From Streptomyces katrae (GTDB lineage Bacteria; Actinomycetota; Actinomycetes; Streptomycetales; Streptomycetaceae), in contig NZ_CP020042.1 of the NCBI RefSeq assembly GCF_002028425.1, forward strand, positions 682,001 through 746,000: a stretch of 64,000 bases of DNA, written 5' to 3'. Both the position numbers and the translations under genes were made by a program. Each line of letters opens with the position of its first letter. Position 1 is the stretch's first letter. Shown one piece after another: positions 1-64,000 of this stretch. The notes beneath the pieces are model-generated. The model was not told the origin of the DNA. It did not search any database and saw only the letters and a program-made list of their open reading frames with translations.

Positions 1-800
1 TCGCCGACGTCCCCGGAATCTGCGGAGTCGTCGACGGCGGCATCGTGGAGGGCGCCTACGGCTACGAGGCCGGGCAGAGCGCGGTCGGCGACATCTTCGC
101 CTGGTGGCTGCGCCAAGGCGTGCCGACCCACTACCGCGCAGAGGCCGAAGCCACCGGCGAGGACCTGCACCAGCTGCTGTCCCGCAAGATCGCCGACCAG
201 CCCGTCGGCGGCCACGGCCTGATCGCCCTCGACTGGATGAACGGAAACCGCTCCACCCTCGTCGACCACCACCTATCCGGAGTCATCGTCGGCCTCACCC
301 TCACCACCCGCCCCGAGGAGATCTACCGCGCCCTGCTGGAGGCCACCGCCTTCGGCACCCGCACCATCATCGAGGCCCTGGAGCAGGGCGGCGTCCCCGT
401 CACGGAGTTCATCGTGACCGGCGGGCTGAAGAAGAACCCCCTGCTCATGCGGATCTACGCCGACGTGCTGCGCCGGCCCGTCTCCCTCGCCGAGTCCGCC
501 CAGGGCCCCGCCCTCGGCTCCGCCATCCACGCCGCCGTCGCCGCCGGCGCGCACCCGGACGTACGCACAGCGGCCGCCGCCATGGGCCGCGTACGCCGCG
601 GAGTCCACCAGCCGGACACCGCGCGCGCCGACGCCTACGACCGCCTCTACGCCGAGTACCGCACCCTGCACGACCACTTCGGCACCGGCCCCGACAAGCT
701 CCTCCACCGCCTCCGCGCCATCCGCAACGCGGCGCTCACCGCCCCGCGAACCGACCCCGAGGCCACCCCGGCCGCCCAGAAGAGCGAGGTCCGACCATGA
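1..800 (+). CDS. araB: L-ribulokinase, C-terminal part (5' end outside window)
   Basis: The frame is open from base 3, so only the last ~265 residues are present. AraB phosphorylates L-ribulose to L-ribulose 5-phosphate in the cytoplasm. The FGGY-kinase C-terminal domain is recognisable: GYEAGQSAVGDIFAWW near the start, LDWMNGNRSTLVD, then the ATP-site glycines in VTGGLKKNPLLMRIYADVL. The gene ends in TGA that overlaps the ATG of araD (ATGA), so translation is probably coupled. It is followed directly by araD and araA, which fixes the arabinose assignment over xylulokinase. The order B-D-A is visible in the sequence; substrate specificity is inferred from context. Confidence 0.93.
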   Translation, partial: ADVPGICGVVDGGIVEGAYGYEAGQSAVGDIFAWWLRQGVPTHYRAEAEATGEDLHQLLSRKIADQPVGGHGLIALDWMNGNRSTLVDHHLSGVIVGLTLTTRPEEIYRALLEATAFGTRTIIEALEQGGVPVTEFIVTGGLKKNPLLMRIYADVLRRPVSLAESAQGPALGSAIHAAVAAGAHPDVRTAAAAMGRVRRGVHQPDTARADAYDRLYAEYRTLHDHFGTGPDKLLHRLRAIRNAALTAPRTDPEATPAAQKSEVRP

Positions 801-1468
801 GTTCCCCGATCGATCTGCTGCGCCGCCAGGTCAGCGACCTCCACCAGGAGCTGGTCCGCTACGGCCTCGTCGTCTGGACGGCCGGCAACGTCTCCGCCCG
901 CGTCCCCGGCGAGGACCTGATGGTCATCAAGCCGAGCGGCGTCTCGTACGACGAGCTCACGCCCCGGAACATGATCCTCTGCGACCTGGACGGCAAGGTC
1001 GTCGAGGGCGACCAGTCCCCGTCCTCGGACACCGCCGCGCACGCCTACGTGTACCGCCACATGCCCGAGGTCGGCGCAGTGGTGCACACCCACTCGACGT
1101 ACGCGAGCGCCTGGGCCGCGCGCGGAGAGGCCGTGCCCTGCGTACTGACCGCCATGGCCGACGAGTTCGGCGCCGAGATCCCCGTCGGCCCCTTCGCGCT
1201 CATCGGCGACGACTCCATCGGCCGGGGCATCGTCGAGACCCTGCGGGGCCACCGCTCGCCGGCCGTCCTGATGAAGAGCCACGGCGTCTTCACCATCGGC
1301 AAGGACGCCAAGGCCGCCGTCAAGGCCGCCGTGATGTGCGAGGACGTCGCCCGCACCGTCCACATCTCCCGCCAGCTCGGCGAACCCCTGCCGATAGCGC
1401 AGGACGACATCGACCGCCTCAACCACCGCTACCAGAACGTGTACGGCCAGCAGCGCGCTGCCCGCTAA
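797..1468 (+). CDS. araD: L-ribulose-5-phosphate 4-epimerase
   Basis: 223 residues, the usual length for this zinc-dependent class II aldolase/epimerase that converts L-ribulose 5-phosphate to D-xylulose 5-phosphate. Visible hallmarks: [10 protein letters not shown] (residues ~45-54) binding phosphate, Asp78 in SSDTAAH, the metal ligands His97 and His99 in VVHTHS, and a third His in [10 protein letters not shown]. The ATG at 797 overlaps the araB stop, which decides the start; a longer upstream frame is only antisense-like read-through. Second gene of an araBDA operon, 16 bases before araA. L-fuculose-phosphate aldolase is the nearest alternative family but the operon context argues against it. 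Confidence 0.96.
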
Positions 1469-1484
1469 GGAGACCCACGCCCCC

Positions 1485-2996
1485 ATGAAGGCACAGAAGG
1501 CATTCCAGGGCCGCGAAGTCTGGTTCCTGACCGGCAGCCAAGGGCTGTACGGCGACGACACCTTGCGTCAGGTCGCAGAGCAGTCCCGCCGGATCGCCGA
1601 CGCACTCGGCGACTCCGGCATCCCGGTGAACATCGTCTGGAAGCCCGTACTCACCGACGCCGGCGCGATCCGGCGGGTCTGCCTGGACGCCAACGCAGAC
1701 GACACCTGCATCGGCCTCATCGCCTGGATGCACACCTTCTCCCCGGCGAAAATGTGGATCGCGGGCCTGGACGCCCTGCGCAAGCCGTTGCTCCACCTGC
1801 ACACCCAGGCCGATGCCGCACTGCCCTGGGCGTCGATCGACATGGACTTCATGAACCTGAACCAAGCGGCCCACGGCGACCGCGAGTTCGGCTACATCCA
1901 GTCCCGGCTCGGCGTCGCACGCAAGACCGTCGCCGGACACGTCAGCGACCCCTCGGTCGCTGCCCGGATCGCCTCCTGGGCCCGGGCCGCGGCAGGCCGC
2001 TCCGAGCTTCAAAGCCTCAAGCTGGCGCGATTCGGCGACAACATGCGCGACGTCGCCGTGACCGAGGGCGACAAGGTCGAGGCCCAGCTCCGCTTCGGCG
2101 TCTCGGTCAACACGTACGGCGTCAACGACCTGGTCGCAGCCGTCGACGCGGCCACCGACGCCGGCGTGAGCGAACTGGTCGAGGAGTACGAGGACACCTA
2201 CCGCCTCGCGCCCGAACTCCGCGCGGACGGGGACCGGCACGACTCACTGCGTTACGCCGCGCGCATCGAACTCGGCCTGCGCGGATTCCTGACGGACGGC
2301 GGCTTCCACGCCTTCACCACCAACTTCGAAGACCTCGGCGGCCTGCGCCAGCTACCCGGCCTGGCGGTGCAGCGGCTGATGGCCGACGGCTACGGATTCG
2401 GCGGCGAGGGCGACTGGAAGACCTCCGTCCTGCTGCGCACGCTCAAAGTGATGTCCACCGGGCTGCAGGGCGGCACCTCCTTCATGGAGGACTACACCTA
2501 CCACCTGGAGGCGGGGCGGGAGTTGATCCTCGGCGCGCACATGCTGGAGGTCTGCCCGACCATCGCATCGGACGTGCCGTCCTGCGAGATCCACCCCTTG
2601 GGCATAGGGGGCCGCGAGGACCCGGTCCGCCTCGTCTTCGACGCCCGGACCGGTCCCGCCGTCGTGGTCGGGCTGGCCGACATGGGCGACCGGTTCCGCC
2701 TGGTCGCCAACGAGATCGACGTGGTCGAGCCCCTGGAACCGCTGCCGAACCTTCCCGTCGCGCGCGCCGTCTGGCAGCCGCGCCCGAACCTGCGCACCTC
2801 GACCGAGGCGTGGCTGACCGCCGGCGCGCCCCACCACACCGTGCTGTCCAGCGCGATCGGGACCGAGGAGCTGGGCGACCTCGCCGACATCCTCGCCACC
2901 GAGCTGCTGGTCATCGACGCGGACACCACGATCCGCCGGTTCACCAAGGAGATCCGCTGGAACCAGGCCTACCACCGCCTGGCCCAGGGCTTCTGA
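1485..2996 (+). CDS. araA: L-arabinose isomerase
   Basis: 503 residues, full family length. AraA interconverts L-arabinose and L-ribulose and is the first cytosolic step of the pathway. The protein starts with the family pattern [15 protein letters not shown], carries [14 protein letters not shown] [13 protein letters not shown], the catalytic-core MEDYTYHLE, and EVCPTIA...[10 protein letters not shown] that supplies metal ligands. A Shine-Dalgarno-like AAGGAG lies 10 bases upstream of ATG. Third gene of the araBDA operon; the segment behind it holds a decayed AbfB domain and a hairpin. Confidence 0.97.
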
Positions 2997-2999
2997 CGC

Positions 3000-3254
3000 A
3001 GGCGCCGTCCACCGGCTGCGGACCCAGGGAAACGGCCACACCCTGCACGGCGGCCCCGAGGGCTCCGACGCGCCCATCCGGGATGCCACAGAGGTGCGCG
3101 AGCCGAGCGCGCCGGCCTCGCGGACCCGGCGGGGGTCTCCTACGAGTCGTACGGCGCCGCGGGCCGGTACGTGCGGCACTACGACTTCCTGCTCCACGTC
3201 CAGCCCGTCGCCACCACCCCCGCCAAGGGCGACGCCACCTTCCACCGGCAGTGA
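3000..3254 (+). pseudogene. Remnant of an AbfB (CBM42) arabinose-binding domain
   Basis: No start codon and no complete gene, but the frame ending in TGA at 3252-3254 reads GVSYESYGAAGRYVRHYDFL...ATTPAKGDATF, the typical beta-trefoil repeat of AbfB/CBM42 domains attached to arabinofuranosidases (pattern V-S-[FY]-E-S-Y...GRY-[VL]-RH...DATF). The same pattern is seen in the damaged gene ending at 8832. The upstream ~120 bases give no recognisable domain. Interpreted as the 3' end of a deleted secreted arabinofuranosidase gene left between araA and the ABC operon. Could alternatively be a fused tail by read-through, but araA has its own stop. Confidence 0.7.
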
Positions 3255-3260
3255 CGACCG

Positions 3261-3298
3261 GGTCCGGCCGCACTCCCCCGCAGGGATGCGGCCGGACC
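3261..3298. terminator. Hairpin between convergent araA block and permease gene
   Basis: GGTCCGGCCGCA and TGCGGCCGGACC form a perfect 12-bp stem around a 14-base loop. It sits between plus-strand araA/remnant and the minus-strand permease stop at 3313, so it can serve both directions. No U-tract, as usual in GC-rich actinomycetes. Confidence 0.6.
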
Positions 3299-3312
3299 GG
3301 GGCGGAACGGGT

Positions 3313-4566
3313 TCAGGAGCCGGCCTTGCGCTTGTTGTAGACGTCGAAACCGACCGCAACCAGCAGCACCAGGCCCTTGATGACCTGCTGGTAGTCGGTG
3401 CCGATACCGACCAGCGACATACCGTTGTTGAGCACGCCGAGCACCAGGCCGCCGATGAGGGCGCCGAGCACCGTGCCGACGCCACCGGAGGCCGAGGCGC
3501 CCCCGATGAACGCGGCGGCGATCGCCTCCAGTTCGAAGTTGATACCGGCCTGCGGCGTACCCGCATTGAGACGCGCCGCGAAGACCATGCCGGCCAGGGC
3601 GGCCAGCACACCCATGTTGACGAAGGCGAGGAAGACGACGCGCTTGCTCTTGACGCCCGACAGCTTCGCCGCGGCCTCGTTGCCGCCGATCGCGTAGGTG
3701 TGGCGGCCCAGGATGGAGTTGCGCATCAGGTAGCCGAAGGCGACCAGCAGCACGCCGAGGATCAGCAGCACGATCGGGAAGCCGTGGTAGCTCGCCAGCA
3801 GCAGGGTGAACACCAGTACCGCGGCGCCGATGGCGCCCAGCTTGGCCAGGAAGAAGCCGAGCGGGAGCAGGTCGAGGCCGTAGCGGGCGGCCTGCCGTCG
3901 GCCCCGGACCTCCTGGAGGACCGCCACGACGAGCACGACGAGCCCCAGCAGCAGAGTGAGGTTGTGGTAGTCGGTCCGCGGGCCGACCTCCGGCAGGAAG
4001 CCGCTGCTGATCTCCTGGAAGCCCTTGGGGAAGGGAGCCACCGACTGGCCCTGCAGCAGGATCTGCGTCCCGCCGCGGAACAGCAGCATGCCGGCCAGCG
4101 TGACGATGAAGGACGGGATGCCGACGTACGCGATCCAGAACCCCTGCCAGGCACCGGCGGCCGCGCCGATCAGCAGGGCGGCGGTCAGTGCGAGCGGCCA
4201 CGGCACGTCGTGCCTGACCATCATGACGGCCGCGGCGGCGCCGACGAAGGCGGCCAGCGAACCGACCGAGAGGTCGATGTGACCGGAGATGATCACGATC
4301 ATCATGCCGATGGCCAGGATCAGGATGTAGCTGTTCTGCTGGATCAGGTTGGTGACGTTGAGGGGCTGGAGCAGGATGCCGTCGGTCCAGATCTGGAACA
4401 CCACGACGATCAGCGCCAGCGCGACCAGCATGCCGTACTGGCGTACGTTGCCGCGCAGCGCCCTCACCAGCAGGGGGCCGATGCCGCGACCGCCGCCGGG
4501 CTGGACGGGCAGGGCCGTCGTGAGGTCCGTGGTGCCCGGGGTGTCCGTGGTCTCTGTCGGGGCCAT
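3313..4566 (-). CDS. mmsB: Sugar ABC transporter permease (MmsB/GguB type)
   Basis: 417 residues, about ten hydrophobic segments, a BPD_transp_2 permease of the CUT2 class. Typical elements: NLIQQNSYILILAIGMMIVI, SGHIDLSVGSL (the conserved GxIDLSVG motif), AYVGIPSFIVTLAGM, and YAIGGNEAAAKLSG. The length and extended hydrophilic loop with EVRGRRQAARYGL match the multiple-monosaccharide MmsB/GguB subgroup rather than RbsC. Four bases downstream of the ATPase gene, so one operon with the ATPase and binding protein. It forms the membrane channel; the substrate is probably L-arabinose or a related pentose, inferred from the neighbours. Confidence 0.92.
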   Translation of the reverse strand: MAPTETTDTPGTTDLTTALPVQPGGGRGIGPLLVRALRGNVRQYGMLVALALIVVVFQIWTDGILLQPLNVTNLIQQNSYILILAIGMMIVIISGHIDLSVGSLAAFVGAAAAVMMVRHDVPWPLALTAALLIGAAAGAWQGFWIAYVGIPSFIVTLAGMLLFRGGTQILLQGQSVAPFPKGFQEISSGFLPEVGPRTDYHNLTLLLGLVVLVVAVLQEVRGRRQAARYGLDLLPLGFFLAKLGAIGAAVLVFTLLLASYHGFPIVLLILGVLLVAFGYLMRNSILGRHTYAIGGNEAAAKLSGVKSKRVVFLAFVNMGVLAALAGMVFAARLNAGTPQAGINFELEAIAAAFIGGASASGGVGTVLGALIGGLVLGVLNNGMSLVGIGTDYQQVIKGLVLLVAVGFDVYNKRKAGS

Positions 4567-4569
4567 GCC

Positions 4570-6117
4570 TTACACCTGCTCGTTCTCGGTCGCAGCGCTC
4601 ACGGTCATGAGGCGCATGAGTGATTCCTGGGTCGCGTCCGCGCGGTCCACCTCACCGGTGAGCCGGCCCTCGGCCATCACGTAGATGCGGTCGCACATGC
4701 CGAGCAGCTCGGGGAGTTCGGAGGAGATGATCAGCACCGCCTTGCCCTGGGCCGCGAGTTCGGCGATGACGGTGTAGATCTCGGCCTTGGCGCCGATGTC
4801 GATGCCCCGGGTGGGTTCGTCGAGGATCAGTACGTCCGGCTCGGAGAAGATCCACTTGCTGAGGACGACCTTCTGCTGGTTGCCGCCGCTGAGCTTCCCG
4901 GTCTCCGCGAACACCGAAGGGGCCTTGATGTTCATGGTCTTGCGAAAGGACTCCGCGACCCGGGTCTCCTCGTGCTCGTTCACCCACCCGCGCCGAGCGA
5001 CCTTGCCGAGCGCGCTCAGCGAGATGTTGCGACTGATGCCGTCCATCAGGTTCAGGCCGAGGTGCTTGCGGTCCTCGGTGACGTATGCGATGCCGTGACC
5101 GATCGACTCCGGGACGGTGCGCGTGCGGATCTCCTCGCCGTTCAGCAGCACCCGGCCTCCGGTGCAGCGCCCGTACGAGCGGCCGAAGACGCTCATCGCG
5201 AGCTCGGTGCGGCCCGCGCCCATCAGGCCGGCGATACCGACGATCTCGCCGCGCCGCACTTCGAGCGACACGCCGTCGACGACCTTGCGCTGATGGTCGA
5301 TCGGGTGGTGGACGGTCCAGTCCTCGACGGCGAAGGCGACCTCGCCCGGCTCGGGGGTCCGCTCGGGGTAGCGGTGCTCCAGATCGCGGCCGACCATGCC
5401 CCGGATGATCCGGTCCTCGGAGATGCCCTCGGCGCCGACCGCGAGGGTCTCGATGGTCCGGCCGTCGCGCAGGATCGTGACGGAGTCGGCGACCTGGGCG
5501 ATCTCGCCCAGCTTGTGCGAGATGAGGATGCAGGAGATGCCCTGGGCCTTGAGTTCCAGGATGAGGTCGAGCAGCTTGCGGCTGTCCTCACCGTTCAGGG
5601 CGGCCGTGGGCTCGTCCAGGATCAGCAGCTTGACCTCCTTGGCGAGCGCCTTGGCGATCTCGATCAGCTGCTGCTTGCCCACGCCGATGTCGGCGACCCG
5701 GGTGTGCGGGCTCTCGTCCAGCCCGACCCGCCTCAGGAGCGACTTGGCGTGGGTGAGCGTGGTGCTCCAGCTGATGATGCCCCGGGTGGCGTGCTCGTTG
5801 CCGAGGAAGATGTTCTCCGCGATGGAGAGGTACGGCACCAGGGCGAGTTCCTGGTGGATGATCACGATGCCGCGCTGTTCGCTGGCCCGGATGTCCTTGA
5901 ACGCGCAGGACTCGCCCTGGAATAGGATCTCGCCCTCGTAGGAGCCGTGCGGGTGGACCCCGCTGAGCACCTTCATCAGGGTGGACTTCCCGGCGCCGTT
6001 CTCACCGCAGACGGCGTGGACCTCGCCGGGGGCGACGCTCAGGGTGACGTCGGAGAGCGCCTGGACACCGGGGAAGGACTTGCTGATCGAACGCATCTCG
6101 AGGACGGGTCCGGCCAT
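4570..6117 (-). CDS. mmsA: Sugar ABC transporter ATP-binding protein, two ABC domains (MmsA/GguA type)
   Basis: 515 residues with two ABC cassettes. The first has Walker [17 protein letters not shown] (from about residue 38), Q-loop region and Walker [13 protein letters not shown]. The second has the degenerate Walker [11 protein letters not shown] that characterises CUT2 sugar importers, the signature [11 protein letters not shown] and Walker [17 protein letters not shown]. It powers uptake through the permease encoded 3 bases downstream. A 106-base spacer with a hairpin separates it from the upstream binding-protein gene. Best match by pattern is GguA/MmsA; AraG or XylG are close relatives. 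Confidence 0.94.
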
Positions 6118-6143
6118 GGTGGTGCATCCGTTCGACAGGGGCG

Positions 6144-6183
6144 GTACGGGCGGGGCCTGTCAGGTCGACTGCCCCGCCCGTAC
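6144..6183 (-). terminator. Intra-operon attenuator hairpin between binding protein and ATPase genes
   Basis: GTACGGGCGGGGC and GCCCCGCCCGTAC form a perfect 13-bp stem with a 14-base loop in the 106-base gap after the binding-protein stop. Such hairpins commonly stop most transcripts or protect the upstream message, giving more binding protein than ATPase/permease. Role is inferred. Confidence 0.5.
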
Positions 6184-6223
6184 GCGCCCGGCTCTGGTGT
6201 GGCCCTGCGTTGGGGCCCCGCGG

Positions 6224-7321
6224 CTACTTGAGCTGGTCGGCGGTGTACTGCCCGCCGTCGACCAGCACCTTCTGGTAGTTCTCCTTGTCGACGCTGACCG
6301 GCTGCAGCAGGTACGCCGGGACGATCTTGACCCCGTTGTCGTACTGTTTGGTGTCGTTGACCTCGGGCCGGCCGCCGGTGAGCAGGGCGTCGCCCATCTG
6401 GACCGCGACCTTGGCCAGCTCGCGGGTGTCCTTGTAGACGGTCTGGGTCTGCTCGCCCGCGATGACGGACTTCACCGAGGCCAGCTCGGCGTCCTGGCCG
6501 GTGACGATCGGCAGGGCCTTGCCCGGGCTGCCGTAGCCGACGCCCTTGAGGGAGGACAGGATGCCGATGGAAATGCCGTCGTAGGGGGAGAGCACCGCGT
6601 CGACACCGGCCGATGTGTACGACTTGCTCAGCAGGTTGTCCATCCGGGATTGTGCGACACCGCCGTCCCAGCGCAGCGTGCCGACCTGGCTGAGGCTGGT
6701 CTGACCGCTCTGGACGACCAGCTTCTTCTGGTCGATGTACGGCTGGAGCACGCTCATCGCGCCCTGGAAGAAGAAGGTGGCGTTGTTGTCGTCCGGCGAG
6801 CCGGCGAACAGCTCGATGTTGAACGGGCCCTTGCCGCTCGCGAGACCCAGCTTGTCGACGATGTAACTGCCCTGCAGGACACCGACCTTGAAGTTGTCGA
6901 AGGTCGCGTAGTAGTCGACGTTCCCAGTGCCGCGGATCAGGCGGTCGTACGAGATCACCGGAATCTTGGCATCGGAGGCCTTCTGGAGGACGTTCGTGAG
7001 CGAGGAGCCGTCGATGGCGGCCACCACCAGCAGCTTGGCGCCCTTCGTAATCATGTTTTCGATCTGCGAGACCTGGTTCTCGACGACGTTGTCGCCGTAC
7101 TGCAGGTCGGTCTTGTAGCCCTTGGCCTGGAACTGCTTGACCATGTTGTCGCCGTCGTTGATCCAGCGCTCCGACGACTTGGTGGGCATCGCGATGCCGA
7201 CGAGGCCACCCTTGGCGTTGCCGCCGCTTGCGCCGTCGCCCACACCGTTGGCGCTCTGGCCGCAGGCCGTCAGGGCCAAGGTGAGGCCCGCGGCAGCGAG
7301 GCCCATCGAAACCTTGCGCAC
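6224..7321 (-). CDS. chvE: Multiple-sugar-binding lipoprotein (ChvE/MmsC type)
   Basis: 365 residues from the GTG at 7321, which has GGAGGAA just upstream; an in-frame start 75 bases earlier lacks this. The signal peptide ends in the lipobox LTAC (about residues 16-19 region of [17 protein letters not shown]), so the mature protein is lipid-anchored outside the membrane. The body is a periplasmic-binding-protein type 1 fold: [15 protein letters not shown] at the N-terminus and [59 protein letters not shown], features of ChvE-like receptors. First gene of the import operon; a candidate operator lies about 190 bases upstream. Confidence 0.93.
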
Positions 7322-7509
7322 TATTCCTCCAGTGGTATGCCGCGATCGCCGCGACCTCGGCAGGGGCCTCGGATCGGGTCGAGCGGGGTCGGGCACCGGC
7401 CCGGGGTGGAGCGGGCCGGGTTCGTTCGGGGTCGGTACGGCCGACCGGGCGGCGGGGTGGGTGAACCCGCTGGAGGCCCCGGTGGGTGCCGCTCTGGGCG
7501 GGTGTTACA

Positions 7510-7525
7510 TGAGTGTTAACGCTCA
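7510..7525. promoter_or_regulatory. Candidate LacI-type (AraR-like) operator 1
   Basis: TGAGTGTTAACGCTCA is a 16-base near-perfect palindrome (one mismatch) centred on GTTAAC, ~190 bases upstream of the binding-protein start and on the side nearer that gene. Shares GAGYGTTAAC with the second copy at 7616-7631. LacI-family operators in Streptomyces sugar regulons have this type of symmetry; the regulator itself is not in the window. Confidence 0.6.
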
Positions 7526-7615
7526 CAGAAACCGCGTCAAGGGCCCGGAGATCACCTTTGGATATAGCGCGGGGCAACGGGAGATACGGTCGAGGACGGG
7601 GGCTTGACCCCCAAA

Positions 7616-7631
7616 TTGTGAGCGTTAACAA
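7616..7631. promoter_or_regulatory. Candidate LacI-type (AraR-like) operator 2
   Basis: TTGTGAGCGTTAACAA carries the same GAGCGTTAAC core as the site at 7510-7525 and lies about 105 bases before the start of the arabinofuranosidase gene at 7736. The pair brackets the divergent promoter region, so a single repressor could control uptake and extracellular hydrolysis together. Confidence 0.6.
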
Positions 7632-7735
7632 TAGTCGTGGTACGCGGTCATGACGAAGCCGAAGAGCAGGCCCCGCATCCCGATCCGGGTGCTTTTCGCC
7701 CGGCGGCGGCCTCTGCAGAACGACAGGAGACGTAC

Positions 7736-8832
7736 ATGTCCGCGCTTCGCGCCCGGCTGTCGGCGATACTGCTCGCCGCCTGCCTGCTCTTCACATCCCA
7801 GGCCTTGATCACACCGGACCGGGCGGCCGCCGCCGACCCGGGCTACCTGATGTTGCACTTCACCGGGGAGGGGGCGGCCGGTCAGCAGATGTACCTCGCA
7901 CACAGCACGGACGGCCTCCACTGGAACGACCTCAACGGCGGAGCACCGATCCTGCGCTCCACGATCGGCACGAAGGGGGTACGTGACCCCGCACTGGTGA
8001 GATCCCCCGGCGGTGACAAGTACTGGATCATTGCCACCGACCTGTGCATCAGCTGCGGGCAGAACTGGGAGGCCGCCGTGAACAACGGCAGCCGCGACCT
8101 GGTGGTGTGGGAGTCGACGGACCTGGTCACCTGGTCGCAGCCGTGGCTGCTCAACGTCGCCGGCGCAATCCCCGACGGGCGCAACGCCTGGGCGCCGGAA
8201 GCGGTCTGGAACCCCGAGACCAACGACTACGTCCTCTACTGGGCGACGAACAAGCCCGTCAACGGCGTGAAGAAGCACCGCATCTTCTCCGCCCGCACCA
8301 GTGACTTCCGCTCCATCACCACCCTGCAGACCTACATCGAGCGCCCCGGCCCGCAGGAAATCATCGACACCCAGATCGTCGAGATGCCGGCCGGCGTCGG
8401 CAGCCACCGCTACGTGCGGGCCTCCGGCGACGGCCAGATCACCCTCGAGGGCAGCAACTCGATCCTCGGCACCTGGCCGTCGGCTTCGACGTGCGCATCG
8501 ACCAGAACATCACCGGCCCGGACGCCCAGTTCCGGCTGCGGCCCGGCCTGGCGGGCACGGGAACCGTCTCCTTCGAGTCGGTGAACTACCGCGGGTACTT
8601 CCTGCGGCACACCGGATACGACTTCCAGCTGGTCCACGACGACGGCACCGCCCAGTTCGCCGCGGACGCCACCTTCCGCCAGGTCGCCGGCCTCGCCGAT
8701 GCCGCCTGGTCCTCGTTCCAGTCGTACAACCACCCCGACCGCCATATCCGCCACTACGCCTACCAGCTCCGCCTCGACCCCATCACCACCGCGACAGGGC
8801 GCGGCGACGCCACCTTCCGCGTGACGAACTGA
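7736..8832 (+). pseudogene. Secreted GH43 arabinofuranosidase with AbfB domain, internal deletion and frameshift
   Basis: ATG at 7736 follows CAGGAGACGT. A Sec signal peptide (to about residue 33, ...AAAADPGY) precedes a GH43 beta-propeller: GTKGVRDPALVRSPGGDKYW (the RDP Asp), WAPEAVWNPETNDYVLYWAT (the APE Glu), then ITLEGSNSILGTW. At ~8475 the frame changes; the next frame begins GFDVRIDQNITGPDAQFRL and runs as an AbfB/CBM42 domain to 8832 (VSFESVNYRGYFLRH, FQSYNHPDRHIRHYAYQLRL). In related full-length enzymes roughly 90-100 residues of GH43 and the start of the AbfB domain lie between these two segments, so this appears to be an internal deletion plus frameshift rather than a single-base error. 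The first frame stops at 8584. Confidence 0.82.
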
Positions 8833-10341
<1,509 letters not shown>

Positions 10342-10683
10342 CCTGCCCGCATGTGATCACAAGCTCATGACCGTACCTCAGCCTGGGGACGACGCACCGG
10401 CGGGACGAGGCCCGCACGCCCCGTACCTCCTGCGGCCTGCCACCCTCGGTCGACGGCCAACCGGCATACCGGCCCATCGGCAGGCCGACATCGGCCAGCG
10501 TCGCGCGGCGCGTCAGCGCGATGGCGGGGGCCGGCCTTCGCGGCGACCGAGCGTCGTGTGGGGCGGTCCGCCACCGGCCGGTGTTCCCGAGCCCGACGGT
10601 CGTCATGACGGACGGGAGCGAGCGAGGCCCAGGACGTCCGTGGGCGCCGGGTCCGCATCGACCCGGCGCCCCGATGGAGTGGA
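10342..10683. other. Gene-free spacer between GH62 and ptsI
   Basis: About 340 bases separate the convergent stops. I see no domain-bearing frame and no long perfect hairpin; short GC-rich frames here overlap on both strands without recognisable content. Confidence 0.5.
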
Positions 10684-12342
10684 TCAGCGTCCCGCGGTGC
10701 TCGACCGGACCTTTCGGCGGGCGTCGTCGGCGTCGTCTGCGAGCAGGGCCAGCTCGGCGAGTTCGCGGCACTCGGTGAGGGTGTGTGTGGCCAGGGCGGC
10801 CCGCACCTCGGGGAGCGAGGCGGGCGCGGCGGACAGGCTGGTGATCCCGAGACCGACCAGCACCAGGGCCAGTGCCGGGTCGGCGGCGGCCTCGCCGCAC
10901 ACGCCGATCGGACGGCCGTGCTCAGCCGCCGATGCAGCGGCGGTGGCGACCAGCGCGAGCAGGGCGGGCTGCCACGGGTCGAGCAGCTCGGCGAGGGAGC
11001 CGAGCGTCCGGTCGGCCGCGAAGGTGTACTGGGCCAGGTCATTGGTGCCGATGCTGAAGAAGTCGCAGACCTCGGCCAGCCGGTCGGTCCGCAGGGCTGC
11101 GGCCGGGACCTCGATCATCGCCCCGGCCACCGGCAGGCCGTGCGCACGGACCCGGGAGGCGAATGCGGCGGCCTCTCGCGGTACCGACACCATGGGGGCC
11201 ATCACCCAGACCTGCGCGGTGCTGTCCCGGGCGGCCTCGGCGATCGCGGCGAGCTGGGACTCCAGGAGCTGCGGATCCCGGGCGGCCGTCCGCAGGCCGC
11301 GGACGCCCAGGGCCGGGTTCTCCTCGTCGGCGGAGGTGGCGAAGGGCAGCGGCTTGTCCGCGCCCGCGTCCAGCGTGCGGACGACCACCCGGCGCCCGGC
11401 GAAGGCCGAGAAGACCTGCCGGTAGGCGGCGGCCTGTTCGGCACGGCCCGGTGCCTCGGTGCGGTCCAGGAAGAGGAATTCGGTGCGGAACAGGCCCACG
11501 CCCTCGGCGTCGGCGGCAGCCGCACCGGCCAGCTCGTGCGGCGCACCGAGGTTGACCAGCAGTGAAACCGGGTGGCCGTCGGCGGTCCGGCCCGGTCCCT
11601 GGAACCGGGCCAGTAGCTCGCGGCAACGGCGGTCCCGCTCGGCGGCCCGCTCGACCGCCTCCGGACTCGGGTCGGGCTCGATCACACCGTCCGCGCCGTG
11701 CACCAGGACCTGCCGGCCGTCCTCCAGTTCCGCGGCGGCGGTGCAGCCGACGACGGCGGGCAGACCGAGCGCCTTGGCGAGGATGGCCGTGTGACTGGTC
11801 GGCCCGCCGCGGACGGTGACGAGGGCCAGCACCCGCTCGGGGTCGAGCAGCGCGGTGTCGGCGGGGGCCAGGTCGTCGGCGACCAGGACGTACGGGTGCC
11901 CGGGGTCGGGCGGGCCGGGCAGGGGCAGGCCGAGCAGGTACGCCACCGCTCGGTCGCGCAGGTCGTCCAAGTCGGCGGCGCGTTCCGCGAAGTACCCGCC
12001 GGCGGCGACCAGCGCGGCGCGGAAGCCGTCGAAGGCGGTGGCGAGCGCGTGGGCGCCGTCGGTGCCCTGCTCTGCGAGGGCGGCGGCCCGGTCGGCGAGG
12101 ACCGGGTCGGCGGCCATCATGGCCTGGGCCGCGAGCACCTCGGAGCCGGTGCCGCTCACGCGGGCGGCGCGCTCGTGCAGGCCGGTGACGACCGCACCGA
12201 GGGCGGCGCGGACCGCCGCCGCCTCGGCCGCCGGGTCTGCGACGGCCCTCGGGGCGGGCAGCGTGGGTACGGGTGCCATCCGGGCGACAGGCCCTGCCGC
12301 ACTGCCGGTGCCGACGCCGATCCCGCGTATCAGATCACTCAT
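10684..12342 (-). CDS. ptsI: PTS enzyme I (phosphoenolpyruvate-protein phosphotransferase)
   Basis: 552 residues, typical length. Enzyme I takes phosphate from PEP and passes it to HPr. Phospho-His is His184 in VRGGPTSHTAILAKALGLP; the PEP domain has GVGLFRTEFLFLDR, AGADKPLPF, and the C-terminal catalytic Cys in IGVCGEAAADP. Begins in ATG overlapping the ptsH stop by ATGA, so the two are translationally coupled in the order ptsH-ptsI. General PTS proteins are encoded here beside the fructose permease, which is divergent. Confidence 0.96.
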   Translation of the reverse strand: MSDLIRGIGVGTGSAAGPVARMAPVPTLPAPRAVADPAAEAAAVRAALGAVVTGLHERAARVSGTGSEVLAAQAMMAADPVLADRAAALAEQGTDGAHALATAFDGFRAALVAAGGYFAERAADLDDLRDRAVAYLLGLPLPGPPDPGHPYVLVADDLAPADTALLDPERVLALVTVRGGPTSHTAILAKALGLPAVVGCTAAAELEDGRQVLVHGADGVIEPDPSPEAVERAAERDRRCRELLARFQGPGRTADGHPVSLLVNLGAPHELAGAAAADAEGVGLFRTEFLFLDRTEAPGRAEQAAAYRQVFSAFAGRRVVVRTLDAGADKPLPFATSADEENPALGVRGLRTAARDPQLLESQLAAIAEAARDSTAQVWVMAPMVSVPREAAAFASRVRAHGLPVAGAMIEVPAAALRTDRLAEVCDFFSIGTNDLAQYTFAADRTLGSLAELLDPWQPALLALVATAAASAAEHGRPIGVCGEAAADPALALVLVGLGITSLSAAPASLPEVRAALATHTLTECRELAELALLADDADDARRKVRSSTAGR

Positions 12343-12611
12343 GCCGCTGCGTCGAGGTCGGAGGCGAGCAGGGCGGCCAGCGCCTTCAGCGAGTCCTGGG
12401 CCCGGTCGCCGGAGGCGGTGAGCTCCAGGGTCTCGCCGCTGCCGGCGGCCAGGGCGAGGACGGACAGCAGGCTGCGGGCGTCGACCGGGGCCTGGCCCGG
12501 GCGGCCGATGGTGACCTTGGCCGGCTGCCGGGCGGCGGCCTGGACGAACAGTGACGCCGGGCGGGCGTGCAGGCCGCTCTCGGAGCCGACGGTGACCTGG
12601 ATCGAGTGCAT
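12339..12611 (-). CDS. ptsH: PTS phosphocarrier protein HPr
   Basis: 90 residues from the ATG at 12611; a longer frame upstream is not supported. HPr relays phosphate from enzyme I to EIIA of FruA. Active-site His15 is in SGLHARPASLF, and the regulatory-Ser region (VDARSLLSVLAL) is near residue 47. GGAATTCC just before ATG contains a weak AAGGAA-type ribosome site. Upstream gene of ptsHI, divergent from fruR, sharing an intergenic region with repeated candidate operators. Confidence 0.95.
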   Translation of the reverse strand: MHSIQVTVGSESGLHARPASLFVQAAARQPAKVTIGRPGQAPVDARSLLSVLALAAGSGETLELTASGDRAQDSLKALAALLASDLDAAA

Positions 12612-12765
12612 GGGAATTCCTTGGGGAGACGATCGCCGACCCGGGTGGGAACCGGGTCGGCGGGAGAGTCGGGCACGGCGGCCCGCGCAGAGGGTGAAGC
12701 GCGGCCCTCGTGGTTCGTGCCCGGTCTTCGCGTACGGGGGCAGTCGCGGAGACCGGGCGGTGCGT

Positions 12766-12925
12766 GGTTTCACGCCCGTCAACGTGTTGTTTCGATTGGT
12801 TTTACGCCCGGTCAGCGAGGGATGTCAACACATTCGGGCAAGACCAAGGGGCTGCGAAGGCAGGCTGGCCGACGTGTTGCTTTTTCGTCCGGAGCGCGTA
12901 TGGTCGGGCTTCACCAGGCGTAAAC
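12766..12925. promoter_or_regulatory. Three-copy GTTT(T/C)ACGCC motif in the ptsH-fruR intergenic region
   Basis: GGTTTCACGCCCGTC at 12766-12780 and GGTTTTACGCCCGGTC at 12798-12813 are direct repeats; GGCGTAAAC at 12917-12925 is an inverted copy just before the regulator's start. The arrangement in a divergent promoter region suggests binding sites for the DeoR-family regulator encoded immediately downstream, allowing joint control of ptsHI and fruRKA. Binding is inferred. Confidence 0.5.
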
Positions 12926-12950
12926 AGACATGAAACGGACCCAATCCCAC

Positions 12951-13712
12951 ATGTATGCACCCGAGCGGCAGCAACGCATCCTCCGCCTCGCCCAAGAGCA
13001 GGGCAGGGTGGACGTGCCGACGCTGGCCGAGGACTTCGGCGTCACGCAGGAGACCGTCCGCCGTGACCTGAGCGCCCTCGACCGGGCCGGTCTGCTGCAC
13101 CGGGTGCACGGCGGCGCACTGCCCGTCGGCGCACTGCACCTGGAGCCCGGCCTGGCCGAACGGGACTCCACGGCCGGCGCCGAGAAGGAACGCATCGCCA
13201 GGGCGGCCCTGGCCCTGCTCCCGAGCGAGGGCAGCGTGATCCTGGACGCGGGGACGACGGTCTCCCGGTTGGCCGGCCTGCTCCCCGCCGACTGCGCCCT
13301 CACCGTCGTCACCAACGCTCTCCCGGTCGCAGCCCGGCTGGCCGACCATCCCGGGCTCGCCCTCCACCTCGTCGGAGGGCGGCTGCGCCACCGCACCCAT
13401 GCCGCCGTCGACGCCTGGGCCCTGCGCGACCTGGCCGACATCCACGCGGACGTCGCGGTGATCGCCACCAACGGCTTCTCCCCGGAGGGCGGTCTTTCGA
13501 CGCCGGACCTCGCCGAGGCGGCCGTCAAACGGGCCATGCTCACCGGTGCCGGACGGGTGGTCCTGGTGGCCGATTCCTCCAAGTTCGGCGCCCGCCATTT
13601 CGCCCGGTTCGGCTCTCTGGACGAGGTCGACGTCCTGGTCACGGACACCGGACTGACCGACGTGCAGGCCGCCGAGATCGAGAACCACGGACCGGAAGTC
13701 ATCCGCGCATGA
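12951..13712 (+). CDS. fruR: DeoR-family transcriptional regulator of the fructose operon
   Basis: About 253 residues from ATG 12951 (MYAPERQQRIL, the usual family start); an in-frame ATG at 12930 is possible and neither has a clear ribosome site. N-terminal DeoR helix-turn-helix: VDVPTLAEDFGVTQETVRRD then LDRAGLLHRVHGGA. The C-terminal DeoRC effector domain has VILDAGTTVSRLA, LVGGRLRHRTHAA, VAVIATNGFSPEGGLST and VVLVADSSKFG, a sugar-phosphate-isomerase-like fold that senses phosphosugars. The stop overlaps fruK by ATGA, so it is co-translated with it. Probable ligand fructose 1-phosphate, inferred from operon. Confidence 0.92.
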   Translation: MYAPERQQRILRLAQEQGRVDVPTLAEDFGVTQETVRRDLSALDRAGLLHRVHGGALPVGALHLEPGLAERDSTAGAEKERIARAALALLPSEGSVILDAGTTVSRLAGLLPADCALTVVTNALPVAARLADHPGLALHLVGGRLRHRTHAAVDAWALRDLADIHADVAVIATNGFSPEGGLSTPDLAEAAVKRAMLTGAGRVVLVADSSKFGARHFARFGSLDEVDVLVTDTGLTDVQAAEIENHGPEVIRA

Positions 13713-14653
13713 TCGTCACCATCACCCCGAACCCCAGCCTCGACCGCACCTACGAGCTGGCAACGCTCGCCCTGGGCGAGGTGAACCGGGCCGCGCACGA
13801 CCGGCTGGACCCGGGCGGCAAGGGCGTCAACGTCTCCCGTGCGCTCACGGCCGCCGGCCACCGCACCCGTGCCGTCCTGCCACTGGGCGGCTTCTCCGGG
13901 CAGCTGCTCTCCGATCTGCTGCGCCGCCAGGGCATCGAGGTCGCGGCAGTGGCGATCTCGGGCGACACCCGGATCAACGTCTCGATCGCCGAGGACGGCG
14001 GCGGCCTCACCAAGATCAACTCGGTGGGTCCGGAGCTCAGCGCCGCCGAGTCGGCCGCCCTGCTGGCGCTCGTCCGCGTCGACTGCACCGGGAACGACAT
14101 CGGCTGGCTGGCCTGCTGCGGCAGCCTGCCGCGCGGACTGGGACCCGAGTGGTACGCCGAGTTGGTCGCGCAGGTGCACTCGGGTGGCACCCGGATCGCC
14201 CTGGACACCTCCGGGCCCGCACTGCTCGCCGCGCTCTCGGCCCGCCCCGACGTGGTCAAACCCAACCGGGAGGAACTCGCGGAGGCCGTGGGCCGCCCGG
14301 TCGTCACCGTCGGCGACGCCGTGGACGCGGCCGGGGAGCTGCGCAAGCGCGGCGCCCAGCAGGTCCTCACGAGCCTCGGTGCGGACGGGATGCTGCTGAT
14401 CGCCGAGGAGGGCAGCTGGTACGGCAGCGCACCGGTCGCGGCCGTCCGCAGCGACGTGGGAGCGGGCGACGCCTCACTCGCAGGCTTCCTCGGAGCCGGT
14501 GGTACCGGCCCCGGGGCACTCGCGGCGGCCCTGGCGCACGGCGCCGCCGCCGTACAACTGCCGGGGAGCGTCATGCCGACCCCGGCCGATCTGGACCCGG
14601 CCGCGGTGCTCGTTACGGCGGACATCCCGCTCGAACGACCGCTTCGCGGTTGA
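13709..14653 (+). CDS. fruK: 1-phosphofructokinase
   Basis: 314 residues, PfkB family. Converts fructose 1-phosphate made by FruA to fructose 1,6-bisphosphate. N-terminal ITPNPSLDRTYEL, substrate loop DPGGKGVNVSRALTAAGH, and the C-terminal anion hole/catalytic base in RSDVGAGDASLAGFLGAGG are all present. ATG overlaps the fruR stop. About 200 bases with no recognised feature separate it from fruA. Confidence 0.95.
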   Translation: MIVTITPNPSLDRTYELATLALGEVNRAAHDRLDPGGKGVNVSRALTAAGHRTRAVLPLGGFSGQLLSDLLRRQGIEVAAVAISGDTRINVSIAEDGGGLTKINSVGPELSAAESAALLALVRVDCTGNDIGWLACCGSLPRGLGPEWYAELVAQVHSGGTRIALDTSGPALLAALSARPDVVKPNREELAEAVGRPVVTVGDAVDAAGELRKRGAQQVLTSLGADGMLLIAEEGSWYGSAPVAAVRSDVGAGDASLAGFLGAGGTGPGALAAALAHGAAAVQLPGSVMPTPADLDPAAVLVTADIPLERPLRG

Positions 14654-14854
14654 GAACGGCCTCCTGAGGGAGGGACGCCGACGGACGAACGCCGAGCGCG
14701 ACACCGGCGCGGCTGCGACCACAGCGGCCGAGCGGGCACCCGCAGGCGAGCGTCCGGCATCCCTGCCGGAGGCACCACGCCCGACCGTGTGGGACGGAAG
14801 GGCGACCCCGGGGGCAAGAGAACACTGTCAGCCACCAGTTGAAGGATCGACACG

Positions 14855-16828
14855 ATGAGCGACACCAGCGGACTGATCACACCCGCACTCGTTGATCTGC
14901 ATCTCGCCCCCGAGGACAAGAGCGAAGCTCTCCGCGCCCTCGCCCAGCGGCTGGTCGCCGAGGGCCGGGTCACCGACCTCGACGGCTTCCTCGCCGATGT
15001 CGCCGCCCGCGAGGCCCAGGCCCCGACCGGGATGGGTGAGGGAATCGGCATTCCACACTGCAGATCACCCCATGTCACGCAGCCGAGCCTGGCCTTCGGC
15101 CGCAGCGCGAGGGGGGTGGACTTCGACGCCCCGGACGGACGGCCCGCCGACCTGATCTTCCTGATCGCGGCACCGGCCGGTGCGGACGACACCCATCTGC
15201 AGATCCTCGCCGCGCTGGCCCGCCGCCTGATGGACCCCGCTTTCACCGGCGCCCTGCGCGATGCCGAGAGCCCGAACGCGGTCGCGGCCCGGATCAACGG
15301 AGAGGAGGCGCCGGCCGCCGCTCCGGAGACGGCCGCCCCCGGCGGTGGGCTGCGGCTGGTCGCGGTGACATCCTGCCCGACCGGCATCGCCCACACCTAC
15401 ATGGCCGCCAAGGCCCTGGAACTGGCCGCCGCCCGGGCGGGTGCGCAGATCCAGGTCGAGACCCAGGGCTCGGCCGGGACGACGCCGCTGGCCCCCGAGA
15501 TGATCGCGGCCGCCGATGCGGTGATCTTCGCCCATGACGTCGAGGTCCGGGACCGCGCCCGCTTCGCCGGCAAGCCGACCGTGGACGTGGGCGTGAAGGC
15601 CGCCGTCAACCGCGCCGACGACCTGATCTCCCGGGCCGCCAGGCTGGTCACCGAGACCGGCGGCGGCGCACGTGCCGCCGCCGCACCGGTCGCGGCACCG
15701 AGCGCGCCGGCGGGCGAGCACTGGGCCCAGCGACTGCGCACGTACCTGATGACGGGCGTCAGTTACATGATCCCGTTCGTCGCGGCCGGTGGTCTGCTGA
15801 TCGCCCTCGCCTTCGCGATCGGCGGCTACCAGATCGCCTCCGCCCCGTCCGTACTGGGCCACTTCGAATGGACCTCGTCGCACAGCTGGGCGGCGATGCT
15901 GTTCCAGACCGGCAAGGCCTCCTTCGGCTTCCTGGTCCCGATCCTCTCCGGATACATCGCCTGGGCGATCGCGGACCGGGCAGCACTGGCCGCCGGGATA
16001 GCCGGCGGTGCCGTCTCGGTGGCAGTCGGCGCGGGCTTCCTCGGCGGCATCGTGTCAGGTCTGATCGCGGGCTTCCTGGTGCTGTGGATGATCCGGTGGA
16101 ACGTGCCGCAGGCGATCAAGGGCATCATGCCGGTGGTGGTGATCCCGCTGCTGTCGGTGGGGGTGGTCGGCTTCGTGATGTTCGTGGTGGCCGGCTCACC
16201 GATCGCCTCGGCCATGCACGGCCTGACCGACTGGCTGAACGGCCTCTCCGGCTCCAACGCGATCCTGCTCGGCACGCTGCTCGGCGCGATGATGGCCTTC
16301 GACATGGGCGGTCCGCTCAACAAGGTCGCCTACACCTTCGCCGCCGGTGCGCTCACCGCCGCGGGTACCACCCCGGACTCCGGCAGTCTCAAGGTGATGG
16401 CCGCCGTGATGGCCGCCGGTATGACCCCGCCCCTGGGCATGGCCTTGGCGACCGTCGTCCGGCGTCGGCTGTTCACCGCCGAGGAGCGGGAGAACGGCAA
16501 GGCTGCGTGGGTGCTCGGCGCGTCGTTCATCACCGAAGGTGCGATCCCGTTCGCGGCGGCCGACCCGCTGCGGGTCATCCCGGCCAACATCGTCGGCAGC
16601 ATGACCGCCGGCGGCCTGGTGATGGCCTTCGGCTCCACCCTGCGGGCCCCTCACGGCGGAATCTGGGTGCTCCCGCTGATCGGCAGCCCGTTGCTGTACC
16701 TGATCGCGGTCGCGGCGGGCACGGCGGTCACCGCGGCGGTGGTGGTCGTGCTGAAGGGGATGCGGAAGCCCGCCGCCCCGCCGGCCCCCGGCTCCCCCGT
16801 CGCCGGACCGGAGCTGGTCGCCGCCTGA
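14855..16828 (+). CDS. fruA: Fructose-specific PTS permease EIIABC
   Basis: 657 residues in the order EIIA-EIIB-EIIC. EIIA: His68 in GEGIGIPHCRSPHV is the phosphorylated residue. EIIB: P-loop Cys174 in VAVTSCPTGIAHTYMAAKAL. EIIC from about residue 290 has some ten membrane spans beginning YLMTGVSYMIPFVAAGGLLI and contains MAFDMGGPLNKVAYTF and the conserved ITEGAIPFAA. The enzyme imports fructose and phosphorylates it at C1. Last gene of fruR-fruK-fruA, followed 20 bases later by a strong hairpin. Confidence 0.97.
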   Translation: MSDTSGLITPALVDLHLAPEDKSEALRALAQRLVAEGRVTDLDGFLADVAAREAQAPTGMGEGIGIPHCRSPHVTQPSLAFGRSARGVDFDAPDGRPADLIFLIAAPAGADDTHLQILAALARRLMDPAFTGALRDAESPNAVAARINGEEAPAAAPETAAPGGGLRLVAVTSCPTGIAHTYMAAKALELAAARAGAQIQVETQGSAGTTPLAPEMIAAADAVIFAHDVEVRDRARFAGKPTVDVGVKAAVNRADDLISRAARLVTETGGGARAAAAPVAAPSAPAGEHWAQRLRTYLMTGVSYMIPFVAAGGLLIALAFAIGGYQIASAPSVLGHFEWTSSHSWAAMLFQTGKASFGFLVPILSGYIAWAIADRAALAAGIAGGAVSVAVGAGFLGGIVSGLIAGFLVLWMIRWNVPQAIKGIMPVVVIPLLSVGVVGFVMFVVAGSPIASAMHGLTDWLNGLSGSNAILLGTLLGAMMAFDMGGPLNKVAYTFAAGALTAAGTTPDSGSLKVMAAVMAAGMTPPLGMALATVVRRRLFTAEERENGKAAWVLGASFITEGAIPFAAADPLRVIPANIVGSMTAGGLVMAFGSTLRAPHGGIWVLPLIGSPLLYLIAVAAGTAVTAAVVVVLKGMRKPAAPPAPGSPVAGPELVAA

Positions 16829-16847
16829 CGGGAGCCGCCTGATGGGA

Positions 16848-16880
16848 GCTACGGAACCGGGGAATCCCCGGTTCCGTAGC
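16848..16880 (+). terminator. Terminator hairpin after fruA
   Basis: GCTACGGAACCGGGGA and TCCCCGGTTCCGTAGC form a perfect 16-bp stem with almost no spacer, 20 bases after the fruA stop. Very likely the transcript end of the fru operon. Confidence 0.8.
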
Positions 16881-17170
16881 CGCCCGCGTGAGCACTTCCG
16901 CCACAGGAGCCTTCGAGTTCCGGCCGTGGCGGGGGCGTCCGGACGGCCACCACCCGCCCGGCCGGTCCCGGCCGGCCATCACCTCAGGCGTCGATCACCG
17001 CCAGAAGAGTGCCGCGAACAACCCGGCCGCGCTCGGGTCGATCCACCCGCCCCGCCCGGACGGCGTCCCGGCAACCGCTCCCCCACACGGCGAGCAGCTC
17101 CGGCGCCGGTACCGCACATTCTCGTGCCGGTGCCGCGATCGGGCAACGGGCCTCCCGGCCGGGGCGCTAT
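16881..17170. other. Gene-free spacer
   Basis: No supported gene. Frames on both strands are proline/arginine-rich composition artefacts. The gene fragment at 17171-17330 follows. Confidence 0.4.
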
Positions 17171-17330
17171 CCCGTGCGGTCCCGCTCGGTGAACGTCCCG
17201 TGGCCTGCGAAGGCGAGTCCTACGGTGTCCGAAGTTCCTCTTTCGGCGTGGAGGACGGACAGCAGAAGGCCGTCGTATTCGCCCTGGCGGATCGTGTGCC
17301 GGAAGTTGATACGGATTCGGCATCCGCTCC
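17171..17330 (-). pseudogene. Fragment homologous to the IS1182-interrupted gene at 41-43 kb
   Basis: Read on the minus strand, about 50 codons give CRIRINFRHTIRQGEYDGLL followed by LSVLHAERG...LAFAGHGTFTERD. This aligns with LRLRIDFAPTIRHGEYDGLR, LTVIHPQRG...LAFAEHHTFTQRD of the gene at 41216-42018 with roughly 28 of 50 residues equal. No start codon and no continuation, so it is a relic of a second copy of that gene. Function unknown. Confidence 0.65.
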
Positions 17331-17337
17331 ATAGCAA

Positions 17338-17362
17338 AGCCCCAGGTCAGCGACCGGGGGCT
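17338..17362. terminator. Hairpin downstream of the cupin gene
   Basis: AGCCCCAGGTC pairs with GACCGGGGGCT (one bulge) around a 3-base loop, followed on the plus strand by a T-rich TTGTTTGTTT. It lies ~30 bases after the cupin stop on the minus strand and can act in both directions. Confidence 0.6.
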
Positions 17363-17390
17363 TGTTTGTTTCCTGGGCCCCCGCCGGTGG

Positions 17391-17867
17391 TCAGGCGTGC
17401 TTGTCCGCGGGGTGGCGGGTGGGCTGGACCGACCAGGCCGGGGGTTCGTCGTTGCCCGAGTCCTCGTCGCTTTCCGCGTCGGCGAAGGTTGCGTGGATCT
17501 TGTCCGGGGCGTGGTGGACCGGGGCGTAGACGGCGTAGAGCTGCATGGGCTCGTCGCCGGTGTTGGTGACGTTGTGCCACGTGCCGGCGGGTACGAAGAC
17601 CGCCCAGCCGTCCTCGACCTCCTGGTCGAAGTCGAGACGGTCCTTCGCGCTGCCCATCTGGACGCGGCCGCGGCCCGCGTCGAGCCGGAGGAACTGGTCG
17701 GTCTCCGGGTGTGCCTCCAGGCCGATGTCCTCACCCACCGGGATGGACATGAGGGTCAGCTGGAGGTACTTCCCGGACCAGGCGACCGAGCGGTAGTTGG
17801 CGTTCTCCAGCGTCGCCTGCTCCAGGTCGAAACTCTGAGGCTCGGGCCCGATGTCCTTGATGTTCAT
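17391..17867 (-). CDS. Cupin-domain protein
   Basis: 158 residues starting at ATG 17867 with GGGAGAG upstream; the frame continues open further but without support. A single cupin barrel: motif 1 GEDIGLEAHPETDQFLRLDAG (metal ligands Glu/His) and motif 2 AVFVPAGTWHNVTNTGDEPM. The C-terminal ~40 residues are acidic and Pro-rich (DAESDEDSGNDEPPAWSVQP). Small cupins of this kind bind a metal and a small ligand or act as sugar isomerase-like proteins, but no substrate can be assigned. Monocistronic, with its own terminator. Confidence 0.85.
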   Translation of the reverse strand: MNIKDIGPEPQSFDLEQATLENANYRSVAWSGKYLQLTLMSIPVGEDIGLEAHPETDQFLRLDAGRGRVQMGSAKDRLDFDQEVEDGWAVFVPAGTWHNVTNTGDEPMQLYAVYAPVHHAPDKIHATFADAESDEDSGNDEPPAWSVQPTRHPADKHA

Positions 17868-18328
17868 GCTTCTCTCCCGGTCGACGGAGGTGGTACGCGT
17901 GCGGGCGCAGGTCTTGCGCCGGGCCAACCCTTCCAGACTCACCGGGGTGTTGTGGCCCGACGCCAGTAACACTCGAGCCGGGCTGTCACGGGCGCCAGGA
18001 CGCGGGGGCGGCCGCGCCCTCGCCGCGCAGCCGGGCGAGGGCCGGGCAGGAGTCGAGGTCCGGGCGGGCAGGTCCAGCCCGGTCGTCAGCTCCGGAGTGA
18101 GCCTGCGCAACAACAAGGCCGGCGGGGTCGACCGGATCGCCCGAAGCCCCGAATTCACCAACCGCATCCGGCAGTCCATCATCAGCCAAAGCCGCTTCCA
18201 GATCGAGCACTGATCCACCAACGCCCTCAGCCGCCGCTCGCTTCGCCAGTCAGCACGGCCCCCGCCCGCACCATCGTCAAGAGCATCCATCAGCCCGCAG
18301 GACGAAGGGATCTCATCCCGGCCGCCGG
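17868..18328. other. Intergenic region with no recognised gene
   Basis: About 460 bases. A minus-strand frame continuous with the cupin gene extends to 18332 but has no family features and its codons look random. A plus-strand frame ending at 18213 (NKAGGVDRIARSPEFTNRIR) could be a fragment of something but is not recognisable. Confidence 0.4.
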
Positions 18329-18565
18329 TCATGGGTAGCGCCTCGGTTCGCCGGGGCGCTCGAAGTAGAAGCCCCGCGGCCCTTCGGGTTCCGGGGCACC
18401 GTCACACAGGCAGGGCCGGCCCCCGCCCTCCACCAGAGCGCTGCCGTCGAGGAGGAGTTTGCCGTCGAAGCGCCGCCCGACAGAGCCGAACAGGTACGTA
18501 CCGCGGCCGAGCCGCATCAGCCCCGCGACCACGCGCCGCGGCGGGACGGGCAGTCCACCCGACAC
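18329..18565 (-). CDS. Small hypothetical protein
   Basis: 78 residues, GC-rich third positions consistent with coding. Sequence VGRRFDGKLLLDGSALVEG and GPRGFYFERPGEPRRYP has no family I recognise. No good ribosome site before the GTG, so it may be a 5'-truncated piece in this decayed stretch. Function unknown. Confidence 0.35.
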   Translation of the reverse strand: MSGGLPVPPRRVVAGLMRLGRGTYLFGSVGRRFDGKLLLDGSALVEGGGRPCLCDGAPEPEGPRGFYFERPGEPRRYP

Positions 18566-18613
18566 CCGCGGGACAAGTAGGAACAGCGCGGGCGAGGCAC
18601 TCCTCGGAGCAGG

Positions 18614-18773
18614 TCAGTTGACCCATGACGGGCATTTCTGCATCCCCCGGCAACAGGCCGTGCTGACTCCGGCCTTCTCCTTCGCCCCGGGCGCTTCGTA
18701 CCTGCCGTCGTCTGTGGTCTTGGCGTAGCGGACCTTGACCGCGAAGTCGACCTGGCGGCCGTTCTTGATGGCC
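18614..18773 (-). pseudogene. 3' end of an unidentified gene, Cys-containing C-terminus
   Basis: The last ~52 codons have clear coding bias and read GRQVDFAVKVRYAKTTDDGR ending GVSTACCRGMQKCPSWVN. Upstream of ~18775 the frame runs into the antisense of the LysR remnant, so the 5' part is missing. Not assigned to a family. Confidence 0.4.
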
Positions 18774-19261
18774 GATTGCGTCGCATCGAGTCGATGCTCG
18801 GCGGTGCGCTCTTCGACCGGCGGAGGGCCGGAGCCACGCCCACGGCCTTCGGCGAACTGGTGCCGGCCCGGGCCCACGCCGTCCTGCCGGGCATCGACGC
18901 GCTCCTCGCCGACACCGCCCGGCACTTGGCGTCCCCGGACCGGGTCCGCGTCGGATCGGTCGGCGCGCCCCTCATCGGCCACCTCGTGCTGGCCATAGGA
19001 ACGTTGCTGCCCGACACCGAGGTCCTGGCCGCCGGCCGCCTGGAGGCGGCGGTCACCCCCGGCGTCACCGTCCGCCCCCTCGCGGGCAACCCGCTCTGGT
19101 ACCGCCACGAACTGGCCTGGCACCATGACGGCCCGCTGGCCCCCCACGGCGACGCCGTCCTGCGCACGGTGGCGGCCGGCTACCTGGAGACCTGCACCGC
19201 CAGCCCGGTCTACGCGGACTGGCGCCGCCGCCACCCGGACCTGGCCCAGCCCTCCGCATGA
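18774..19261 (+). pseudogene. LysR-family regulator remnant
   Basis: Starts abruptly at LRRIESMLGGALFDRRRAGA, the end of a LysR winged helix, with VPARAHAVLPGIDALLADTA as linker helix. The effector domain is reduced: VRVGSVGAPLIGHLVLAIG is followed after a short gap by GVTVRPLAGNPLWYRHELAW and a normal C-terminus (YLETCTASPVYADWRRRHPD). Both the first ~25 residues and ~90-100 residues of the effector domain are missing against a normal ~300-residue LysR protein. Non-functional. Confidence 0.75.
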
Positions 19262-19436
19262 ACAGCAGGTCAGGCACCCCTTCGCCACCTGCCGGGCAGC
19301 TGTCGCTGCGGTCATCACCCGCGCGACAACGACGCAGGGGGAGACTGGGCTTCGGTCCTGCGGCGCAGTGCGCGCTGACCTGCGTCCGCTGCTTGGGCGC
19401 CGCGCACGGAGGGGACCCGGCCCTCATGGGGTCAGG

Positions 19437-20369
19437 TCAGCGGAGGGCCGCCGTCTGCCGACGGCGCACGTACACCACCGCACCGCCGATCGCCGCCAGC
19501 GCTGCGGCCGCGGTGGCGGAGACCGGCTGCCACGACGCCTCGGCCGCCGGTGTCCCGGATGCGGCGGCGACCTGTTCCGGCTGTTCCTCCGCGAGGCCGG
19601 CGAACCCGCCGGCCAGTCCCTTGCGGTCGTACTCCGAGCCGGGCATCTTGTCGCCGTAGCGGCTGGTGACCAGCTTCTGGTAGGCGGCGAGGGTGACGCC
19701 GCGCTTTCCGCCGAGGCCGGTGGTCGCTTCCTCGTTGAGCGGCTCGACCATACCGTCGGCGGTGAGCCGGTACCAGGCGTGGATCTGCGGCTCGGTGAAG
19801 GTACGGGCCTGTGCGGTGCCGCGCTCGGCGAAGCCGACCTCGGCGTCTCCGTCCCGGATGCCGGCCAGCTGCCAGCCCTCGGCACCGACGTTCTGCGGGC
19901 CGCTTCCCGTCGTAGCGGCAGCCCCCTTGGGTGCGAGCAGTACGGCGGCGTTCTTGCCGTCGGAGGCGGTCACCCGGGAGGCCAGGTAGGAGAGCCGGAT
20001 CGCGGTCTGCGGGGTCGCCGGGGCCTTGCCGGTCACGAACTCGGGGCTGATCTCGAACATCGGCACCGGGTCCTTGAGAGCGAACCCCGGCGGCGCGGCG
20101 ACCGCGGCGGGTGCGTTGCCGGGGGTGCCGACGGTGCCGCCGTCCGCGCCGGTGCCCGTGCCGTGCTGCCGGGCCGAGACCAGGAAGCGGGAGACCGTGT
20201 CGCGGAGTTGGTCGCTGCGGACGGCCTGCTGGGCGGACGGGTAACCCGCGATGCCGTCGCCCTCCGCAGCCTGTGCAGGAACAATTCCGCTCAGGGCCGC
20301 GGCGAGCGCGGCCGTGGCGAGGACGGCGGCCCGGACTGCCGTGTGCTTGGTGTGTCGGGTGGTCTGCAT
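19437..20369 (-). CDS. Secreted, C-terminally membrane-anchored protein of unknown function
   Basis: 310 residues from ATG 20369. A Sec signal peptide (residues 1-~35, AALSGIVPAQAAEGDG) and a C-terminal segment AAAALAAIGGAVVYVRRRQT that looks like a membrane anchor with positive tail. The middle has AWYRLTADGMVEPLNEEATT and KLVTSRYGDKMPGSEYDRKG; no known domain recognised. Lies 14 bases downstream of the C70-type peptidase gene and surely in its operon, so it may be its substrate, inhibitor or display partner. No LPXTG-like sortase signal. Confidence 0.75.
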   Translation of the reverse strand: MQTTRHTKHTAVRAAVLATAALAAALSGIVPAQAAEGDGIAGYPSAQQAVRSDQLRDTVSRFLVSARQHGTGTGADGGTVGTPGNAPAAVAAPPGFALKDPVPMFEISPEFVTGKAPATPQTAIRLSYLASRVTASDGKNAAVLLAPKGAAATTGSGPQNVGAEGWQLAGIRDGDAEVGFAERGTAQARTFTEPQIHAWYRLTADGMVEPLNEEATTGLGGKRGVTLAAYQKLVTSRYGDKMPGSEYDRKGLAGGFAGLAEEQPEQVAAASGTPAAEASWQPVSATAAAALAAIGGAVVYVRRRQTAALR

Positions 20370-20383
20370 GGTCGGTCTACTCC

Positions 20384-21238
20384 TCAGCCCTGGATCCCGA
20401 TGCGGGAGTGGGTCCACTGGAACGAGTTGTTGTTCACGTAAGTGGCGTGGTTCCACCAGGTGTAGGTCTGGGTGGTCTGCCACGGGTCCCCGACCGCGAC
20501 CATGTTGGTGGCGCTGTCGTAGCCGTAGATGACGTTCATGTGACCACCGCCGGTGCGCCAGCCGATCCGGACGGCGAACGGCCGGCCTGCGGCTATCTCG
20601 GCGACCGACTCGCTGAACGAAGCGTTGCGATACAGGCTGCGGCCGCTGTTGCTCAGCCCCAGCCTGGCCAGGCCGTTGGCCATGTCTTCCAGCGTCGCGG
20701 GCTGGTTGTTGCAGTCCACCCAGGAGCCCTGGGCGGCGAGTTGGCAGAACTGCTCCTGGCTGACGGAGCGGCCCCAGTGCTTGGCGATGGTCACGCCGGA
20801 GGCGTCCCAGCACCACTGGGTCCTGACCTGCTTCTGCATCTCGATGTTGAGCGTCTTCACGGTGGTGGGGGTGGGTTTCGGGTTCGGCGTCGAACCGCAG
20901 ACCGGCAGGGCCGTGGTGTTCTCGTTGATGAAGGCGTCAGCGATGTAGTACGAGCCGGTGTAGATCCACCGCGGGTTGTTCTCCACGGTGTCGCCGGTGG
21001 TCCGGCAGGACATCTGGATCCTGTCGCCTACCTTCGAGGAACCGTTCACCTGGGCCGAGAGGGACGGCTTGGCCCGGTGGTTGACGGACGTGTAGTTGCC
21101 CTGGCCGCCGATGACCGTGCCGCTCACCACATCGGCTTGGGCGAGCGCACCGAAGCCGAACAGCAGGCCGCCGGAGAGTGCGGCGGTGACCGTGGCTGTC
21201 AGCGCCTTCTTGCGGCGGGACGCGCGACGTTTGTGCAT
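20384..21238 (-). CDS. Secreted papain-like cysteine peptidase (C70/AvrRpt2-like)
   Basis: 284 residues. Of two adjacent ATGs the second (21238) is better spaced from AAGGAG. Signal peptide to about residue 33 (FGALAQADV). Residues ~35-100 resemble an SH3-like domain (NYTSVNHRAKPSLSAQVNGS), then a proline linker. The peptidase domain has the catalytic Cys in QVRTQWCWDASGVTIAKHWG, the His in WRTGGGHMNVIYGYDSA, and DPWQ downstream, the pattern of papain-like_cys_pept proteins. Secreted as a protease; target unknown. First gene of a two-gene operon with the anchored protein at 19437. Confidence 0.85.
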   Translation of the reverse strand: MHKRRASRRKKALTATVTAALSGGLLFGFGALAQADVVSGTVIGGQGNYTSVNHRAKPSLSAQVNGSSKVGDRIQMSCRTTGDTVENNPRWIYTGSYYIADAFINENTTALPVCGSTPNPKPTPTTVKTLNIEMQKQVRTQWCWDASGVTIAKHWGRSVSQEQFCQLAAQGSWVDCNNQPATLEDMANGLARLGLSNSGRSLYRNASFSESVAEIAAGRPFAVRIGWRTGGGHMNVIYGYDSATNMVAVGDPWQTTQTYTWWNHATYVNNNSFQWTHSRIGIQG

Positions 21239-21471
21239 CATGCTCCTTGATCTGAAAATGCGGGAACTTGCTTGCCCGGCAGCCGGATCGTCCGGTCTGC
21301 GCGACAGATACCGAAGGGCGCCTGGCTCGGCGGTGGCACCGTCAGGTGATGGCAAGTCAGCCCACTGGCTGCCACCACGGTGGTGCGGTGGAGGCGTGGT
21401 GCTGTGAGGGACCGGCGGACGGCCGCAGGGGAAGGTGACCGTGCGCCGGCGGTTGATCAGACGGTCGGAGG

Positions 21472-22029
21472 TCAGCCGACCTTCTGGACCGTCCAGACCT
21501 GCGTTGCGCGCCCGTCGGCGCGCTGGAGGTCGAGCAGCCGTGCGCCGTAGTGCGGGCGGTTGCTCACGTGGTCGGCGCGCAGTCCGCGGCCGTCACGTAG
21601 CGGATGTGTCGGATGCCGCCTGTCTCCTGGGTGCTCGCCGCGTGGATGAGGTCGGCGTCGGCCGCCCACTTGCGGAACGAGGTGAGGCCCGGAGTACCGA
21701 TCGCGGTCGGGGCCGTGCACGTAGCCGACCTGGACGCGGTTGCCGGTGCTGCCGTCACCGTCGCACCGGGCGGTCTGCCCGGCGGGCCCGGCGGGCACGT
21801 CCTGAGGACGCCCGCTGACTTCGGCGGCAGCCACTTCGCCGGCCTCCGGGCGGGCCGGAGCGGCGGCCGGTGTGGGGACGTCCGCGGCTGCGTACGACTG
21901 AGCGGGGGTCCTTGCCTGGGCATTGTCGCCGAGCGCTAACACCGCGGCCGAAGCCATGGCGGTGGTGGGGAGTAACAACCGGCGGGGTGTGCGTCGGCGT
22001 TCGCCTTTCTCTCGACGGTAGGCCGTCAT
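21472..22029 (-). pseudogene. Secreted hypothetical protein, frameshifted and shortened
   Basis: Starts at ATG 22029 after GAGGTG. Signal-peptide-like start (LLLPTTAMASAAVLALGDNA), then RCDGDGSTGNRVQVGYVHGP in one frame. The conserved continuation TSFRKWAADADLIHAASTQE and GGIRHIRYVTAADCAPT is in another frame (to ~21564), and LLDLQRADGRATQVWTVQKV returns in the first. The CDGDG...RVQV-Y-HG / ETGG-RHIRYVT pattern is that of a Streptomyces secreted family, normally >300 residues. At least two shifts and a missing middle make this a pseudogene. Confidence 0.6.
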
Positions 22030-22035
22030 GCGCAC

Positions 22036-22540
22036 CTCAATTTCTGCGACGGAGGAGTGGGTGCACGGAAGCCTGCCAGACGGGCACGGTGGAGAATTCG
22101 GACAAACAGGAATGGGGTTCGAGATATCTGACTGTTACCTTGGTGGCCGAATCTGATGATCTATCAAGTAGCTTTAAAATACGGCAAGTTGCACGCATGG
22201 ACACGTGCAGGTCCAGGCCATTTCGGTGATGTCGTTATGGAATCGAGATAACCAGGCGAGGCTTGCTGACGGAAATTCAGTCAACGATTCACCTAATTAC
22301 TACCGGACGAATTTCCCCTGTTACGAGCGGTAAGGAATCCCTCGCTCCGCCCGAGGGTGACAACTCGGCGATGCGAAGGGCTTTGATGCGCGACAGGTCC
22401 AGCTGCCGACGGGTCGCACGGCCTGGGGTCGAACTGACCCCCTATGCCCGGACGTTCGTCGCGCATCCCCTCGCTCCCACGCCCCCGGCACGGGTGATCG
22501 GCGTGGGCCGGGCCGCGTGTCACGGCCCTGGAGTCCAGAC
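22036..22540. other. AT-richer intergenic segment
   Basis: About 500 bases upstream of the secreted pseudogene with clearly lower GC around 22080-22340 than the rest of the window. No gene recognised; probably old promoter DNA and acquired sequence. Confidence 0.4.
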
Positions 22541-22559
22541 CGTGTCCTATGTGTGGCGA

Positions 22560-23010
22560 TGGGTCGTTGGGCTCGGCATGGGGCGGGGTACGTGGAGTTG
22601 GATTGTTCCGACGGGTTGTGGGAGACCGCCAAGCCGCTGATCCCGCCGTCGAAGGTGCGGCCGCAGGGCGGCGGTACGCAGGACACGCCTGACGAGACGC
22701 TGTTCGCGGCGATCATCTATGTACTGGTCTCCGGGTGTGCCTGGCGGGCCCTGCCGCCCTGCTTCGGGATATCGAAGTCGACCGCCCACCGCCGGTTCCT
22801 GATCAGGTCGAGGGCCGGAGTGTGGGGCCTGCCGGACGCGGCCGGACTGCCCCTCGTTGTCCGGCGTCTCGGCCGCCAACACCCACGACAGCCAGGCCCT
22901 GAAGCCCATGGTCCTCGGTCACCAAACGAGAAACGACGCCCACCGCGGCCGACACTTCAAACCCCGGACACTGCATGCCGGTCGGCTTCGGGAGTCAGTA
23001 CCGTCCCTCC
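22560..23010 (+). mobile_element. IS5-family transposase remnant
   Basis: A frame reading LCDGLWETAKPLIPP-like DGLWETAKPLIPPSKVRPQG, TLFAAIIYVLVSGCAWRALP and FGISKSTAHRRFL is the N-terminal domain of IS5-group transposases. It then breaks; another frame gives VSAANTHDSQALKPMVLGHQ, the DDE-domain start. The catalytic region is deleted and the frame is broken, so it cannot move by itself. A further fragment of similar type is at 23786-23821. Confidence 0.75.
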
Positions 23011-23168
23011 AAAACCGGCGGAATTCTGCACATCCGACACGATGTGGATGGGCTTCCTCCGGGGGCAGGGAATGAGCAAGCGGCGGTCGCGTGGTGATCC
23101 GGCACACAAGATGGCCTGCGATTGTGATGGTCTGCCACATATGCCGCTGACCTAGGGACTTCTACGTT

Positions 23169-23351
23169 GTGGCCACACCCGACGTCCCCGCAGACCCCCT
23201 GGAAGTGGTGCACATGGTCTCCCCCGCAGCGAGCAGAACGAGCCCGTCCGGCATACGGAGGATCGTCGCCGCCAGTCTCGTCGGGACCACCATCGAGTGG
23301 TACGACAACTCATCCGATCGACGCTATGACCTGGGGCTTCCCTGTCTCTGA
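23169..23351 (+). pseudogene. N-terminal stub of an MHS-family (MFS) transporter
   Basis: The first ~48 residues include SGIRRIVAASLVGTTIEWYD, the hallmark start of metabolite:H+ symporters, where the next residues should be FFLYG and the first membrane span. Instead the frame reads NSSDRRYDLGLPCL and stops. So the transporter was cut off at about 23307 and the rest is absent. Confidence 0.7.
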
Positions 23352-24050
23352 CGACCAAAAGTCAGCACCGAACCAGCACCGGAGTGAGCCAGGAGCTGAG
23401 GGCGACGGCCAGGCGGCGGCCCGATCCACTACGCCAACAGGCTTTCAGGAGAACGGGATCGTAACCGCCTGCAGTCAGTGGGGCGGCTCGCCGCTGTAGG
23501 GCCCGACACTCCCCAGCAGACACCCGGACGCCCCAGCAATGAGACGGGCAGACCGCGCCCCTCCATCGGGCGTGGAGGGGCCCTCATCGCCCGACGCGGT
23601 CAGGCCGGGTCAGCCGTGCAAAGCCGCCGTTGGCCGCTGCACAGCCAGCCTGCACACCCTCGCCCCCAGCCCCCGGGCAGGGCGGCGAGGTCGTCGGCGC
23701 TCTCGTCCGTGCCCCAACCCGACACCTCGTCCTCACCGAGGACATCGTCGGCCAGGTCTAGCCTCCCGCGGCGGCCGGCCCCCGTCACGCGGTCGAGTGC
23801 GGGATCAACCGCCTCAAGAGGAACCTGGTGTCTCAGGGATGCCGTGGCTCGGGCCCCGCCGAAGGCAGGGCCCGAGCACTTCAGTGAGGCCAAGGCGACG
23901 GCAGTCCGCGGCCGATGGTATCGAGGCCCGGAGACCCACAGCCCGTCCGCCGAAAGGGGCAACGGGGTGCCTCGCCTGGAACAATGGTCCAGGCCATCTC
24001 ACGCAACTTATGGATGGCCCTGACTGCCGCGGCTGGAGCCTTGCGTTCGG
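23352..24050. other. Decayed segment with a transposase C-terminal scrap
   Basis: About 700 bases without an intact gene. At 23786-23821 the plus strand reads HAVECGINRLKR, the conserved C-terminal motif of IS5-type transposases, followed by unrelated codons. The remainder shows no recognisable product. Confidence 0.5.
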
Positions 24051-27000
24051 TCAGTAGGCGATAGTTGTCACGGTGTTGTTGGCGGCGTTCCAGAAGGCGT
24101 AGCCGTGCTGGAAGTCGGTCCGGCGTCCGCCCGAGACGGCGTACTCGCCGCTGGTAGGGTAGCCGAGCCAGCTCCGCTCCCAGCCGAGCGATGCCCACCG
24201 CTTCCGGATCTCCCCCAGGACCTCGTGAGCCCCGGTGCCGGGCGTCCAGTAGACGGAGTTCTCCCAGCCATCGGTGCGGCGGAAGTGGTTGTAGCGTCCG
24301 ACACCGTCGGGGGTGGTGTTCTCGTCCGTGGTCGGATAGCCGAGGCCGCCCTCCCAGCCGAGCGCCGCCCACTTCTTGCGGATCTCCCCCATGACCGCGT
24401 GAGCGCCGGTGGAAGGGCTCCAGTAGACGGAGTTCTCCCAGCCATCGAGCCGACGGAAATGATTGAAGGCCCCGCCCCCGTCCGGAGTACCCGACTCATC
24501 GGTCGTCGGGTAACCCAGCCCGCTCTCCCAACCGAGCTCGGCCCACTTGTCACGGATCGCCATGCGTACGGTATGCGCTCCGGTGTCCGGGCTCCAGTAG
24601 ATCGAGGCGCCGTTGGTGAAGTGGTTGAAGGCTCCGACCCCGTCCGGGGTGCCCGACTCATCGGTCGTGGGGTAGCCCAGTCCTCGCTCCCAGCCATAGG
24701 CGGCCCACTTGTCACGGATCGCCTTACGGACCGTGTGGGCGCCGGTGTCGGGTGTCCAGTAGATCGAGGCGTCGTTGGTGAAATGGTTGTAGCGCCCGAC
24801 ACCGTCAGGCGCGGCGCTCTCGTCCGTGGTCGGGTAGCCGAGGCCCTGTTCCCAGCCGTAAGCCGCCCACTTCTTACGGATCTCACCCATCACCGCGTGA
24901 GCACCGGTCCCCGCAGTCCAGTAGACGGAGTTCTCCCAGCCGTCGAGCCGGCGGAAATGATTGAAGGCCCCGACGCCGTCCGGAGTACCCGACTCATCGG
25001 TCGTCGGGTAACCCAGCCCGCTCTCCCAACCGAGCTCGGCCCACTTGTCACGGATCGCCTTACGGACCGTGTGGGCGCCGGTGTCGGGTGTCCAGTAGAT
25101 CGAGGCGTCGTTGGTGAAATGGTTGTAGCGCCCGACACCGTCAGGCGCGGCGCTCTCGTCCGTGGTCGGGTAGCCGAGGCCCTGTTCCCAGCCGTAAGCC
25201 GCCCACTTCTTACGGATCTCACCCATCACCGCGTGAGCACCGGTCCCCGCAGTCCAGTAGACGGAGTTCTCCCAGCCGTCGAGCCGGCGGAAATGATTGA
25301 AGCGTCCCACCCCGTCAGGGGTGATCGCCTCGTCGGTGGTGGGGTAGCCCAAGCCCTGTTCCCAGCCGAGTGCCGCCCACTTCTTGCGGATCTCGCCCAT
25401 GACCGCATGGGCTCCGGTCCCGGCCGTCCAGTAGACGGAGTTCTCCCAGCCATCGGTGCGGCGGAAATGATTGAAGGCCCCGACGCCGTCCGGAGTACCC
25501 GACTCATCGGTCGTCGGGTAACCCAGCCCGCTCTCCCAACCGAGCTCGGCCCACTTGTCACGGATCGCCTTACGGACCGTGTGGGCGCCGGTGTCAGGGC
25601 TCCAGTAGATGGAAGCGTCGTTGCTGAAGTGCTGGAAACGCCCCGTGCCGTCCGGGGCGATCACGTCATTGTCCAGCGGGTAGCCCAGACTCGCGGGCCC
25701 GCCGCGCTCCTTGTACTTGTCCAGGATCGGACCGCACACGTCGGCTTCGCCGCCGGAGGGGGTGTCGAACTGCTCGCAGCGCCCCCACGTCTCCATCCCG
25801 GGCAGAGGAGCCGGTGCCCCAGGCGCCGGAGGGATCGCCGGACCGGTGATCGTTACGTAGAAGCGGTCGTCCTTGATGATCCGCTGCGTGCGGTAGAAGT
25901 CGCCCAGGACCCGGCCACCCGCCTGGTTGTCGGCTTCCGGCAGGGCTCGGACCGAGAAGTTCGTGTTTCCGCGGGGTATCTGGGCGCCCTGCTGGGTGCT
26001 GGCGAACGGGTACTCGTCGCAGTCGTAGAGATGGGTGTTGGTCGCGGGATCGTACTGCGCGTAGTTCGCGCCGAAGACGCGCGTGCAGGTCCTGGTTGAG
26101 CGGCCCCGGTTCTTCTTGATCGCTGAGGCATCGCCCGGCGCGAGGCGGGTCAGCGGGACCCCGCTCTGCACACTCCCCGGGATCTTCTTGCCTGCCACTT
26201 TGGGTTCCGTGGACTCGGGCCTGTACTGGGCGTCCCAGATGTGCTGGGCCGAATACTTGTACTCTCCAATATTCCGGTCCATGATGAGCTCTTCGACGAC
26301 ATTTTGGAAGACGCAGCCGGCCTTCGGTCCCCCTACCTTGGGGTCCGCGTCGCAACGGAACTCGTTGTCCGCGAAGACGTCGCCGACGCCCCGGTAACCG
26401 GGCATGCTGACCCGGACGTAAAACGGGAAGTCGGCTATCTCCCCCTCCGGGGCGCTCGGCGGACTCTGGAAGGCCGGCGGGTTGAACGCGGCGAACGTCA
26501 GGCCGTTCCGCTGCCAGTTCGTGATCGTGTCATCGAGCCCGTTCGTAGGTTCCGCGCCGCACGAGTACGGGCCCGCCGTGCACCCGACGTCGATGCGCAG
26601 GAACGCGGTCGGATCGGGGGTGCCGGACTGCTTCCAGTCGTCGACGAGGATGTTGAACGTCACGCGGCCCTGGGTGTCGTAGGAGACCCTGCCGATCGTC
26701 GTGACCCGGAAGGTGTACTTGCCGACTTCCTCGCACTCTCCCGTCGAGCAGACCATACGCTTGGCCTCTACTCGCTGGACCTGGCACATGAACCGGTGAC
26801 TGACCACCAGCCCGCGGTGAAACTCGGCCGACGGGCGCTTGCGGCACTCCTCGACCGAGAGGTCGGGCACCGTGCTGGAAGCGGCTCCCGCCCCGGCGAG
26901 CGCCTTGGAGCGGGAACCGGTGGCCGCCCGGGCCGTAGCCGCGTCCGCTTCGGCAACTGCCTTCCGGTCGGCGAACTGCTCGGATGTCTCCTTGGGTATG

Positions 27001-27440
27001 GAGGTACCGGGGAAGAACTCCAGCGGCTGCCGGCCTGCCAGTTGCGGATCCGGGACGGTGCGCAGGATGTTCACCGGGCCGCTCGCGCCGGCCGGTATCT
27101 CCGCGGCACCAGCCGCCGGACTGCCGGACTGGGCCGAAGCGCGAGGTGCTTCCTCATGCGGCAACGTGGCCGTCGAAGCGTCCGGCGGCCGGGCGGTCGC
27201 GGACGGGGCTTCCGGGATCGCGGCGGGGCCGGGGGCGGGCGATGCCGGCCGGTCGGCCGCGCCGTTCGCCGAAGCGGCGGGCCCGACCGTGGTCACCTCT
27301 TGCGCACCGCCTACTTGCTGCCCACCGATCGCGCTGGAGGCCGTGGCGACGGCGCCTCCAGGTGCGAGAACGGGCAGCAGGATCGTTAAAGCAACGAGCC
27401 AGGCGAGGGCACCCCGCCGCGTACTGAACCTGCGTCTCAC
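24051..27440 (-). CDS. Large secreted NucA/NucB-type nuclease with ten LGFP repeats
   Basis: 1129 residues. Signal peptide (AWLVALTILLPVLAPGGAVA) then a Pro/Ala-rich segment. Residues ~180-460 hold a Cys-rich domain (LSVEECRKRPSAEF, RIDVGCTAGPYSCGAEPTNG). Around residue 474 the motif LYDCDEYPFASTQQGA plus SVRALPEADNQAGGRVLGDF and RIIKDDRFYVTI match the deoxyribonuclease NucA/NucB domain (CDEYPFA is its catalytic motif). Residues ~573-1129 are ten LGFP repeats (W..LGWE.GLGYPTTDE..TPDG.G...HF....S.YW....GAH.V), a module thought to bind cell-wall polymers. So the product is probably a wall-tethered extracellular DNase. GTG start with GGGGGA upstream. Monocistronic. Confidence 0.82.
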   Translation of the reverse strand: MRRRFSTRRGALAWLVALTILLPVLAPGGAVATASSAIGGQQVGGAQEVTTVGPAASANGAADRPASPAPGPAAIPEAPSATARPPDASTATLPHEEAPRASAQSGSPAAGAAEIPAGASGPVNILRTVPDPQLAGRQPLEFFPGTSIPKETSEQFADRKAVAEADAATARAATGSRSKALAGAGAASSTVPDLSVEECRKRPSAEFHRGLVVSHRFMCQVQRVEAKRMVCSTGECEEVGKYTFRVTTIGRVSYDTQGRVTFNILVDDWKQSGTPDPTAFLRIDVGCTAGPYSCGAEPTNGLDDTITNWQRNGLTFAAFNPPAFQSPPSAPEGEIADFPFYVRVSMPGYRGVGDVFADNEFRCDADPKVGGPKAGCVFQNVVEELIMDRNIGEYKYSAQHIWDAQYRPESTEPKVAGKKIPGSVQSGVPLTRLAPGDASAIKKNRGRSTRTCTRVFGANYAQYDPATNTHLYDCDEYPFASTQQGAQIPRGNTNFSVRALPEADNQAGGRVLGDFYRTQRIIKDDRFYVTITGPAIPPAPGAPAPLPGMETWGRCEQFDTPSGGEADVCGPILDKYKERGGPASLGYPLDNDVIAPDGTGRFQHFSNDASIYWSPDTGAHTVRKAIRDKWAELGWESGLGYPTTDESGTPDGVGAFNHFRRTDGWENSVYWTAGTGAHAVMGEIRKKWAALGWEQGLGYPTTDEAITPDGVGRFNHFRRLDGWENSVYWTAGTGAHAVMGEIRKKWAAYGWEQGLGYPTTDESAAPDGVGRYNHFTNDASIYWTPDTGAHTVRKAIRDKWAELGWESGLGYPTTDESGTPDGVGAFNHFRRLDGWENSVYWTAGTGAHAVMGEIRKKWAAYGWEQGLGYPTTDESAAPDGVGRYNHFTNDASIYWTPDTGAHTVRKAIRDKWAAYGWERGLGYPTTDESGTPDGVGAFNHFTNGASIYWSPDTGAHTVRMAIRDKWAELGWESGLGYPTTDESGTPDGGGAFNHFRRLDGWENSVYWSPSTGAHAVMGEIRKKWAALGWEGGLGYPTTDENTTPDGVGRYNHFRRTDGWENSVYWTPGTGAHEVLGEIRKRWASLGWERSWLGYPTSGEYAVSGGRRTDFQHGYAFWNAANNTVTTIAY
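24702..25302. repeat. Near-identical tandem duplication inside the LGFP array (336-bp period)
   Basis: Bases 24702-24966 recur essentially without change at 25038-25302, a 336-base offset equal to 112 codons (two LGFP units). Part of the same block appears again around 25460-25600. This indicates recent in-frame duplication or gene conversion of LGFP pairs. Confidence 0.85.
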
Positions 27441-27590
27441 ACGTCCCCCTTAGGCTGTGCTGCGGGCGGCCTGTGCCGCCGAGCAGCGGATAACCTAACG
27501 CCTAGTCAGCTAGCGTATGGCCACTGTGACCTGTTCCTGTGGGTGCAGGGAAGAAGCGGATACTTGCCGCCAAAGAGTCAGGAAGACCGG

Positions 27591-28214
27591 ATGGGAATCG
27601 GATACCAGCCCTATATATGGGCGGAAAACGAAGGACTCAACTACGGCTGCCTCACCTTCGTCCGGGGCAGGAATCCGGCCGAAACCGCCCGCTACTACGG
27701 TGCCGACCCCCGAGCTGCGGTACCCCTGACCACGCACGAGCGCCGCACCCACCCAGCGTTCCCGGACCTGGTGAGCTGGATCGAGCTCGGCGAGTGGACC
27801 GTGGCGTTCGAAGAAGAGCGATCCCGCGGCTCCGATCCCAGCCTGCTGGGCCAGCTGTCACTCGGCACGGAAGCCGTCAGCATCCACACCAACGTTCTCG
27901 CCCACTACCGCTTCCGCTACGCAGCCGACGGCCAGACACTCACGTATTTCGACGCCCTGTCCCCCCATACGCGCCACGGTACTGAACCCGACCGCTTCGT
28001 GGACGCCATGCGCCTCATCGGCCTCGACCCGGACATCCCGCCCGACCTTGAGGAACTCGACGACGACCCTCAATATGTCGAGTACACCCTCCCCATGCTG
28101 CTCGCCCTCACCGAGCACGTCACCGCCATCCGCCTGAAGCCCGAGTTCCTGGATACCGCTCTGACCGCTGTGACCGGTCGAAGCAACCGCTCCACACTCC
28201 GCAGCTCACCGTAG
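27591..28214 (+). CDS. DUF6461 family protein
   Basis: 207 residues from ATG 27591, preceded by AGGAAG; a GTG-like earlier start at 27543 is weaker. Contains LNYGCLTFVRGRNPAETARY, WTVAFEEERSRGSD, SIHTNVLAHYRFRYAADGQT and FDALSPHTRHGTEPDRFVDA, matching DUF6461 proteins, which are widespread and uncharacterised in actinomycetes and often near toxin or conflict genes. Cytoplasmic by absence of signal. Divergent from the nuclease gene. Confidence 0.8.
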   Translation: MGIGYQPYIWAENEGLNYGCLTFVRGRNPAETARYYGADPRAAVPLTTHERRTHPAFPDLVSWIELGEWTVAFEEERSRGSDPSLLGQLSLGTEAVSIHTNVLAHYRFRYAADGQTLTYFDALSPHTRHGTEPDRFVDAMRLIGLDPDIPPDLEELDDDPQYVEYTLPMLLALTEHVTAIRLKPEFLDTALTAVTGRSNRSTLRSSP

Positions 28215-28254
28215 CGCCCCGCCCGTCATCGAACGGACCGCCACCACCTGCCGG

Positions 28255-28720
28255 CATGCCTGACCAGGCGGCGGCCGACGGGTTCTTCGCCATGTTTCCG
28301 CGGCGGGCGGCGCAGCGCATGTCGTCGAGGCTGCCAGTGCGCGCGAAACGGCGGACGGTGGAGCGGTCCAGCCACGGTGTCCGGCCGATCGCGGCCAGGA
28401 ACCTTCCCTCAGTCAGCAGCGCCTGGACTGCCTCACATCTTCACGTCTCGGAGCCACCAGGCGCCGGGGCTGGCCCATGAACGGCGAGGGTGCCGTCCGG
28501 CGGGACGAACGGCACGGCCACCGGACTAAACGGCTCCGGCGCGACCAGGCCCCTCGCGGTTGCCTCCGCCATGACCGCGGTTCGCCGCGAACGCGGCCTG
28601 GATGCACCCGTAGCGTGAGCCGACCGTTGTCTCTAGCATCCGCGACATTCCGCCACAGATGCCAGGCGTCGGCGATCTGCACCGTCTGCAGGGCACCATT
28701 CCGAACCCTTCCGCATAGGC
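28255..28720 (-). mobile_element. ISL3-family transposase remnant
   Basis: Minus-strand frames give TVQIADAWHLWRNVADA, the ISL3 catalytic-domain motif (ADAWHLW-N), and further downstream LLTEGRFLAAIGRTPWLDRS + TVRRFAR, the helix-turn-helix typical of ISL3 transposases. The pieces are in different frames and ends are missing, so the element is dead. Confidence 0.65.
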
Positions 28721-29054
28721 GCCCCAGCTTGGCTCTGCGCCATCAAAGGGTCCCCGACGGAGCCGAATTACGTGACCGCCGGCATAGCCCGTCAAGCGGC
28801 CCAGGCCGCTGGTTACGGGGCGGGGCGACTGTGGGTAACATCGGCGTCGCTCTCGTCGGACCACTGGTCGCCTGCCGCGAGGTAGCGGAAGCCGTGGTGG
28901 TGTGCGCTGGCTGGGTGACGCTCGCGGCGTGGGTGCCGCCGCGGGAGGCGAGCGGGCGGGCGGCAAGTCCCACCCACCGAGGCGAGCCCGCTCCAGGCAG
29001 TGGCCGCGACGACGCCGTTCCTGCTTGACGTGGCCGGGGGTCGGCTTGGCACGC
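28721..29054. other. Gene-free spacer after the integrase fragment
   Basis: About 330 bases. No recognisable product on either strand; no obvious tRNA that could act as an attachment site. Confidence 0.4.
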
Positions 29055-29522
29055 TTACGCCGCCTCGGTCAGCGCCTCGAACGACAGAGGCAGCGACAGC
29101 TCCACGTCGAGCGTGAACACCGAGTCCATGACCACGCGCAGACGCTGTGGCGCGTCCGGCATCACGTGCGCGTACGTCTGATAGGTGATCTTGGGGTCGC
29201 GGTGTCCGAGCCATTCAGCCATGTCGGTCACCGGCACGCCCTTGGACAATCCGGCCGAGGCGAAGAAGTGCCGGAGCCAGTGAGGTGTGATCTTCCTGGT
29301 GATGCCGGCGGCCCTCTTTGCCGTCCGCCACAGCCTGTCCACAAGGGAGTACATGAGAATGTTGGTACGACCCACGTTCGAAAACAGGTAGTCACCCTCG
29401 ATCCGGTTCAGCCCGGTCTCGACACGGTAGGTACCGTACTTGTCGATGTGGTCCCGGATCTTGGCCGCGATCGTGGTCGGAATCGGGACCCCGCGCCCTT
29501 CATCTTGATCACGCCACTTCAA
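29055..29522 (-). pseudogene. C-terminal fragment of a tyrosine site-specific integrase
   Basis: About 155 residues. Contains the catalytic half of a phage/ICE integrase: LTPHWLRHFF-type ITPHWLRHFFASAGLSKGVP (His-x-x-Arg), DMAEWLGHRDPKITYQTYAH with the second His and the nucleophilic Tyr, and normal tail VMDSVFTLDVELSLPLSFEA. The N-terminal arm-binding and core domains (about 230-250 residues) are missing; the frame stops making sense at ~29510, just where the truncated pPIWI_RE gene begins on the other strand. Relic of an integrative element. Confidence 0.85.
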
Positions 29523-29581
29523 GTGGCGGATGCAGTGCGCTCTCCCCCGCCCCTTGGTTGCGGCTTTCTGTCGTCGGGTCC

Positions 29582-30691
29582 TATTGATCCGAAACGGTTG
29601 GGGTTCTGGGTCGTTGTAGTGGTGTGAGTGATCTGGTGGGGGACGCGCGGCACCTGTCGCCGACGGCGCAGGAAGCGTTGCGGCTGCGGGCGGTGGCCGC
29701 GCTGGTGGAGGGCCGCGACCGTGCGGAGGTTGCGGCGGTGTTCAAGGTCTCGCTGAAGGCGGTGGACGGCTGGTGGGCGAAATGGCTGGCCGGCGGGCGT
29801 GATGCGCTGACCGCTCGCCCGCGGGGCAAGCGCGTGGGCGAGCATCAGGTGCTGTCCGAGGCCGAGCAGGCGGCCCTTCGCCAGGCGGTACTCGATCACC
29901 GCCCTTGTGACCTTGGGTTATCCGGGCAGCTGTGGACGCGTGGCCAGGTCGGCGTACTGATCGCGAAGTTGTACCGGGTGCGGCTGACCGAGCCGGGGGT
30001 GGGCAAGTACCTCAAGCGGTGGGGGCTGTCGTTCCAGCGGCCCGACAAGCGGGCGGTCGAGCAGGACCCGGAGGGGGTGCGGGTCTGGCTGGAGGAGACC
30101 TGGCCGGCGATCCGCGCGAAGGCGAAGGCGGAGGGCGGCGAGGTCCTCTTCGCCGACCAGGTCGGCATCCGCTCCGACCAGGTCAGCGGCCGCACCTGGG
30201 GCGAGCGGGGCCGCACCCCGATCGTCCGGCGGACCGGGAACCGGATCTCCGTGAACGCGATGTCGGCGATCAGCACGAAGGGCCGCATGCACTTCATGGT
30301 GTTCACCGAGAGCTTCGACGCGAACGTGATGTGCCGGTTCCTCGACCGCCTCGCCGGCCACTTCGACCGCAAGATCCACCTCGTGGTGGACCGGCATTCA
30401 GCCCACCGGTCCCGCACGGTCCGCGACTGGCTGGCCGATCACGCCGACCAGGTCGAGCTGCACTTCCTGCCGTCGTATTCGCCCGAACTCAACCCCGACG
30501 AGCTCGTCAACGCAGACCTCAAACGGAGCCTTCCCGCGAGCAGCAAAGCCCGTACCCAGGCCCAACTCGCCAGCGAGACACGACGGTTCTTCCACCGCCG
30601 TCAGCGCCAGCCGCACATCGTCCGCGGCTACTTCCACGGCCCGCACGTCCGCTACACCCTCGAAGAGAACCCTTTGAGTTTCTGATCAATA
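29582..30691. mobile_element. IS630-family insertion sequence
   Basis: About 1.1 kb bounded by TA dinucleotides (29582-29583, 30690-30691), the target duplication of IS630 elements. Inner ends TTGATCCGAAACGG and (reverse) TTGATCAGAAACTC form imperfect terminal inverted repeats. Contains one intact transposase gene. It is inserted in the pPIWI_RE gene in the same orientation. Confidence 0.85.
29624..30685 (+). CDS. IS630-family transposase
   Basis: 353 residues from a GTG. N-terminal helix-turn-helix (VAAVFKVSLKAVDGWWAKWL), a linker HTH, and a DDE domain: first Asp in VLFADQVGI, second in LVVDRHSAH, and Glu in SYSPELNPDELVNADLKR. Frame is intact, with no stop or shift, so the element may still be active. 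Confidence 0.92.
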   Translation: MSDLVGDARHLSPTAQEALRLRAVAALVEGRDRAEVAAVFKVSLKAVDGWWAKWLAGGRDALTARPRGKRVGEHQVLSEAEQAALRQAVLDHRPCDLGLSGQLWTRGQVGVLIAKLYRVRLTEPGVGKYLKRWGLSFQRPDKRAVEQDPEGVRVWLEETWPAIRAKAKAEGGEVLFADQVGIRSDQVSGRTWGERGRTPIVRRTGNRISVNAMSAISTKGRMHFMVFTESFDANVMCRFLDRLAGHFDRKIHLVVDRHSAHRSRTVRDWLADHADQVELHFLPSYSPELNPDELVNADLKRSLPASSKARTQAQLASETRRFFHRRQRQPHIVRGYFHGPHVRYTLEENPLSF

Positions 30692-32873
30692 TGGAGCAAC
30701 ACCTGGCTCGCCGCCCGTGGTGAAACCCTCGAAGACACCCCCAAGCCCGACCAGGAAGACGACGCCTGGAAGAAGGTCACCCGATACGCCACCCTCCGGC
30801 TCGACGTCAGTATCAACTCCCACCCCGGCCTGACACACCCGGTGGCCGTCGTGCAACCTTCCGTCTCCCGGCTGAGCAACACGCTGCGCAACGCACGGAC
30901 AGCCTGGTTCGAGCCCCGCAATGCCCAAGGCCCCCTCCTCAACCTCGAGCTCGGCGGATACGGCGAGTACACCCACCTCAACCACACCACCCGTCTGGCG
31001 CTGGACGCGTGGACCCGCTTGCACGGAGAATCCGTCTTCCCGCGTGACGAGGACAATGAGTTCCTCACCCCCGCCGCCCTCGACCTGAGCGGCCCTCCCG
31101 GCAAGCTGCGCGCCCTCGTACCCTTCGCCACGAGCTACCCGGTCGGCAGGGGCCTGGGCATGTACGGCCAACGGGAACTCGCCCGCCACGTCAGTACCGC
31201 CCTCGACCAGTCATTGGTCAAGTGCGCACAGGTCGCGGGCCGACGCCCCTTCGGCAACCGGCGCACCACCATCGAAGGCCGCGACGCGATCCTGTGGGAC
31301 GACGAGAACCTGCCGCACATCATTGCCGCATCCGGCTGCCGGAAACTGCGCATCCTCGCCCTCTACAAGAGCCAGGACATGCGCACCCGCATGCAGTCCC
31401 TGCTGGCCTACCACTTCAATCGCCCCGACCTTGCCGCCAGCGGCATCGGCGAGCACAAGGTCGTGCCCCTCAACGAACACGTCGAGGTCCTCTTCCAGTC
31501 AGCACCGGAACTCCTGGCTCACGGCGAGCACCACGATCAGCGCCCCACACTCGTCAGACAACTCCACGGCCTCGACGCCCCCGAGCACACCCGCCTTCTC
31601 GCCCTGTGCGAAACCGAGTACGACCCCAAAACTTGGGCCCGCCAACGACGCGCCTCGAAGAAGACCGACTCCACCGTCGTCAACCCCGACACCCTCGATG
31701 CAAAGCACCGAGTCAACGGCGAGCTCGCCCGACATCGAGTCCTGGCACAGTTTCTCACCCTGTACAAGCCCGGACGACGCAACCCCCGCAAAAAGGAGCG
31801 CGAACTCAACACCGACCTCGAACTCCTGGGCCTGGAACTTCAAGGCCACCACCGCGGCCACATGGCCGTAGCAGACCTGTCCCGCGTGGCAGGCCTCGTA
31901 CACCCGCGACTGACCAAAGCACTCGCCTCCGGCCCCAACGGCCTCAAGGAGCCGCTCGTCCACGTCGGGCTCCACCTGCGCCAGCAGCGCGGTGAACGGC
32001 ACGTAGGCACCGACGAACCGAAACTGATGTGGACCCTCGTCGCCCTCGTTCCCCACGGCCCTTACTGGCGAACCCTCGCATACCTTCCCGCCGAGCACGC
32101 CGGCCCTGGCACCTGGCGCGACTACGCCACCGCCAACCACCAGTTCCGGGCCAGGCCACTCCCGGAAGGCAGACGCCGCGATGACCTCCTGCCCCGGCAC
32201 ATCGACCACGCACTCTACGACCTGGGCAGGCACGCCGGCCGATCACAGGGATACATCCTGTATGTCTCCGGAGCCGAAGCCCGCAGCATCTGGCCTCTCC
32301 TCGCCAACAAGAACCTGGGAAAAAGGCCCGACGCCGCCGGCCTCATCAATGGGCGGCCGGCGCTGCCCGGTTTCACACTCGCACCCGACCAACGCCCCCG
32401 AGCAGTCATCCGGGTCACCTCAGGAAGCGACAACGTGGCGAGGCCAGCCCTCATCGAACGCCTCCGCCACGACCCGGAGCACGACGAAACCTGCACCGAG
32501 GAAGGCAAGCTCGCCACCGGCCTGTTCCAGATGGAAGACGCAGAACAGACATTCATCCTGTGCAACCTCCCCCACCAGTTCACAGGAGGCGCACGCTACG
32601 CCCGAGCAGGCGAGTCCTACACCCGGTGGGGCAGCAGCGACCCCAAGGAACAAGCCGAAACCTGGTACAGCCACACGGCAACGGAGATCACCGTGCTTCA
32701 CCATCCAGCCGACCAGGCCCTGCTCACCTACGGCCTCACCGCTGCCCGTCTTTGTGACCACGCCCTTCACTGGGAACACCGCACCCAATACCCCGCACCG
32801 ATCCATCTCGGCATCCAGATGGACAAGAACCACCCGGAGTACCGCCGGACAGTCGACAACCCCGACACCGGCG

Positions 32874-33230
32874 ATGAGGCAGAGACCTAACCCACGAGGC
32901 AGCGCGAAGCCCAGCTGTGCACCGCACAGCTGGGCGGCACCTCCCGCATCGACACATGATGCGAAAGAGGCGGTACGGGTCGCCACGGACCCGGAAGACC
33001 CCGCGGAGTGGAACCACTGGCTCGAGCACCTGGTCGACGGCGTCCCCGTTCAACTCGTACGCCCCATCGACACAGACCGCCCCTCCTGGGCCGCCTACGA
33101 GAACGCTCGGTACCTGGGCACACTCCATGCCCAGATCGACCTCGACGGACGCTGGCACGTCCAGCGGTTGAACGAGCGCCACCTCAGCCTCGACGATGCC
33201 GTCCGCGCACTGCGCCGCCCCGATAACTAG
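32874..33230 (+). CDS. Hypothetical protein downstream of the pPIWI_RE gene
   Basis: 118 residues from ATG 32874, overlapping the last 17 bases of the pPIWI_RE frame. The clear coding part begins around THDAKEAVRVATDPEDPAEW and continues WLEHLVDGVPVQLVRPIDTD, ARYLGTLHAQIDLDGRWHVQ, SLDDAVRALRRPD. No family recognised. Overlap suggests coupling to the upstream gene; whether it belongs to the pPIWI_RE system is unknown. Confidence 0.6.
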   Translation: MRQRPNPRGSAKPSCAPHSWAAPPASTHDAKEAVRVATDPEDPAEWNHWLEHLVDGVPVQLVRPIDTDRPSWAAYENARYLGTLHAQIDLDGRWHVQRLNERHLSLDDAVRALRRPDN

Positions 33231-33391
33231 CTAGGCAAGGCAACCGAACACCTACACATGCCGCGCCGCGACGCTGGTGCTTGGTGCACCCGGCAACGCG
33301 GCACGGCAGGACGCTGGCCGGGAGACGCCGATGCGCCGCGACCCTCCCCCAGGGCGACGTGTTCGGCGTGGACGCCCGGACGAAGCCGGAA

Positions 33392-34204
33392 TCAGCCACG
33401 GGCGAAAGCCAGCATGTGGGCCGAGGAATCCGTCAGGGCCGGGTATGGCTCGGCGACACGTGCAGCAGCGAGCGCCGCCTCGTACATGGGGGTGCCGATC
33501 AGGTCGATGCCCGCGTACTTCGTGATCGCCTTGACCGCGACCCAGCCCGGCCCCTCCACCCCGTAGACGGTGTGCTCGGCGAGCCCTGCCTCCGTCAGCT
33601 CTTCGCGGAGCTCGGCGGAGGTCTGGAAATAGGCGTGGGTGAACCCGCGGGAACCGGAGTAGCGGCCTTCGTCGAGGGTGGTGCGCACACCGTCCTGGAT
33701 GGCGCGCTCGGCGATGCCAGTCGTGGCAATGTAGTCAAGCAGCGGGCTGTAGCGGCTGATCACGGCTGCGGCGAGGAGGCCTCCGGGCCGCAGGACGCGG
33801 CGGGCCTCGCGCAGGGCGGCGAGCCGGTCGGACTGTTCATGCAGGTGGTAGAGCGGGCCTAGGAGCAGGACGACGTCGAAGGAGTCGTCGGCCGCGGTCA
33901 GGGTCCGGGCGTCGCCAAGTTCGGTGGTGACGCCCGGGATTTCGGCGGCCTGGGCGATGTGCTTGGCGACGGGGTCGATGAGGTGCACGGTGTGGCCGTC
34001 CTCGGTGAGCCAGCGGGCGTGGGCGCCGGGCCCGCCGCCGACGTCGAGGATCCTCGCGGGTGCGGGTGGCAGATGCCGGCGTAACAGCTCCCGGGTGCGT
34101 TCCAGTTCGAGCATGCCGGTGGCCGTGGTGTGCAGGCGTCCTGCTTCGTCGGACTGGTCGTAGAAGGTGATGATCTCCGGGCGAACGGGCTGGAAACTGG
34201 ACAT
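33392..34204 (-). CDS. SAM-dependent methyltransferase (class I)
   Basis: 270 residues. Rossmann motif I is RILDVGGGPGAHARWLTEDG (residues ~55-70), motif II VHLIDPVAKHI, acidic TELGDARTLTAADDSFDVVL for the adenine pocket, and LLLGPLYHLHEQSDRLAALR with VLRPGGLLAAAVIS. Resembles small-molecule or UbiE-like methyltransferases; the substrate cannot be deduced. Monocistronic, flanked upstream by a perfect hairpin. ATG at 34204 preceded by AAGGGG. Confidence 0.88.
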   Translation of the reverse strand: MSSFQPVRPEIITFYDQSDEAGRLHTTATGMLELERTRELLRRHLPPAPARILDVGGGPGAHARWLTEDGHTVHLIDPVAKHIAQAAEIPGVTTELGDARTLTAADDSFDVVLLLGPLYHLHEQSDRLAALREARRVLRPGGLLAAAVISRYSPLLDYIATTGIAERAIQDGVRTTLDEGRYSGSRGFTHAYFQTSAELREELTEAGLAEHTVYGVEGPGWVAVKAITKYAGIDLIGTPMYEAALAAARVAEPYPALTDSSAHMLAFARG

Positions 34205-34353
34205 GGGGTTCCCCTTGTCGGTCGGATGGCGAGCAGGCTAGGGCACTGCTCGAACTGATCGCCTCGCATTTCTGGCCGGCGCGTCCCCTCGCCATGCCAC
34301 GTTTCCTGCCTCGGACGCCCCCGGATGGTGTCCCGCCTCGTCGGCAAACGCGA

Positions 34354-34390
34354 CAGGCCCGGGACTCCCGTTGAGGGAGTCCCGGGCCTG
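34354..34390. terminator. Perfect 16-bp terminator hairpin
   Basis: CAGGCCCGGGACTCCC pairs with GGGAGTCCCGGGCCTG around GTTGA. Lies after the minus-strand gene ending at 34460 and before the methyltransferase, insulating the two. Confidence 0.8.
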
Positions 34391-34459
34391 AAGTCGTGAG
34401 TGCCGAGAGGTCGGCATGCCGTCCGGGCCCGCTTTGTCCAGCAGACCGGGTCGGCACCG

Positions 34460-34681
34460 TCATTCGCACGCGTGCCGTCTACGGGCGTCGTCGGGTACGA
34501 CTCTGAGACTGGCCGTGCAGGTCCATCCGCAGGTGCAGACAGCTTCCCAGGTAGCGCGGCCGGTGCAGCCATCGCTGCGGGGATAGCCGCGTGGGGAAAG
34601 ACGGTGCCGGTCGGGGCCGACGGTCGGGCATTCGGTGCCGTCGGGGTGGTAGGCGGTCAGTTTGGGCAGGCTGCGCGGCAA
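34460..34681 (-). CDS. Small Cys-rich protein, possible zinc ribbon
   Basis: 73 residues from a TTG at 34681 that sits 5 bases after GGAGG, which decides this unusual start. Contains KLTAYHPDGTECPTVGPDRH, GYPRSDGCTGRATWEAVCTC and GWTCTASLRVVPDDARRRHA; Cys spacing suggests a small metal-binding fold. Such proteins accompany DUF317 genes in actinomycete integrative elements. Located 47 bases after the DUF317 gene. Function unknown. Confidence 0.6.
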   Translation of the reverse strand: MPRSLPKLTAYHPDGTECPTVGPDRHRLSPRGYPRSDGCTGRATWEAVCTCGWTCTASLRVVPDDARRRHACE

Positions 34682-34728
34682 GGGATCCCTCCAAGACGTA
34701 CGTGCAGGTGGTGGGTTGGTGTCGGGGT

Positions 34729-35514
34729 TCAGTGAGCCCGGGTGAGGATGAGGCGGCCCTCGGTGCCTTCGGGCAGGGTGCGGCGCAGGACCGGGGCGGG
34801 TGAGGCAAGAGAGGCGGCGAACGCGGCGACGAGGTCGTGGGGGACGCTGGGGCTGAAGGTGGCGGCCCACTGGTACGGGGCGCCGAGTACGGGTTCGGCC
34901 CATACCTGCCAGCCCATGAGGTCCGGGCGCGGGTCGGCATCCTGGATCTCCGCCGGGGCGGGTCCCCAGGTGAAGCCGGCCGACAGGCCGGGATCCCAGG
35001 CGGTGGTCTCGGGCCGGTCCACATCGCGGGCCCAGCCGAGCGCGGTCAACGCGTCGAGGACGGCCTCGGGGCCGTCGTAGTTGAGGGCCGGGTCGGTGCG
35101 TGCCTCGACGGCGAGGAGGAAGTCCGCAACGGCTTCGTGCGGGGTGCCTGCGGTGAAGTAGGCGTTCCACTCGGCCAGCGCGCTGTCGGCGGCGGGTCGG
35201 GCAGAGACCTGCCAGGCGACGGGGAGGTTCCCGAGATGGAACAGGTTGTCGGTCAGGATCCATTCGGCACCGCACAGTCGGCCCGGGCTGAGGAACAGCC
35301 AGGTGCTGCGGGCGGTGGTCCAGCTGGTCCAGCCCGCCTCCGTGAGCAGGCCGGTGATCCGGTCGGCGAGGATGCCGTCGTCGCCGGCCAGGTGGCGGGG
35401 GGTGACCCAGTACGCCGGGCCGGCGGGGTTGGGGGTGGACGGGTAGCGGGGGTGGTGCGGGTTCAGCAGCGCCTCCAGGCGGGTGCGGTACGGGTCACTG
35501 GTCGGCGCCTTCAG
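34729..35514 (-). CDS. DUF317-family protein lacking a standard start codon
   Basis: An open frame of about 260 codons with full DUF317 character: YWVTPRHLAGDDGILADRIT, GLLTEAGWTSWTTARSTWLF, LFLSPGRLCGAEWIL, FHLGNLPVAWQVSARP, FTAGTPHEAVADFLLAVEAR and GWQVWAEPVLGAPYQWAATF. No ATG, GTG or TTG occurs in frame before a TTG at 35049, deep inside the domain; a CTG at 35514 is the only early candidate and overlaps the upstream gene's last codons. Either CTG initiation or coupling/frameshift from the upstream gene, or the gene is dead. DUF317 proteins are common in AICEs and plasmids with unknown role. Confidence 0.7.
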   Translation of the reverse strand: MKAPTSDPYRTRLEALLNPHHPRYPSTPNPAGPAYWVTPRHLAGDDGILADRITGLLTEAGWTSWTTARSTWLFLSPGRLCGAEWILTDNLFHLGNLPVAWQVSARPAADSALAEWNAYFTAGTPHEAVADFLLAVEARTDPALNYDGPEAVLDALTALGWARDVDRPETTAWDPGLSAGFTWGPAPAEIQDADPRPDLMGWQVWAEPVLGAPYQWAATFSPSVPHDLVAAFAASLASPAPVLRRTLPEGTEGRLILTRAH

Positions 35515-35800
35515 TGCCGGTGGCGGGGCGACGGCGCCGCGGGGGTGCCCCGGTGGGCTCGTGCCATGCCAGGTCCACGGCGACCGCAGGCGGAACAGGG
35601 CCGAGTTGTTCGCCGCGTTCGGCGATGTAGACGACCGTCCGCCCCTGTGTGTCCATGGTCGCGGTGATGCCGGCGATCGTGTGCTCCAGCGGGAAGAGAG
35701 GGTTGATGGCCAGGCGCGCAGGTGCGCTGCGGTCGAAGGCGGACAGGCGGTCGATGACCTCGCCGACGGTGATCTCGCGATCCAACAGGTTCTCCTTCAT
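35495..35800 (-). CDS. Hypothetical protein of the DUF317 cluster
   Basis: 101 residues from ATG 35800 (AAGGAGAA overlaps the start). Contains LDREITVGEVIDRLSAFDRS, ARLAINPLFPLEHTIAGITA and GRTVVYIAERGEQLGPVPPA. Small acidic protein without a recognised domain. Its 3' end overlaps the 5' end of the DUF317 frame in another frame. Part of a minus-strand run 36203-34460. Confidence 0.65.
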   Translation of the reverse strand: MKENLLDREITVGEVIDRLSAFDRSAPARLAINPLFPLEHTIAGITATMDTQGRTVVYIAERGEQLGPVPPAVAVDLAWHEPTGAPPRRRRPATGTEGADQ

Positions 35801-35840
35801 GAGCAGAGTGGGGCCGTCTTGCGGGCGGCCCGGGCGCTGT

Positions 35841-36203
35841 TCAGCCCAGGGTCACGGGGCGGGAGGTGACCAGTACGTGCGCGACGGCGGCCGCGACGAG
35901 CTCGGCGGGCGTGTCGACGTCGAACGAGACGTGGTAGCCGGGGAACTCTGCGGGCCCGGTGACCGCGAGTTTCCAGCCCTCGCCGTCGGTGCCGGGGCGT
36001 CCGGTGGGGAACCAGCCAAGGTAGAAGCGGCCGTCCTTGCTGCTGATGTGGTGATCGGCCCGGTCGTCCACGATGAGGTTGAAGTCCTCGGCGTTGAACT
36101 GGTCGATCACGCTGGACGGCTGCCCTGGACCGACTTGCCAGGAGCGGAGCCTCAGCGCCTCGATCGTCGTGGCGAACCCGTGTTTCGAACCTTCCGCAGC
36201 CAT
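35841..36203 (-). CDS. DUF317-like protein
   Basis: 120 residues. LRLRSWQVGPGQPSSVIDQF, NLIVDDRADHHISSKDGRFY, LGWFPTGRPGTDGEGWKLAV and PGYHVSFDVDTPAELVAAAV follow the half-domain pattern of DUF317 proteins found in actinomycete integrative elements. Likely first gene of the small minus-strand operon that continues with 35800 and the larger DUF317 gene. ATG 36203 with AGAGAGGTG upstream. Role unknown. Confidence 0.75.
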   Translation of the reverse strand: MAAEGSKHGFATTIEALRLRSWQVGPGQPSSVIDQFNAEDFNLIVDDRADHHISSKDGRFYLGWFPTGRPGTDGEGWKLAVTGPAEFPGYHVSFDVDTPAELVAAAVAHVLVTSRPVTLG

Positions 36204-36611
36204 GAGTGAACACCTCTCTGACCTGGGGTTTCTTGGGAAGGTGTCTACGTTGACATCGGTTGCCGCGCTCCACCAGTCCTTTGCCTCTCTTTCCTGTCTG
36301 CCCCAGGCGAACTGGATCCCCCGAGGATCTGTGGGATCTCAGAAACCACGCCGCATTCTCAGCATCAGCTGCATACCAGCGCCATTTATGGCGTGGTCCG
36401 GAGACCTGCAGTTCACTGCTTACTCTTTCGGAGGGTGCGGGCCGGGTCCCGGCAGTCGCTGTCGACGACGACAGGCATCGTGGCTGTGCAAGGCATCACC
36501 CGGGCTGGGAGTGCGCCGTGGCCGAACGGTCTTGCATGCCACCCTGATACCGATAGCGGTAAAGGGGGAGATTCCCCCCGCAGCATCCCCCGATTCCGCT
36601 AGAAGGGGGCC
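36204..36611. other. Divergent intergenic region
   Basis: About 400 bases between divergent genes. Presumed promoters; no gene, hairpin or clear palindrome seen. Confidence 0.4.
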
Positions 36612-37082
36612 ATGACCAAATTCGGTGAACCGTGGCTGGTCGACGCGATGTGGCGGGCGACCGACCTGACACGTGCCTACCTCTCCCAGAACCGGGCCCA
36701 CATCGAAGGGTGCCTCGCGGACCTTGACACAGGCCGAATGGAGCGAGTGCTGGCCTGGCTGGTCCTCGACCACGACGAGCTCTTCGACCGGCTCGGCGAG
36801 CCGCCGATGGCGGTGCGGGAGATCGACGCGGTGGCAGCCTTGTCCCCCCTGGAGAACGAGTTCGCGACGACGTCAGCTGTACGCCGAGTCGCACTGCGGG
36901 AGACGGGACTCACTGCCGCAGTGGGGGACCTGGCGCTACCCGACCAGGTCCACGCGGTCTCAGTCTGCACCGCGGTCATGGCGCTGCAGGCCCTTGGCCG
37001 TGTCAGCGCGCTAGATGAAGTCGACGCGAAGGCCGTGGAGTACGAGCGGATGGGTTATCCGAGACCCTACCCAGTCACCTGA
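36612..37082 (+). CDS. Hypothetical protein
   Basis: 156 residues, mostly helical, starting after AGAAGGGGGCC. Sequence WLVDAMWRATDLTRAYLSQN, RMERVLAWLVLDHDELFDRL and VHAVSVCTAVMALQALGRVS; no domain recognised. No signal peptide or membrane span. Ordinary coding bias. Its island position suggests accessory function only. Confidence 0.65.
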   Translation: MTKFGEPWLVDAMWRATDLTRAYLSQNRAHIEGCLADLDTGRMERVLAWLVLDHDELFDRLGEPPMAVREIDAVAALSPLENEFATTSAVRRVALRETGLTAAVGDLALPDQVHAVSVCTAVMALQALGRVSALDEVDAKAVEYERMGYPRPYPVT

Positions 37083-37204
37083 GCCTTGGTCCCCGACTCC
37101 TGGAAAAGGAAGAGTCGGGATGGCACAGGAGGGCAGACTTGTGTGCTCTGAGGTCCGGCCGCGGAGTGAGAGGCGGGCGGCGCAGTCGAGTCAGCTGACC
37201 TGCT

Positions 37205-37525
37205 TCACGGACTGGGCTTGCGGTGGCGTCCGGTACCCGGAGCCAAGGGGTTACGCCCCATAACCGGGCCGGTCGCCTCGGCCTGGTCTGCGGGCGTTCT
37301 TTCCGGCGGCGGGTAGAGGGCGAGCCGGGCCGCTGCGTAGTCTTCCACGGTCATGAGCGGCTGCCAGGCGAAGCCATCCCACTCCAAGATCATGCGCGGG
37401 GCACCGGGGTCGATGTGGGCGGCGCGCTGCGGGCCGGTGCCGAGGGTGATGGCCTTCAGTTCGCCGGGCTTGCGCAGACGCCCTTGCCGGCGGGCAGCCC
37501 AGCGTTCGAGGGGTTCGTCGGTCAT
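37205..37525 (-). CDS. DUF6087 family protein
   Basis: 106 residues. EPLERWAARRQGRLRKPGEL near the N-terminus followed by HIDPGAPRMILEWDGFAWQP matches DUF6087, a small family in Streptomyces plasmids and AICEs. Basic, with GRNPLAPGTGRHRKPSP tail. Function unknown; supports the integrative-element origin of this stretch. Confidence 0.75.
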   Translation of the reverse strand: MTDEPLERWAARRQGRLRKPGELKAITLGTGPQRAAHIDPGAPRMILEWDGFAWQPLMTVEDYAAARLALYPPPERTPADQAEATGPVMGRNPLAPGTGRHRKPSP

Positions 37526-37753
37526 GGTCGTACCTCCGTGAGGGGCAGCACCCTACCGAAGTCGGACAGTCAGCCGCCCCCTTCTCCCAGGATGGAAGGA
37601 GGCGACTCCAATTCGGAGCGCCCAACTTTACCGAGTGTTACGGGAGTCACTGGAATGGGTGACGGCTGGGAACTAGTGCCGTCTGCCGATCGTCTTGCTG
37701 AGTCAGTGGCCTCGCGTCCATAGCCGAGGCCTGATTTCCTGCGGAGGCCAGCC

Positions 37754-38764
37754 TTGCCCAAGCCTGTAGGCAGGTACGTCTACTGGTCCGAGAGGCTCGT
37801 CGGGGAGGTGATCGACGACAACGGGATTCGACTGAACCCTCGCGTCAAGCCCGCCTTGAATCTTGGTCTGGCCGGGAACGGCGTCAATCTCGCCAGCCGG
37901 GACCGCGAGAACACCACCTTCGACATTGCCGAGAAGCTGAAGGAGAAGCTCCGCAGGTCCATCGTCACGGACCTCGACGCCCCGACTTCCGGGCAGTACG
38001 TCCAGGGAGCGGGCTGGGCCGAGGTGGCGGAGTTCCAGCGGTGGGGGTTTCCCGAGCACCGCCTCCCGGGGCGGACCACCCTGACCCACATACAGACCGT
38101 CACTCAGCAGAACCACCGTGTCGACCTCTGCCTGTTCGGGAGTCTGAAGAACCTGAAGGGCTACGCCGTCCCGGAGGAAGACACAGCTGGCGGATGGACC
38201 TCGTCGAATGCTCCGTTGATCGAGGAGTTCATGTCCCGCATTGGCGCGGACGCGAGCGCCAGGAGGGGACCTGCGTATTCGCTCGACGACGAGGAGGCCG
38301 CTCTGGAGATCCTCAAAATCTCGCTGACGCAGGGCATCTACGGAGACCCGGCTGATCACCAGGGACGTCCCGAAACTCGCGGCTACACGATCATGGGGTT
38401 CGACGCGACTGAGTACGTGGCCGTCATCTACAAGGACGTGACGCTCACGCCGAGCCGATGGAACCTCCGAGGCGACCCGGAGCTGGAGGGCGTCAGCCGC
38501 ATCCTTATTGGGGCTCCATTGTGGATGCGCACGACGCGCCAAGACAGCATCAAGGTGCACTACGGAGAGAACAGGGTGTTGGTCCCCAGCGTTTGGGACC
38601 GTCGGAATACGCCTGCCATTGCTCCCGCCCCCGAGCGGACTGCGGGGGATCTCCCGCAGTCCACCCAGCAGGACCCCATGCCCGGCCAGGCCCCACACCC
38701 CGATCTCGACCCGGCAAACGTCACTGGATCTCGACGCCGACGCTTTCGAGGCAGCCCAGGCTGA
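37754..38764 (+). CDS. Hypothetical protein, possible DUF7019/SAVMC3_10250-like
   Basis: 336 residues from TTG 37754, seven bases after GGAGG. N-terminus VGRYVYWSERLVGEVIDDNG resembles the start of DUF7019/SAVMC3_10250 proteins ('YLYLS..K'), with ASRDRENTTFDIAEKLKEKL and GWAEVAEFQRWG, LCLFGSLKNLKGY following. The last ~70 residues are Pro/Gln-rich and low complexity. Cytoplasmic. The family resemblance is from short motifs only. Confidence 0.6.
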   Translation: MPKPVGRYVYWSERLVGEVIDDNGIRLNPRVKPALNLGLAGNGVNLASRDRENTTFDIAEKLKEKLRRSIVTDLDAPTSGQYVQGAGWAEVAEFQRWGFPEHRLPGRTTLTHIQTVTQQNHRVDLCLFGSLKNLKGYAVPEEDTAGGWTSSNAPLIEEFMSRIGADASARRGPAYSLDDEEAALEILKISLTQGIYGDPADHQGRPETRGYTIMGFDATEYVAVIYKDVTLTPSRWNLRGDPELEGVSRILIGAPLWMRTTRQDSIKVHYGENRVLVPSVWDRRNTPAIAPAPERTAGDLPQSTQQDPMPGQAPHPDLDPANVTGSRRRRFRGSPG

Positions 38765-39077
38765 TCCAGGCAAGGGCTGCGAGCATCTCGGCCTGACGGC
38801 GAGACTGCGCTGTGAGCACGTGGATTCGCCTACGGGTTCTTCCTTCAGCTGGCCACCGCGATCACCACAGTCCGTAGCCTCATCCGCAGGACCTGGTACA
38901 CCCATCGCTGGGACACTCGCCCCACCAGCCCCCGCATCCGGTAACCCCCAGCTCGCCGCCTACTGGCGGACGCTCTTACAGAGAAGGGCCTCGGCGATCG
39001 GAGGTGCGGCAGTTCGCGGTGATGGGCATCTCCTGTTCCGCCGCGGACTGCGTACGATTCCACTACCGTGTCCTGGC
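38765..39077. other. Gene-free spacer
   Basis: About 310 bases. The frame of the downstream reductase is open upstream to 38508 but carries no domain features; nothing else recognised. Confidence 0.4.
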
Positions 39078-39905
39078 ATGACGGTGTTGATCATCGGCGG
39101 CAGTGGATTCCTGGGCACAGAGCTGCTGCGCCAGGCGAGGACCGCCGGTCGCTCAACGGCCGGGACGTTCAACTCCCGCCCCGGCGAAGCCCCTGGCACA
39201 TCGTGGCACCACCTGGACCTCCAAGGCCACCGGCGTATCGACGAAGTCCTCGACGCGGTGCAGCCCAGCGTGGTGATCAACTCCTCCAGCGGGAACAGCA
39301 ACTGGACGGTCACCGCCGACGGCCCGGGCCGTATAGCCCAAAGCACGGCGAGGCGGGGCATCCGCCTCGTGCACGTCTCGAGTGACGCCGTGTTCTCCGG
39401 GAACCGCGGCTCCGGCTACGACGAGACGGTGCTCCCCGATCCGATCACGCCCTACGGCGCGGCGAAAGGGGCCGCCGAGACCGCCGTTCGCCTCCTGCAC
39501 CCTGCCGCAGCCATCGTGCGGACCTCGCTGATCATCGGGAATGGCGGGTCTGCCCACGAACGGGTGGTGCACGAACTGGCCGCTGGCACAAGGTCAGGAG
39601 CCCTGTTCACGGACGATGTGCGTTGCCCGGTGCATGTCGCCGATCTGGCTGCCGCGCTCTTGGAACTCGCCACCTCCCGGGTAGCTGGCATCGCCCATGT
39701 CGCTGGCTCCGAGGCCCTCACCCGGTACGCGCTCGGTGTGCTCATCGCGCGGCGTGACGGCCTCGACCCCTCGCTGCTGCCCGTCGGTCGCCGGGCGAAT
39801 ACCGGGCTCCCGGGAGCCCTCGACGTGCGTCTCGACTGCCGGGCCACGCAGAAGCAGCTGAGTACCCGATTCCGTGGAGCCCGCGAGTTCCTCCGACAGG
39901 GCTGA
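39078..39905 (+). CDS. SDR-family NAD(P)-dependent reductase (RmlD-like)
   Basis: 275 residues from ATG 39078. Rossmann start TVLIIGGSGFLGTELLRQAR (GxxGxxG), VVINSSSGNSNWTVTADGPG, SSDAVFSGNRGSGYDETVLP with the Ser/Thr site, YGAAKGAAETAV giving Tyr-x-x-x-Lys, and DDVRCPVHVADLAAALLELA. This is the extended-SDR pattern close to dTDP-4-dehydrorhamnose reductase, but no other rhamnose gene is near, so the substrate is open. Ends 170 bases before a hairpin shared with the convergent gene. Confidence 0.85.
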   Translation: MTVLIIGGSGFLGTELLRQARTAGRSTAGTFNSRPGEAPGTSWHHLDLQGHRRIDEVLDAVQPSVVINSSSGNSNWTVTADGPGRIAQSTARRGIRLVHVSSDAVFSGNRGSGYDETVLPDPITPYGAAKGAAETAVRLLHPAAAIVRTSLIIGNGGSAHERVVHELAAGTRSGALFTDDVRCPVHVADLAAALLELATSRVAGIAHVAGSEALTRYALGVLIARRDGLDPSLLPVGRRANTGLPGALDVRLDCRATQKQLSTRFRGAREFLRQG

Positions 39906-40077
39906 GAGGGGCGGCTGCTAAGAGCAGCCTGGAGCGGAGACGCACGAAGGCTCCAGGAACCGGTCGGGCTCGGTTCCTGGGGCCTTGGCGTTGGTGATCA
40001 GTTCTGGGTGGTGGTCCGGTCAGCCGGTGGCAGGCGACGAGACGGTACAGGACCCCTGCCCGGTGCGGGCAACGCAA

Positions 40078-40112
40078 CAGGCCTCAGGAACCTGAGCGGA
40101 TCCTGAGGCCTG
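40078..40112. terminator. Bidirectional hairpin
   Basis: CAGGCCTCAGGA and TCCTGAGGCCTG form a 12-bp perfect stem with an 11-base loop, between the convergent reductase (+) and SpaA-like gene (-). Confidence 0.7.
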
Positions 40113-40152
40113 GCCTGGTGGGTTGTTCAGTTATGGCGCGTCAGGTGCGGAA

Positions 40153-41145
40153 TCAGCCGTTCGGCTGGCTGTCCTGGCTGGCTTCCCGGTGGCGGCGCAG
40201 GGCAAGCAGCGCGCCGCCGCCCGCGCTGATCAACAGTCCGGCGCCGGCGAGCAGCCATGAGGTGGAGCCGCCGCCGGTCTGGGCGAGGGAGCCCTTCGGG
40301 GTGGGGGAAGCGATGCTTGACGCGGTTTCGATCGGCTGCGGAGCAGCCGAGGCCGGCGTGGTCGCGGAGGGGGTGGGCGTGCCGGTCGTGGCGGGGGTGG
40401 TCGGGGTCGGGCTTCCCGACGCAGTGGCCGGGGTGGTCGGTGCGGTGGTGGGCGGGTTGGTCGGCTGGTCCTTCTTGGTGTTGGTGAAGGCGCCGGTGGT
40501 CTTCTCGCCGGGCTTGGCGGTGATCTTCACTGGGGTGGAGTTGAGCTGGTAGCCGTCGGGGGCCTTGGCCTCGGTGGCGGTGTAGGGGGTGCCGGTGCGG
40601 GAGGAGACGTCGAGCTTGGCGGTGGCGGTGCCGTCCTTGCCGGTGGTGAGCATGAGCGGCTTGCCGCCGCCGGCCTGTGGGCTGATGTTGATGACGGCGC
40701 CGGCGAGCGGCTTGCCGGTGTCCCTATCCTTCTTAGTCACCGTGATTTCGGCGAGCTTGAACGGGTCGACGACGGTGAGCTTGGCGGTCTGACCGGGGGT
40801 GACGACGATGTCCTGGTCCGGGGCCAAGTCGTGGATCGGGCTCCCGGAGTTGCTTTCCTTGAGCCGCCACACGCCCGGGGTGACGCCCTCGAAGCGCAGG
40901 ATGCCGTCCTGGCCGGTCTTGCCCTGAAGGGCCTTGGTGCCGTTGAGGGTGTCGAGCAGGGAGAACTCCGCCCCGGCCAGGAGGTCGCCGCCGGGGTCCT
41001 TCTTCGTGATCTCGATGCGGCCGGACTGCGGTTCGGGGGCTTCGGCCCAAGCGGACGGTGCCCAGGTCAGGGTGGTGGTGGCGAGGGTGGCTGCGGCGGC
41101 GACGGCTGCCGGTGCGGTGCGGCGAGAAGTGGTGCGGGTACGCAT
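40153..41145 (-). CDS. Sortase-anchored SpaA-type surface protein
   Basis: 330 residues. Signal peptide 1-~34 (TTTLTWAPSAWAEAPEP). Two prealbumin-like SpaA folds: GRIEITKKDPGGDLLAGAEF...SLLDT and LAEITVTKKDRDTGKPLAGA, each with the Lys typical of isopeptide-bonding Cna-B domains. A long Thr/Pro stalk follows, then the class-E sortase signal LAQTG near residue 293, a membrane span (WLLAGAGLLISAGGGALLAL) and an RRHRE tail. Attached to peptidoglycan by a housekeeping sortase encoded elsewhere. Upstream of it on the same strand is the IS1182-interrupted gene, 70 bases away. Confidence 0.9.
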   Translation of the reverse strand: MRTRTTSRRTAPAAVAAAATLATTTLTWAPSAWAEAPEPQSGRIEITKKDPGGDLLAGAEFSLLDTLNGTKALQGKTGQDGILRFEGVTPGVWRLKESNSGSPIHDLAPDQDIVVTPGQTAKLTVVDPFKLAEITVTKKDRDTGKPLAGAVINISPQAGGGKPLMLTTGKDGTATAKLDVSSRTGTPYTATEAKAPDGYQLNSTPVKITAKPGEKTTGAFTNTKKDQPTNPPTTAPTTPATASGSPTPTTPATTGTPTPSATTPASAAPQPIETASSIASPTPKGSLAQTGGGSTSWLLAGAGLLISAGGGALLALRRHREASQDSQPNG

Positions 41146-41215
41146 GCGGTGGAACGGTCTCCTGATGTAGTGGTGGGTGCATTGCCGGGATCCCTTGACG
41201 GGGCCGGGACGGACG

Positions 41216-42018
41216 TCAGGGGGTGCGGCCCGGTGCGGCCGGTGCGGGTGCCGGGGCTGGCAGAGCGGGCCGGCCTGTGGGCGCGGCGGTCAGGGCCGGT
41301 GGTGCCGTTGGGGTGCGGTAGCGGTGGGCTGCGGCCTTGACCAGGGCGTGCTGGTCTTCGGCGCTGAGTGCGTCGATGCGGGCCAGGGCCACGGCGGTGC
41401 CGGGCCCGTACGGGCGGCCGGCGGTCTGGGTGATGTGGGCGACGGCCTCGGCCTCGGCGAGGACCCCGTACTCAATGGGTAGGCCGAGCGTGTCGCGGAC
41501 GCCTTCGCGGGCGTAGCGCAGGTTCTGCGAGAGGGGGATGCCGTCGAGGGTGCCGTACTCGGCGAAGTCGAAGACGAGGAGTGTCGCCTGGTGGAGCAGG
41601 TCGAGGAAGTCGGTGTCGGCGGCCCAGAAGCCGGCCGGGTGATGCAGCCCGGGCGCGTCGAAGGTCGGTGTCGTACGCGGCTCCTCGCGCTGGTGTCCGC
41701 TCGGGGGTGCGGCTGGGGCGTGGGTCCACATGGTGGTAAAGGCGGTCACGGCCTGCCGTAGTCCGGTGAGGTCGGCGCCTTGCCAGGGCGGTGGGCCTGA
41801 AGGGTGCCAGTCGCGGATGCGGGCGTACCCGTCGTGGCCTGGGGACTTGCCGCGTGCAGTGTCCCGCTGGGTGAAGGTGTGGTGTTCGGCGAAGGCGAGG
41901 ATCTCCACGTGGAGGGCACCGCGTTGGGGGTGGATCACGGTGAGGCGCAGTCCGTCGTATTCGCCGTGGCGGATCGTCGGGGCGAAGTCGATGCGCAGCC
42001 GCAGCGCAGAGTCGGCGG
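41216..42018 (-). pseudogene. Unknown protein gene cut from its start codon by IS1182
   Basis: About 265 codons remain. Reads LLAADSALRLRIDFAPTIRH near the IS, then GEYDGLRLTVIHPQRGALHV, LAFAEHHTFTQRD, FWAADTDFLDLLHQATLLVF and RYAREGVRDTLGLPIEYGVL, with a Pro/Ala-rich tail. Across the IS, minus-strand bases 43748-43734 read GTG ACG CGG GCG CGC, which joins in frame through the CTAG duplication to CTA GCC GCC GAC; GGAG precedes that GTG. So the intact gene was ~270 codons. Translation may now begin at an internal GTG (41938). Family unknown; a homologous scrap is at 17171-17330. Confidence 0.7.
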
Positions 42019-43733
42019 CTAGAAGACTGATGAAGATGTTGGGTTCTGGCCCCGCCGCGTCAGCGGTGGGGCCAGACTCGTGTTGTGGTTCAAGGGGAGT
42101 GGGTCGGGGAGACGGTCGGACCTGATGTGTGGGCGACGTGCCGGGAGTTGATTCCGGCTGGGAGTGTGTTCGCGTTCCTGGCCGAGCACCGTGGCCGGTT
42201 GTTCCCCGCGGCGATGTTCGCGGACATGTATCCGTCGGCGAACGGGCGGCCGTCCATGCCGCCGCAGATTCTGGCCGCGGCGATCACATTGCAGGCCCTG
42301 CACGGCATGTCGGACTTCGAGACGGTCCAGGAACTGCGGTGTGACCTGCGGTGGAAGGCCGCGTGCGGGCTGGGACTGCATGACACCGCGTTCGACCCGT
42401 CGCTTCTGGCGTACTTCCGGCGCCGGCTGGCCCGCTCCACCAGCCCGAACCGGGCCTTCGAGGCCGTGCGGGAGGTCGTGAAGGCCACCGGTGTCCTCAG
42501 GGGCAAGCACCGGCGGGCACTGGACTCCACCGTGCTGGACGACGCGGTCGCCACCCAGGACACCGTCACCCAGATCATCGGCGCCATCCGGGTGGTGATC
42601 CGGGAAGTCCCCGGCGGCGCCGAGGCTGCCGCCGCGCAGTGCACCGCCCACGACTACACCGACCCGGGCAAACCCCGCATCACCTGGAACGATGCCCAGG
42701 CACGAGCCAACCTGGTCGACGCGCTCGTCGGCGACGCGGTCAGACTGCTCGGGCATCTGCCCGAGCAGGAACTGGGCGAGAAGGCAGCGAACGCGGTCGG
42801 CATCCTCGCGCTGGTCGCCGGGCAGGACGTGGAACCGGCCGAGGACTCCGACGGCCGTGACGGCCGCTGGCGCATCACCCAAGGGACCGCCCCGGACCGG
42901 ATGATCTCCACCGTCGACCCCGAGTCCCGGCACATCCACAAGACCCGCTCCCATCAGCAGGACGGATACAAGGCCCACCTCGCCGTCGAGCCGGAGACCG
43001 GGTTATACACCGCCGTCGCCCTGCGGCCCGGGGCCGGGCCAGAGCACCACGAGGCAGCCGTCGGCCTTGAACTGCTGGCCGAGGAGGACACCCCGGTGGA
43101 CGCCTTCGGTGACACCGCCTACTCCACCGGCGACGCCCGCCAGGCCCTCGAAGAGGCCGGACACCGGCTGTTCCTCAAACCCGCCCCGCTGCGGCCGGCC
43201 GTCCCAGACGGCTTCACCCTCGACGACTTCGCCATCGACACCTCCGCCGCCACCGTGACCTGCCCCCAAGGCCACACCGTCGGCCTGTCCGAGCCCGGCG
43301 GCCGCCACCACCAGCGCAGGGCCGTCTTCGGGAACGTGTGCACCCGATGCCCGCTGCGTGAGCAGTGCACCAAGGCCAAAGCCGGACGCGTCCTGACCAT
43401 CCGCCCCCACCACGATCTCCAAGCCGCGGCCCGCCGCCAGGCGCCACCGACCCCGCCTGGCAGGCCGACTACCGCCGCTGGCGGCCACCAGTCGAACGTG
43501 CCGTCGCCTGGCTCGTCCACCACGGCAACCGCCGACTCCGCTACCGGGGCACCATCAGCAACAACGCCTGGCTCCACACCCGAGCAGCCGCCCTCAACCT
43601 CCGCCGCCTGATCAACCTCGGACTCACTCACACAGGCGGCACCTGGCACCTCGCACCGGCCATCACATAACCAGAGGGGCCGCCCGGCCTACGGCCGGAC
43701 GGCCCCTCAACAAGATCTTCATCAGTCTTCTAG
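42019..43733. mobile_element. IS1182-family insertion sequence with CTAG target duplication
   Basis: Flanked by CTAG on both sides (42019-42022, 43730-43733). Inner ends AAGACTGATGAAGATGTTG and (reverse) AAGACTGATGAAGATCTTG are near-perfect terminal inverted repeats. About 1.71 kb with one transposase. It separates the gene at 41216 from its ribosome site and start, at the first codons. Confidence 0.9.
42085..43670 (+). pseudogene. IS1182-family transposase with a frame change near 43,440
   Basis: From GTG 42085 the frame reads WVGETVGPDVWATCRELIPA, PAAMFADMYPSANGRPSMPP, VQELRCDLRWKAACGLGLHD and FRRRLARSTSPNRAFEAV, then RALDSTVLDDAVATQDTVTQ with catalytic Asp, and later VDAFGDTAYSTGDARQALEE. 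Around 43440 the frame shifts by -1: the C-terminal part DPAWQADYRRWRPPVERAVA and RRLRYRGTISNNAWLHTRAA, with the conserved Glu region, is read in a second frame ending at 43670. Could be a programmed frameshift or a disabling indel. Confidence 0.82.
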
Positions 43734-43810
43734 GCGCGCCCGCGTCACCGGGCTCCGTCCCCGAATCGGGTGAACCACCCGACCTCCTGACAGCCAGGAG
43801 CCCACGTCTC

Positions 43811-44818
43811 GTGAGACATGCGAACCGCGAAGAACACCTCCATGCCCACGACGGATGGACCACCGTCGCTGTGGGCACCTACACAGACGGCCACAGCGTC
43901 CACCTCCACGGCGAGGACCACCTACGGCAGTTCGCCCTCGTATACGACGACGAAGCCGAAGCCGTCGCCGAGTTCCACCGCCTGCACTCCGTCGCCGTAC
44001 GCCCAGGACCCGCACCCGCCACCGACACCGAACGCGCCGCCACAGAGGCCCGGACCCCACCCGCCCCACACCGTGCTCCCGTCGACCACGACAGCCGGGC
44101 CTCGGTCCAGGAGGGTGCTTCTGCTGCCGGACCGGTTCACACAGCTGACCCGCGCGTCGGCGAGGCGCTGCTGGAGTCCTTCTTCGAGAACAACCCCGAC
44201 TGGTGGAAAGTGAGGACCTGGTCGGACGAGACCACCGTCGCCTGCCACGAAGCCCTGGCTATGCGCATCGAGTTCGACCACGAGGCCCGCAATCGAAGGG
44301 ACGTCGCCTGGACGGTCGCCGTGTACGACTCGCCGGTCGGCGAACGCCTCTGGCACGCAACCGCCACCGCCACCACACCCACCGACCTCGTCCAGACCCT
44401 GCTGGACAGCCTCACCTCGAACGAGTCTCGGTGGGGCCAGCCGTCCACGGGCGCTGCCCTGCGGCCGGCCGATGCCACCCGCACCCTGCTGGAGGCCCGC
44501 TGGACGCAGACCAGCAGTGCCCGGTACGTAGCTTGGCAGGCCCCCGATGGCAGCTCCAGCCTGCACCTCAATACCTACGCCGCCGACAACCCAGCAAGCC
44601 AGCTGCCCGCCTGGAGCATCATCGGCGGCACCGACCCCAACCGCCCCGACTGGGCCATCGACCTCTCCGCTACGGTCACCCCCGATATCCTCGCCCACCT
44701 CACCGACCACCTCGCCGCCTGTACACCCCCAGCACCTCGCCGAACGGGCACACCCCCGCTGCCCGCCACCCCCGCGGCCACAACGACGACCACCCCAGCG
44801 TGCCCCCGGCGTCACTGA
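43811..44818 (+). CDS. DUF317-family protein
   Basis: 335 residues from GTG 43811, with AGGAG 11 bases upstream. Two DUF317 halves: TDGHSVHLHGEDHLRQFALV...EAEAVAEF at the N-terminus and HEALAMRIEFDHEARNRRDV, AWTVAVYDSPVGERLWHATA, YVAWQAPDGSSSLHLNTYAA, QLPAWSIIGGTDPNRPDWAI later. Thr/Pro-rich tail. Divergent from the interrupted gene at 41216-43748. Another marker of AICE-like DNA; role unknown. Confidence 0.7.
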   Translation: MRHANREEHLHAHDGWTTVAVGTYTDGHSVHLHGEDHLRQFALVYDDEAEAVAEFHRLHSVAVRPGPAPATDTERAATEARTPPAPHRAPVDHDSRASVQEGASAAGPVHTADPRVGEALLESFFENNPDWWKVRTWSDETTVACHEALAMRIEFDHEARNRRDVAWTVAVYDSPVGERLWHATATATTPTDLVQTLLDSLTSNESRWGQPSTGAALRPADATRTLLEARWTQTSSARYVAWQAPDGSSSLHLNTYAADNPASQLPAWSIIGGTDPNRPDWAIDLSATVTPDILAHLTDHLAACTPPAPRRTGTPPLPATPAATTTTTPACPRRH

Positions 44819-44854
44819 TGGGTCATCCGCGCCGGCGACATCGGCACGGAGACG

Positions 44855-45067
44855 TCAAGCCGACCCGCCCAACGGCACCTCGGCCACAGGCGCCCAGCTC
44901 ATCCGCCAGCCTCCGGTGTCCGGTGCGATGTCGTAGCGGACGGACAGCAAGTGGATGGCATCCACCCGCATGGGTGCGCGGCGCGGGGTGATGCGGTTGC
45001 GGAGGATGCCGTTCAAGGAGTCGGAGTCCGCCGAATCGTATGACGGCAGGGTCGGATATTGAATCAC
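44855..45067 (-). pseudogene. C-terminal fragment of a 2H phosphoesterase (2'-5' RNA ligase-like)
   Basis: About 70 codons from a possible GTG at 45067. LPSYDSADSDSLNGILRNRI + TPRRAPMRVDAIHLLSVRYD, ending WRMSWAPVAEVPLGG, matches the C-terminal strand pattern of 2'-5' RNA ligase family proteins, beginning at the second HxS-type motif (here degraded). The N-terminal half with the first catalytic His is absent. It closely resembles the fragment at 50691-50987. It lies 150 bases downstream of the caspase gene on the same strand. It might be expressed as a small protein. Confidence 0.6.
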
Positions 45068-45218
45068 TGGGAATGCCGTCCTCGTCCTGCCGATCGTTGC
45101 AGTGCCGCTCGACCGCATGCTGGGTCTTCCCAGATCAGGGAGTCGACGGTGGCCTCGATCTGGCGGTGGCGTGGTGAAAGCGTAGACCAGGGACCTTGCC
45201 GCGAAGCGTATGTACGGC

Positions 45219-48200
45219 TCACCGGAACGGAGTTGTGGTGCGGGGCAGCTCAATGCAGGCGACCTCGTGACCGTAGACGACCATGAGTCTGGGGCCGTGA
45301 ACGGCTACCGCTCGGACCGGAAGCGGCAGATAGCAGCGGTGGACCAACTGACCGGTGGCGGGGTTCCAGACGATCGCTGTGCCGTCACTGTCGGCAGTGA
45401 CGGCCAGAGGTCCGTCGGGGCCCTCCGCCGTGGCAACCGCGGTCACCCAGCCGGTGTGGTCAGTGAGGGTGTGGAGTCGGGTGCCGGTGGCGGGGTTCCA
45501 GACGATCGCGGTGCGGTCGCGGCTGGTGGTAATAGCGAGGGGCCCGTCGGGGCCTTCCACCGTGACGACTGCGGTGATCGAGTCGGTGTGGCCGGTGAGG
45601 GTGTGGAGTCGGGTGCCGGTGGCGGGGTTCCAGACGATCGCGGTGCGGTCGCGGCTGGTGGTAATGGCGAGGGGCCCGTCGGGACCTTCCACCGTGACGA
45701 CTGCGGTGATCGAGTCGGTGTGGCCGGTGAGGGCGTGGAGTCGGGCACCGGTGACGGGGTTCCAGACGATCACGGTGCCGTCACCGCCGCCGGCGATGGC
45801 CAGGAGTCCGTCCGAGCTGCCCACTGTGGCAACTGCGGTGATCGAGTCGGTGTGGTCGGTGAGGGTGTGGAGTCGGGTGCCGGTGGCGGGGTTCCAGACG
45901 ATCGCGGTGCGGTCGCAGGTGGTGATGGCGAGGGGCCCGTCGGGGCCTTCCACCGTGGCAACCGCGGTCACCCAGCCGGTGTGGCCGGTGAGGGTGTGGA
46001 GTCGGGTGCCGGTGGCGGGGTTCCAGACGATCACGGTGCGGTCGTGGCCGGTGGTGATGGCCAGCGGTCCGTCGAGGCCCTCCACCGTAGCAACCGCGGT
46101 CACCCAGCCGGTGTGGCCGGTGAGGGTGTGAAAGCGATCGCCGACGGCGGGGTTCCAGACGATCACGGTGCCGTCGCCACCGGTGGTGATGGCCAGCGGT
46201 CCGTCGAGGCCCTCCACCATGGCAACCGCGGTCACCCAGCCGGTGTGGCCGGTGAGGGTGTGAAAGCGATCGCCGACGGCGGGGTTCCAGACGATCACGG
46301 TGCCGTTGCGGCCGGCAGTGACGGCAAGGGGCCCGTCGGGGCCCTCCACCGTGGCAATTGCGCTCACCCACCTGGTGTGGCCCGTGAGGGTGCGGAGGCG
46401 GGCACCGGTGACGGGGTTCCAGACGATCACGGTGCGGTCGTGGCCGGTGGTGATAGCCAGGGGCCCGTCGGGGCCCTCCACCGTGGCAACCGCCTCTACC
46501 CACTCGGTGTGGTCGGTGAGGGTGTGGAGTCGGGTGCCGGTGGCGGGGTTCCAGACGATCACGGTGTGGTCGCGGCTGGTGGTGATGGCGAGGGGCCCGT
46601 CGGGGCCTTCCACCGTGGCAACCGCGGTGATCAATTTGGTGTGGCCGGTGAGGGTGTGGAGTCGGGCACCGGTGACGGGGTTCCAGACGATCACGGTGCC
46701 GTCACCGCCGCCGGCGATGGCCAGGAGTCCGTCGGGACCTTCCACCGTGGCAACCGCGGTCACCCAGTCGGTGTGGCCGGTGAGGGTGTGGAGTCGGGCA
46801 CCGGTGACGGGGTTCCAGACGATCACGGTGCCGTCACCGCCGCCGGCGATGGCCAGGGGCCCGTCGGGACCTTCCACCGTGGCAACCGCGGTGATCGAGT
46901 CGGTGTGGTCGGTGAGGGCGTGGAGTCGGGCACCGGTGACGGGGTTCCAGACGATCGCGGTGCCGTCACTGCCGCCGGTGATGGCCAGGGGCCCGTCGGG
47001 ACCTTCCACCGTGGCAACCGCGGTCACCCAGCCGGTGTGGTCGGTGAGGGTGTGGAGTCGAGAGCCGGTGACGGGGTTCCAGACGATCGCGGTGTGGTCG
47101 CGGCTGGTGGTGATGGCGAGGGGCCCGTCGGGACCTTCCACCGTGGCGACTGCGGTGATCGAGTCGGTGTGGTCGGTGAGGGCGTGGAGTCGGGTGCCGG
47201 TGGCGGGGTTCCAGACGATCACGGTGCGGTCGCTGCCGCCAGTGATGGCGAGGGGCCCGTCGGGGCCTTCCACCGTGGCGGCCTCGGTCACCCAGTCGGT
47301 GTGGCCAGTGAGGGTGTGGAGGCGGGCGGGGTGGGTGAGGCGGGTTGCCCACGCTGGGGTTGGCGGGACTGTTGTGCCGAGCGGTTGCAGGTGGGTGATG
47401 GTGTGTGTGAGGTCCGGCTGCTGCCAGGAGGTGGCGTCGAGGGCGAGGAGGTTGCGGCGGACCTCGATCTCGTGGCGGCGGGAGTCGTAGGCGGTGGTGG
47501 TGCGGTAGATGTGCGCGTGGAGCCGTGCCTGCTGGTTGCGGGCGTGGTGGAGGTGGGGAATGAGGGTGTCGGGGTCGGCGTGTAGCAGGTAGGCGGGGTC
47601 TTCGAGCAGCCGGTCAAGGGAGCTGTCGGCGGCCGTTCGGGCGTGGTCGGCGGCATGCCGCAGGAGGTAGGGGTGGGCGTGCTGCCACTGCGGGGTGCCG
47701 GCCGGGGTGGTGGGGATTGTGCCTAGGAGGGCGTGGTGGAGGGTGGCGGGGTCGGCGTGGGGGCGGGTGTGGTCGGCAAGAGCCTGGTGGAAGTAGCGGT
47801 AGAGGAGGCGGTGGTCGGTGTCGGGGGTGGTGCGGAGGTAGAAGGCGATCTTGGTGAGGGCGTGGCGGGTGTCGGCGAGTTGAGGGGCGGGTCGGCCGGG
47901 GGCGGGAGGTTGGTGGGCGAGGGCAGTGGCATGGAGGAGGTCAAGGGGCATGCCTTGCCCGCGGGCGTGGCCGAGGACGTGGAGGAGGGGGCGGATCCAC
48001 GGGTTCTTGGCGGCGAGTTGGCGGGTGTGGACGCCGAAGACTTCGGTGACGGTGCACGGCGGGTCGAAGGTTGCCTCATCGGGGGTGATGCGCAGGTGGT
48101 CGGCGTAGAGGGCGGCCACGAGGAAGGCGCCGTGGTCGCTGTAGTCGGCGAGGCGGTCGGCGATGTGGCGCAGCCGGTGACGATCGTGGCGGGGCAGGAG

Positions 48201-49733
48201 TTTGCGCAGGTAGGTGTCGAGGTCGTCGGCGAGGGTGCGGCGGTCGTCGGGGGTGGCGGGGTCGGTGTCGAGTACGGCTTCGGGGTGCATGGTCAGATGG
48301 CGGTGGAGGGCGGGCAGGGTGTCCCACCAGGGGCGGGTGCCGACGAGGACGCGGCAGCCGCCGTCGTGCGTGGTGAGCGGGAGGAGGAGTTCGTTGAGGA
48401 CTTCGGCGGGGTCCGCGGTCTCGTCGAGGGCGTCGAGGATGACTAGGGTGTCGTCGGCGGTGTTGAGTGCGCGGACGAGGTCGGCGGTGGTGGGAGAGTC
48501 CGTGCGGTGGCCGTCCTGTTGCTGCTCGTGGAGTTGGCGACGCAGGGAGTCGGTGACGGCTTGGAGGGTGAGCTGGCGGGCGTGGACGGCCAGCACGTGC
48601 TTGGGGCGGCGGGGTGCGAAGGTGTCGACGGCGCGGGCGACGCGGTCGGTGAGCGGGTCGAGTTCGGGGTGGAGCAGGCAGGTGGTGACGCCGAGGAGGG
48701 CGGACTTGCCGCTGCCGGGGCCGCCGGTGACCACCAGCAGCCGGTTTCCTGGTTCGGGGCCGGTGTTCTCGGTCCATTGCTGGATGCGCCGCAGGTGGGA
48801 GGTGCGGCCGGAGAAGAGGACGTCGGTGAAGTGGGGTTCGCCAGCGGCACGGGTGGCGAAGTGCAGCGGGTCCAGGCCCGGTGAGCAGGTGAGGGCGAAC
48901 TCGCGCAGCAGCGGGTTCACCCCGCCCAGCAGGGCGGCCTGCGGGTTGTTGCTGTGGGCGGGGTTGGGGAAGAACGCGGGCGTCTCTACGGCGGTGCCCG
49001 GGAGGGGGGTGTGCACGACGTCCTCGCCGGGGTGCCCGCAGGCCAGGTCCGCGGCGGCGAGCCGGTGGTTGATCGCCTGGGCGAGGGTGGAGAGGGGCAC
49101 GTACTGCTGGATGGGGCTGATGTCGAGGTCGCCGTCGACGAGTTGACGCAGGGCCTCGGCGGTGGCGGTAGTGAAGCGGGCGCCGTAGGTGGCCTTGTCG
49201 CTCGCGCAGGCCCCGATGACCCACACGCTCCGCTCACCGTCCTGTCGGCGGCGGGTGGCGAGGTCGGTGAGCTGCTGCTGGACGACGGCCTGCCCGGCCC
49301 CGCACACGTCGAGCAGGAACAGCACCGGCCGGCCGCTGTCGTACGCGGAGTTCTCGGCTTCTTCAAGCAGAGTGCGGGTGCTGACGCAGGTCCGGTCCAG
49401 CTGGCTGGTACGGGAGTCGCCGCCGGCGGTCGCCAGGTAGAGAGTGCCGGTGCGCGGGCTGGTGAGGCCGTGGCCGGTGAAGTGCAGGATCAGCGGCTCG
49501 TCCGCTCCAGCGTCGTCCTGCAGATCCTCCCAGGCCCGGATGAGCGTGTCCTTGGCACATTCGAGCAGGGCTTCCCCGGTAGAGACGCCGGCCAGGACCA
49601 GGGCCGAGGCCAGTTCCTTGGCGGCCGCCTCGACGGCCGGCAGGCTCGCGAGCGGGGCGACGCCGTCGGCCTGGTCCTCCTCGCTGACGAACTGCTCGAA
49701 GTGCCCGACCCCTGCCACCAGCGCCCTGGCCAA
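45219..49733 (-). CDS. Caspase-like peptidase / STAND NTPase / WD40-repeat protein
   Basis: 1504 residues from TTG 49733 (GAGAGGAAG upstream). Residues 1-~240 form a caspase-like (C14) domain: His88 in LILHFTGHGLTSPRTG and Cys144 in VLFLLDVCGAGQAVV. Next is a STAND/NACHT-like NTPase: Walker A VVTGGPGSGKSALLG (res 335-349), Walker B TLVILDALDETADPAE (430-445), then helical winged region. Residues ~804-1463 are 15 WD40 repeats of 44 residues (LHTLTGHT..VTAVATVEGP + DGPLAIT...VIVWNP) plus one degenerate blade. Expected to sense an invasion signal through WD40, oligomerise with NTP and activate proteolysis; this is family inference. Transcribed after the alpha/beta hydrolase gene, 123 bases upstream. 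Confidence 0.9.
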   Translation of the reverse strand: MARALVAGVGHFEQFVSEEDQADGVAPLASLPAVEAAAKELASALVLAGVSTGEALLECAKDTLIRAWEDLQDDAGADEPLILHFTGHGLTSPRTGTLYLATAGGDSRTSQLDRTCVSTRTLLEEAENSAYDSGRPVLFLLDVCGAGQAVVQQQLTDLATRRRQDGERSVWVIGACASDKATYGARFTTATAEALRQLVDGDLDISPIQQYVPLSTLAQAINHRLAAADLACGHPGEDVVHTPLPGTAVETPAFFPNPAHSNNPQAALLGGVNPLLREFALTCSPGLDPLHFATRAAGEPHFTDVLFSGRTSHLRRIQQWTENTGPEPGNRLLVVTGGPGSGKSALLGVTTCLLHPELDPLTDRVARAVDTFAPRRPKHVLAVHARQLTLQAVTDSLRRQLHEQQQDGHRTDSPTTADLVRALNTADDTLVILDALDETADPAEVLNELLLPLTTHDGGCRVLVGTRPWWDTLPALHRHLTMHPEAVLDTDPATPDDRRTLADDLDTYLRKLLPRHDRHRLRHIADRLADYSDHGAFLVAALYADHLRITPDEATFDPPCTVTEVFGVHTRQLAAKNPWIRPLLHVLGHARGQGMPLDLLHATALAHQPPAPGRPAPQLADTRHALTKIAFYLRTTPDTDHRLLYRYFHQALADHTRPHADPATLHHALLGTIPTTPAGTPQWQHAHPYLLRHAADHARTAADSSLDRLLEDPAYLLHADPDTLIPHLHHARNQQARLHAHIYRTTTAYDSRRHEIEVRRNLLALDATSWQQPDLTHTITHLQPLGTTVPPTPAWATRLTHPARLHTLTGHTDWVTEAATVEGPDGPLAITGGSDRTVIVWNPATGTRLHALTDHTDSITAVATVEGPDGPLAITTSRDHTAIVWNPVTGSRLHTLTDHTGWVTAVATVEGPDGPLAITGGSDGTAIVWNPVTGARLHALTDHTDSITAVATVEGPDGPLAIAGGGDGTVIVWNPVTGARLHTLTGHTDWVTAVATVEGPDGLLAIAGGGDGTVIVWNPVTGARLHTLTGHTKLITAVATVEGPDGPLAITTSRDHTVIVWNPATGTRLHTLTDHTEWVEAVATVEGPDGPLAITTGHDRTVIVWNPVTGARLRTLTGHTRWVSAIATVEGPDGPLAVTAGRNGTVIVWNPAVGDRFHTLTGHTGWVTAVAMVEGLDGPLAITTGGDGTVIVWNPAVGDRFHTLTGHTGWVTAVATVEGLDGPLAITTGHDRTVIVWNPATGTRLHTLTGHTGWVTAVATVEGPDGPLAITTCDRTAIVWNPATGTRLHTLTDHTDSITAVATVGSSDGLLAIAGGGDGTVIVWNPVTGARLHALTGHTDSITAVVTVEGPDGPLAITTSRDRTAIVWNPATGTRLHTLTGHTDSITAVVTVEGPDGPLAITTSRDRTAIVWNPATGTRLHTLTDHTGWVTAVATAEGPDGPLAVTADSDGTAIVWNPATGQLVHRCYLPLPVRAVAVHGPRLMVVYGHEVACIELPRTTTPFR
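45345..47324. repeat. 15 tandem 132-bp WD40-coding repeats
   Basis: The minus strand carries 15 consecutive units of 44 codons (one of 43), with repeat-to-repeat protein identity mostly above 80% and long identical DNA stretches. Variation concentrates at DWVTE/DSITA/GWVTA and at the xxxDxT positions, i.e. the blade surface. Such homogeneity indicates continual recombination between units. Confidence 0.92.
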
Positions 49734-49856
49734 CCCAGCTTCCTCTCCCGATCCCGCACCGGCGCTCGACCGGGCAGCCCCTTGTACCTCTTGCCCCGGC
49801 TCGCCGGTACCGAGCGTGTGAACACGGCCCGGGCCGATGCGCGACTTGAAGTGGCG

Positions 49857-50741
49857 TCAGGACGAAATGTACGGCGCGACGGCGGACGCGAGCAGCCCGT
49901 TGGCGAGATAGCCGCCGAACCCGTGGAAGCCGATCCCGGTGTCGCAGGGCTCGTCCGCGTCGACGGGGAACACCACTTCGAGCTTCGGCGGCACGGCGAC
50001 CAGGTCGCCGAAGTCGGCGAGATTCACCCACCGGCCCACCCCGGCCGGCTTCGCGCCGCGACCGGCACGCAACGGCGGGTCCAGCCGCCGGGCCAGCACG
50101 GGCACGCGCAGCGGGGAGCCGACGGTCACCAGCAGCTCGACCTCCAGCTCGGGGTGCGCGTGCAAGGTCTCGTAGGTGACGTACGAGCCGAGCGAGTGCG
50201 CGATCACCACCGACGGAGCCTCCCGCCGGATCACCTCCGCCACCCGCTCCCGCACTAGCGGACGCCGCTGCGGCCACGCGGTGTACGCCTCCGCCTCGCG
50301 GAGATTCGCCACGATCGCGAGCTCCAGACGGCGGATCGTCTGCTCCTGCATCACCCGCGTCAGGCGTGAGCCGCGCTCGCGGACCATCCAGCTGAGCAGC
50401 TGCCGCAGCGGCGCCAGCCCGACATTCTGGGGATCCTCCGGAGCGAACGCCCCTGCCGCCTCCAACCACTCGGCCACCACCACCCGCTCCCCCGGACCAA
50501 GGCTCTCGAAGTCCGCCCCCGCGCCCGCCGACTGCGCCTGCTCGGGCAGATCCGTACGCAGCAGGTCCGCGTAGTAGGCCATCGCCATCTCAGGCGCCAC
50601 GACACCCAACCGGCCCAGACTCTCCGCAAGCCGCGGCCGCAGCGGCGCCAACCGCTGCTCCGCCGCCCGCTCCGGCGACGCACCCGGGACATGATTGAAG
50701 ATTCCGTGCACCACGACGACCTGCGCCACAACTACCCCCAC
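49857..50741 (-). CDS. Alpha/beta hydrolase (lipase/esterase-like)
   Basis: 294 residues from GTG 50741 (an internal GTG a few codons later is possible). Begins VVVVHGIFNHVPGAS, the oxyanion HG strand of the fold. Nucleophile Ser183 in SVVIAHSLGSYVTYETL, acid Asp in NLADFGDLVAVP, and His in GIGFHGFGGYLANGLL. No signal peptide. The first gene before the caspase-NTPase; in conflict systems such hydrolases can be effectors acting on lipids or other esters, which is inference here. It overlaps divergently by 50 bases with the fragment at 50691. Confidence 0.85.
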   Translation of the reverse strand: MGVVVAQVVVVHGIFNHVPGASPERAAEQRLAPLRPRLAESLGRLGVVAPEMAMAYYADLLRTDLPEQAQSAGAGADFESLGPGERVVVAEWLEAAGAFAPEDPQNVGLAPLRQLLSWMVRERGSRLTRVMQEQTIRRLELAIVANLREAEAYTAWPQRRPLVRERVAEVIRREAPSVVIAHSLGSYVTYETLHAHPELEVELLVTVGSPLRVPVLARRLDPPLRAGRGAKPAGVGRWVNLADFGDLVAVPPKLEVVFPVDADEPCDTGIGFHGFGGYLANGLLASAVAPYISS

Positions 50742-50987
50742 AACAGCAGCCCGTACCGGTGCCCGGGCCTCTCGTCCCTGGGCCTACCCACGCCGCCGGT
50801 CCTGCCACACCCCCAGGACGAAGGCCCCGACCAAGTCCAGCGGGTGCTGCGCAACCAGGTGCGACCCGGCCACGCGCCGATGCGGGTGGAGGAGGTCCAC
50901 CTCGTCGACGTCACCGCGGACGCGACGGCGAAGACGATCACCTGGGAACACCTCGCGGCGATCCCCCTCGGCGGCACGGTCCAGTGA
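50691..50987 (+). pseudogene. C-terminal fragment of a 2H phosphoesterase, opposite strand
   Basis: Open frame of 98 codons. The recognisable part starts near SSLGLPTP (degraded HxSLGY motif) and continues VQRVLRNQVRPGHAPMRVEE, VHLVDVTADATAKTITWEHL, AAIPLGG, the normal C-terminus of 2'-5' RNA ligase-like proteins. The N-terminal half is missing here but a matching 3'-truncated N-terminal half lies at 54913-55488 on the other strand. Antisense to the read-through tail of the zinc-ribbon gene. Confidence 0.6.
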
Positions 50988-53375
50988 GCGGCGGCGCCGT
51001 CCGGTGCCCGGGTCACGGCCGCTGGAGCGAGTGGCGACATCGGCGGCGTAGGCGGTCCAGTCGCCAGCGGCGGCCTGCTGCCACTGCACGGCGACCTGGC
51101 GGTGGATGCCGAGCATGCGGGCCAGGACCGCCGCGGGTACCTGGCGGGCGAGGGTGAACAGCGCAGTGGCGCGGTCCTGGCGCGGCCTCACTCCAAGAGC
51201 GCGCAGCCGGGCAACGAGTTGGTCGGCGCTGAGCGGCTGTCCGGGCAGCCGCCCGGGGAACAGCCAGGCGCCGGGGTCGTTCAGCAGGCCGGTGCCGCGC
51301 CGGGTGGCAAGCAATTCCTCCACCAGGGCGTCCAACGGGGCGGGCAAGTGGATCGGGCGGTCGCCGAACCGGACCATCAGTGTCTGCCCGTCGCGGTGCA
51401 GGCGTGCGGTGGTCAGCAGCCGGATGGTGTTGGCATGCTGGGCGTACAGCAGCAGGAACAGGCCGGCGACGCGGTCGGCGACCGCCGGGCCGTCCTCGTG
51501 CAGCAGTCGGCGCGCGATCGCCCACCGGCGGTCCTCGTCATGGGGGCCACAGGGGCCCTGCCAGCGGGTGGCGGGGGCGGACAGGTCGTGGGCATGGCGG
51601 TGGGTCAGTGCCCAGCGGACGAAGTTCGCGGTGCGGGAGGGGTAGGTGGCGTGGTGGACGAGGAAATCGTCCAAGTCGCCCTGGGCACAGGAGCCGAGGG
51701 TCAGACCGCGGTCGGTGAGGTGGTTTAGGAGTTGGACGGCGGCGGCGACGTGCACCCGCACGTTCTGGTCCTGCGCGGTGGTCGTCGCCGCTGCCTCGGT
51801 CCTTCGGCGCAGTCGGCGCAGGTGGTGCCAGGTCGCGTAGCCGTGCAGGATCCGCCGCTGCCCCGGATCGGTGAGGATGGCGGTCTTCTCCTGAACCCAG
51901 CGTTCCAGGGCGGCCAGGTGCTCGTCGCGGGCCGGGAGGAGGCCGGTGGCCGTCAGCAGGGCCCGCAGGTGGTGGACGGTCTTGCCCGGTGGGAGGGCGT
52001 CGAGGACCTCGTGGCTGACAGGTCGAGGGTCGCGGGACAGGTCGGCCAGCAGGGTGCGAACATTCGGCTTCGACAACCAGGCCATGGCGTGGTCGGGGCG
52101 CTCGACCGCGACGAGCGCCTGCCGCAGCGGCGCCAGGTGTCCCGTCTGGCCCTCTGGGCCGAGGAGTTGGCCGGCTACCTTGTCGACCGCGCACCGCTGG
52201 CAGGGCTCGGTGCCGAACTGCCACGTCACCTGGCAGGTCGGGCAGCGGTCCCAGAACCCGGGGTCGGGGTTGACGCAGCGGGCGCACAGCGGGACAGCCA
52301 GGGTGCCGCCCTTGAGCGGCGCGACCTCGGCGCAGGTGGAGCAGCGGATGTAGCGGGAGCGACAGCTCCGGCACCACGGGGCGCCGGTGGTGCGCGAGAT
52401 CGTGCACCGGGCTGCCTGAGCGCACATGGAGCACTGCCGGGCCTCGTGCGGGCTGCAGCGATGGCACCACCGGCCGCCGTCCGCACGGGACTTGATGACT
52501 CTGCGCTGTCCGCAGCCGGTGCACGCCTCCCGGTTGGCCGGGTCGTTACGAAAGCACTGCCCACACACCGGCCCTGCGTCGTCACGTGTGCAAATCCTGC
52601 GTGTCTTCCCGCAGCGCGAGCACTCCTGGGAGCGGCGCTGTTCCTCGCAGCGCGAGCAGATCCACGGCCCTTCCCGTCGGCCCCGCAGGTACTCGCTCGT
52701 CCCGCAGCCGGCACAGCAAGGCCGCTTCACCACGCCTCCGCCAGCGTCGGCGAGGGCGCCGAGGAAGGCGAGGACGGTGGGCGTGGGTGCGAGGTGGCCG
52801 TCGCCGGTCAGCAGAGCGGGCCGGTCCAGGACCGCCCAGCACACCCGGCGCCATACCGAGGCGCGCTGCGAGCAGCCGGCCAGGGCCCGCTCGACCTCCG
52901 CACGACCCAGCGCCGGATCGAGCGCGGCCACCAGGTCGACCAGCTCCGCGGTCGGGTCCTCCTCCAGCGGGCACGCGGAGCAGCGAGGAGTGCCGCAGCG
53001 GACGCACCGCTCCTTCGGGCGGGAACACCTGCCGCAGGCCCACAGCCCTCCCCGGCGGCTGGCGGGCGTGCGCGTCTCGCACCCGCAGTCGCAGCAGCGC
53101 GGCGCCGACAACTGCTGGGCGCCGGCCTTCGACAGCGCGGCCAGCAGCTTGCCGACCGACCAGATCGACGGCGAGCGGCCGGTGGCCATGACCTGTGGGT
53201 TGTCGCGCAGTTCCCGGGCGACGCGGCGCCGGGTCGCCGGCCCGCCCAGCACCTGCCCCGCCACCTCGCGGATCCGCTCGGCGGGCAGACCGCGCTCGAT
53301 CCGCGCGAGCTGGTGGACGACCGCACCGAGCGGGTCGTCCTCGACCAACCGCTCCAACTCCAGGTCCTCGTCCAT
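50784..53375 (-). CDS. Multi-zinc-ribbon protein with degenerate tyrosine-recombinase-like C-terminus
   Basis: 863 residues from ATG 53375, overlapping the HTH stop as TGATG. Residues ~100-460 contain about nine Cys-x2-Cys pairs (CCDCGCETRTPASRRG, CSRCGKTRRICTRDD, CTGCGQRRVIKSRADG, CSMCAQAARC, CSTCAEVAPL, CPTCQVTWQFG). Residues ~600-780 resemble a tyrosine recombinase: GLFLLLYAQHANTIRLLTTA mimics the first-Arg helix and LARQVPAAVLARMLGIHRQ the HxxR region, but the catalytic Arg/His/Tyr set is not present. The last ~80 residues (from ~51030) are the antisense of the 2H fragment, so the natural end is lost. Probably an accessory recombination protein in a three-gene mobile cassette. Confidence 0.75.
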   Translation of the reverse strand: MDEDLELERLVEDDPLGAVVHQLARIERGLPAERIREVAGQVLGGPATRRRVARELRDNPQVMATGRSPSIWSVGKLLAALSKAGAQQLSAPRCCDCGCETRTPASRRGGLWACGRCSRPKERCVRCGTPRCSACPLEEDPTAELVDLVAALDPALGRAEVERALAGCSQRASVWRRVCWAVLDRPALLTGDGHLAPTPTVLAFLGALADAGGGVVKRPCCAGCGTSEYLRGRREGPWICSRCEEQRRSQECSRCGKTRRICTRDDAGPVCGQCFRNDPANREACTGCGQRRVIKSRADGGRWCHRCSPHEARQCSMCAQAARCTISRTTGAPWCRSCRSRYIRCSTCAEVAPLKGGTLAVPLCARCVNPDPGFWDRCPTCQVTWQFGTEPCQRCAVDKVAGQLLGPEGQTGHLAPLRQALVAVERPDHAMAWLSKPNVRTLLADLSRDPRPVSHEVLDALPPGKTVHHLRALLTATGLLPARDEHLAALERWVQEKTAILTDPGQRRILHGYATWHHLRRLRRRTEAAATTTAQDQNVRVHVAAAVQLLNHLTDRGLTLGSCAQGDLDDFLVHHATYPSRTANFVRWALTHRHAHDLSAPATRWQGPCGPHDEDRRWAIARRLLHEDGPAVADRVAGLFLLLYAQHANTIRLLTTARLHRDGQTLMVRFGDRPIHLPAPLDALVEELLATRRGTGLLNDPGAWLFPGRLPGQPLSADQLVARLRALGVRPRQDRATALFTLARQVPAAVLARMLGIHRQVAVQWQQAAAGDWTAYAADVATRSSGRDPGTGRRRRSLDRAAEGDRREVFPGDRLRRRVRGDVDEVDLLHPHRRVAGSHLVAQHPLDLVGAFVLGVWQDRRRG

Positions 53376-53725
53376 CAGCCGCCTCCCGTGATCCGGGCCC
53401 GCCTGGGCCGCAACGCCCCCAGCCCCGCCTCCGGCGCCGGCCCGCCGCCCGCCGCGGCCTTCTTCACCGGCCGGACGGCCGCCCCCTGGACGGTCACCGG
53501 CTCGATCAGCTCGTCCATCCGGCACTCCAGAATGTCCAGCAGCGCCATCAGGATCCTCAGGCTCAGCCGCTCCGGGCGCTCGGCCACCAGCCGGTGGACC
53601 TGGCTGGTGGACAACTGGATGCCCCGCTCGGCGAGCAACGGCACCAGGTCGCTGGTGTGGAACAGGCCCCTGGTGGCCATGACGGTACGCAGGTGCCAGC
53701 GGTAGTCGAGCTTGGCGTTGGCCAT
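53375..53725 (-). CDS. Xre-type helix-turn-helix protein of the recombinase trio
   Basis: 116 residues from ATG 53725, 5 bases after GGGAG. Cro/C1 HTH at ~15-70: LRTVMATRGLFHTSDLVPLL, IQLSTSQVHRLVAERPERLS, LRILMALLDILECRMDELIE. C-terminal tail is Ala/Pro/Arg-rich. Sits between the integrase and zinc-ribbon genes with overlaps, so the three are one transcription unit. Likely a DNA-binding accessory or regulator. Confidence 0.85.
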   Translation of the reverse strand: MANAKLDYRWHLRTVMATRGLFHTSDLVPLLAERGIQLSTSQVHRLVAERPERLSLRILMALLDILECRMDELIEPVTVQGAAVRPVKKAAAGGGPAPEAGLGALRPRRARITGGG

Positions 53726-53752
53726 CACAACTCCCTTCCTCCACAGACGGCT

Positions 53753-54843
53753 TCACAAGAACGCCGGCGCGAGAGCGCGCTGCAGGGCTGATTTCATGAA
53801 GTCGTCACTGACGTGGGTGTAGATCGCGGTCGAGCTGTCATTCTCGTGGCCAACCTGCCGCTGGATGAACATCCGGTCCACCCCGTCCTCGGTCAGGTGC
53901 GTGACGTAGGAGTGCCGCAGCGAGTGCGGGACCAGTTCCGCGGGCAGACCCAGGGCGTCCCGGTAGGCGGCGAACTGCTCGTTCACGGAAGCCGGCTGCA
54001 ACCTTCCGCCCCGCTCGGTCACCCACAGCGCCCGCTGCCCGGGGAAGCCGAACCTCGGGCGGACGTTGAGCACGTAGTCCCCGACCGCCTCCACGGCCCA
54101 GGCCATCACCGACAGCACGTTGCGCCGCCGCGGCGGCTGGCCCCGCTTCGCCTTCCCGTACCGAACGTGGAGCGTGCCGTAGCCACCGAAGCCAGGAGCG
54201 TTCGGGTTGCGGCCGAAGTCGACAAGATCCAGCCGACAGCACTCAGTGCGGCGCAGCCCCCAGGCGTAGAGCACCTTGAACAAGGTGGCGTCCCGGTAGG
54301 CGGCCAGCGCGCCCTTGCGGCCCGCCCGGACCGCCCGCTCCACCTGGTCGTCGGCGTAATCGAGGAACGCCTGGAGTTCCTCACGGTGAACGGCCTTGCC
54401 TCGGGGTCGCCCTCGTAGCCCTGAAGGTGCGGCAGGGTGTTCCACTCGTGGCAGATCGCCACCGGGTGCGTGCCGAACGCCTCCTCGCACGCCGCTGCCC
54501 ACCCGTAGCGGGGGTCGGTGAGGAATTCGGTGAACAGCTGCACCGTGCCCTGGTAGTTGCGCACCGACGACGGCGCGAGGCGCTGTTCGGCCGCCAGCTG
54601 GGCGGACCACTCGTCCATATGGACCGGCGCCCACTGCCATGGGTAGTCGTTGACGAACCCGAGGAAGCGGCGGATCAGGTTCTCCCGGTCGCTGATCGTC
54701 TTCGCCTGCAGGCGGCGGGCGCGTTGCTGGTTGCGCCAACCACGCAGCATCGCCTCGAACATGGCGTCCTCAGGACGTAGTTGGACGACCCCGGAGACCA
54801 GCTCCAACCGGGCCGACCCGGCCAGACCGACCGTACACACCAC
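53753..54843 (-). pseudogene. Tyrosine recombinase/integrase with a single-base frameshift
   Basis: N-terminal SAM-like domain in one frame (MFEAMLRGWRNQQRARRLQA, SSVRNYQGTVQLFTEFLTDP, AFGTHPVAICHEWNTLPHLQ) up to DPEARPFT. At ~54385 one C appears missing (ACC CGT GAG became ACC GTG AG), and the catalytic domain continues in the next frame: REELQAFLDYADDQVERAVR, YAWGLRRTECCRLDLVDFG (first Arg), VPHSLRHSYVTHLTEDGVDR (HxxR), VGHENDSSTAIYTHV (His and Tyr). All catalytic residues present but in two frames. GTG 54843 or the ATG of MFEAML starts it. A sequencing error is possible. Confidence 0.85.
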
Positions 54844-54912
54844 GCCGAAGACCCTTCTCCCGCCTGATGGGCATATCTTGCATCAGATGGGAGAAGTGTT
54901 CAAAGGGCCAGG

Positions 54913-55488
54913 TCAGGACGTCAGGGTGTACGCTCCTCGGAGTCGACGGCGGTCAGTCTCGGGCCTGCCAGGCGGCTCGACTGCTCCCGTCTGATGCGAC
55001 TCCCAAGGGTTGGCGTACCCCAGCGACATATGGAGTCGTCCGGTGTCGTGTTGGAGGGCCGCGTCACCTCGGGCGGTGCGGATCGCGGTGCGGACTCTGT
55101 CCTGGAGGGCAGAGGCTTCGCCATCGGGCCACACGTCGAAGACGGCCCCGGCGACGTTCGCGATCGGGGGCCCGATCTCGGTGGTGAACGCAGGCACGTC
55201 GGCAACAGCACTACGGAGGGCCTGGACCAAGTCGTGGCGCTCGTCAACCCCGATGTCTGTAGCAGGGGCGTCCGCGACCATCTCCAGGGTGACGTGCAAG
55301 GTGCCCGGGTCGCCGGCGCGCGCCGGGCATGCGGGATCGATGGGATAGTCCAGGAGCGCAGGCCTGCAGGCATGGGCAAGGTCCAAGAGGGCCCCATCCG
55401 TGCCCGCGCGAGGCGTGAGGTAGACATGCAGGACGTCCATCCCCTCGGTCCATGGCCTGCCCTGGAACCGCGGCGTGAAGCGCTGCAC
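54913..55488 (-). pseudogene. 2H phosphoesterase (2'-5' RNA ligase-like), 3'-truncated
   Basis: 191-codon frame. N-terminal half is normal: FTPRFQGRPWTEGMDVLHVY, first motif GTLHVTLEMV, and second motif RLHMSLGYAN. After NPWES the sequence (HQTGAVEPPGRPETDRRRLR) no longer fits; the C-terminal ~60 residues of the family are missing. These residues are found on the opposite strand at 50,790-50,987. Both catalytic His are retained, so weak activity is conceivable. RNA-processing or cyclic-phosphate chemistry is the family role. Confidence 0.65.
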
Positions 55489-55651
55489 GAAAACCTCCTG
55501 CTCGGGCCTATACCCCTGCCGGAGAACCTAGCGGCCGGGCCAAACGCGAACCCTGGCTTCCGGGCAGACTGGCTCAAACTCCACCAGGCGCCCGCTGCGG
55601 GCTGGAGCGCCTCGAAGGTGCCGCGCCTGCCGCCGTCGCATCGGTCGTCGG

Positions 55652-57806
55652 TCAGCTCCGCTCGTCGATCAGACGGTTGATTCGCGCGAAGATGTCGTCG
55701 CGCCCGACGATCGGGTGCTCCGGTTCCCTCAGGAACCAGTTGGCTTGCCTTGGATCGCTGTGCCGGGGCAGCTGCGTCGAGCCGACCAGCAGTTCCTGGA
55801 GCTGGTGCTTCCCCTGTACGGAAGGATAGGCCCCCATTGCCTGGGCGGCAGCCATCCTCACCCGCGCAGCCTCAAGCTCCCAGTGCCCCGAGGTATGCCC
55901 TTGCTCGCACTCGAGGGTCGCCTCGGGGCCGTCGACGCGCACCATGCGCACCGGGTCGTCCTGCGAGCCGCGGAGGGGTCTGAGGCTCTTGGCGGTCACG
56001 ATCTGGATCCGGTCGGACTCGATGATGAGGGGGCCGGGTGCGACCGCCGGTGCAATGGCCTGCTCGCGGGCCTGCTCCGGGTACGCGTCGAGGAATTGGG
56101 CGAGGCGTGCGGCTGCGGCCCGCATCGGGGAGGGGCCGGGGCCGGGGCCGGGAGGCTCGATATCGTCGGCGAGGAGGCTGGCGCCGATGCGCCCGCCGTA
56201 CTGGTCGTGGGCCTCGTTGAAGATGCTCCACAGGGGTGTGCTCCGCCGACCGGCGGGGTCGTAGCCTTGCCCGGTCTCGGTTAGTGCTCGGTCGATCTCG
56301 TCGACGATCCGCGGCTCCCGATCCGCCGGCCCGGAGAGGGCCTCACGCAGCTCGGTGACCGGCACGTCCCGGGGTACGCGGTCGCCGCCATGTGTCCGGG
56401 CGAACAGGAGCAGGGACAGCGTGCACAGGTCTACGGATGCCCCGCTGCCGTGTTGCCATGGCTTGTCGACAAGGATGCAGGCCGCCTCGACGAGGTACTG
56501 CACATCGGCCTCGACCTCGGCGAGCCGCGGCACGACCTCCGTCACGTCACCCTTGAGGTTGAACAGTCTCAGCCCCGACACCTTCCCTTCCTCGGCTACG
56601 GGGCTGCAACGACAGACGGTGATCGGATTATTTCCATCAGCGTCTTCGGGCTTGTGAAGAAGGCGTGAGGCTACCTCCGCCCCGTCGGGGACGCCCGCGT
56701 CCCACGACACCGACGCGCCGCTGAACGCGGCGGACACCTCGGTGTCAAAAGTCCCCCGCCGGAAACGGTTGAGCTCTTCCCGGCGGCTCGCGGCCACCCG
56801 ACGTAGGCGTGCGACTGTGTCATGGCGTCCGTGGCAGTTCGGGGTGCACTCGGCAGTCATGCCCGGCAGGCTGCCGGTTACTTTTACGATTTCGCCGCTC
56901 GGGCTGCCTGTGAAGGCGAGTACCTGGTTGTACTCGGCGACCTCGCAGTCGTCGCAGGCATCCGTCATCTGCAAGTCGAGGCGCCCTGATGCTCTTTCAG
57001 GGCCGTCGAACCAGATTCGGCATCCTCGCTCCCCGTACGCGCAGGCACAGGTGCGCATGTCCTCCTTGACCGCGATTCCACAAAGCGGGTGCGTCAGGTG
57101 CTCGATGATCACGTCGTGGTCCGTCCAGCGTGCACGGGCAAAGGTGAGACGCAATCCGTAGGTGCTGGTGTGCTTGGTGAAGCCGGCCATGTCCAGCCAG
57201 TTGGCTGCGGAACGGAACATCGGCAGCCTGCGCAGCAGGGCACTTCCGAGGGCTGCTGCCTCCCGCCAGGCTTCTTCATGCCAGCGGTGCTCGTGCGCGA
57301 AAGCCCGTTCCTCCGGCGTCAGACCCGGATACCTGCAGGGGGACGATTCTCCGTGCTCAGCCGCGGTCAGGTGCCTGATCTCTTCTGCCTGGCTCCAGGC
57401 CCGACCGGGAACACCTTCGAGCCGGAGGCTTGCCGTAGTTCCGTGGAGTCCGATGTCGAGCCTGCCGTGGCCGGCGCCGAGCACGCGTAGACCGCTAATC
57501 CCGCGAAGGTCGTCCTTGCCACCGGACGAGAACAGCCCCCAGGCGATCAGCTCGGCCAGGCCTTCGGGGTCGGAGTCTGCCGCGAAGCGGATGACGGGAC
57601 GCCGTTCGTCTGGGATGACTCGCACGATGCGAAGCGGTCGGGTGGTGTACGTGGTACTCCAACAAGGCCCGCAGGACCTGTCCTTCGAGGAACGCCTGAT
57701 CGCCTCGGGCGGAGGGGATGAGGGGGCTTCCTTCTGGAAGCCGATCAATGCGTTCCTTGGCGCCGGCCCAGGTTTCCCCTGTGTAGCGGCGGCACAGGTC
57801 GACCAC
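55652..57806 (-). pseudogene. Large protein of unrecognised family, apparent frameshift near 57,650
   Basis: N-terminal piece from GTG 57806: [20 protein letters not shown] + [26 protein letters not shown]. At ~57650 the frame must change to continue [20 protein letters not shown], aligning with the intact paralogue at 58242. The second frame then runs to 55652: [20 protein letters not shown], Cys clusters [20 protein letters not shown] and [14 protein letters not shown], and an extra ~300-residue C-terminal part ([60 protein letters not shown]). About 715 residues if corrected. Function unknown. Confidence 0.6.
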
Positions 57807-58241
57807 TTCGCTCTTGGGCCCGACAGTCTCCTTCGTGCGCTGCCGGATCCCAGCGCGGGAAAGAGCTGCTGCCAGCGAGAACGACAGTCATGCACGGTAC
57901 GGGAGAACACTGGAGGGCACCTGGGGCTTTCGACACGCTGCGCCATCGATCCGTACAGGCGCACGACGAGGGTTCCCTCACCCGGACCGGACGGTAGACG
58001 AGCCGTAGCGGACAACGCAAGCACTGGCCCCCATCCGGGTGAAAGGCGCCTCCGGAATCGCCACGCAGGCACCCGTCGACTCCGAGGCCCGCTAGATTTC
58101 TGCTGCGGCTGACCACCGCTCCCCGGAGATGCATCGGCCCTTCTTCTCTCCACGCTCGGGTGAACCGGTCCCCAGTAGCCCCCCGCGCATCCTTTCGGAT
58201 CTCAATTCCGCACGTCCTGGGCCGAGACGTTCAGGAGACCC
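57807..58241. other. Divergent promoter region between the paralogue pair
   Basis: About 435 bases. The minus-strand frame is open up to 58153 but is not conserved in the paralogue and looks like noise. Expected to hold both promoters; no clear palindrome seen. Confidence 0.4.
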
Positions 58242-59264
58242 ATGAGCGCGATGCACCAAGACGTTTCCTTGCTCCGACGCCTCTACACAGGGGAGAGCGT
58301 CCAACAGGCCTGCCGGGCGATTGAGTCGCTTGAGCCCGATGGGCCCCCGATCCCCTCGGCCGCTTCGCCGACTCAGCAGCATTTTGAGGCGCGCGCGCTT
58401 CTCGGCCTCCTGGAGTTCCGGAACGTCTACACCCGCTATCCCCTCGGCATCACCACGGTGCACCCAGAGCCTGAAGGCATTGCCCTGCGCGTAGAGAGTG
58501 AGGAGCGGGCGGCCGAAATCCTCTTCAACCTCCTCCCCGCGTACGTATCGGACAACGTGGTCCACGGTGTACCTGGGCTTCGCATCACGCAGCGAGATCG
58601 GACGGCAATTGAACTGCGCGTGCTCGGCGAGCCGGCCCGACTGCGACTGACCGGCCTGCCGGCGAGACTCTGGCGCAGCGTCATCGCGATGATGCTCGAC
58701 AAGTGGATCGACCCGGACGCCACGCTCCTGTGCTGGAAGTCCTCACCGAAAGCATGGACAGATGCCGAGCGTGGGCATCAGGCTCAATGGGAAGGCCGCA
58801 GCGACCACTTCACGCAGGTCCAGCAGCGTGGCGCCTGGCTCGGCAGCGGGCTCCTGCGCCGAGCCGCCCTTCTGCACACCGTGTCCAACACGTTCCTCCT
58901 TGATGGCTACGGCGGCGCTTCCGACGTGGCACGGCTGGTCCTGCGATCCTCCCACGTGCGCGGACAGGGGCCCGGGCCACACCACATCGTCGCCGCCCTC
59001 ACGGACCCGACGTTCGGTCTGCCTCTGCATCTCACTCGGTTCCGCGGTGACACCGACGAAACCTACGGCGGCGACCAGCAGTTCGTCCTGGTTGACGTCG
59101 GCAAGACGGCCATCCTCGATCTCCGGGCCACACCAGAGGGACCCCACTCCCGCCTGCAGCCGGAACTCTGGCAGGCGATCCTGCGTCGGCTACCCGACTC
59201 AGGATTCACAAGCAGTCTGTCTCCGAGCACCCTCGCCGGGCTCTGCGGCCTCGGGGCGGCCTAG
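58242..59264 (+). CDS. Paralogue of the 55,652-57,806 gene, unknown function
   Basis: 340 residues, ATG after AGGAG. Pattern LLRRLYTGESVQQACRAIES, PPIPSAASPTQQHFEARALL, LLEFRNVYTRYPLGITTVHP, RTAIELRVLGEPARLRLTGL and HHIVAALTDPTFGLPLHLTR parallels the divergent gene across its first ~330 residues. It lacks the Cys clusters and the extra C-terminal region. No catalytic motif recognised. Followed 31 bases later by a terminator hairpin. The 'YTGE...LIP-A...LE' start occurs in other uncharacterised Streptomyces proteins, as far as I recall. Confidence 0.65.
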   Translation: MSAMHQDVSLLRRLYTGESVQQACRAIESLEPDGPPIPSAASPTQQHFEARALLGLLEFRNVYTRYPLGITTVHPEPEGIALRVESEERAAEILFNLLPAYVSDNVVHGVPGLRITQRDRTAIELRVLGEPARLRLTGLPARLWRSVIAMMLDKWIDPDATLLCWKSSPKAWTDAERGHQAQWEGRSDHFTQVQQRGAWLGSGLLRRAALLHTVSNTFLLDGYGGASDVARLVLRSSHVRGQGPGPHHIVAALTDPTFGLPLHLTRFRGDTDETYGGDQQFVLVDVGKTAILDLRATPEGPHSRLQPELWQAILRRLPDSGFTSSLSPSTLAGLCGLGAA

Positions 59265-59294
59265 AAGGGTTGGCGTCGGCGGAACAACCCCGCC

Positions 59295-59325
59295 CCCCAG
59301 CCGCTCTAGTGGGGAGCGGCTGGGG
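59295..59325 (+). terminator. Terminator hairpin after the 58,242 gene
   Basis: CCCCAGCCGCTC pairs with GAGCGGCTGGGG (12 bp, 7-base loop), 31 bases after the stop. Confidence 0.7.
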
Positions 59326-59932
59326 AGTTTGCCTGCCGCCCGGGGAGTCCGTGGGGAGTTTGAGCGGCATAAACAGGGAAGCCCGTGAAAGCCCCTGAAA
59401 GACGTATCCTCGCAGGTCAGCGCCCTTTGACGGCACAGAACCGCAGGTCGCGGGGCTGACCTCGGGGCCTACATGACGAAGTCCTCCAGGCCCACGCGGA
59501 CGAATGGCATGGCTCCAACACCACAGCCGTGCCAACACAGCCGAGAAGCTCCCCGAAGCCCTCGACGAGTCCAGGTCCGATCGAGTCTCAGCAGCGCCCC
59601 GGCCCGCCCGCAGGACCTGACACCCCGACAGAACAGCATACGGGCTCGCCAGTCCGCGCAAACAGTTCAGTAGCCCACGATGCACGTCCGGATCACGACT
59701 CGCCACGAGCCCTGCGCGCCGGAACTCTCTCGATGCCACGCATGACCCCAGCGTGGCGCTGCTCTCACCTCGCTTCGGCGGCATCCCCGAACCGGCCACG
59801 GCCGTCCAGCAGTTGCAGTAGTCCTACGCAGAGCAGACCTTGCTACGAGGTAGGCTATGCCGTCGCGGCTGGTAGCGGCGAACCACGTCGGCACGAGCCC
59901 ACAAACGGCTGCTGCGTCACTTGGGGGAAACG
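59326..59932. other. Gene-free region with short direct repeats
   Basis: About 600 bases. TGGGGAGTTTG occurs at 59321-59331 and 59352-59362, with the variant CGGGGAGTCCG at 59341-59351, and GTGAAAGCCCCTGAAAG just after. No gene recognised. Leader and promoter of the Trypco1 operon must lie at the right end. Confidence 0.45.
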
Positions 59933-60325
59933 ATGTCCGACTTCGTCGAGTTCAACTTTCCCGACGGACAAGCCGTGCTCATCGAGGTCTGGCCTACCGA
60001 CGAAACCAAGGTCGGCATCGATGCCGAATACCAGCTCCCCGGCAGCGCCGGGGTCGAGGCAGTCGGCCTCGGTGCCCGCATTGTCGAGCAGGCAGGCAGG
60101 ACGCTTAGCGAGGCGTTCGCTCCACTGGTCCCGGTCCTCTCAGGTTTGCACGATCAGGTCAGGAGTCTGCCACGGAAGCCCGAGGAGCTGACAGTCGAGT
60201 TCGGCGTCAAGCTGACCGCCGGTCTGAAACTGGCCGTGGTGAGTGGCGGCGAGGCCAGCTTCAACGTCTCTGCCACGTGGCGACTCAGCGACGACGACCG
60301 CAACACCACCTCCGTCGCTGAATGA
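59933..60325 (+). CDS. Trypsin-co-occurring domain 1 protein (CU044_2847 family)
   Basis: 130 residues, ATG 7 bases after GGGGGAAA. MSDFVEFNFPDGQAVLIEVW, then IVEQAGRTLSEAFAPLVPVL and LPRKPEELTVEFGVKLTAGL + KLAVVSGGEASFNVSATWRL match the Trypco1/CU044_2847 pattern (edge-strand protein with 'VEFGVKL'). The domain is known to sit next to trypsin-like peptidase-NTPase genes in predicted conflict systems. The next gene 16 bases on is exactly such a protein. Molecular role undetermined; perhaps an adaptor or substrate. Confidence 0.88.
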   Translation: MSDFVEFNFPDGQAVLIEVWPTDETKVGIDAEYQLPGSAGVEAVGLGARIVEQAGRTLSEAFAPLVPVLSGLHDQVRSLPRKPEELTVEFGVKLTAGLKLAVVSGGEASFNVSATWRLSDDDRNTTSVAE

Positions 60326-60341
60326 AACGGAAGCGGACGCC

Positions 60342-63300
60342 ATGTATCCGGTCTCCGCGGATGATTCCCTGCGCACCGCCTTCGTCTCCTTCCTGAAACC
60401 GGACGGCGCTGTAGTCGGCGGCGGCGTTTTGGTCACCGACGAGAACGCCGTCGTGTCCGTCCTCACCTGCGCCCATGTCATCAACATGGCATTGGGCAGG
60501 CATCAGTTCGCGAGCGACAAGCCCACTTCCGACTCGGTGACCGTGGCCTTTCCGTCCGTTCCCGGCCAACGCTGTTCCGCCCATGTGACCGGATGGTGGC
60601 CGGCACGTTCTCTCCGCGATGAGGAAGGGACGCTCTCTGGCACGGAGAGACGATGGCGTGGAGACATTGCCACGCTCCGGGTGACTGACGCGCTACCCAA
60701 GCAAGTACGGCCAGTGCGCCTCGCAGCTCCATCCCTCGGACAGTCGGCATGGAGCTGGTTCGGCAGCGGCGAACCGACCTCCGTTGTTCGGGTGCACGTG
60801 TCCGCAGTGGCTGACGACTGGCTGGTCCTCAGCGGCGCCCCCACGGGACATGCCGTCCAGCCCGGCTACAGCGGCAGCCCTCTGTGGGACAGAAAGCTGC
60901 AGGCAGTCGTCGGGATTCTCGTCAGCGCACATCACTCGCTGCCATACAGTCGGCTGACCACGGCGGACATCACCCGGCAGAGCTACGCGATCCGGGCAGA
61001 CATCATCGCCGAGCGCTGCCTAGCACACAGTCCAAAGCAACGTCTCCTTCCTGCCGACGTGCAGTCCCTGCTCAACGCACAGCGCAGTGCGGCGCGAGCC
61101 TTCCCGTATCGTGCTGTCGGCCTCCACGGCCGTGATCCCTCGGCGGTCTACGTACGCCAGCAGGTGTCCACATCCGATAATGCCGCTGCGGCATTGGCCA
61201 CCGACCCCGAGCATGCCGGCGCGGCACCCGACCCCGTGGTCCTGAGACCGAAGACAATCGAAGAGGCCCTTGCCACACACCGGCACCTGTTCCTGACGGG
61301 CGTTGCAGGTTCCGGAAAATCCACTCTGACCCTTCAATTAGCGACCCGAGCCGTCGTGCTGCCAAGGGATGGCGCCGCTGCCGCTACCCTCCTGCCCGTC
61401 CGGTTACTGGCGAGGGATCTGGCAGCCCGTCCCGGAATGCGCCTTCTCTCCGCGGTGTCAGATGCCCTCGGGGCGAGCCTTGTGAGGTTCCTGGCACGCG
61501 ACCTCGATCCGCGACTGTTGGAACGGCGCGTGCCGGGATCGCGCTGGCTCTTGGTCATCGATGGCTTGGACGAGGTCACCTCGCGAGCAGATCGCGCCGA
61601 CCTAATCGAACGCCTACGGGTCTTCATGGAGGAGGAGCGCGAGTACCACGTTCTGATCACCAGCCGTCCCTTACCTGACGACGAACGCCGAACCTGGGAC
61701 AGTGACAAGGAGCTCACGCATTACGCCATCGAGCCTTTCCAGCATCATCAGCGCGCCCAGTTCGCACATTCCTGGTTCGCGGATGACGTGGATCTTGCCG
61801 AGTCATTCCTTCGCGAGCTGGCCGCATCCCGGCTCGAGGAGGAGGCATCCGTCCCGCTCCTTGCCACGGTCGCAGCAGTTGTGTTCGCTGAGGCGCCCAG
61901 CCAGCCTCTTCCCGCAAGCCGCTTCGACCTGTACGAACGGTACTTCTCCCATCTGTACGACTCCCGAGCCCGCCAGCTACTCAGTGACACGCAGTCCCGG
62001 CTCGCTGGCCGACCGATGGCGGAGAAGCTGGCTCAGGAACTGGTCGAAGCACGAGTCGCACTGATCGAACACCTTGCACCGCTGGCCCTGAAAGCCCGGT
62101 CTCTGCTGTCCGAAGCCCTCCAATGGCTGGCCGACCGGGGCATCACTCCCACTCCGGCACCAGCGGACTGGGCCGAAATCGTTGGTTCAGTTCTCACGTC
62201 CACCGGGTTGCTGCTGCCAGACGGCGAAGGTCTCATCTTTGCCCACCACACCTTTGCCGAGCACATCTGCGACCTACTCGACGCCCGCCGCCTTCCGTCC
62301 CGATTCGATCCCGACGATCCGATTTGGTGGAAAACCCTCAGCCTTGCGTGCACGGACGGGGATCTCACAGCGCAGCGGACGATCCTCCACAGAGCACTGA
62401 TCAATAGCGACGCCTCTGAACTTCTCGACTGGCTGCTCGCGGGTAACGACATCGCCCGGGAGCTCGCTGCCGCACTGGTTTCACGTGGTGTTCGGGCGAC
62501 AGCAGGTCAGCATGAAGCCCTGGCTCGCACCTTCGACTTCTGGCTGTGGCGGGCATTGCGCGGCGGCAACGGCCGGTTTGTAAACCAAGTGATCAGTAAC
62601 CAAGTGGTCGGTGCACTGAGTCTGCTGCGCAGCCTTGATCATCCCCTCCAACGAGTGATCCACGGCGCTGCGGAGAACGCGGCCTTGCCCGACGTCGTGC
62701 GCGAGGCCGCCGTGCACGATCTACTGCGCTCGGGCGAGCCGCATAGATCCCGCGGCCTCGCCCTTTTCCGCCGTTTCGCCTGCGATCCACAGCTCGCGGG
62801 TGCAGTACGTGTCCGGGCGGCTCAAGCACTGGAGTTTGCAGGCGCTTTGCCGGCAGCGAGGGAAAGCCTCACTTTCCTGTCACAGGACGAGGCGTTCCTC
62901 CACGAGCATCACCGCAACATGGCCGAGCAGCTACTGAGCGACGCCCCCGGGTGGATCTCGCTACCTCACAGGCCAGCCGCCGGCCCCTCACCCATCGATC
63001 TACGCCCGATTCCAGCAGACCTATCCATCGAGGAGGAATATGCAGAGGACTTGAGCACCCCGCCGGGCTTCATGGAGTCCCCTCGCGACTCAGATCAGGT
63101 GGTGCCATGGTCCGCCGAGGCAGGTCTCCTGGACCTGCCCGTCGACATCTCTGCGCTTCTGTCTCTCTCTCCGACGGCGGATGAAGAAAAGGTGGCCGCA
63201 GCAGCAGTCCGGGCGGTGGCCGCAGATTTGTTCTGCATCCTGCGAGGGCAGTCCCCACCTGGCGCACGTCAGGCTGCAAGCGCATGGTCGCGGCTCGCGA

Positions 63301-64000
63301 AGTGGCTCGGCACCCGACCTGCGCCTCTACATTCCGCGCACGCGGCATCGGTGATACGGCTCCTGGAAGCCGTCACTGGTCACCAACACCAGATGGATGA
63401 CCGACCCGGCCTTCTCGTCAGCCATCCACAGCGAGCCGTCCTGGCCGCGCTGCTGCTGCGAGCTCAGCCTGAGCACCAGCTGGCCGGGCTGCGGCTACTG
63501 ACTGGGCCGATGGCCATCTGGGACGTGAACGTCGTCCGATTCTTGCTGCAGGTCGCGGCCTCGTACCAACCAGGGCTACGCGAGCAGGTGGTCGCCCAGC
63601 ATTGCCGCATTCTGCTGGACTCGCGCCTACCGAATCTATGCAGGCAAGACATTCTGATGTCGGTCCGGAGCATCGACGCCGATGCTGCGGCCACCTTCCT
63701 CACCCAGCGCTGCACAGCCGACCCCTACATGGTGACCACGAATGTCCTCTGGCTGGGCCGCCAATACCGAGCGGAAGCGGTGGGCTACGTGCAGCGTAGG
63801 GCCCTCGGCTCGCTGGATGGCGTACTCGAAAGCTGGTGCAATGCAGCCAGCGTCCTGCTGGGGACCGGCTCGCGCGGTGACCGTGAGGAAATGGCCCGCA
63901 TATTGAAGGAGGTTGCGCTTCGTACGGAGGTTGGCTCTACGCAAGCGCTTGCCGTGACCGCAGTCCTCGCCAGTCACAATCGGGCGGAGGCAGGGCCCTG
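60342..64000 (+). CDS. Trypsin-like peptidase / NACHT NTPase (3' end outside window)
   Basis: Open from ATG 60342 to the window edge, at least 1219 residues. N-terminal S1-type peptidase with triad His45 (VLTCAHVIN), Asp108 (RWRGDIATLRV) and Ser177 (VQPGYSGSPLWD). NACHT NTPase follows: Walker A FLTGVAGSGKSTLTLQ (from ~318), Walker B RWLLVIDGLDEVTSRADR, and sensor-like VLITSRPL. From ~residue 620 on the sequence is helical repeat-like (ARELAAALVSRG, REAAVHDLLRSGE, VRVRAAQALEFAG, RLLTGP), probably HEAT-like sensing repeats. Cytoplasmic. Forms an operon with Trypco1. Expected to trigger peptidase activity upon sensing invasion; family inference. Confidence 0.93.
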   Translation, partial: MYPVSADDSLRTAFVSFLKPDGAVVGGGVLVTDENAVVSVLTCAHVINMALGRHQFASDKPTSDSVTVAFPSVPGQRCSAHVTGWWPARSLRDEEGTLSGTERRWRGDIATLRVTDALPKQVRPVRLAAPSLGQSAWSWFGSGEPTSVVRVHVSAVADDWLVLSGAPTGHAVQPGYSGSPLWDRKLQAVVGILVSAHHSLPYSRLTTADITRQSYAIRADIIAERCLAHSPKQRLLPADVQSLLNAQRSAARAFPYRAVGLHGRDPSAVYVRQQVSTSDNAAAALATDPEHAGAAPDPVVLRPKTIEEALATHRHLFLTGVAGSGKSTLTLQLATRAVVLPRDGAAAATLLPVRLLARDLAARPGMRLLSAVSDALGASLVRFLARDLDPRLLERRVPGSRWLLVIDGLDEVTSRADRADLIERLRVFMEEEREYHVLITSRPLPDDERRTWDSDKELTHYAIEPFQHHQRAQFAHSWFADDVDLAESFLRELAASRLEEEASVPLLATVAAVVFAEAPSQPLPASRFDLYERYFSHLYDSRARQLLSDTQSRLAGRPMAEKLAQELVEARVALIEHLAPLALKARSLLSEALQWLADRGITPTPAPADWAEIVGSVLTSTGLLLPDGEGLIFAHHTFAEHICDLLDARRLPSRFDPDDPIWWKTLSLACTDGDLTAQRTILHRALINSDASELLDWLLAGNDIARELAAALVSRGVRATAGQHEALARTFDFWLWRALRGGNGRFVNQVISNQVVGALSLLRSLDHPLQRVIHGAAENAALPDVVREAAVHDLLRSGEPHRSRGLALFRRFACDPQLAGAVRVRAAQALEFAGALPAARESLTFLSQDEAFLHEHHRNMAEQLLSDAPGWISLPHRPAAGPSPIDLRPIPADLSIEEEYAEDLSTPPGFMESPRDSDQVVPWSAEAGLLDLPVDISALLSLSPTADEEKVAAAAVRAVAADLFCILRGQSPPGARQAASAWSRLAKWLGTRPAPLHSAHAASVIRLLEAVTGHQHQMDDRPGLLVSHPQRAVLAALLLRAQPEHQLAGLRLLTGPMAIWDVNVVRFLLQVAASYQPGLREQVVAQHCRILLDSRLPNLCRQDILMSVRSIDADAAATFLTQRCTADPYMVTTNVLWLGRQYRAEAVGYVQRRALGSLDGVLESWCNAASVLLGTGSRGDREEMARILKEVALRTEVGSTQALAVTAVLASHNRAEAGP

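What the first reader, a model, noticed from the sequence alone, without database searches (positions are those of the whole stretch)
45219..50741. Hydrolase plus caspase-NTPase-WD40 cassette: candidate inducible conflict system
An alpha/beta hydrolase with an intact Ser-Asp-His set precedes a 1504-residue caspase/STAND/WD40 protein on the same strand. The caspase could cleave or activate the hydrolase as a membrane- or ester-attacking effector. I do not know a described system with just these two parts.
Basis: partly seen in the sequence, partly recalled or inferred. Interest (0 to 1): 0.75.

Follow-up and report, generated by a model that had tools for sequence, protein, structure and literature searches.

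The report
Caspase sensor paired with lipase-like effector
Two neighbouring genes in a Streptomyces-type bacterium, found side by side in dozens of related genomes, encode a caspase-bearing sensor and a lipase-like enzyme that together are likely an immune cell-death switch, and the sensor's repeats vary, on average, far more at four spots that diversify in fungal self/non-self receptors than elsewhere.

Summary
Both genes are real and intact. The 1504-residue protein is a caspase domain (His88 and Cys144 invariant in 47 aligned rows; predicted fold matches MALT1 and caspases), a STAND NTPase and 15 WD40 repeats. The 294-residue neighbour is an alpha/beta-hydrolase with a conserved Ser183-Asp246-His273 set and a predicted lipase-type fold. 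Natural single chains join the hydrolase to caspases (2 clusters), trypsins (8) or STAND NTPases (7). The pairing itself is known: Kaur et al. 2020 report an alpha/beta-hydrolase beside VMAP caspases. This module lacks VMAP and EACC1, so it is a new variant. Unexpectedly, in five of five testable repeat arrays the four sites selected in fungal HET-D/HET-E receptors are on average more variable than the rest. Best reading: an NLR-like conflict system in which the caspase probably activates a hydrolase that would attack lipids. Cleavage, substrate and protection are untested.

The parts
49857..50741 (-). alpha/beta-hydrolase, 294 aa (start more likely at about 50729); Ser183 codon 50193-50195, Asp246 50004-50006, His273 49923-49925
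48954..49733 (-). caspase domain, residues 1-260; His88 codon 49470-49472, Cys144 codon 49302-49304
   Evidence: NF047832 E 6.6e-14; His88 and Cys144 invariant in 47; pLDDT 94.5; Foldseek MALT1 7.3e-8, procaspase-6 1.4e-7, caspase-8 1.7e-7
47334..48986 (-). STAND NTPase and linker, about residues 250-800; Walker A 48702-48725, Walker B 48420-48443
   Evidence: NPHP3_N E 1e-10, AAA_22, NB-ARC, NACHT, nSTAND1 matches; motifs
45345..47321 (-). 15 WD40 repeats (44 aa / 132 bp; one of 43 aa), residues 805-1463
   Evidence: TRF 15.0 copies, 86% matches, 45352-47328; unit table
45219..49733 (-). whole caspase-STAND-WD40 gene, 1504 aa, TTG start

Best explanation
The caspase-STAND-WD40 protein and the adjacent alpha/beta-hydrolase are a conserved two-gene module that is likely an NLR-like immune cell-death switch, in which ligand binding to the WD40 propellers would drive NTP-dependent oligomerisation, the clustered caspase would activate the hydrolase (probably by cleavage), and the hydrolase is predicted to attack membrane lipids and kill the invaded compartment. 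Shown here: both genes and their catalytic residues, linkage in both directions, shuffled gene order, correlated trees, natural protease-hydrolase single chains, and raised repeat variation at the four sites that correspond to the fungal receptor sites; the caspase and lipase-type folds are shown by prediction. Inferred from the families: sensing by WD40, oligomerisation by STAND, induced-proximity activation of the caspase. Untested: whether the hydrolase is the caspase's substrate, what ester it cuts, and whether the trigger is a phage, a plasmid or a foreign hypha.
For: Linkage from the hydrolase side: 62 of 80 named loci have a caspase-profile match within 3 kb (38 caspase first, 16 hydrolase first, 6 divergent, 2 convergent; one, L052, is only a fragment); of the other 18, 3 are cut by a contig end beside WD40 repeats. 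From the caspase side, in 199 same-genus genomes including this one: 21 of 21 caspase-STAND matches at E<=1e-30 and 28 of 30 at 1e-20 have the hydrolase within 8 kb; the two misses (L123, L124) have no caspase-profile match. At least 8 arrangement changes on either gene tree, distances correlated (rho 0.848, 0 of 999 permutations as high; 61 rows). Three of three inspected plasmid loci hold the caspase too. Single chains: hydrolase C-terminal to caspase (P0129, P0130), trypsin (P0131-P0138) or STAND NTPase (P0122-P0128). Catalytic residues kept. Folds. Defence-type genes in the window: pPIWI_RE protein (PADLOC E 3.3e-51), trypsin-NACHT protein. WD40 site variation.
Confidence: 0.55

Rival explanations
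1. The hydrolase is the effector but is not cleaved: it is recruited to, and switched on by, the STAND oligomer, while the caspase acts in parallel or only trims the complex.
For: STAND-hydrolase single chains whose caspase region is only weakly and partly matched (P0122-P0128) and looks degenerate in L117; the hydrolase is also fused to trypsins, so no caspase-specific site can be universal.
Against: His88 and Cys144 are invariant in the 47 aligned caspase domains, so caspase catalysis is kept where the two are separate genes in that set.
Confidence: 0.22
2. The module is an allorecognition or anti-plasmid system of mycelial bacteria rather than an anti-phage system: the variable WD40 array reads self versus foreign molecules after hyphal contact or conjugation.
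For: Repeat homogenisation and raised variation at the four sites selected in HET-D/HET-E; 60 of the 80 hydrolase loci are in Streptomycetaceae and 15 in Streptosporangiaceae (mycelial habit recalled); copies on linear plasmids.
Against: Propeller-surface variation would also be expected of a phage-protein receptor; no genetic incompatibility is known; only a minority of members have homogenised arrays (7 of 61 with 3 or more TRF copies).
Confidence: 0.12
3. Developmental programmed death or housekeeping proteolysis: the pair regulates hyphal lysis in normal growth and is not a defence system.
For: Streptomycetes lyse hyphae during development (recalled); the hydrolase family has caspase-free loci in Streptosporangiaceae.
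Against: Patchy distribution (hydrolase at E<=1e-5 in 78 of 199 same-genus genomes; caspase-STAND at E<=1e-10 in 43 of 199), plasmid copies, neighbouring recombinase and defence-type genes.
Confidence: 0.07
4. The hydrolase is a brake or immunity protein for the caspase, or the two are merely neighbours.
For: A same-operon partner of a toxic enzyme is often its antidote (general knowledge).
Against: An intact catalytic set in at least 78 of 81 hydrolases is not needed for a simple binding antidote; rearranged yet retained linkage and single-chain fusions argue against mere neighbourhood.
Confidence: 0.04

Closest known systems
VMAP ternary conflict systems with caspase plus alpha/beta-hydrolase (Kaur et al. 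2020, PMC7159879)
   Same: N-terminal caspase in a multidomain protein with a neighbouring alpha/beta-hydrolase gene; a VMAP locus (L113) carries a remote relative of this hydrolase (profile E 2e-10; caspase and VMAP-C by Pfam).
   Different: The genome's two VMAP-C matches lie at 5.20 and 6.13 Mb of the contig, this locus at 0.73 Mb. No MoxR-vWA pair among the 8 neighbouring ORFs tested. STAND-WD40 replaces VMAP.
EACC1 two-gene caspase systems (Kaur et al. 2020)
   Same: Constant N-terminal caspase followed by variable domains including STAND NTPases; the best NCBIfam match is the EACC1-associated caspase (51.9 bits).
   Different: No EACC1 match in this genome. Of 85 PF00656 matches in 61 genomes, 22 lie within 5 kb of a listed EACC1 match, 10 of a hydrolase match, none of both (the EACC1 listing was truncated).
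Metacaspase-NACHT-WD40 proteins (Asplund-Samuelsson et al. 2012, PMC3501461)
   Same: Same domain order, called widely distributed in the passages seen.
   Different: No alpha/beta-hydrolase partner in the passages seen.
Bacterial CARD-NLR gasdermin and phospholipase systems, LypABC (PMC13236601)
   Same: Protease plus NLR-like ATPase plus a death effector; the paper says gasdermins can be replaced by phospholipases or endonucleases (passages).
   Different: There the peptidases are trypsin-like and the repeat-bearing NLR-like protein is a separate chain; here caspase, NTPase and repeats are one chain.
Podospora HET-D/HET-E NACHT-WD40 receptors (PMC1805685)
   Same: NACHT plus a homogenised WD40 array, with raised variation at sites flanking the conserved V and D of each repeat (passages).
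   Different: N-terminal HET domain there, caspase here; fungal, with proven incompatibility function.

Membership tests
VMAP ternary conflict system | VMAP-C domain protein | tested here: not met
   Two VMAP-C matches in the genome, both more than 4 Mb away; none in the pair
VMAP ternary conflict system | MoxR AAA plus vWA genes adjacent | tested here: not met
   Pfam on 8 further ORFs between 40156 and 63998 shows none; smaller ORFs were not scanned
VMAP ternary conflict system | Caspase with adjacent alpha/beta-hydrolase gene | tested here: met
   VMAP example L113
EACC1 system | 5' EACC1 gene | tested here: not met
   PF19953: 0 in own genome, while 122 of 199 same-genus genomes have it
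EACC1 system | EACC1-associated caspase over its curated cut-off | tested here: not met
   51.9 vs 140 bits
Caspase-like peptidase (clan CD) | His/Cys dyad and caspase fold | tested here: met
   H88 and C144 invariant; Foldseek E 7.3e-8 to MALT1 on a predicted model
Caspase-like peptidase (clan CD) | Proteolytic activity and its specificity | not testable with these tools
   needs biochemistry
STAND/NLR receptor | P-loop NTPase with Walker A and B plus C-terminal repeats | tested here: met
STAND/NLR receptor | Ligand-induced oligomerisation | not testable with these tools
   needs biochemistry
Lipase/phospholipase of the alpha/beta-hydrolase fold | Ser-Asp-His set and fold | tested here: met
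Lipase/phospholipase of the alpha/beta-hydrolase fold | Lipid substrate | not testable with these tools
   Fold ranks tie with esterases and thioesterases
Anti-phage defence system | Protection from phage or plasmid | not testable with these tools
   no phenotype data
HNWD (HET-D/HET-E) receptor | Homogenised WD40 array with raised variation at the four selected surface sites | tested here: met
   on average over the four sites. In the window's own array sites 10, 30 and 32 vary, site 12 varies little, and sites 9, 28 and 43 vary too
HNWD (HET-D/HET-E) receptor | N-terminal HET domain | tested here: not met
   caspase instead

The most novel reading that the evidence does not exclude
A bacterial counterpart of fungal and animal death receptors in two genes: a caspase-NLR whose WD40 array is repeatedly re-amplified and diversified at the same four surface sites as the fungal allorecognition receptors HET-D/HET-E, and whose caspase fires a dedicated phospholipase, a lipid-cutting alternative to gasdermin pyroptosis, found across mycelial actinomycetes and their plasmids.
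Probability: 0.3. Interest if true: 0.86.

Novelty: new variant of a known kind. Interest (0 to 1): 0.7.

Why it matters
Kaur et al. inferred in 2020 that caspases and alpha/beta-hydrolases work together in bacterial conflict systems. This module reduces the idea to two genes, so it can be tested directly: does a bacterial caspase activate a lipase-like effector? The repeat data add a specific prediction, that recognition specificity sits in a few residues per WD40 blade, including four shared with fungal allorecognition receptors. If true, it would link bacterial immunity, pyroptosis-like death and fungal self/non-self recognition through one receptor design.

Tried and rejected
EACC1 membership was rejected and VMAP membership was rejected, although the pairing is shared with VMAP systems. 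Mere neighbourhood was rejected. A search of solved structures by sequence found no significant relative of the hydrolase profile or of the caspase-NTPase part (best E 0.17 and 0.38). No tRNA was found in the window. PF00656 misses this caspase in its own genome, so counts of caspases by Pfam (85 matches in 61 genomes) are lower bounds; that density makes a caspase within a few kb by chance well under 1% (rough estimate, no control set was run).

Repeat sites: I first picked variable sites by their own entropy, which is circular; the test uses four sites fixed beforehand from PMC1805685. One search tried 8 arrays and tried 14 loci with a looser repeat pattern; only 5 gave enough regular units (window, L105, L152, L155, L157). 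L152 is the same contig as L043, which had too few units. No control with homogenised WD40 arrays of unrelated bacterial proteins was run, so the pattern may be general to young propellers.

The first count of gene orders (11 changes) took the STAND ORF as the neighbour in some loci; it is replaced (caspase ORF, 8 changes; well-supported branches alone force only 2 or 3 per group). The EACC1, VMAP-C and family-wide hydrolase listings were truncated, so absence of overlap there is incomplete. The two G179 caspase matches are one duplicated pair.
Full report

Setting. The window sits at 682-746 kb of a 7.5-Mb contig in an 8.06-Mb genome. The genus is Streptomyces by inference: a same-genus contig of identical length carries a protein named for Streptomyces himastatinicus. 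Near the pair lie a tyrosine recombinase (Pfam Phage_integrase E 3.3e-22) and an IS transposase, and a trypsin-NACHT protein runs off the window's end. Elsewhere in the window are a pPIWI_RE protein (PADLOC E 3.3e-51) and a mad2-like protein. This looks like a defence-rich mobile region; that reading is inference.

Is the pair real elsewhere? Starting from the hydrolase only, 80 loci of named genomes were fetched (127 candidates confirmed, best 80 kept). With a caspase profile, 62 of 80 have a caspase match within 3 kb: 38 caspase first, 16 hydrolase first, 6 divergent, 2 convergent, median distance 39.5 nt. One of the 62, L052, is only a caspase fragment, and L100 is a divergent match (E 6.5e-19). 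Of the 18 others, 3 (L062, L067, L078) are cut by a contig end with WD40 sequence just upstream of the hydrolase; 13 are Streptosporangiaceae loci (families) without a caspase in the flanks held, several with a similar set of neighbouring ORFs (in L069 a HAD hydrolase and a PhoD phosphatase); and 2 (L096, L102) have other neighbours. Two other Streptosporangiaceae loci (L056, L100) do have the caspase.

Starting from the caspase-NTPase part in 199 same-genus genomes, 21 of 21 matches at E<=1e-30 and 28 of 30 at E<=1e-20 have a hydrolase match within 8 kb; at the loosest cut it is 34 of 49. The two misses at 1e-20 (L123, L124) match in the NTPase but not in the caspase profile; L126 is a true caspase-STAND protein, with a GT4 glycosyltransferase end, and has no hydrolase. 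From the hydrolase side in the same genomes it is 15 of 17 at 1e-25, 23 of 30 at 1e-20, 32 of 46 at 1e-15 and 34 of 104 at 1e-5. I fetched 10 of the 14 misses at 1e-15, and 8 of the 10 do have a caspase by profile, one of them (L117) as the single chain described below; L115 and L120 have none. A profile search of 297 genomes of the family found the hydrolase at E<=1e-10 in 124; the 13 best stretches outside this genome all hold a caspase match (13 of 13), though several are contigs already in the 80. Three plasmid loci inspected of 10 plasmid records matched all have the caspase, in three arrangements; two of the 10 records are 5.7 and 11.9 Mb long, so not ordinary plasmids. On trees of 61 rows (window plus 60 of the 62; L105 and L076 left out as long branches) arrangement changed at least 8 times on either gene's tree, and the two distance matrices correlate (rho 0.848, 0 of 999 permutations as high; this does not remove shared ancestry). 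The pair has thus stayed together while its order was reshuffled.

Natural single chains. A search restricted to long proteins with the hydrolase part of L117 returned 17 clusters. Seven (P0122-P0128) end in the hydrolase after a STAND-type NTPase (precomputed domains for five of the seven; P0125; P0126 by similarity only); P0125 starts with a SAV_2336 N-terminal domain, the source names of P0124, P0126 and P0128 say the same, and the caspase region is only weakly matched and reads degenerate in L117 (by eye). Two (P0129, P0130) are caspase-hydrolase single chains with both catalytic sets readable. Eight (P0131-P0138) carry precomputed Trypsin_2 domains, confirmed by Pfam in the four rescanned (P0131, P0132, P0134, P0135). 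The nucleophile Ser is kept in all but P0128 and the Asp in all, while the His column could not be placed in the long STAND chains. The hydrolase therefore travels with two unrelated protease types and with the NTPase itself, as expected of an effector under protease or STAND control.

The sensor. Paoletti et al. (PMC1805685, passages) found four WD40 codons (7, 9, 25, 27) under strong positive selection in Podospora HET-D/HET-E, flanking conserved codons 8 and 26. Counting from the conserved GH, V, D and W (the fungal repeat letters were recalled), these correspond to sites 10, 12, 30 and 32 here. Fixed in advance, these four sites have mean entropy 1.34 against 0.49 elsewhere in the window's array (14 of 15 units; 100 of 20000 random four-site sets reach it; pN/pS 0.312/0.189 against 0.120/0.227 elsewhere). 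The window's most variable sites are 43, 30, 9, 28, 32 and 10, so sites outside the four vary too and site 12 varies little. Of 8 arrays tried and 14 loci, 5 gave enough regular units: window, L105 (266 of 20000; pN below pS), L152 (1 of 5000), L155 (0 of 5000) and L157 (8 of 5000; pN below pS). In L155 the four sites are exactly the four most variable of 44; in L157 and L152 others rank as high. pN exceeds pS at them in 3 of 5 arrays, and elsewhere pN is below pS in 5 of 5. Only 7 of 61 members have a TRF array of three or more copies, so a homogenised array is a state of some members; draft assemblies may also lose such arrays. PMC9218822 (passages) reports recently amplified WD40 propellers in bacterial STAND proteins and links them to innate immunity, so amplification itself is known.

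What is known. Kaur et al. 2020 (PMC7159879, passages) state that a VMAP caspase is always accompanied by a neighbouring alpha/beta-hydrolase gene. L113 shows such a locus: hydrolase (profile E 2e-10), caspase-VMAP-C protein, AAA and TPR genes. They also describe EACC1-caspase pairs. This genome has no EACC1 match and its VMAP-C matches are far away. Among 85 Pfam caspase matches of 61 genomes, 22 are near EACC1, 10 near this hydrolase, 0 near both and 53 near neither (within 5 kb; EACC1 list truncated). Caspase-NACHT-WD40 architecture was reported in 2012 (PMC3501461, passages). CARD-NLR systems couple a protease and NLR to gasdermins, phospholipases or endonucleases (PMC13236601, passages). 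Passages of PMC8195603 and PMC10907252 were also seen. Literature searches (listings, plus the passages named) showed no description of the two-gene caspase-STAND-WD40 plus hydrolase form; subscription papers and preprint servers are outside that library.

Mechanism. I commit to an NLR-like death switch: sensing by WD40, STAND oligomerisation, caspase activation, hydrolase activation, lipid damage. The first three steps follow from the families; the fourth is supported by linkage, single chains and invariant catalytic residues but not shown; the fifth is predicted from fold alone. Plasmid copies and patchy presence fit a mobile conflict system.

Noticed in passing
window 30842-32890 (+): Protein matching pPIWI_RE defence models (PADLOC PprPIWI E 3.3e-51), with a mad2-like protein (E 1.6e-19) at 33392-34204.
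   Followed up: no
window 60243-64000 (+): Trypsin_2 plus NACHT protein running off the window end: a second NLR-like protease about 10 kb from the pair.
   Followed up: partly
window 50784-54843 (-): Recombinase region: tyrosine recombinase, a small ORF 53375-53728 that reads like an HTH protein in another frame, and a large ORF whose first 130 residues look like a frame shadow.
   Followed up: partly
window 55652-58153 (-): 833-aa ORF without Pfam match that ends in a sequence resembling the start of a STAND domain ([13 protein letters not shown], by eye), possibly a truncated receptor.
   Followed up: no
P0131-P0138: Single-chain trypsin-like peptidase plus hydrolase proteins, several from Streptomyces: a compact protease-effector design.
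   Followed up: partly
P0122-P0128; L117:7074-10463: STAND-hydrolase single chains, one with a confirmed SAV_2336 N-terminal domain (P0125), with a weakly matched, degenerate-looking caspase region.
   Followed up: partly
L069, L070, L081, L085, L087, L090, L097, L106: Hydrolase relatives in Sphaerisporangium with similar neighbouring ORF sizes; in L069 near a HAD hydrolase and a PhoD phosphatase, with no caspase.
   Followed up: partly
L126 (7180-10686 +): Caspase-STAND protein ending in a conflict-system GT4 glycosyltransferase, without the hydrolase.
   Followed up: no
L133 (Streptomyces canus plasmid, NZ_CP108066.1): The convergent hydrolase-caspase pair lies beside a CHAT-domain gene and a second, divergent alpha/beta-hydrolase gene: perhaps another protease-hydrolase pair.
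   Followed up: no
window 40153-41145 (-): Prealbumin-like (SpaA) repeat protein with an LPXTG-type anchor motif.
   Followed up: no
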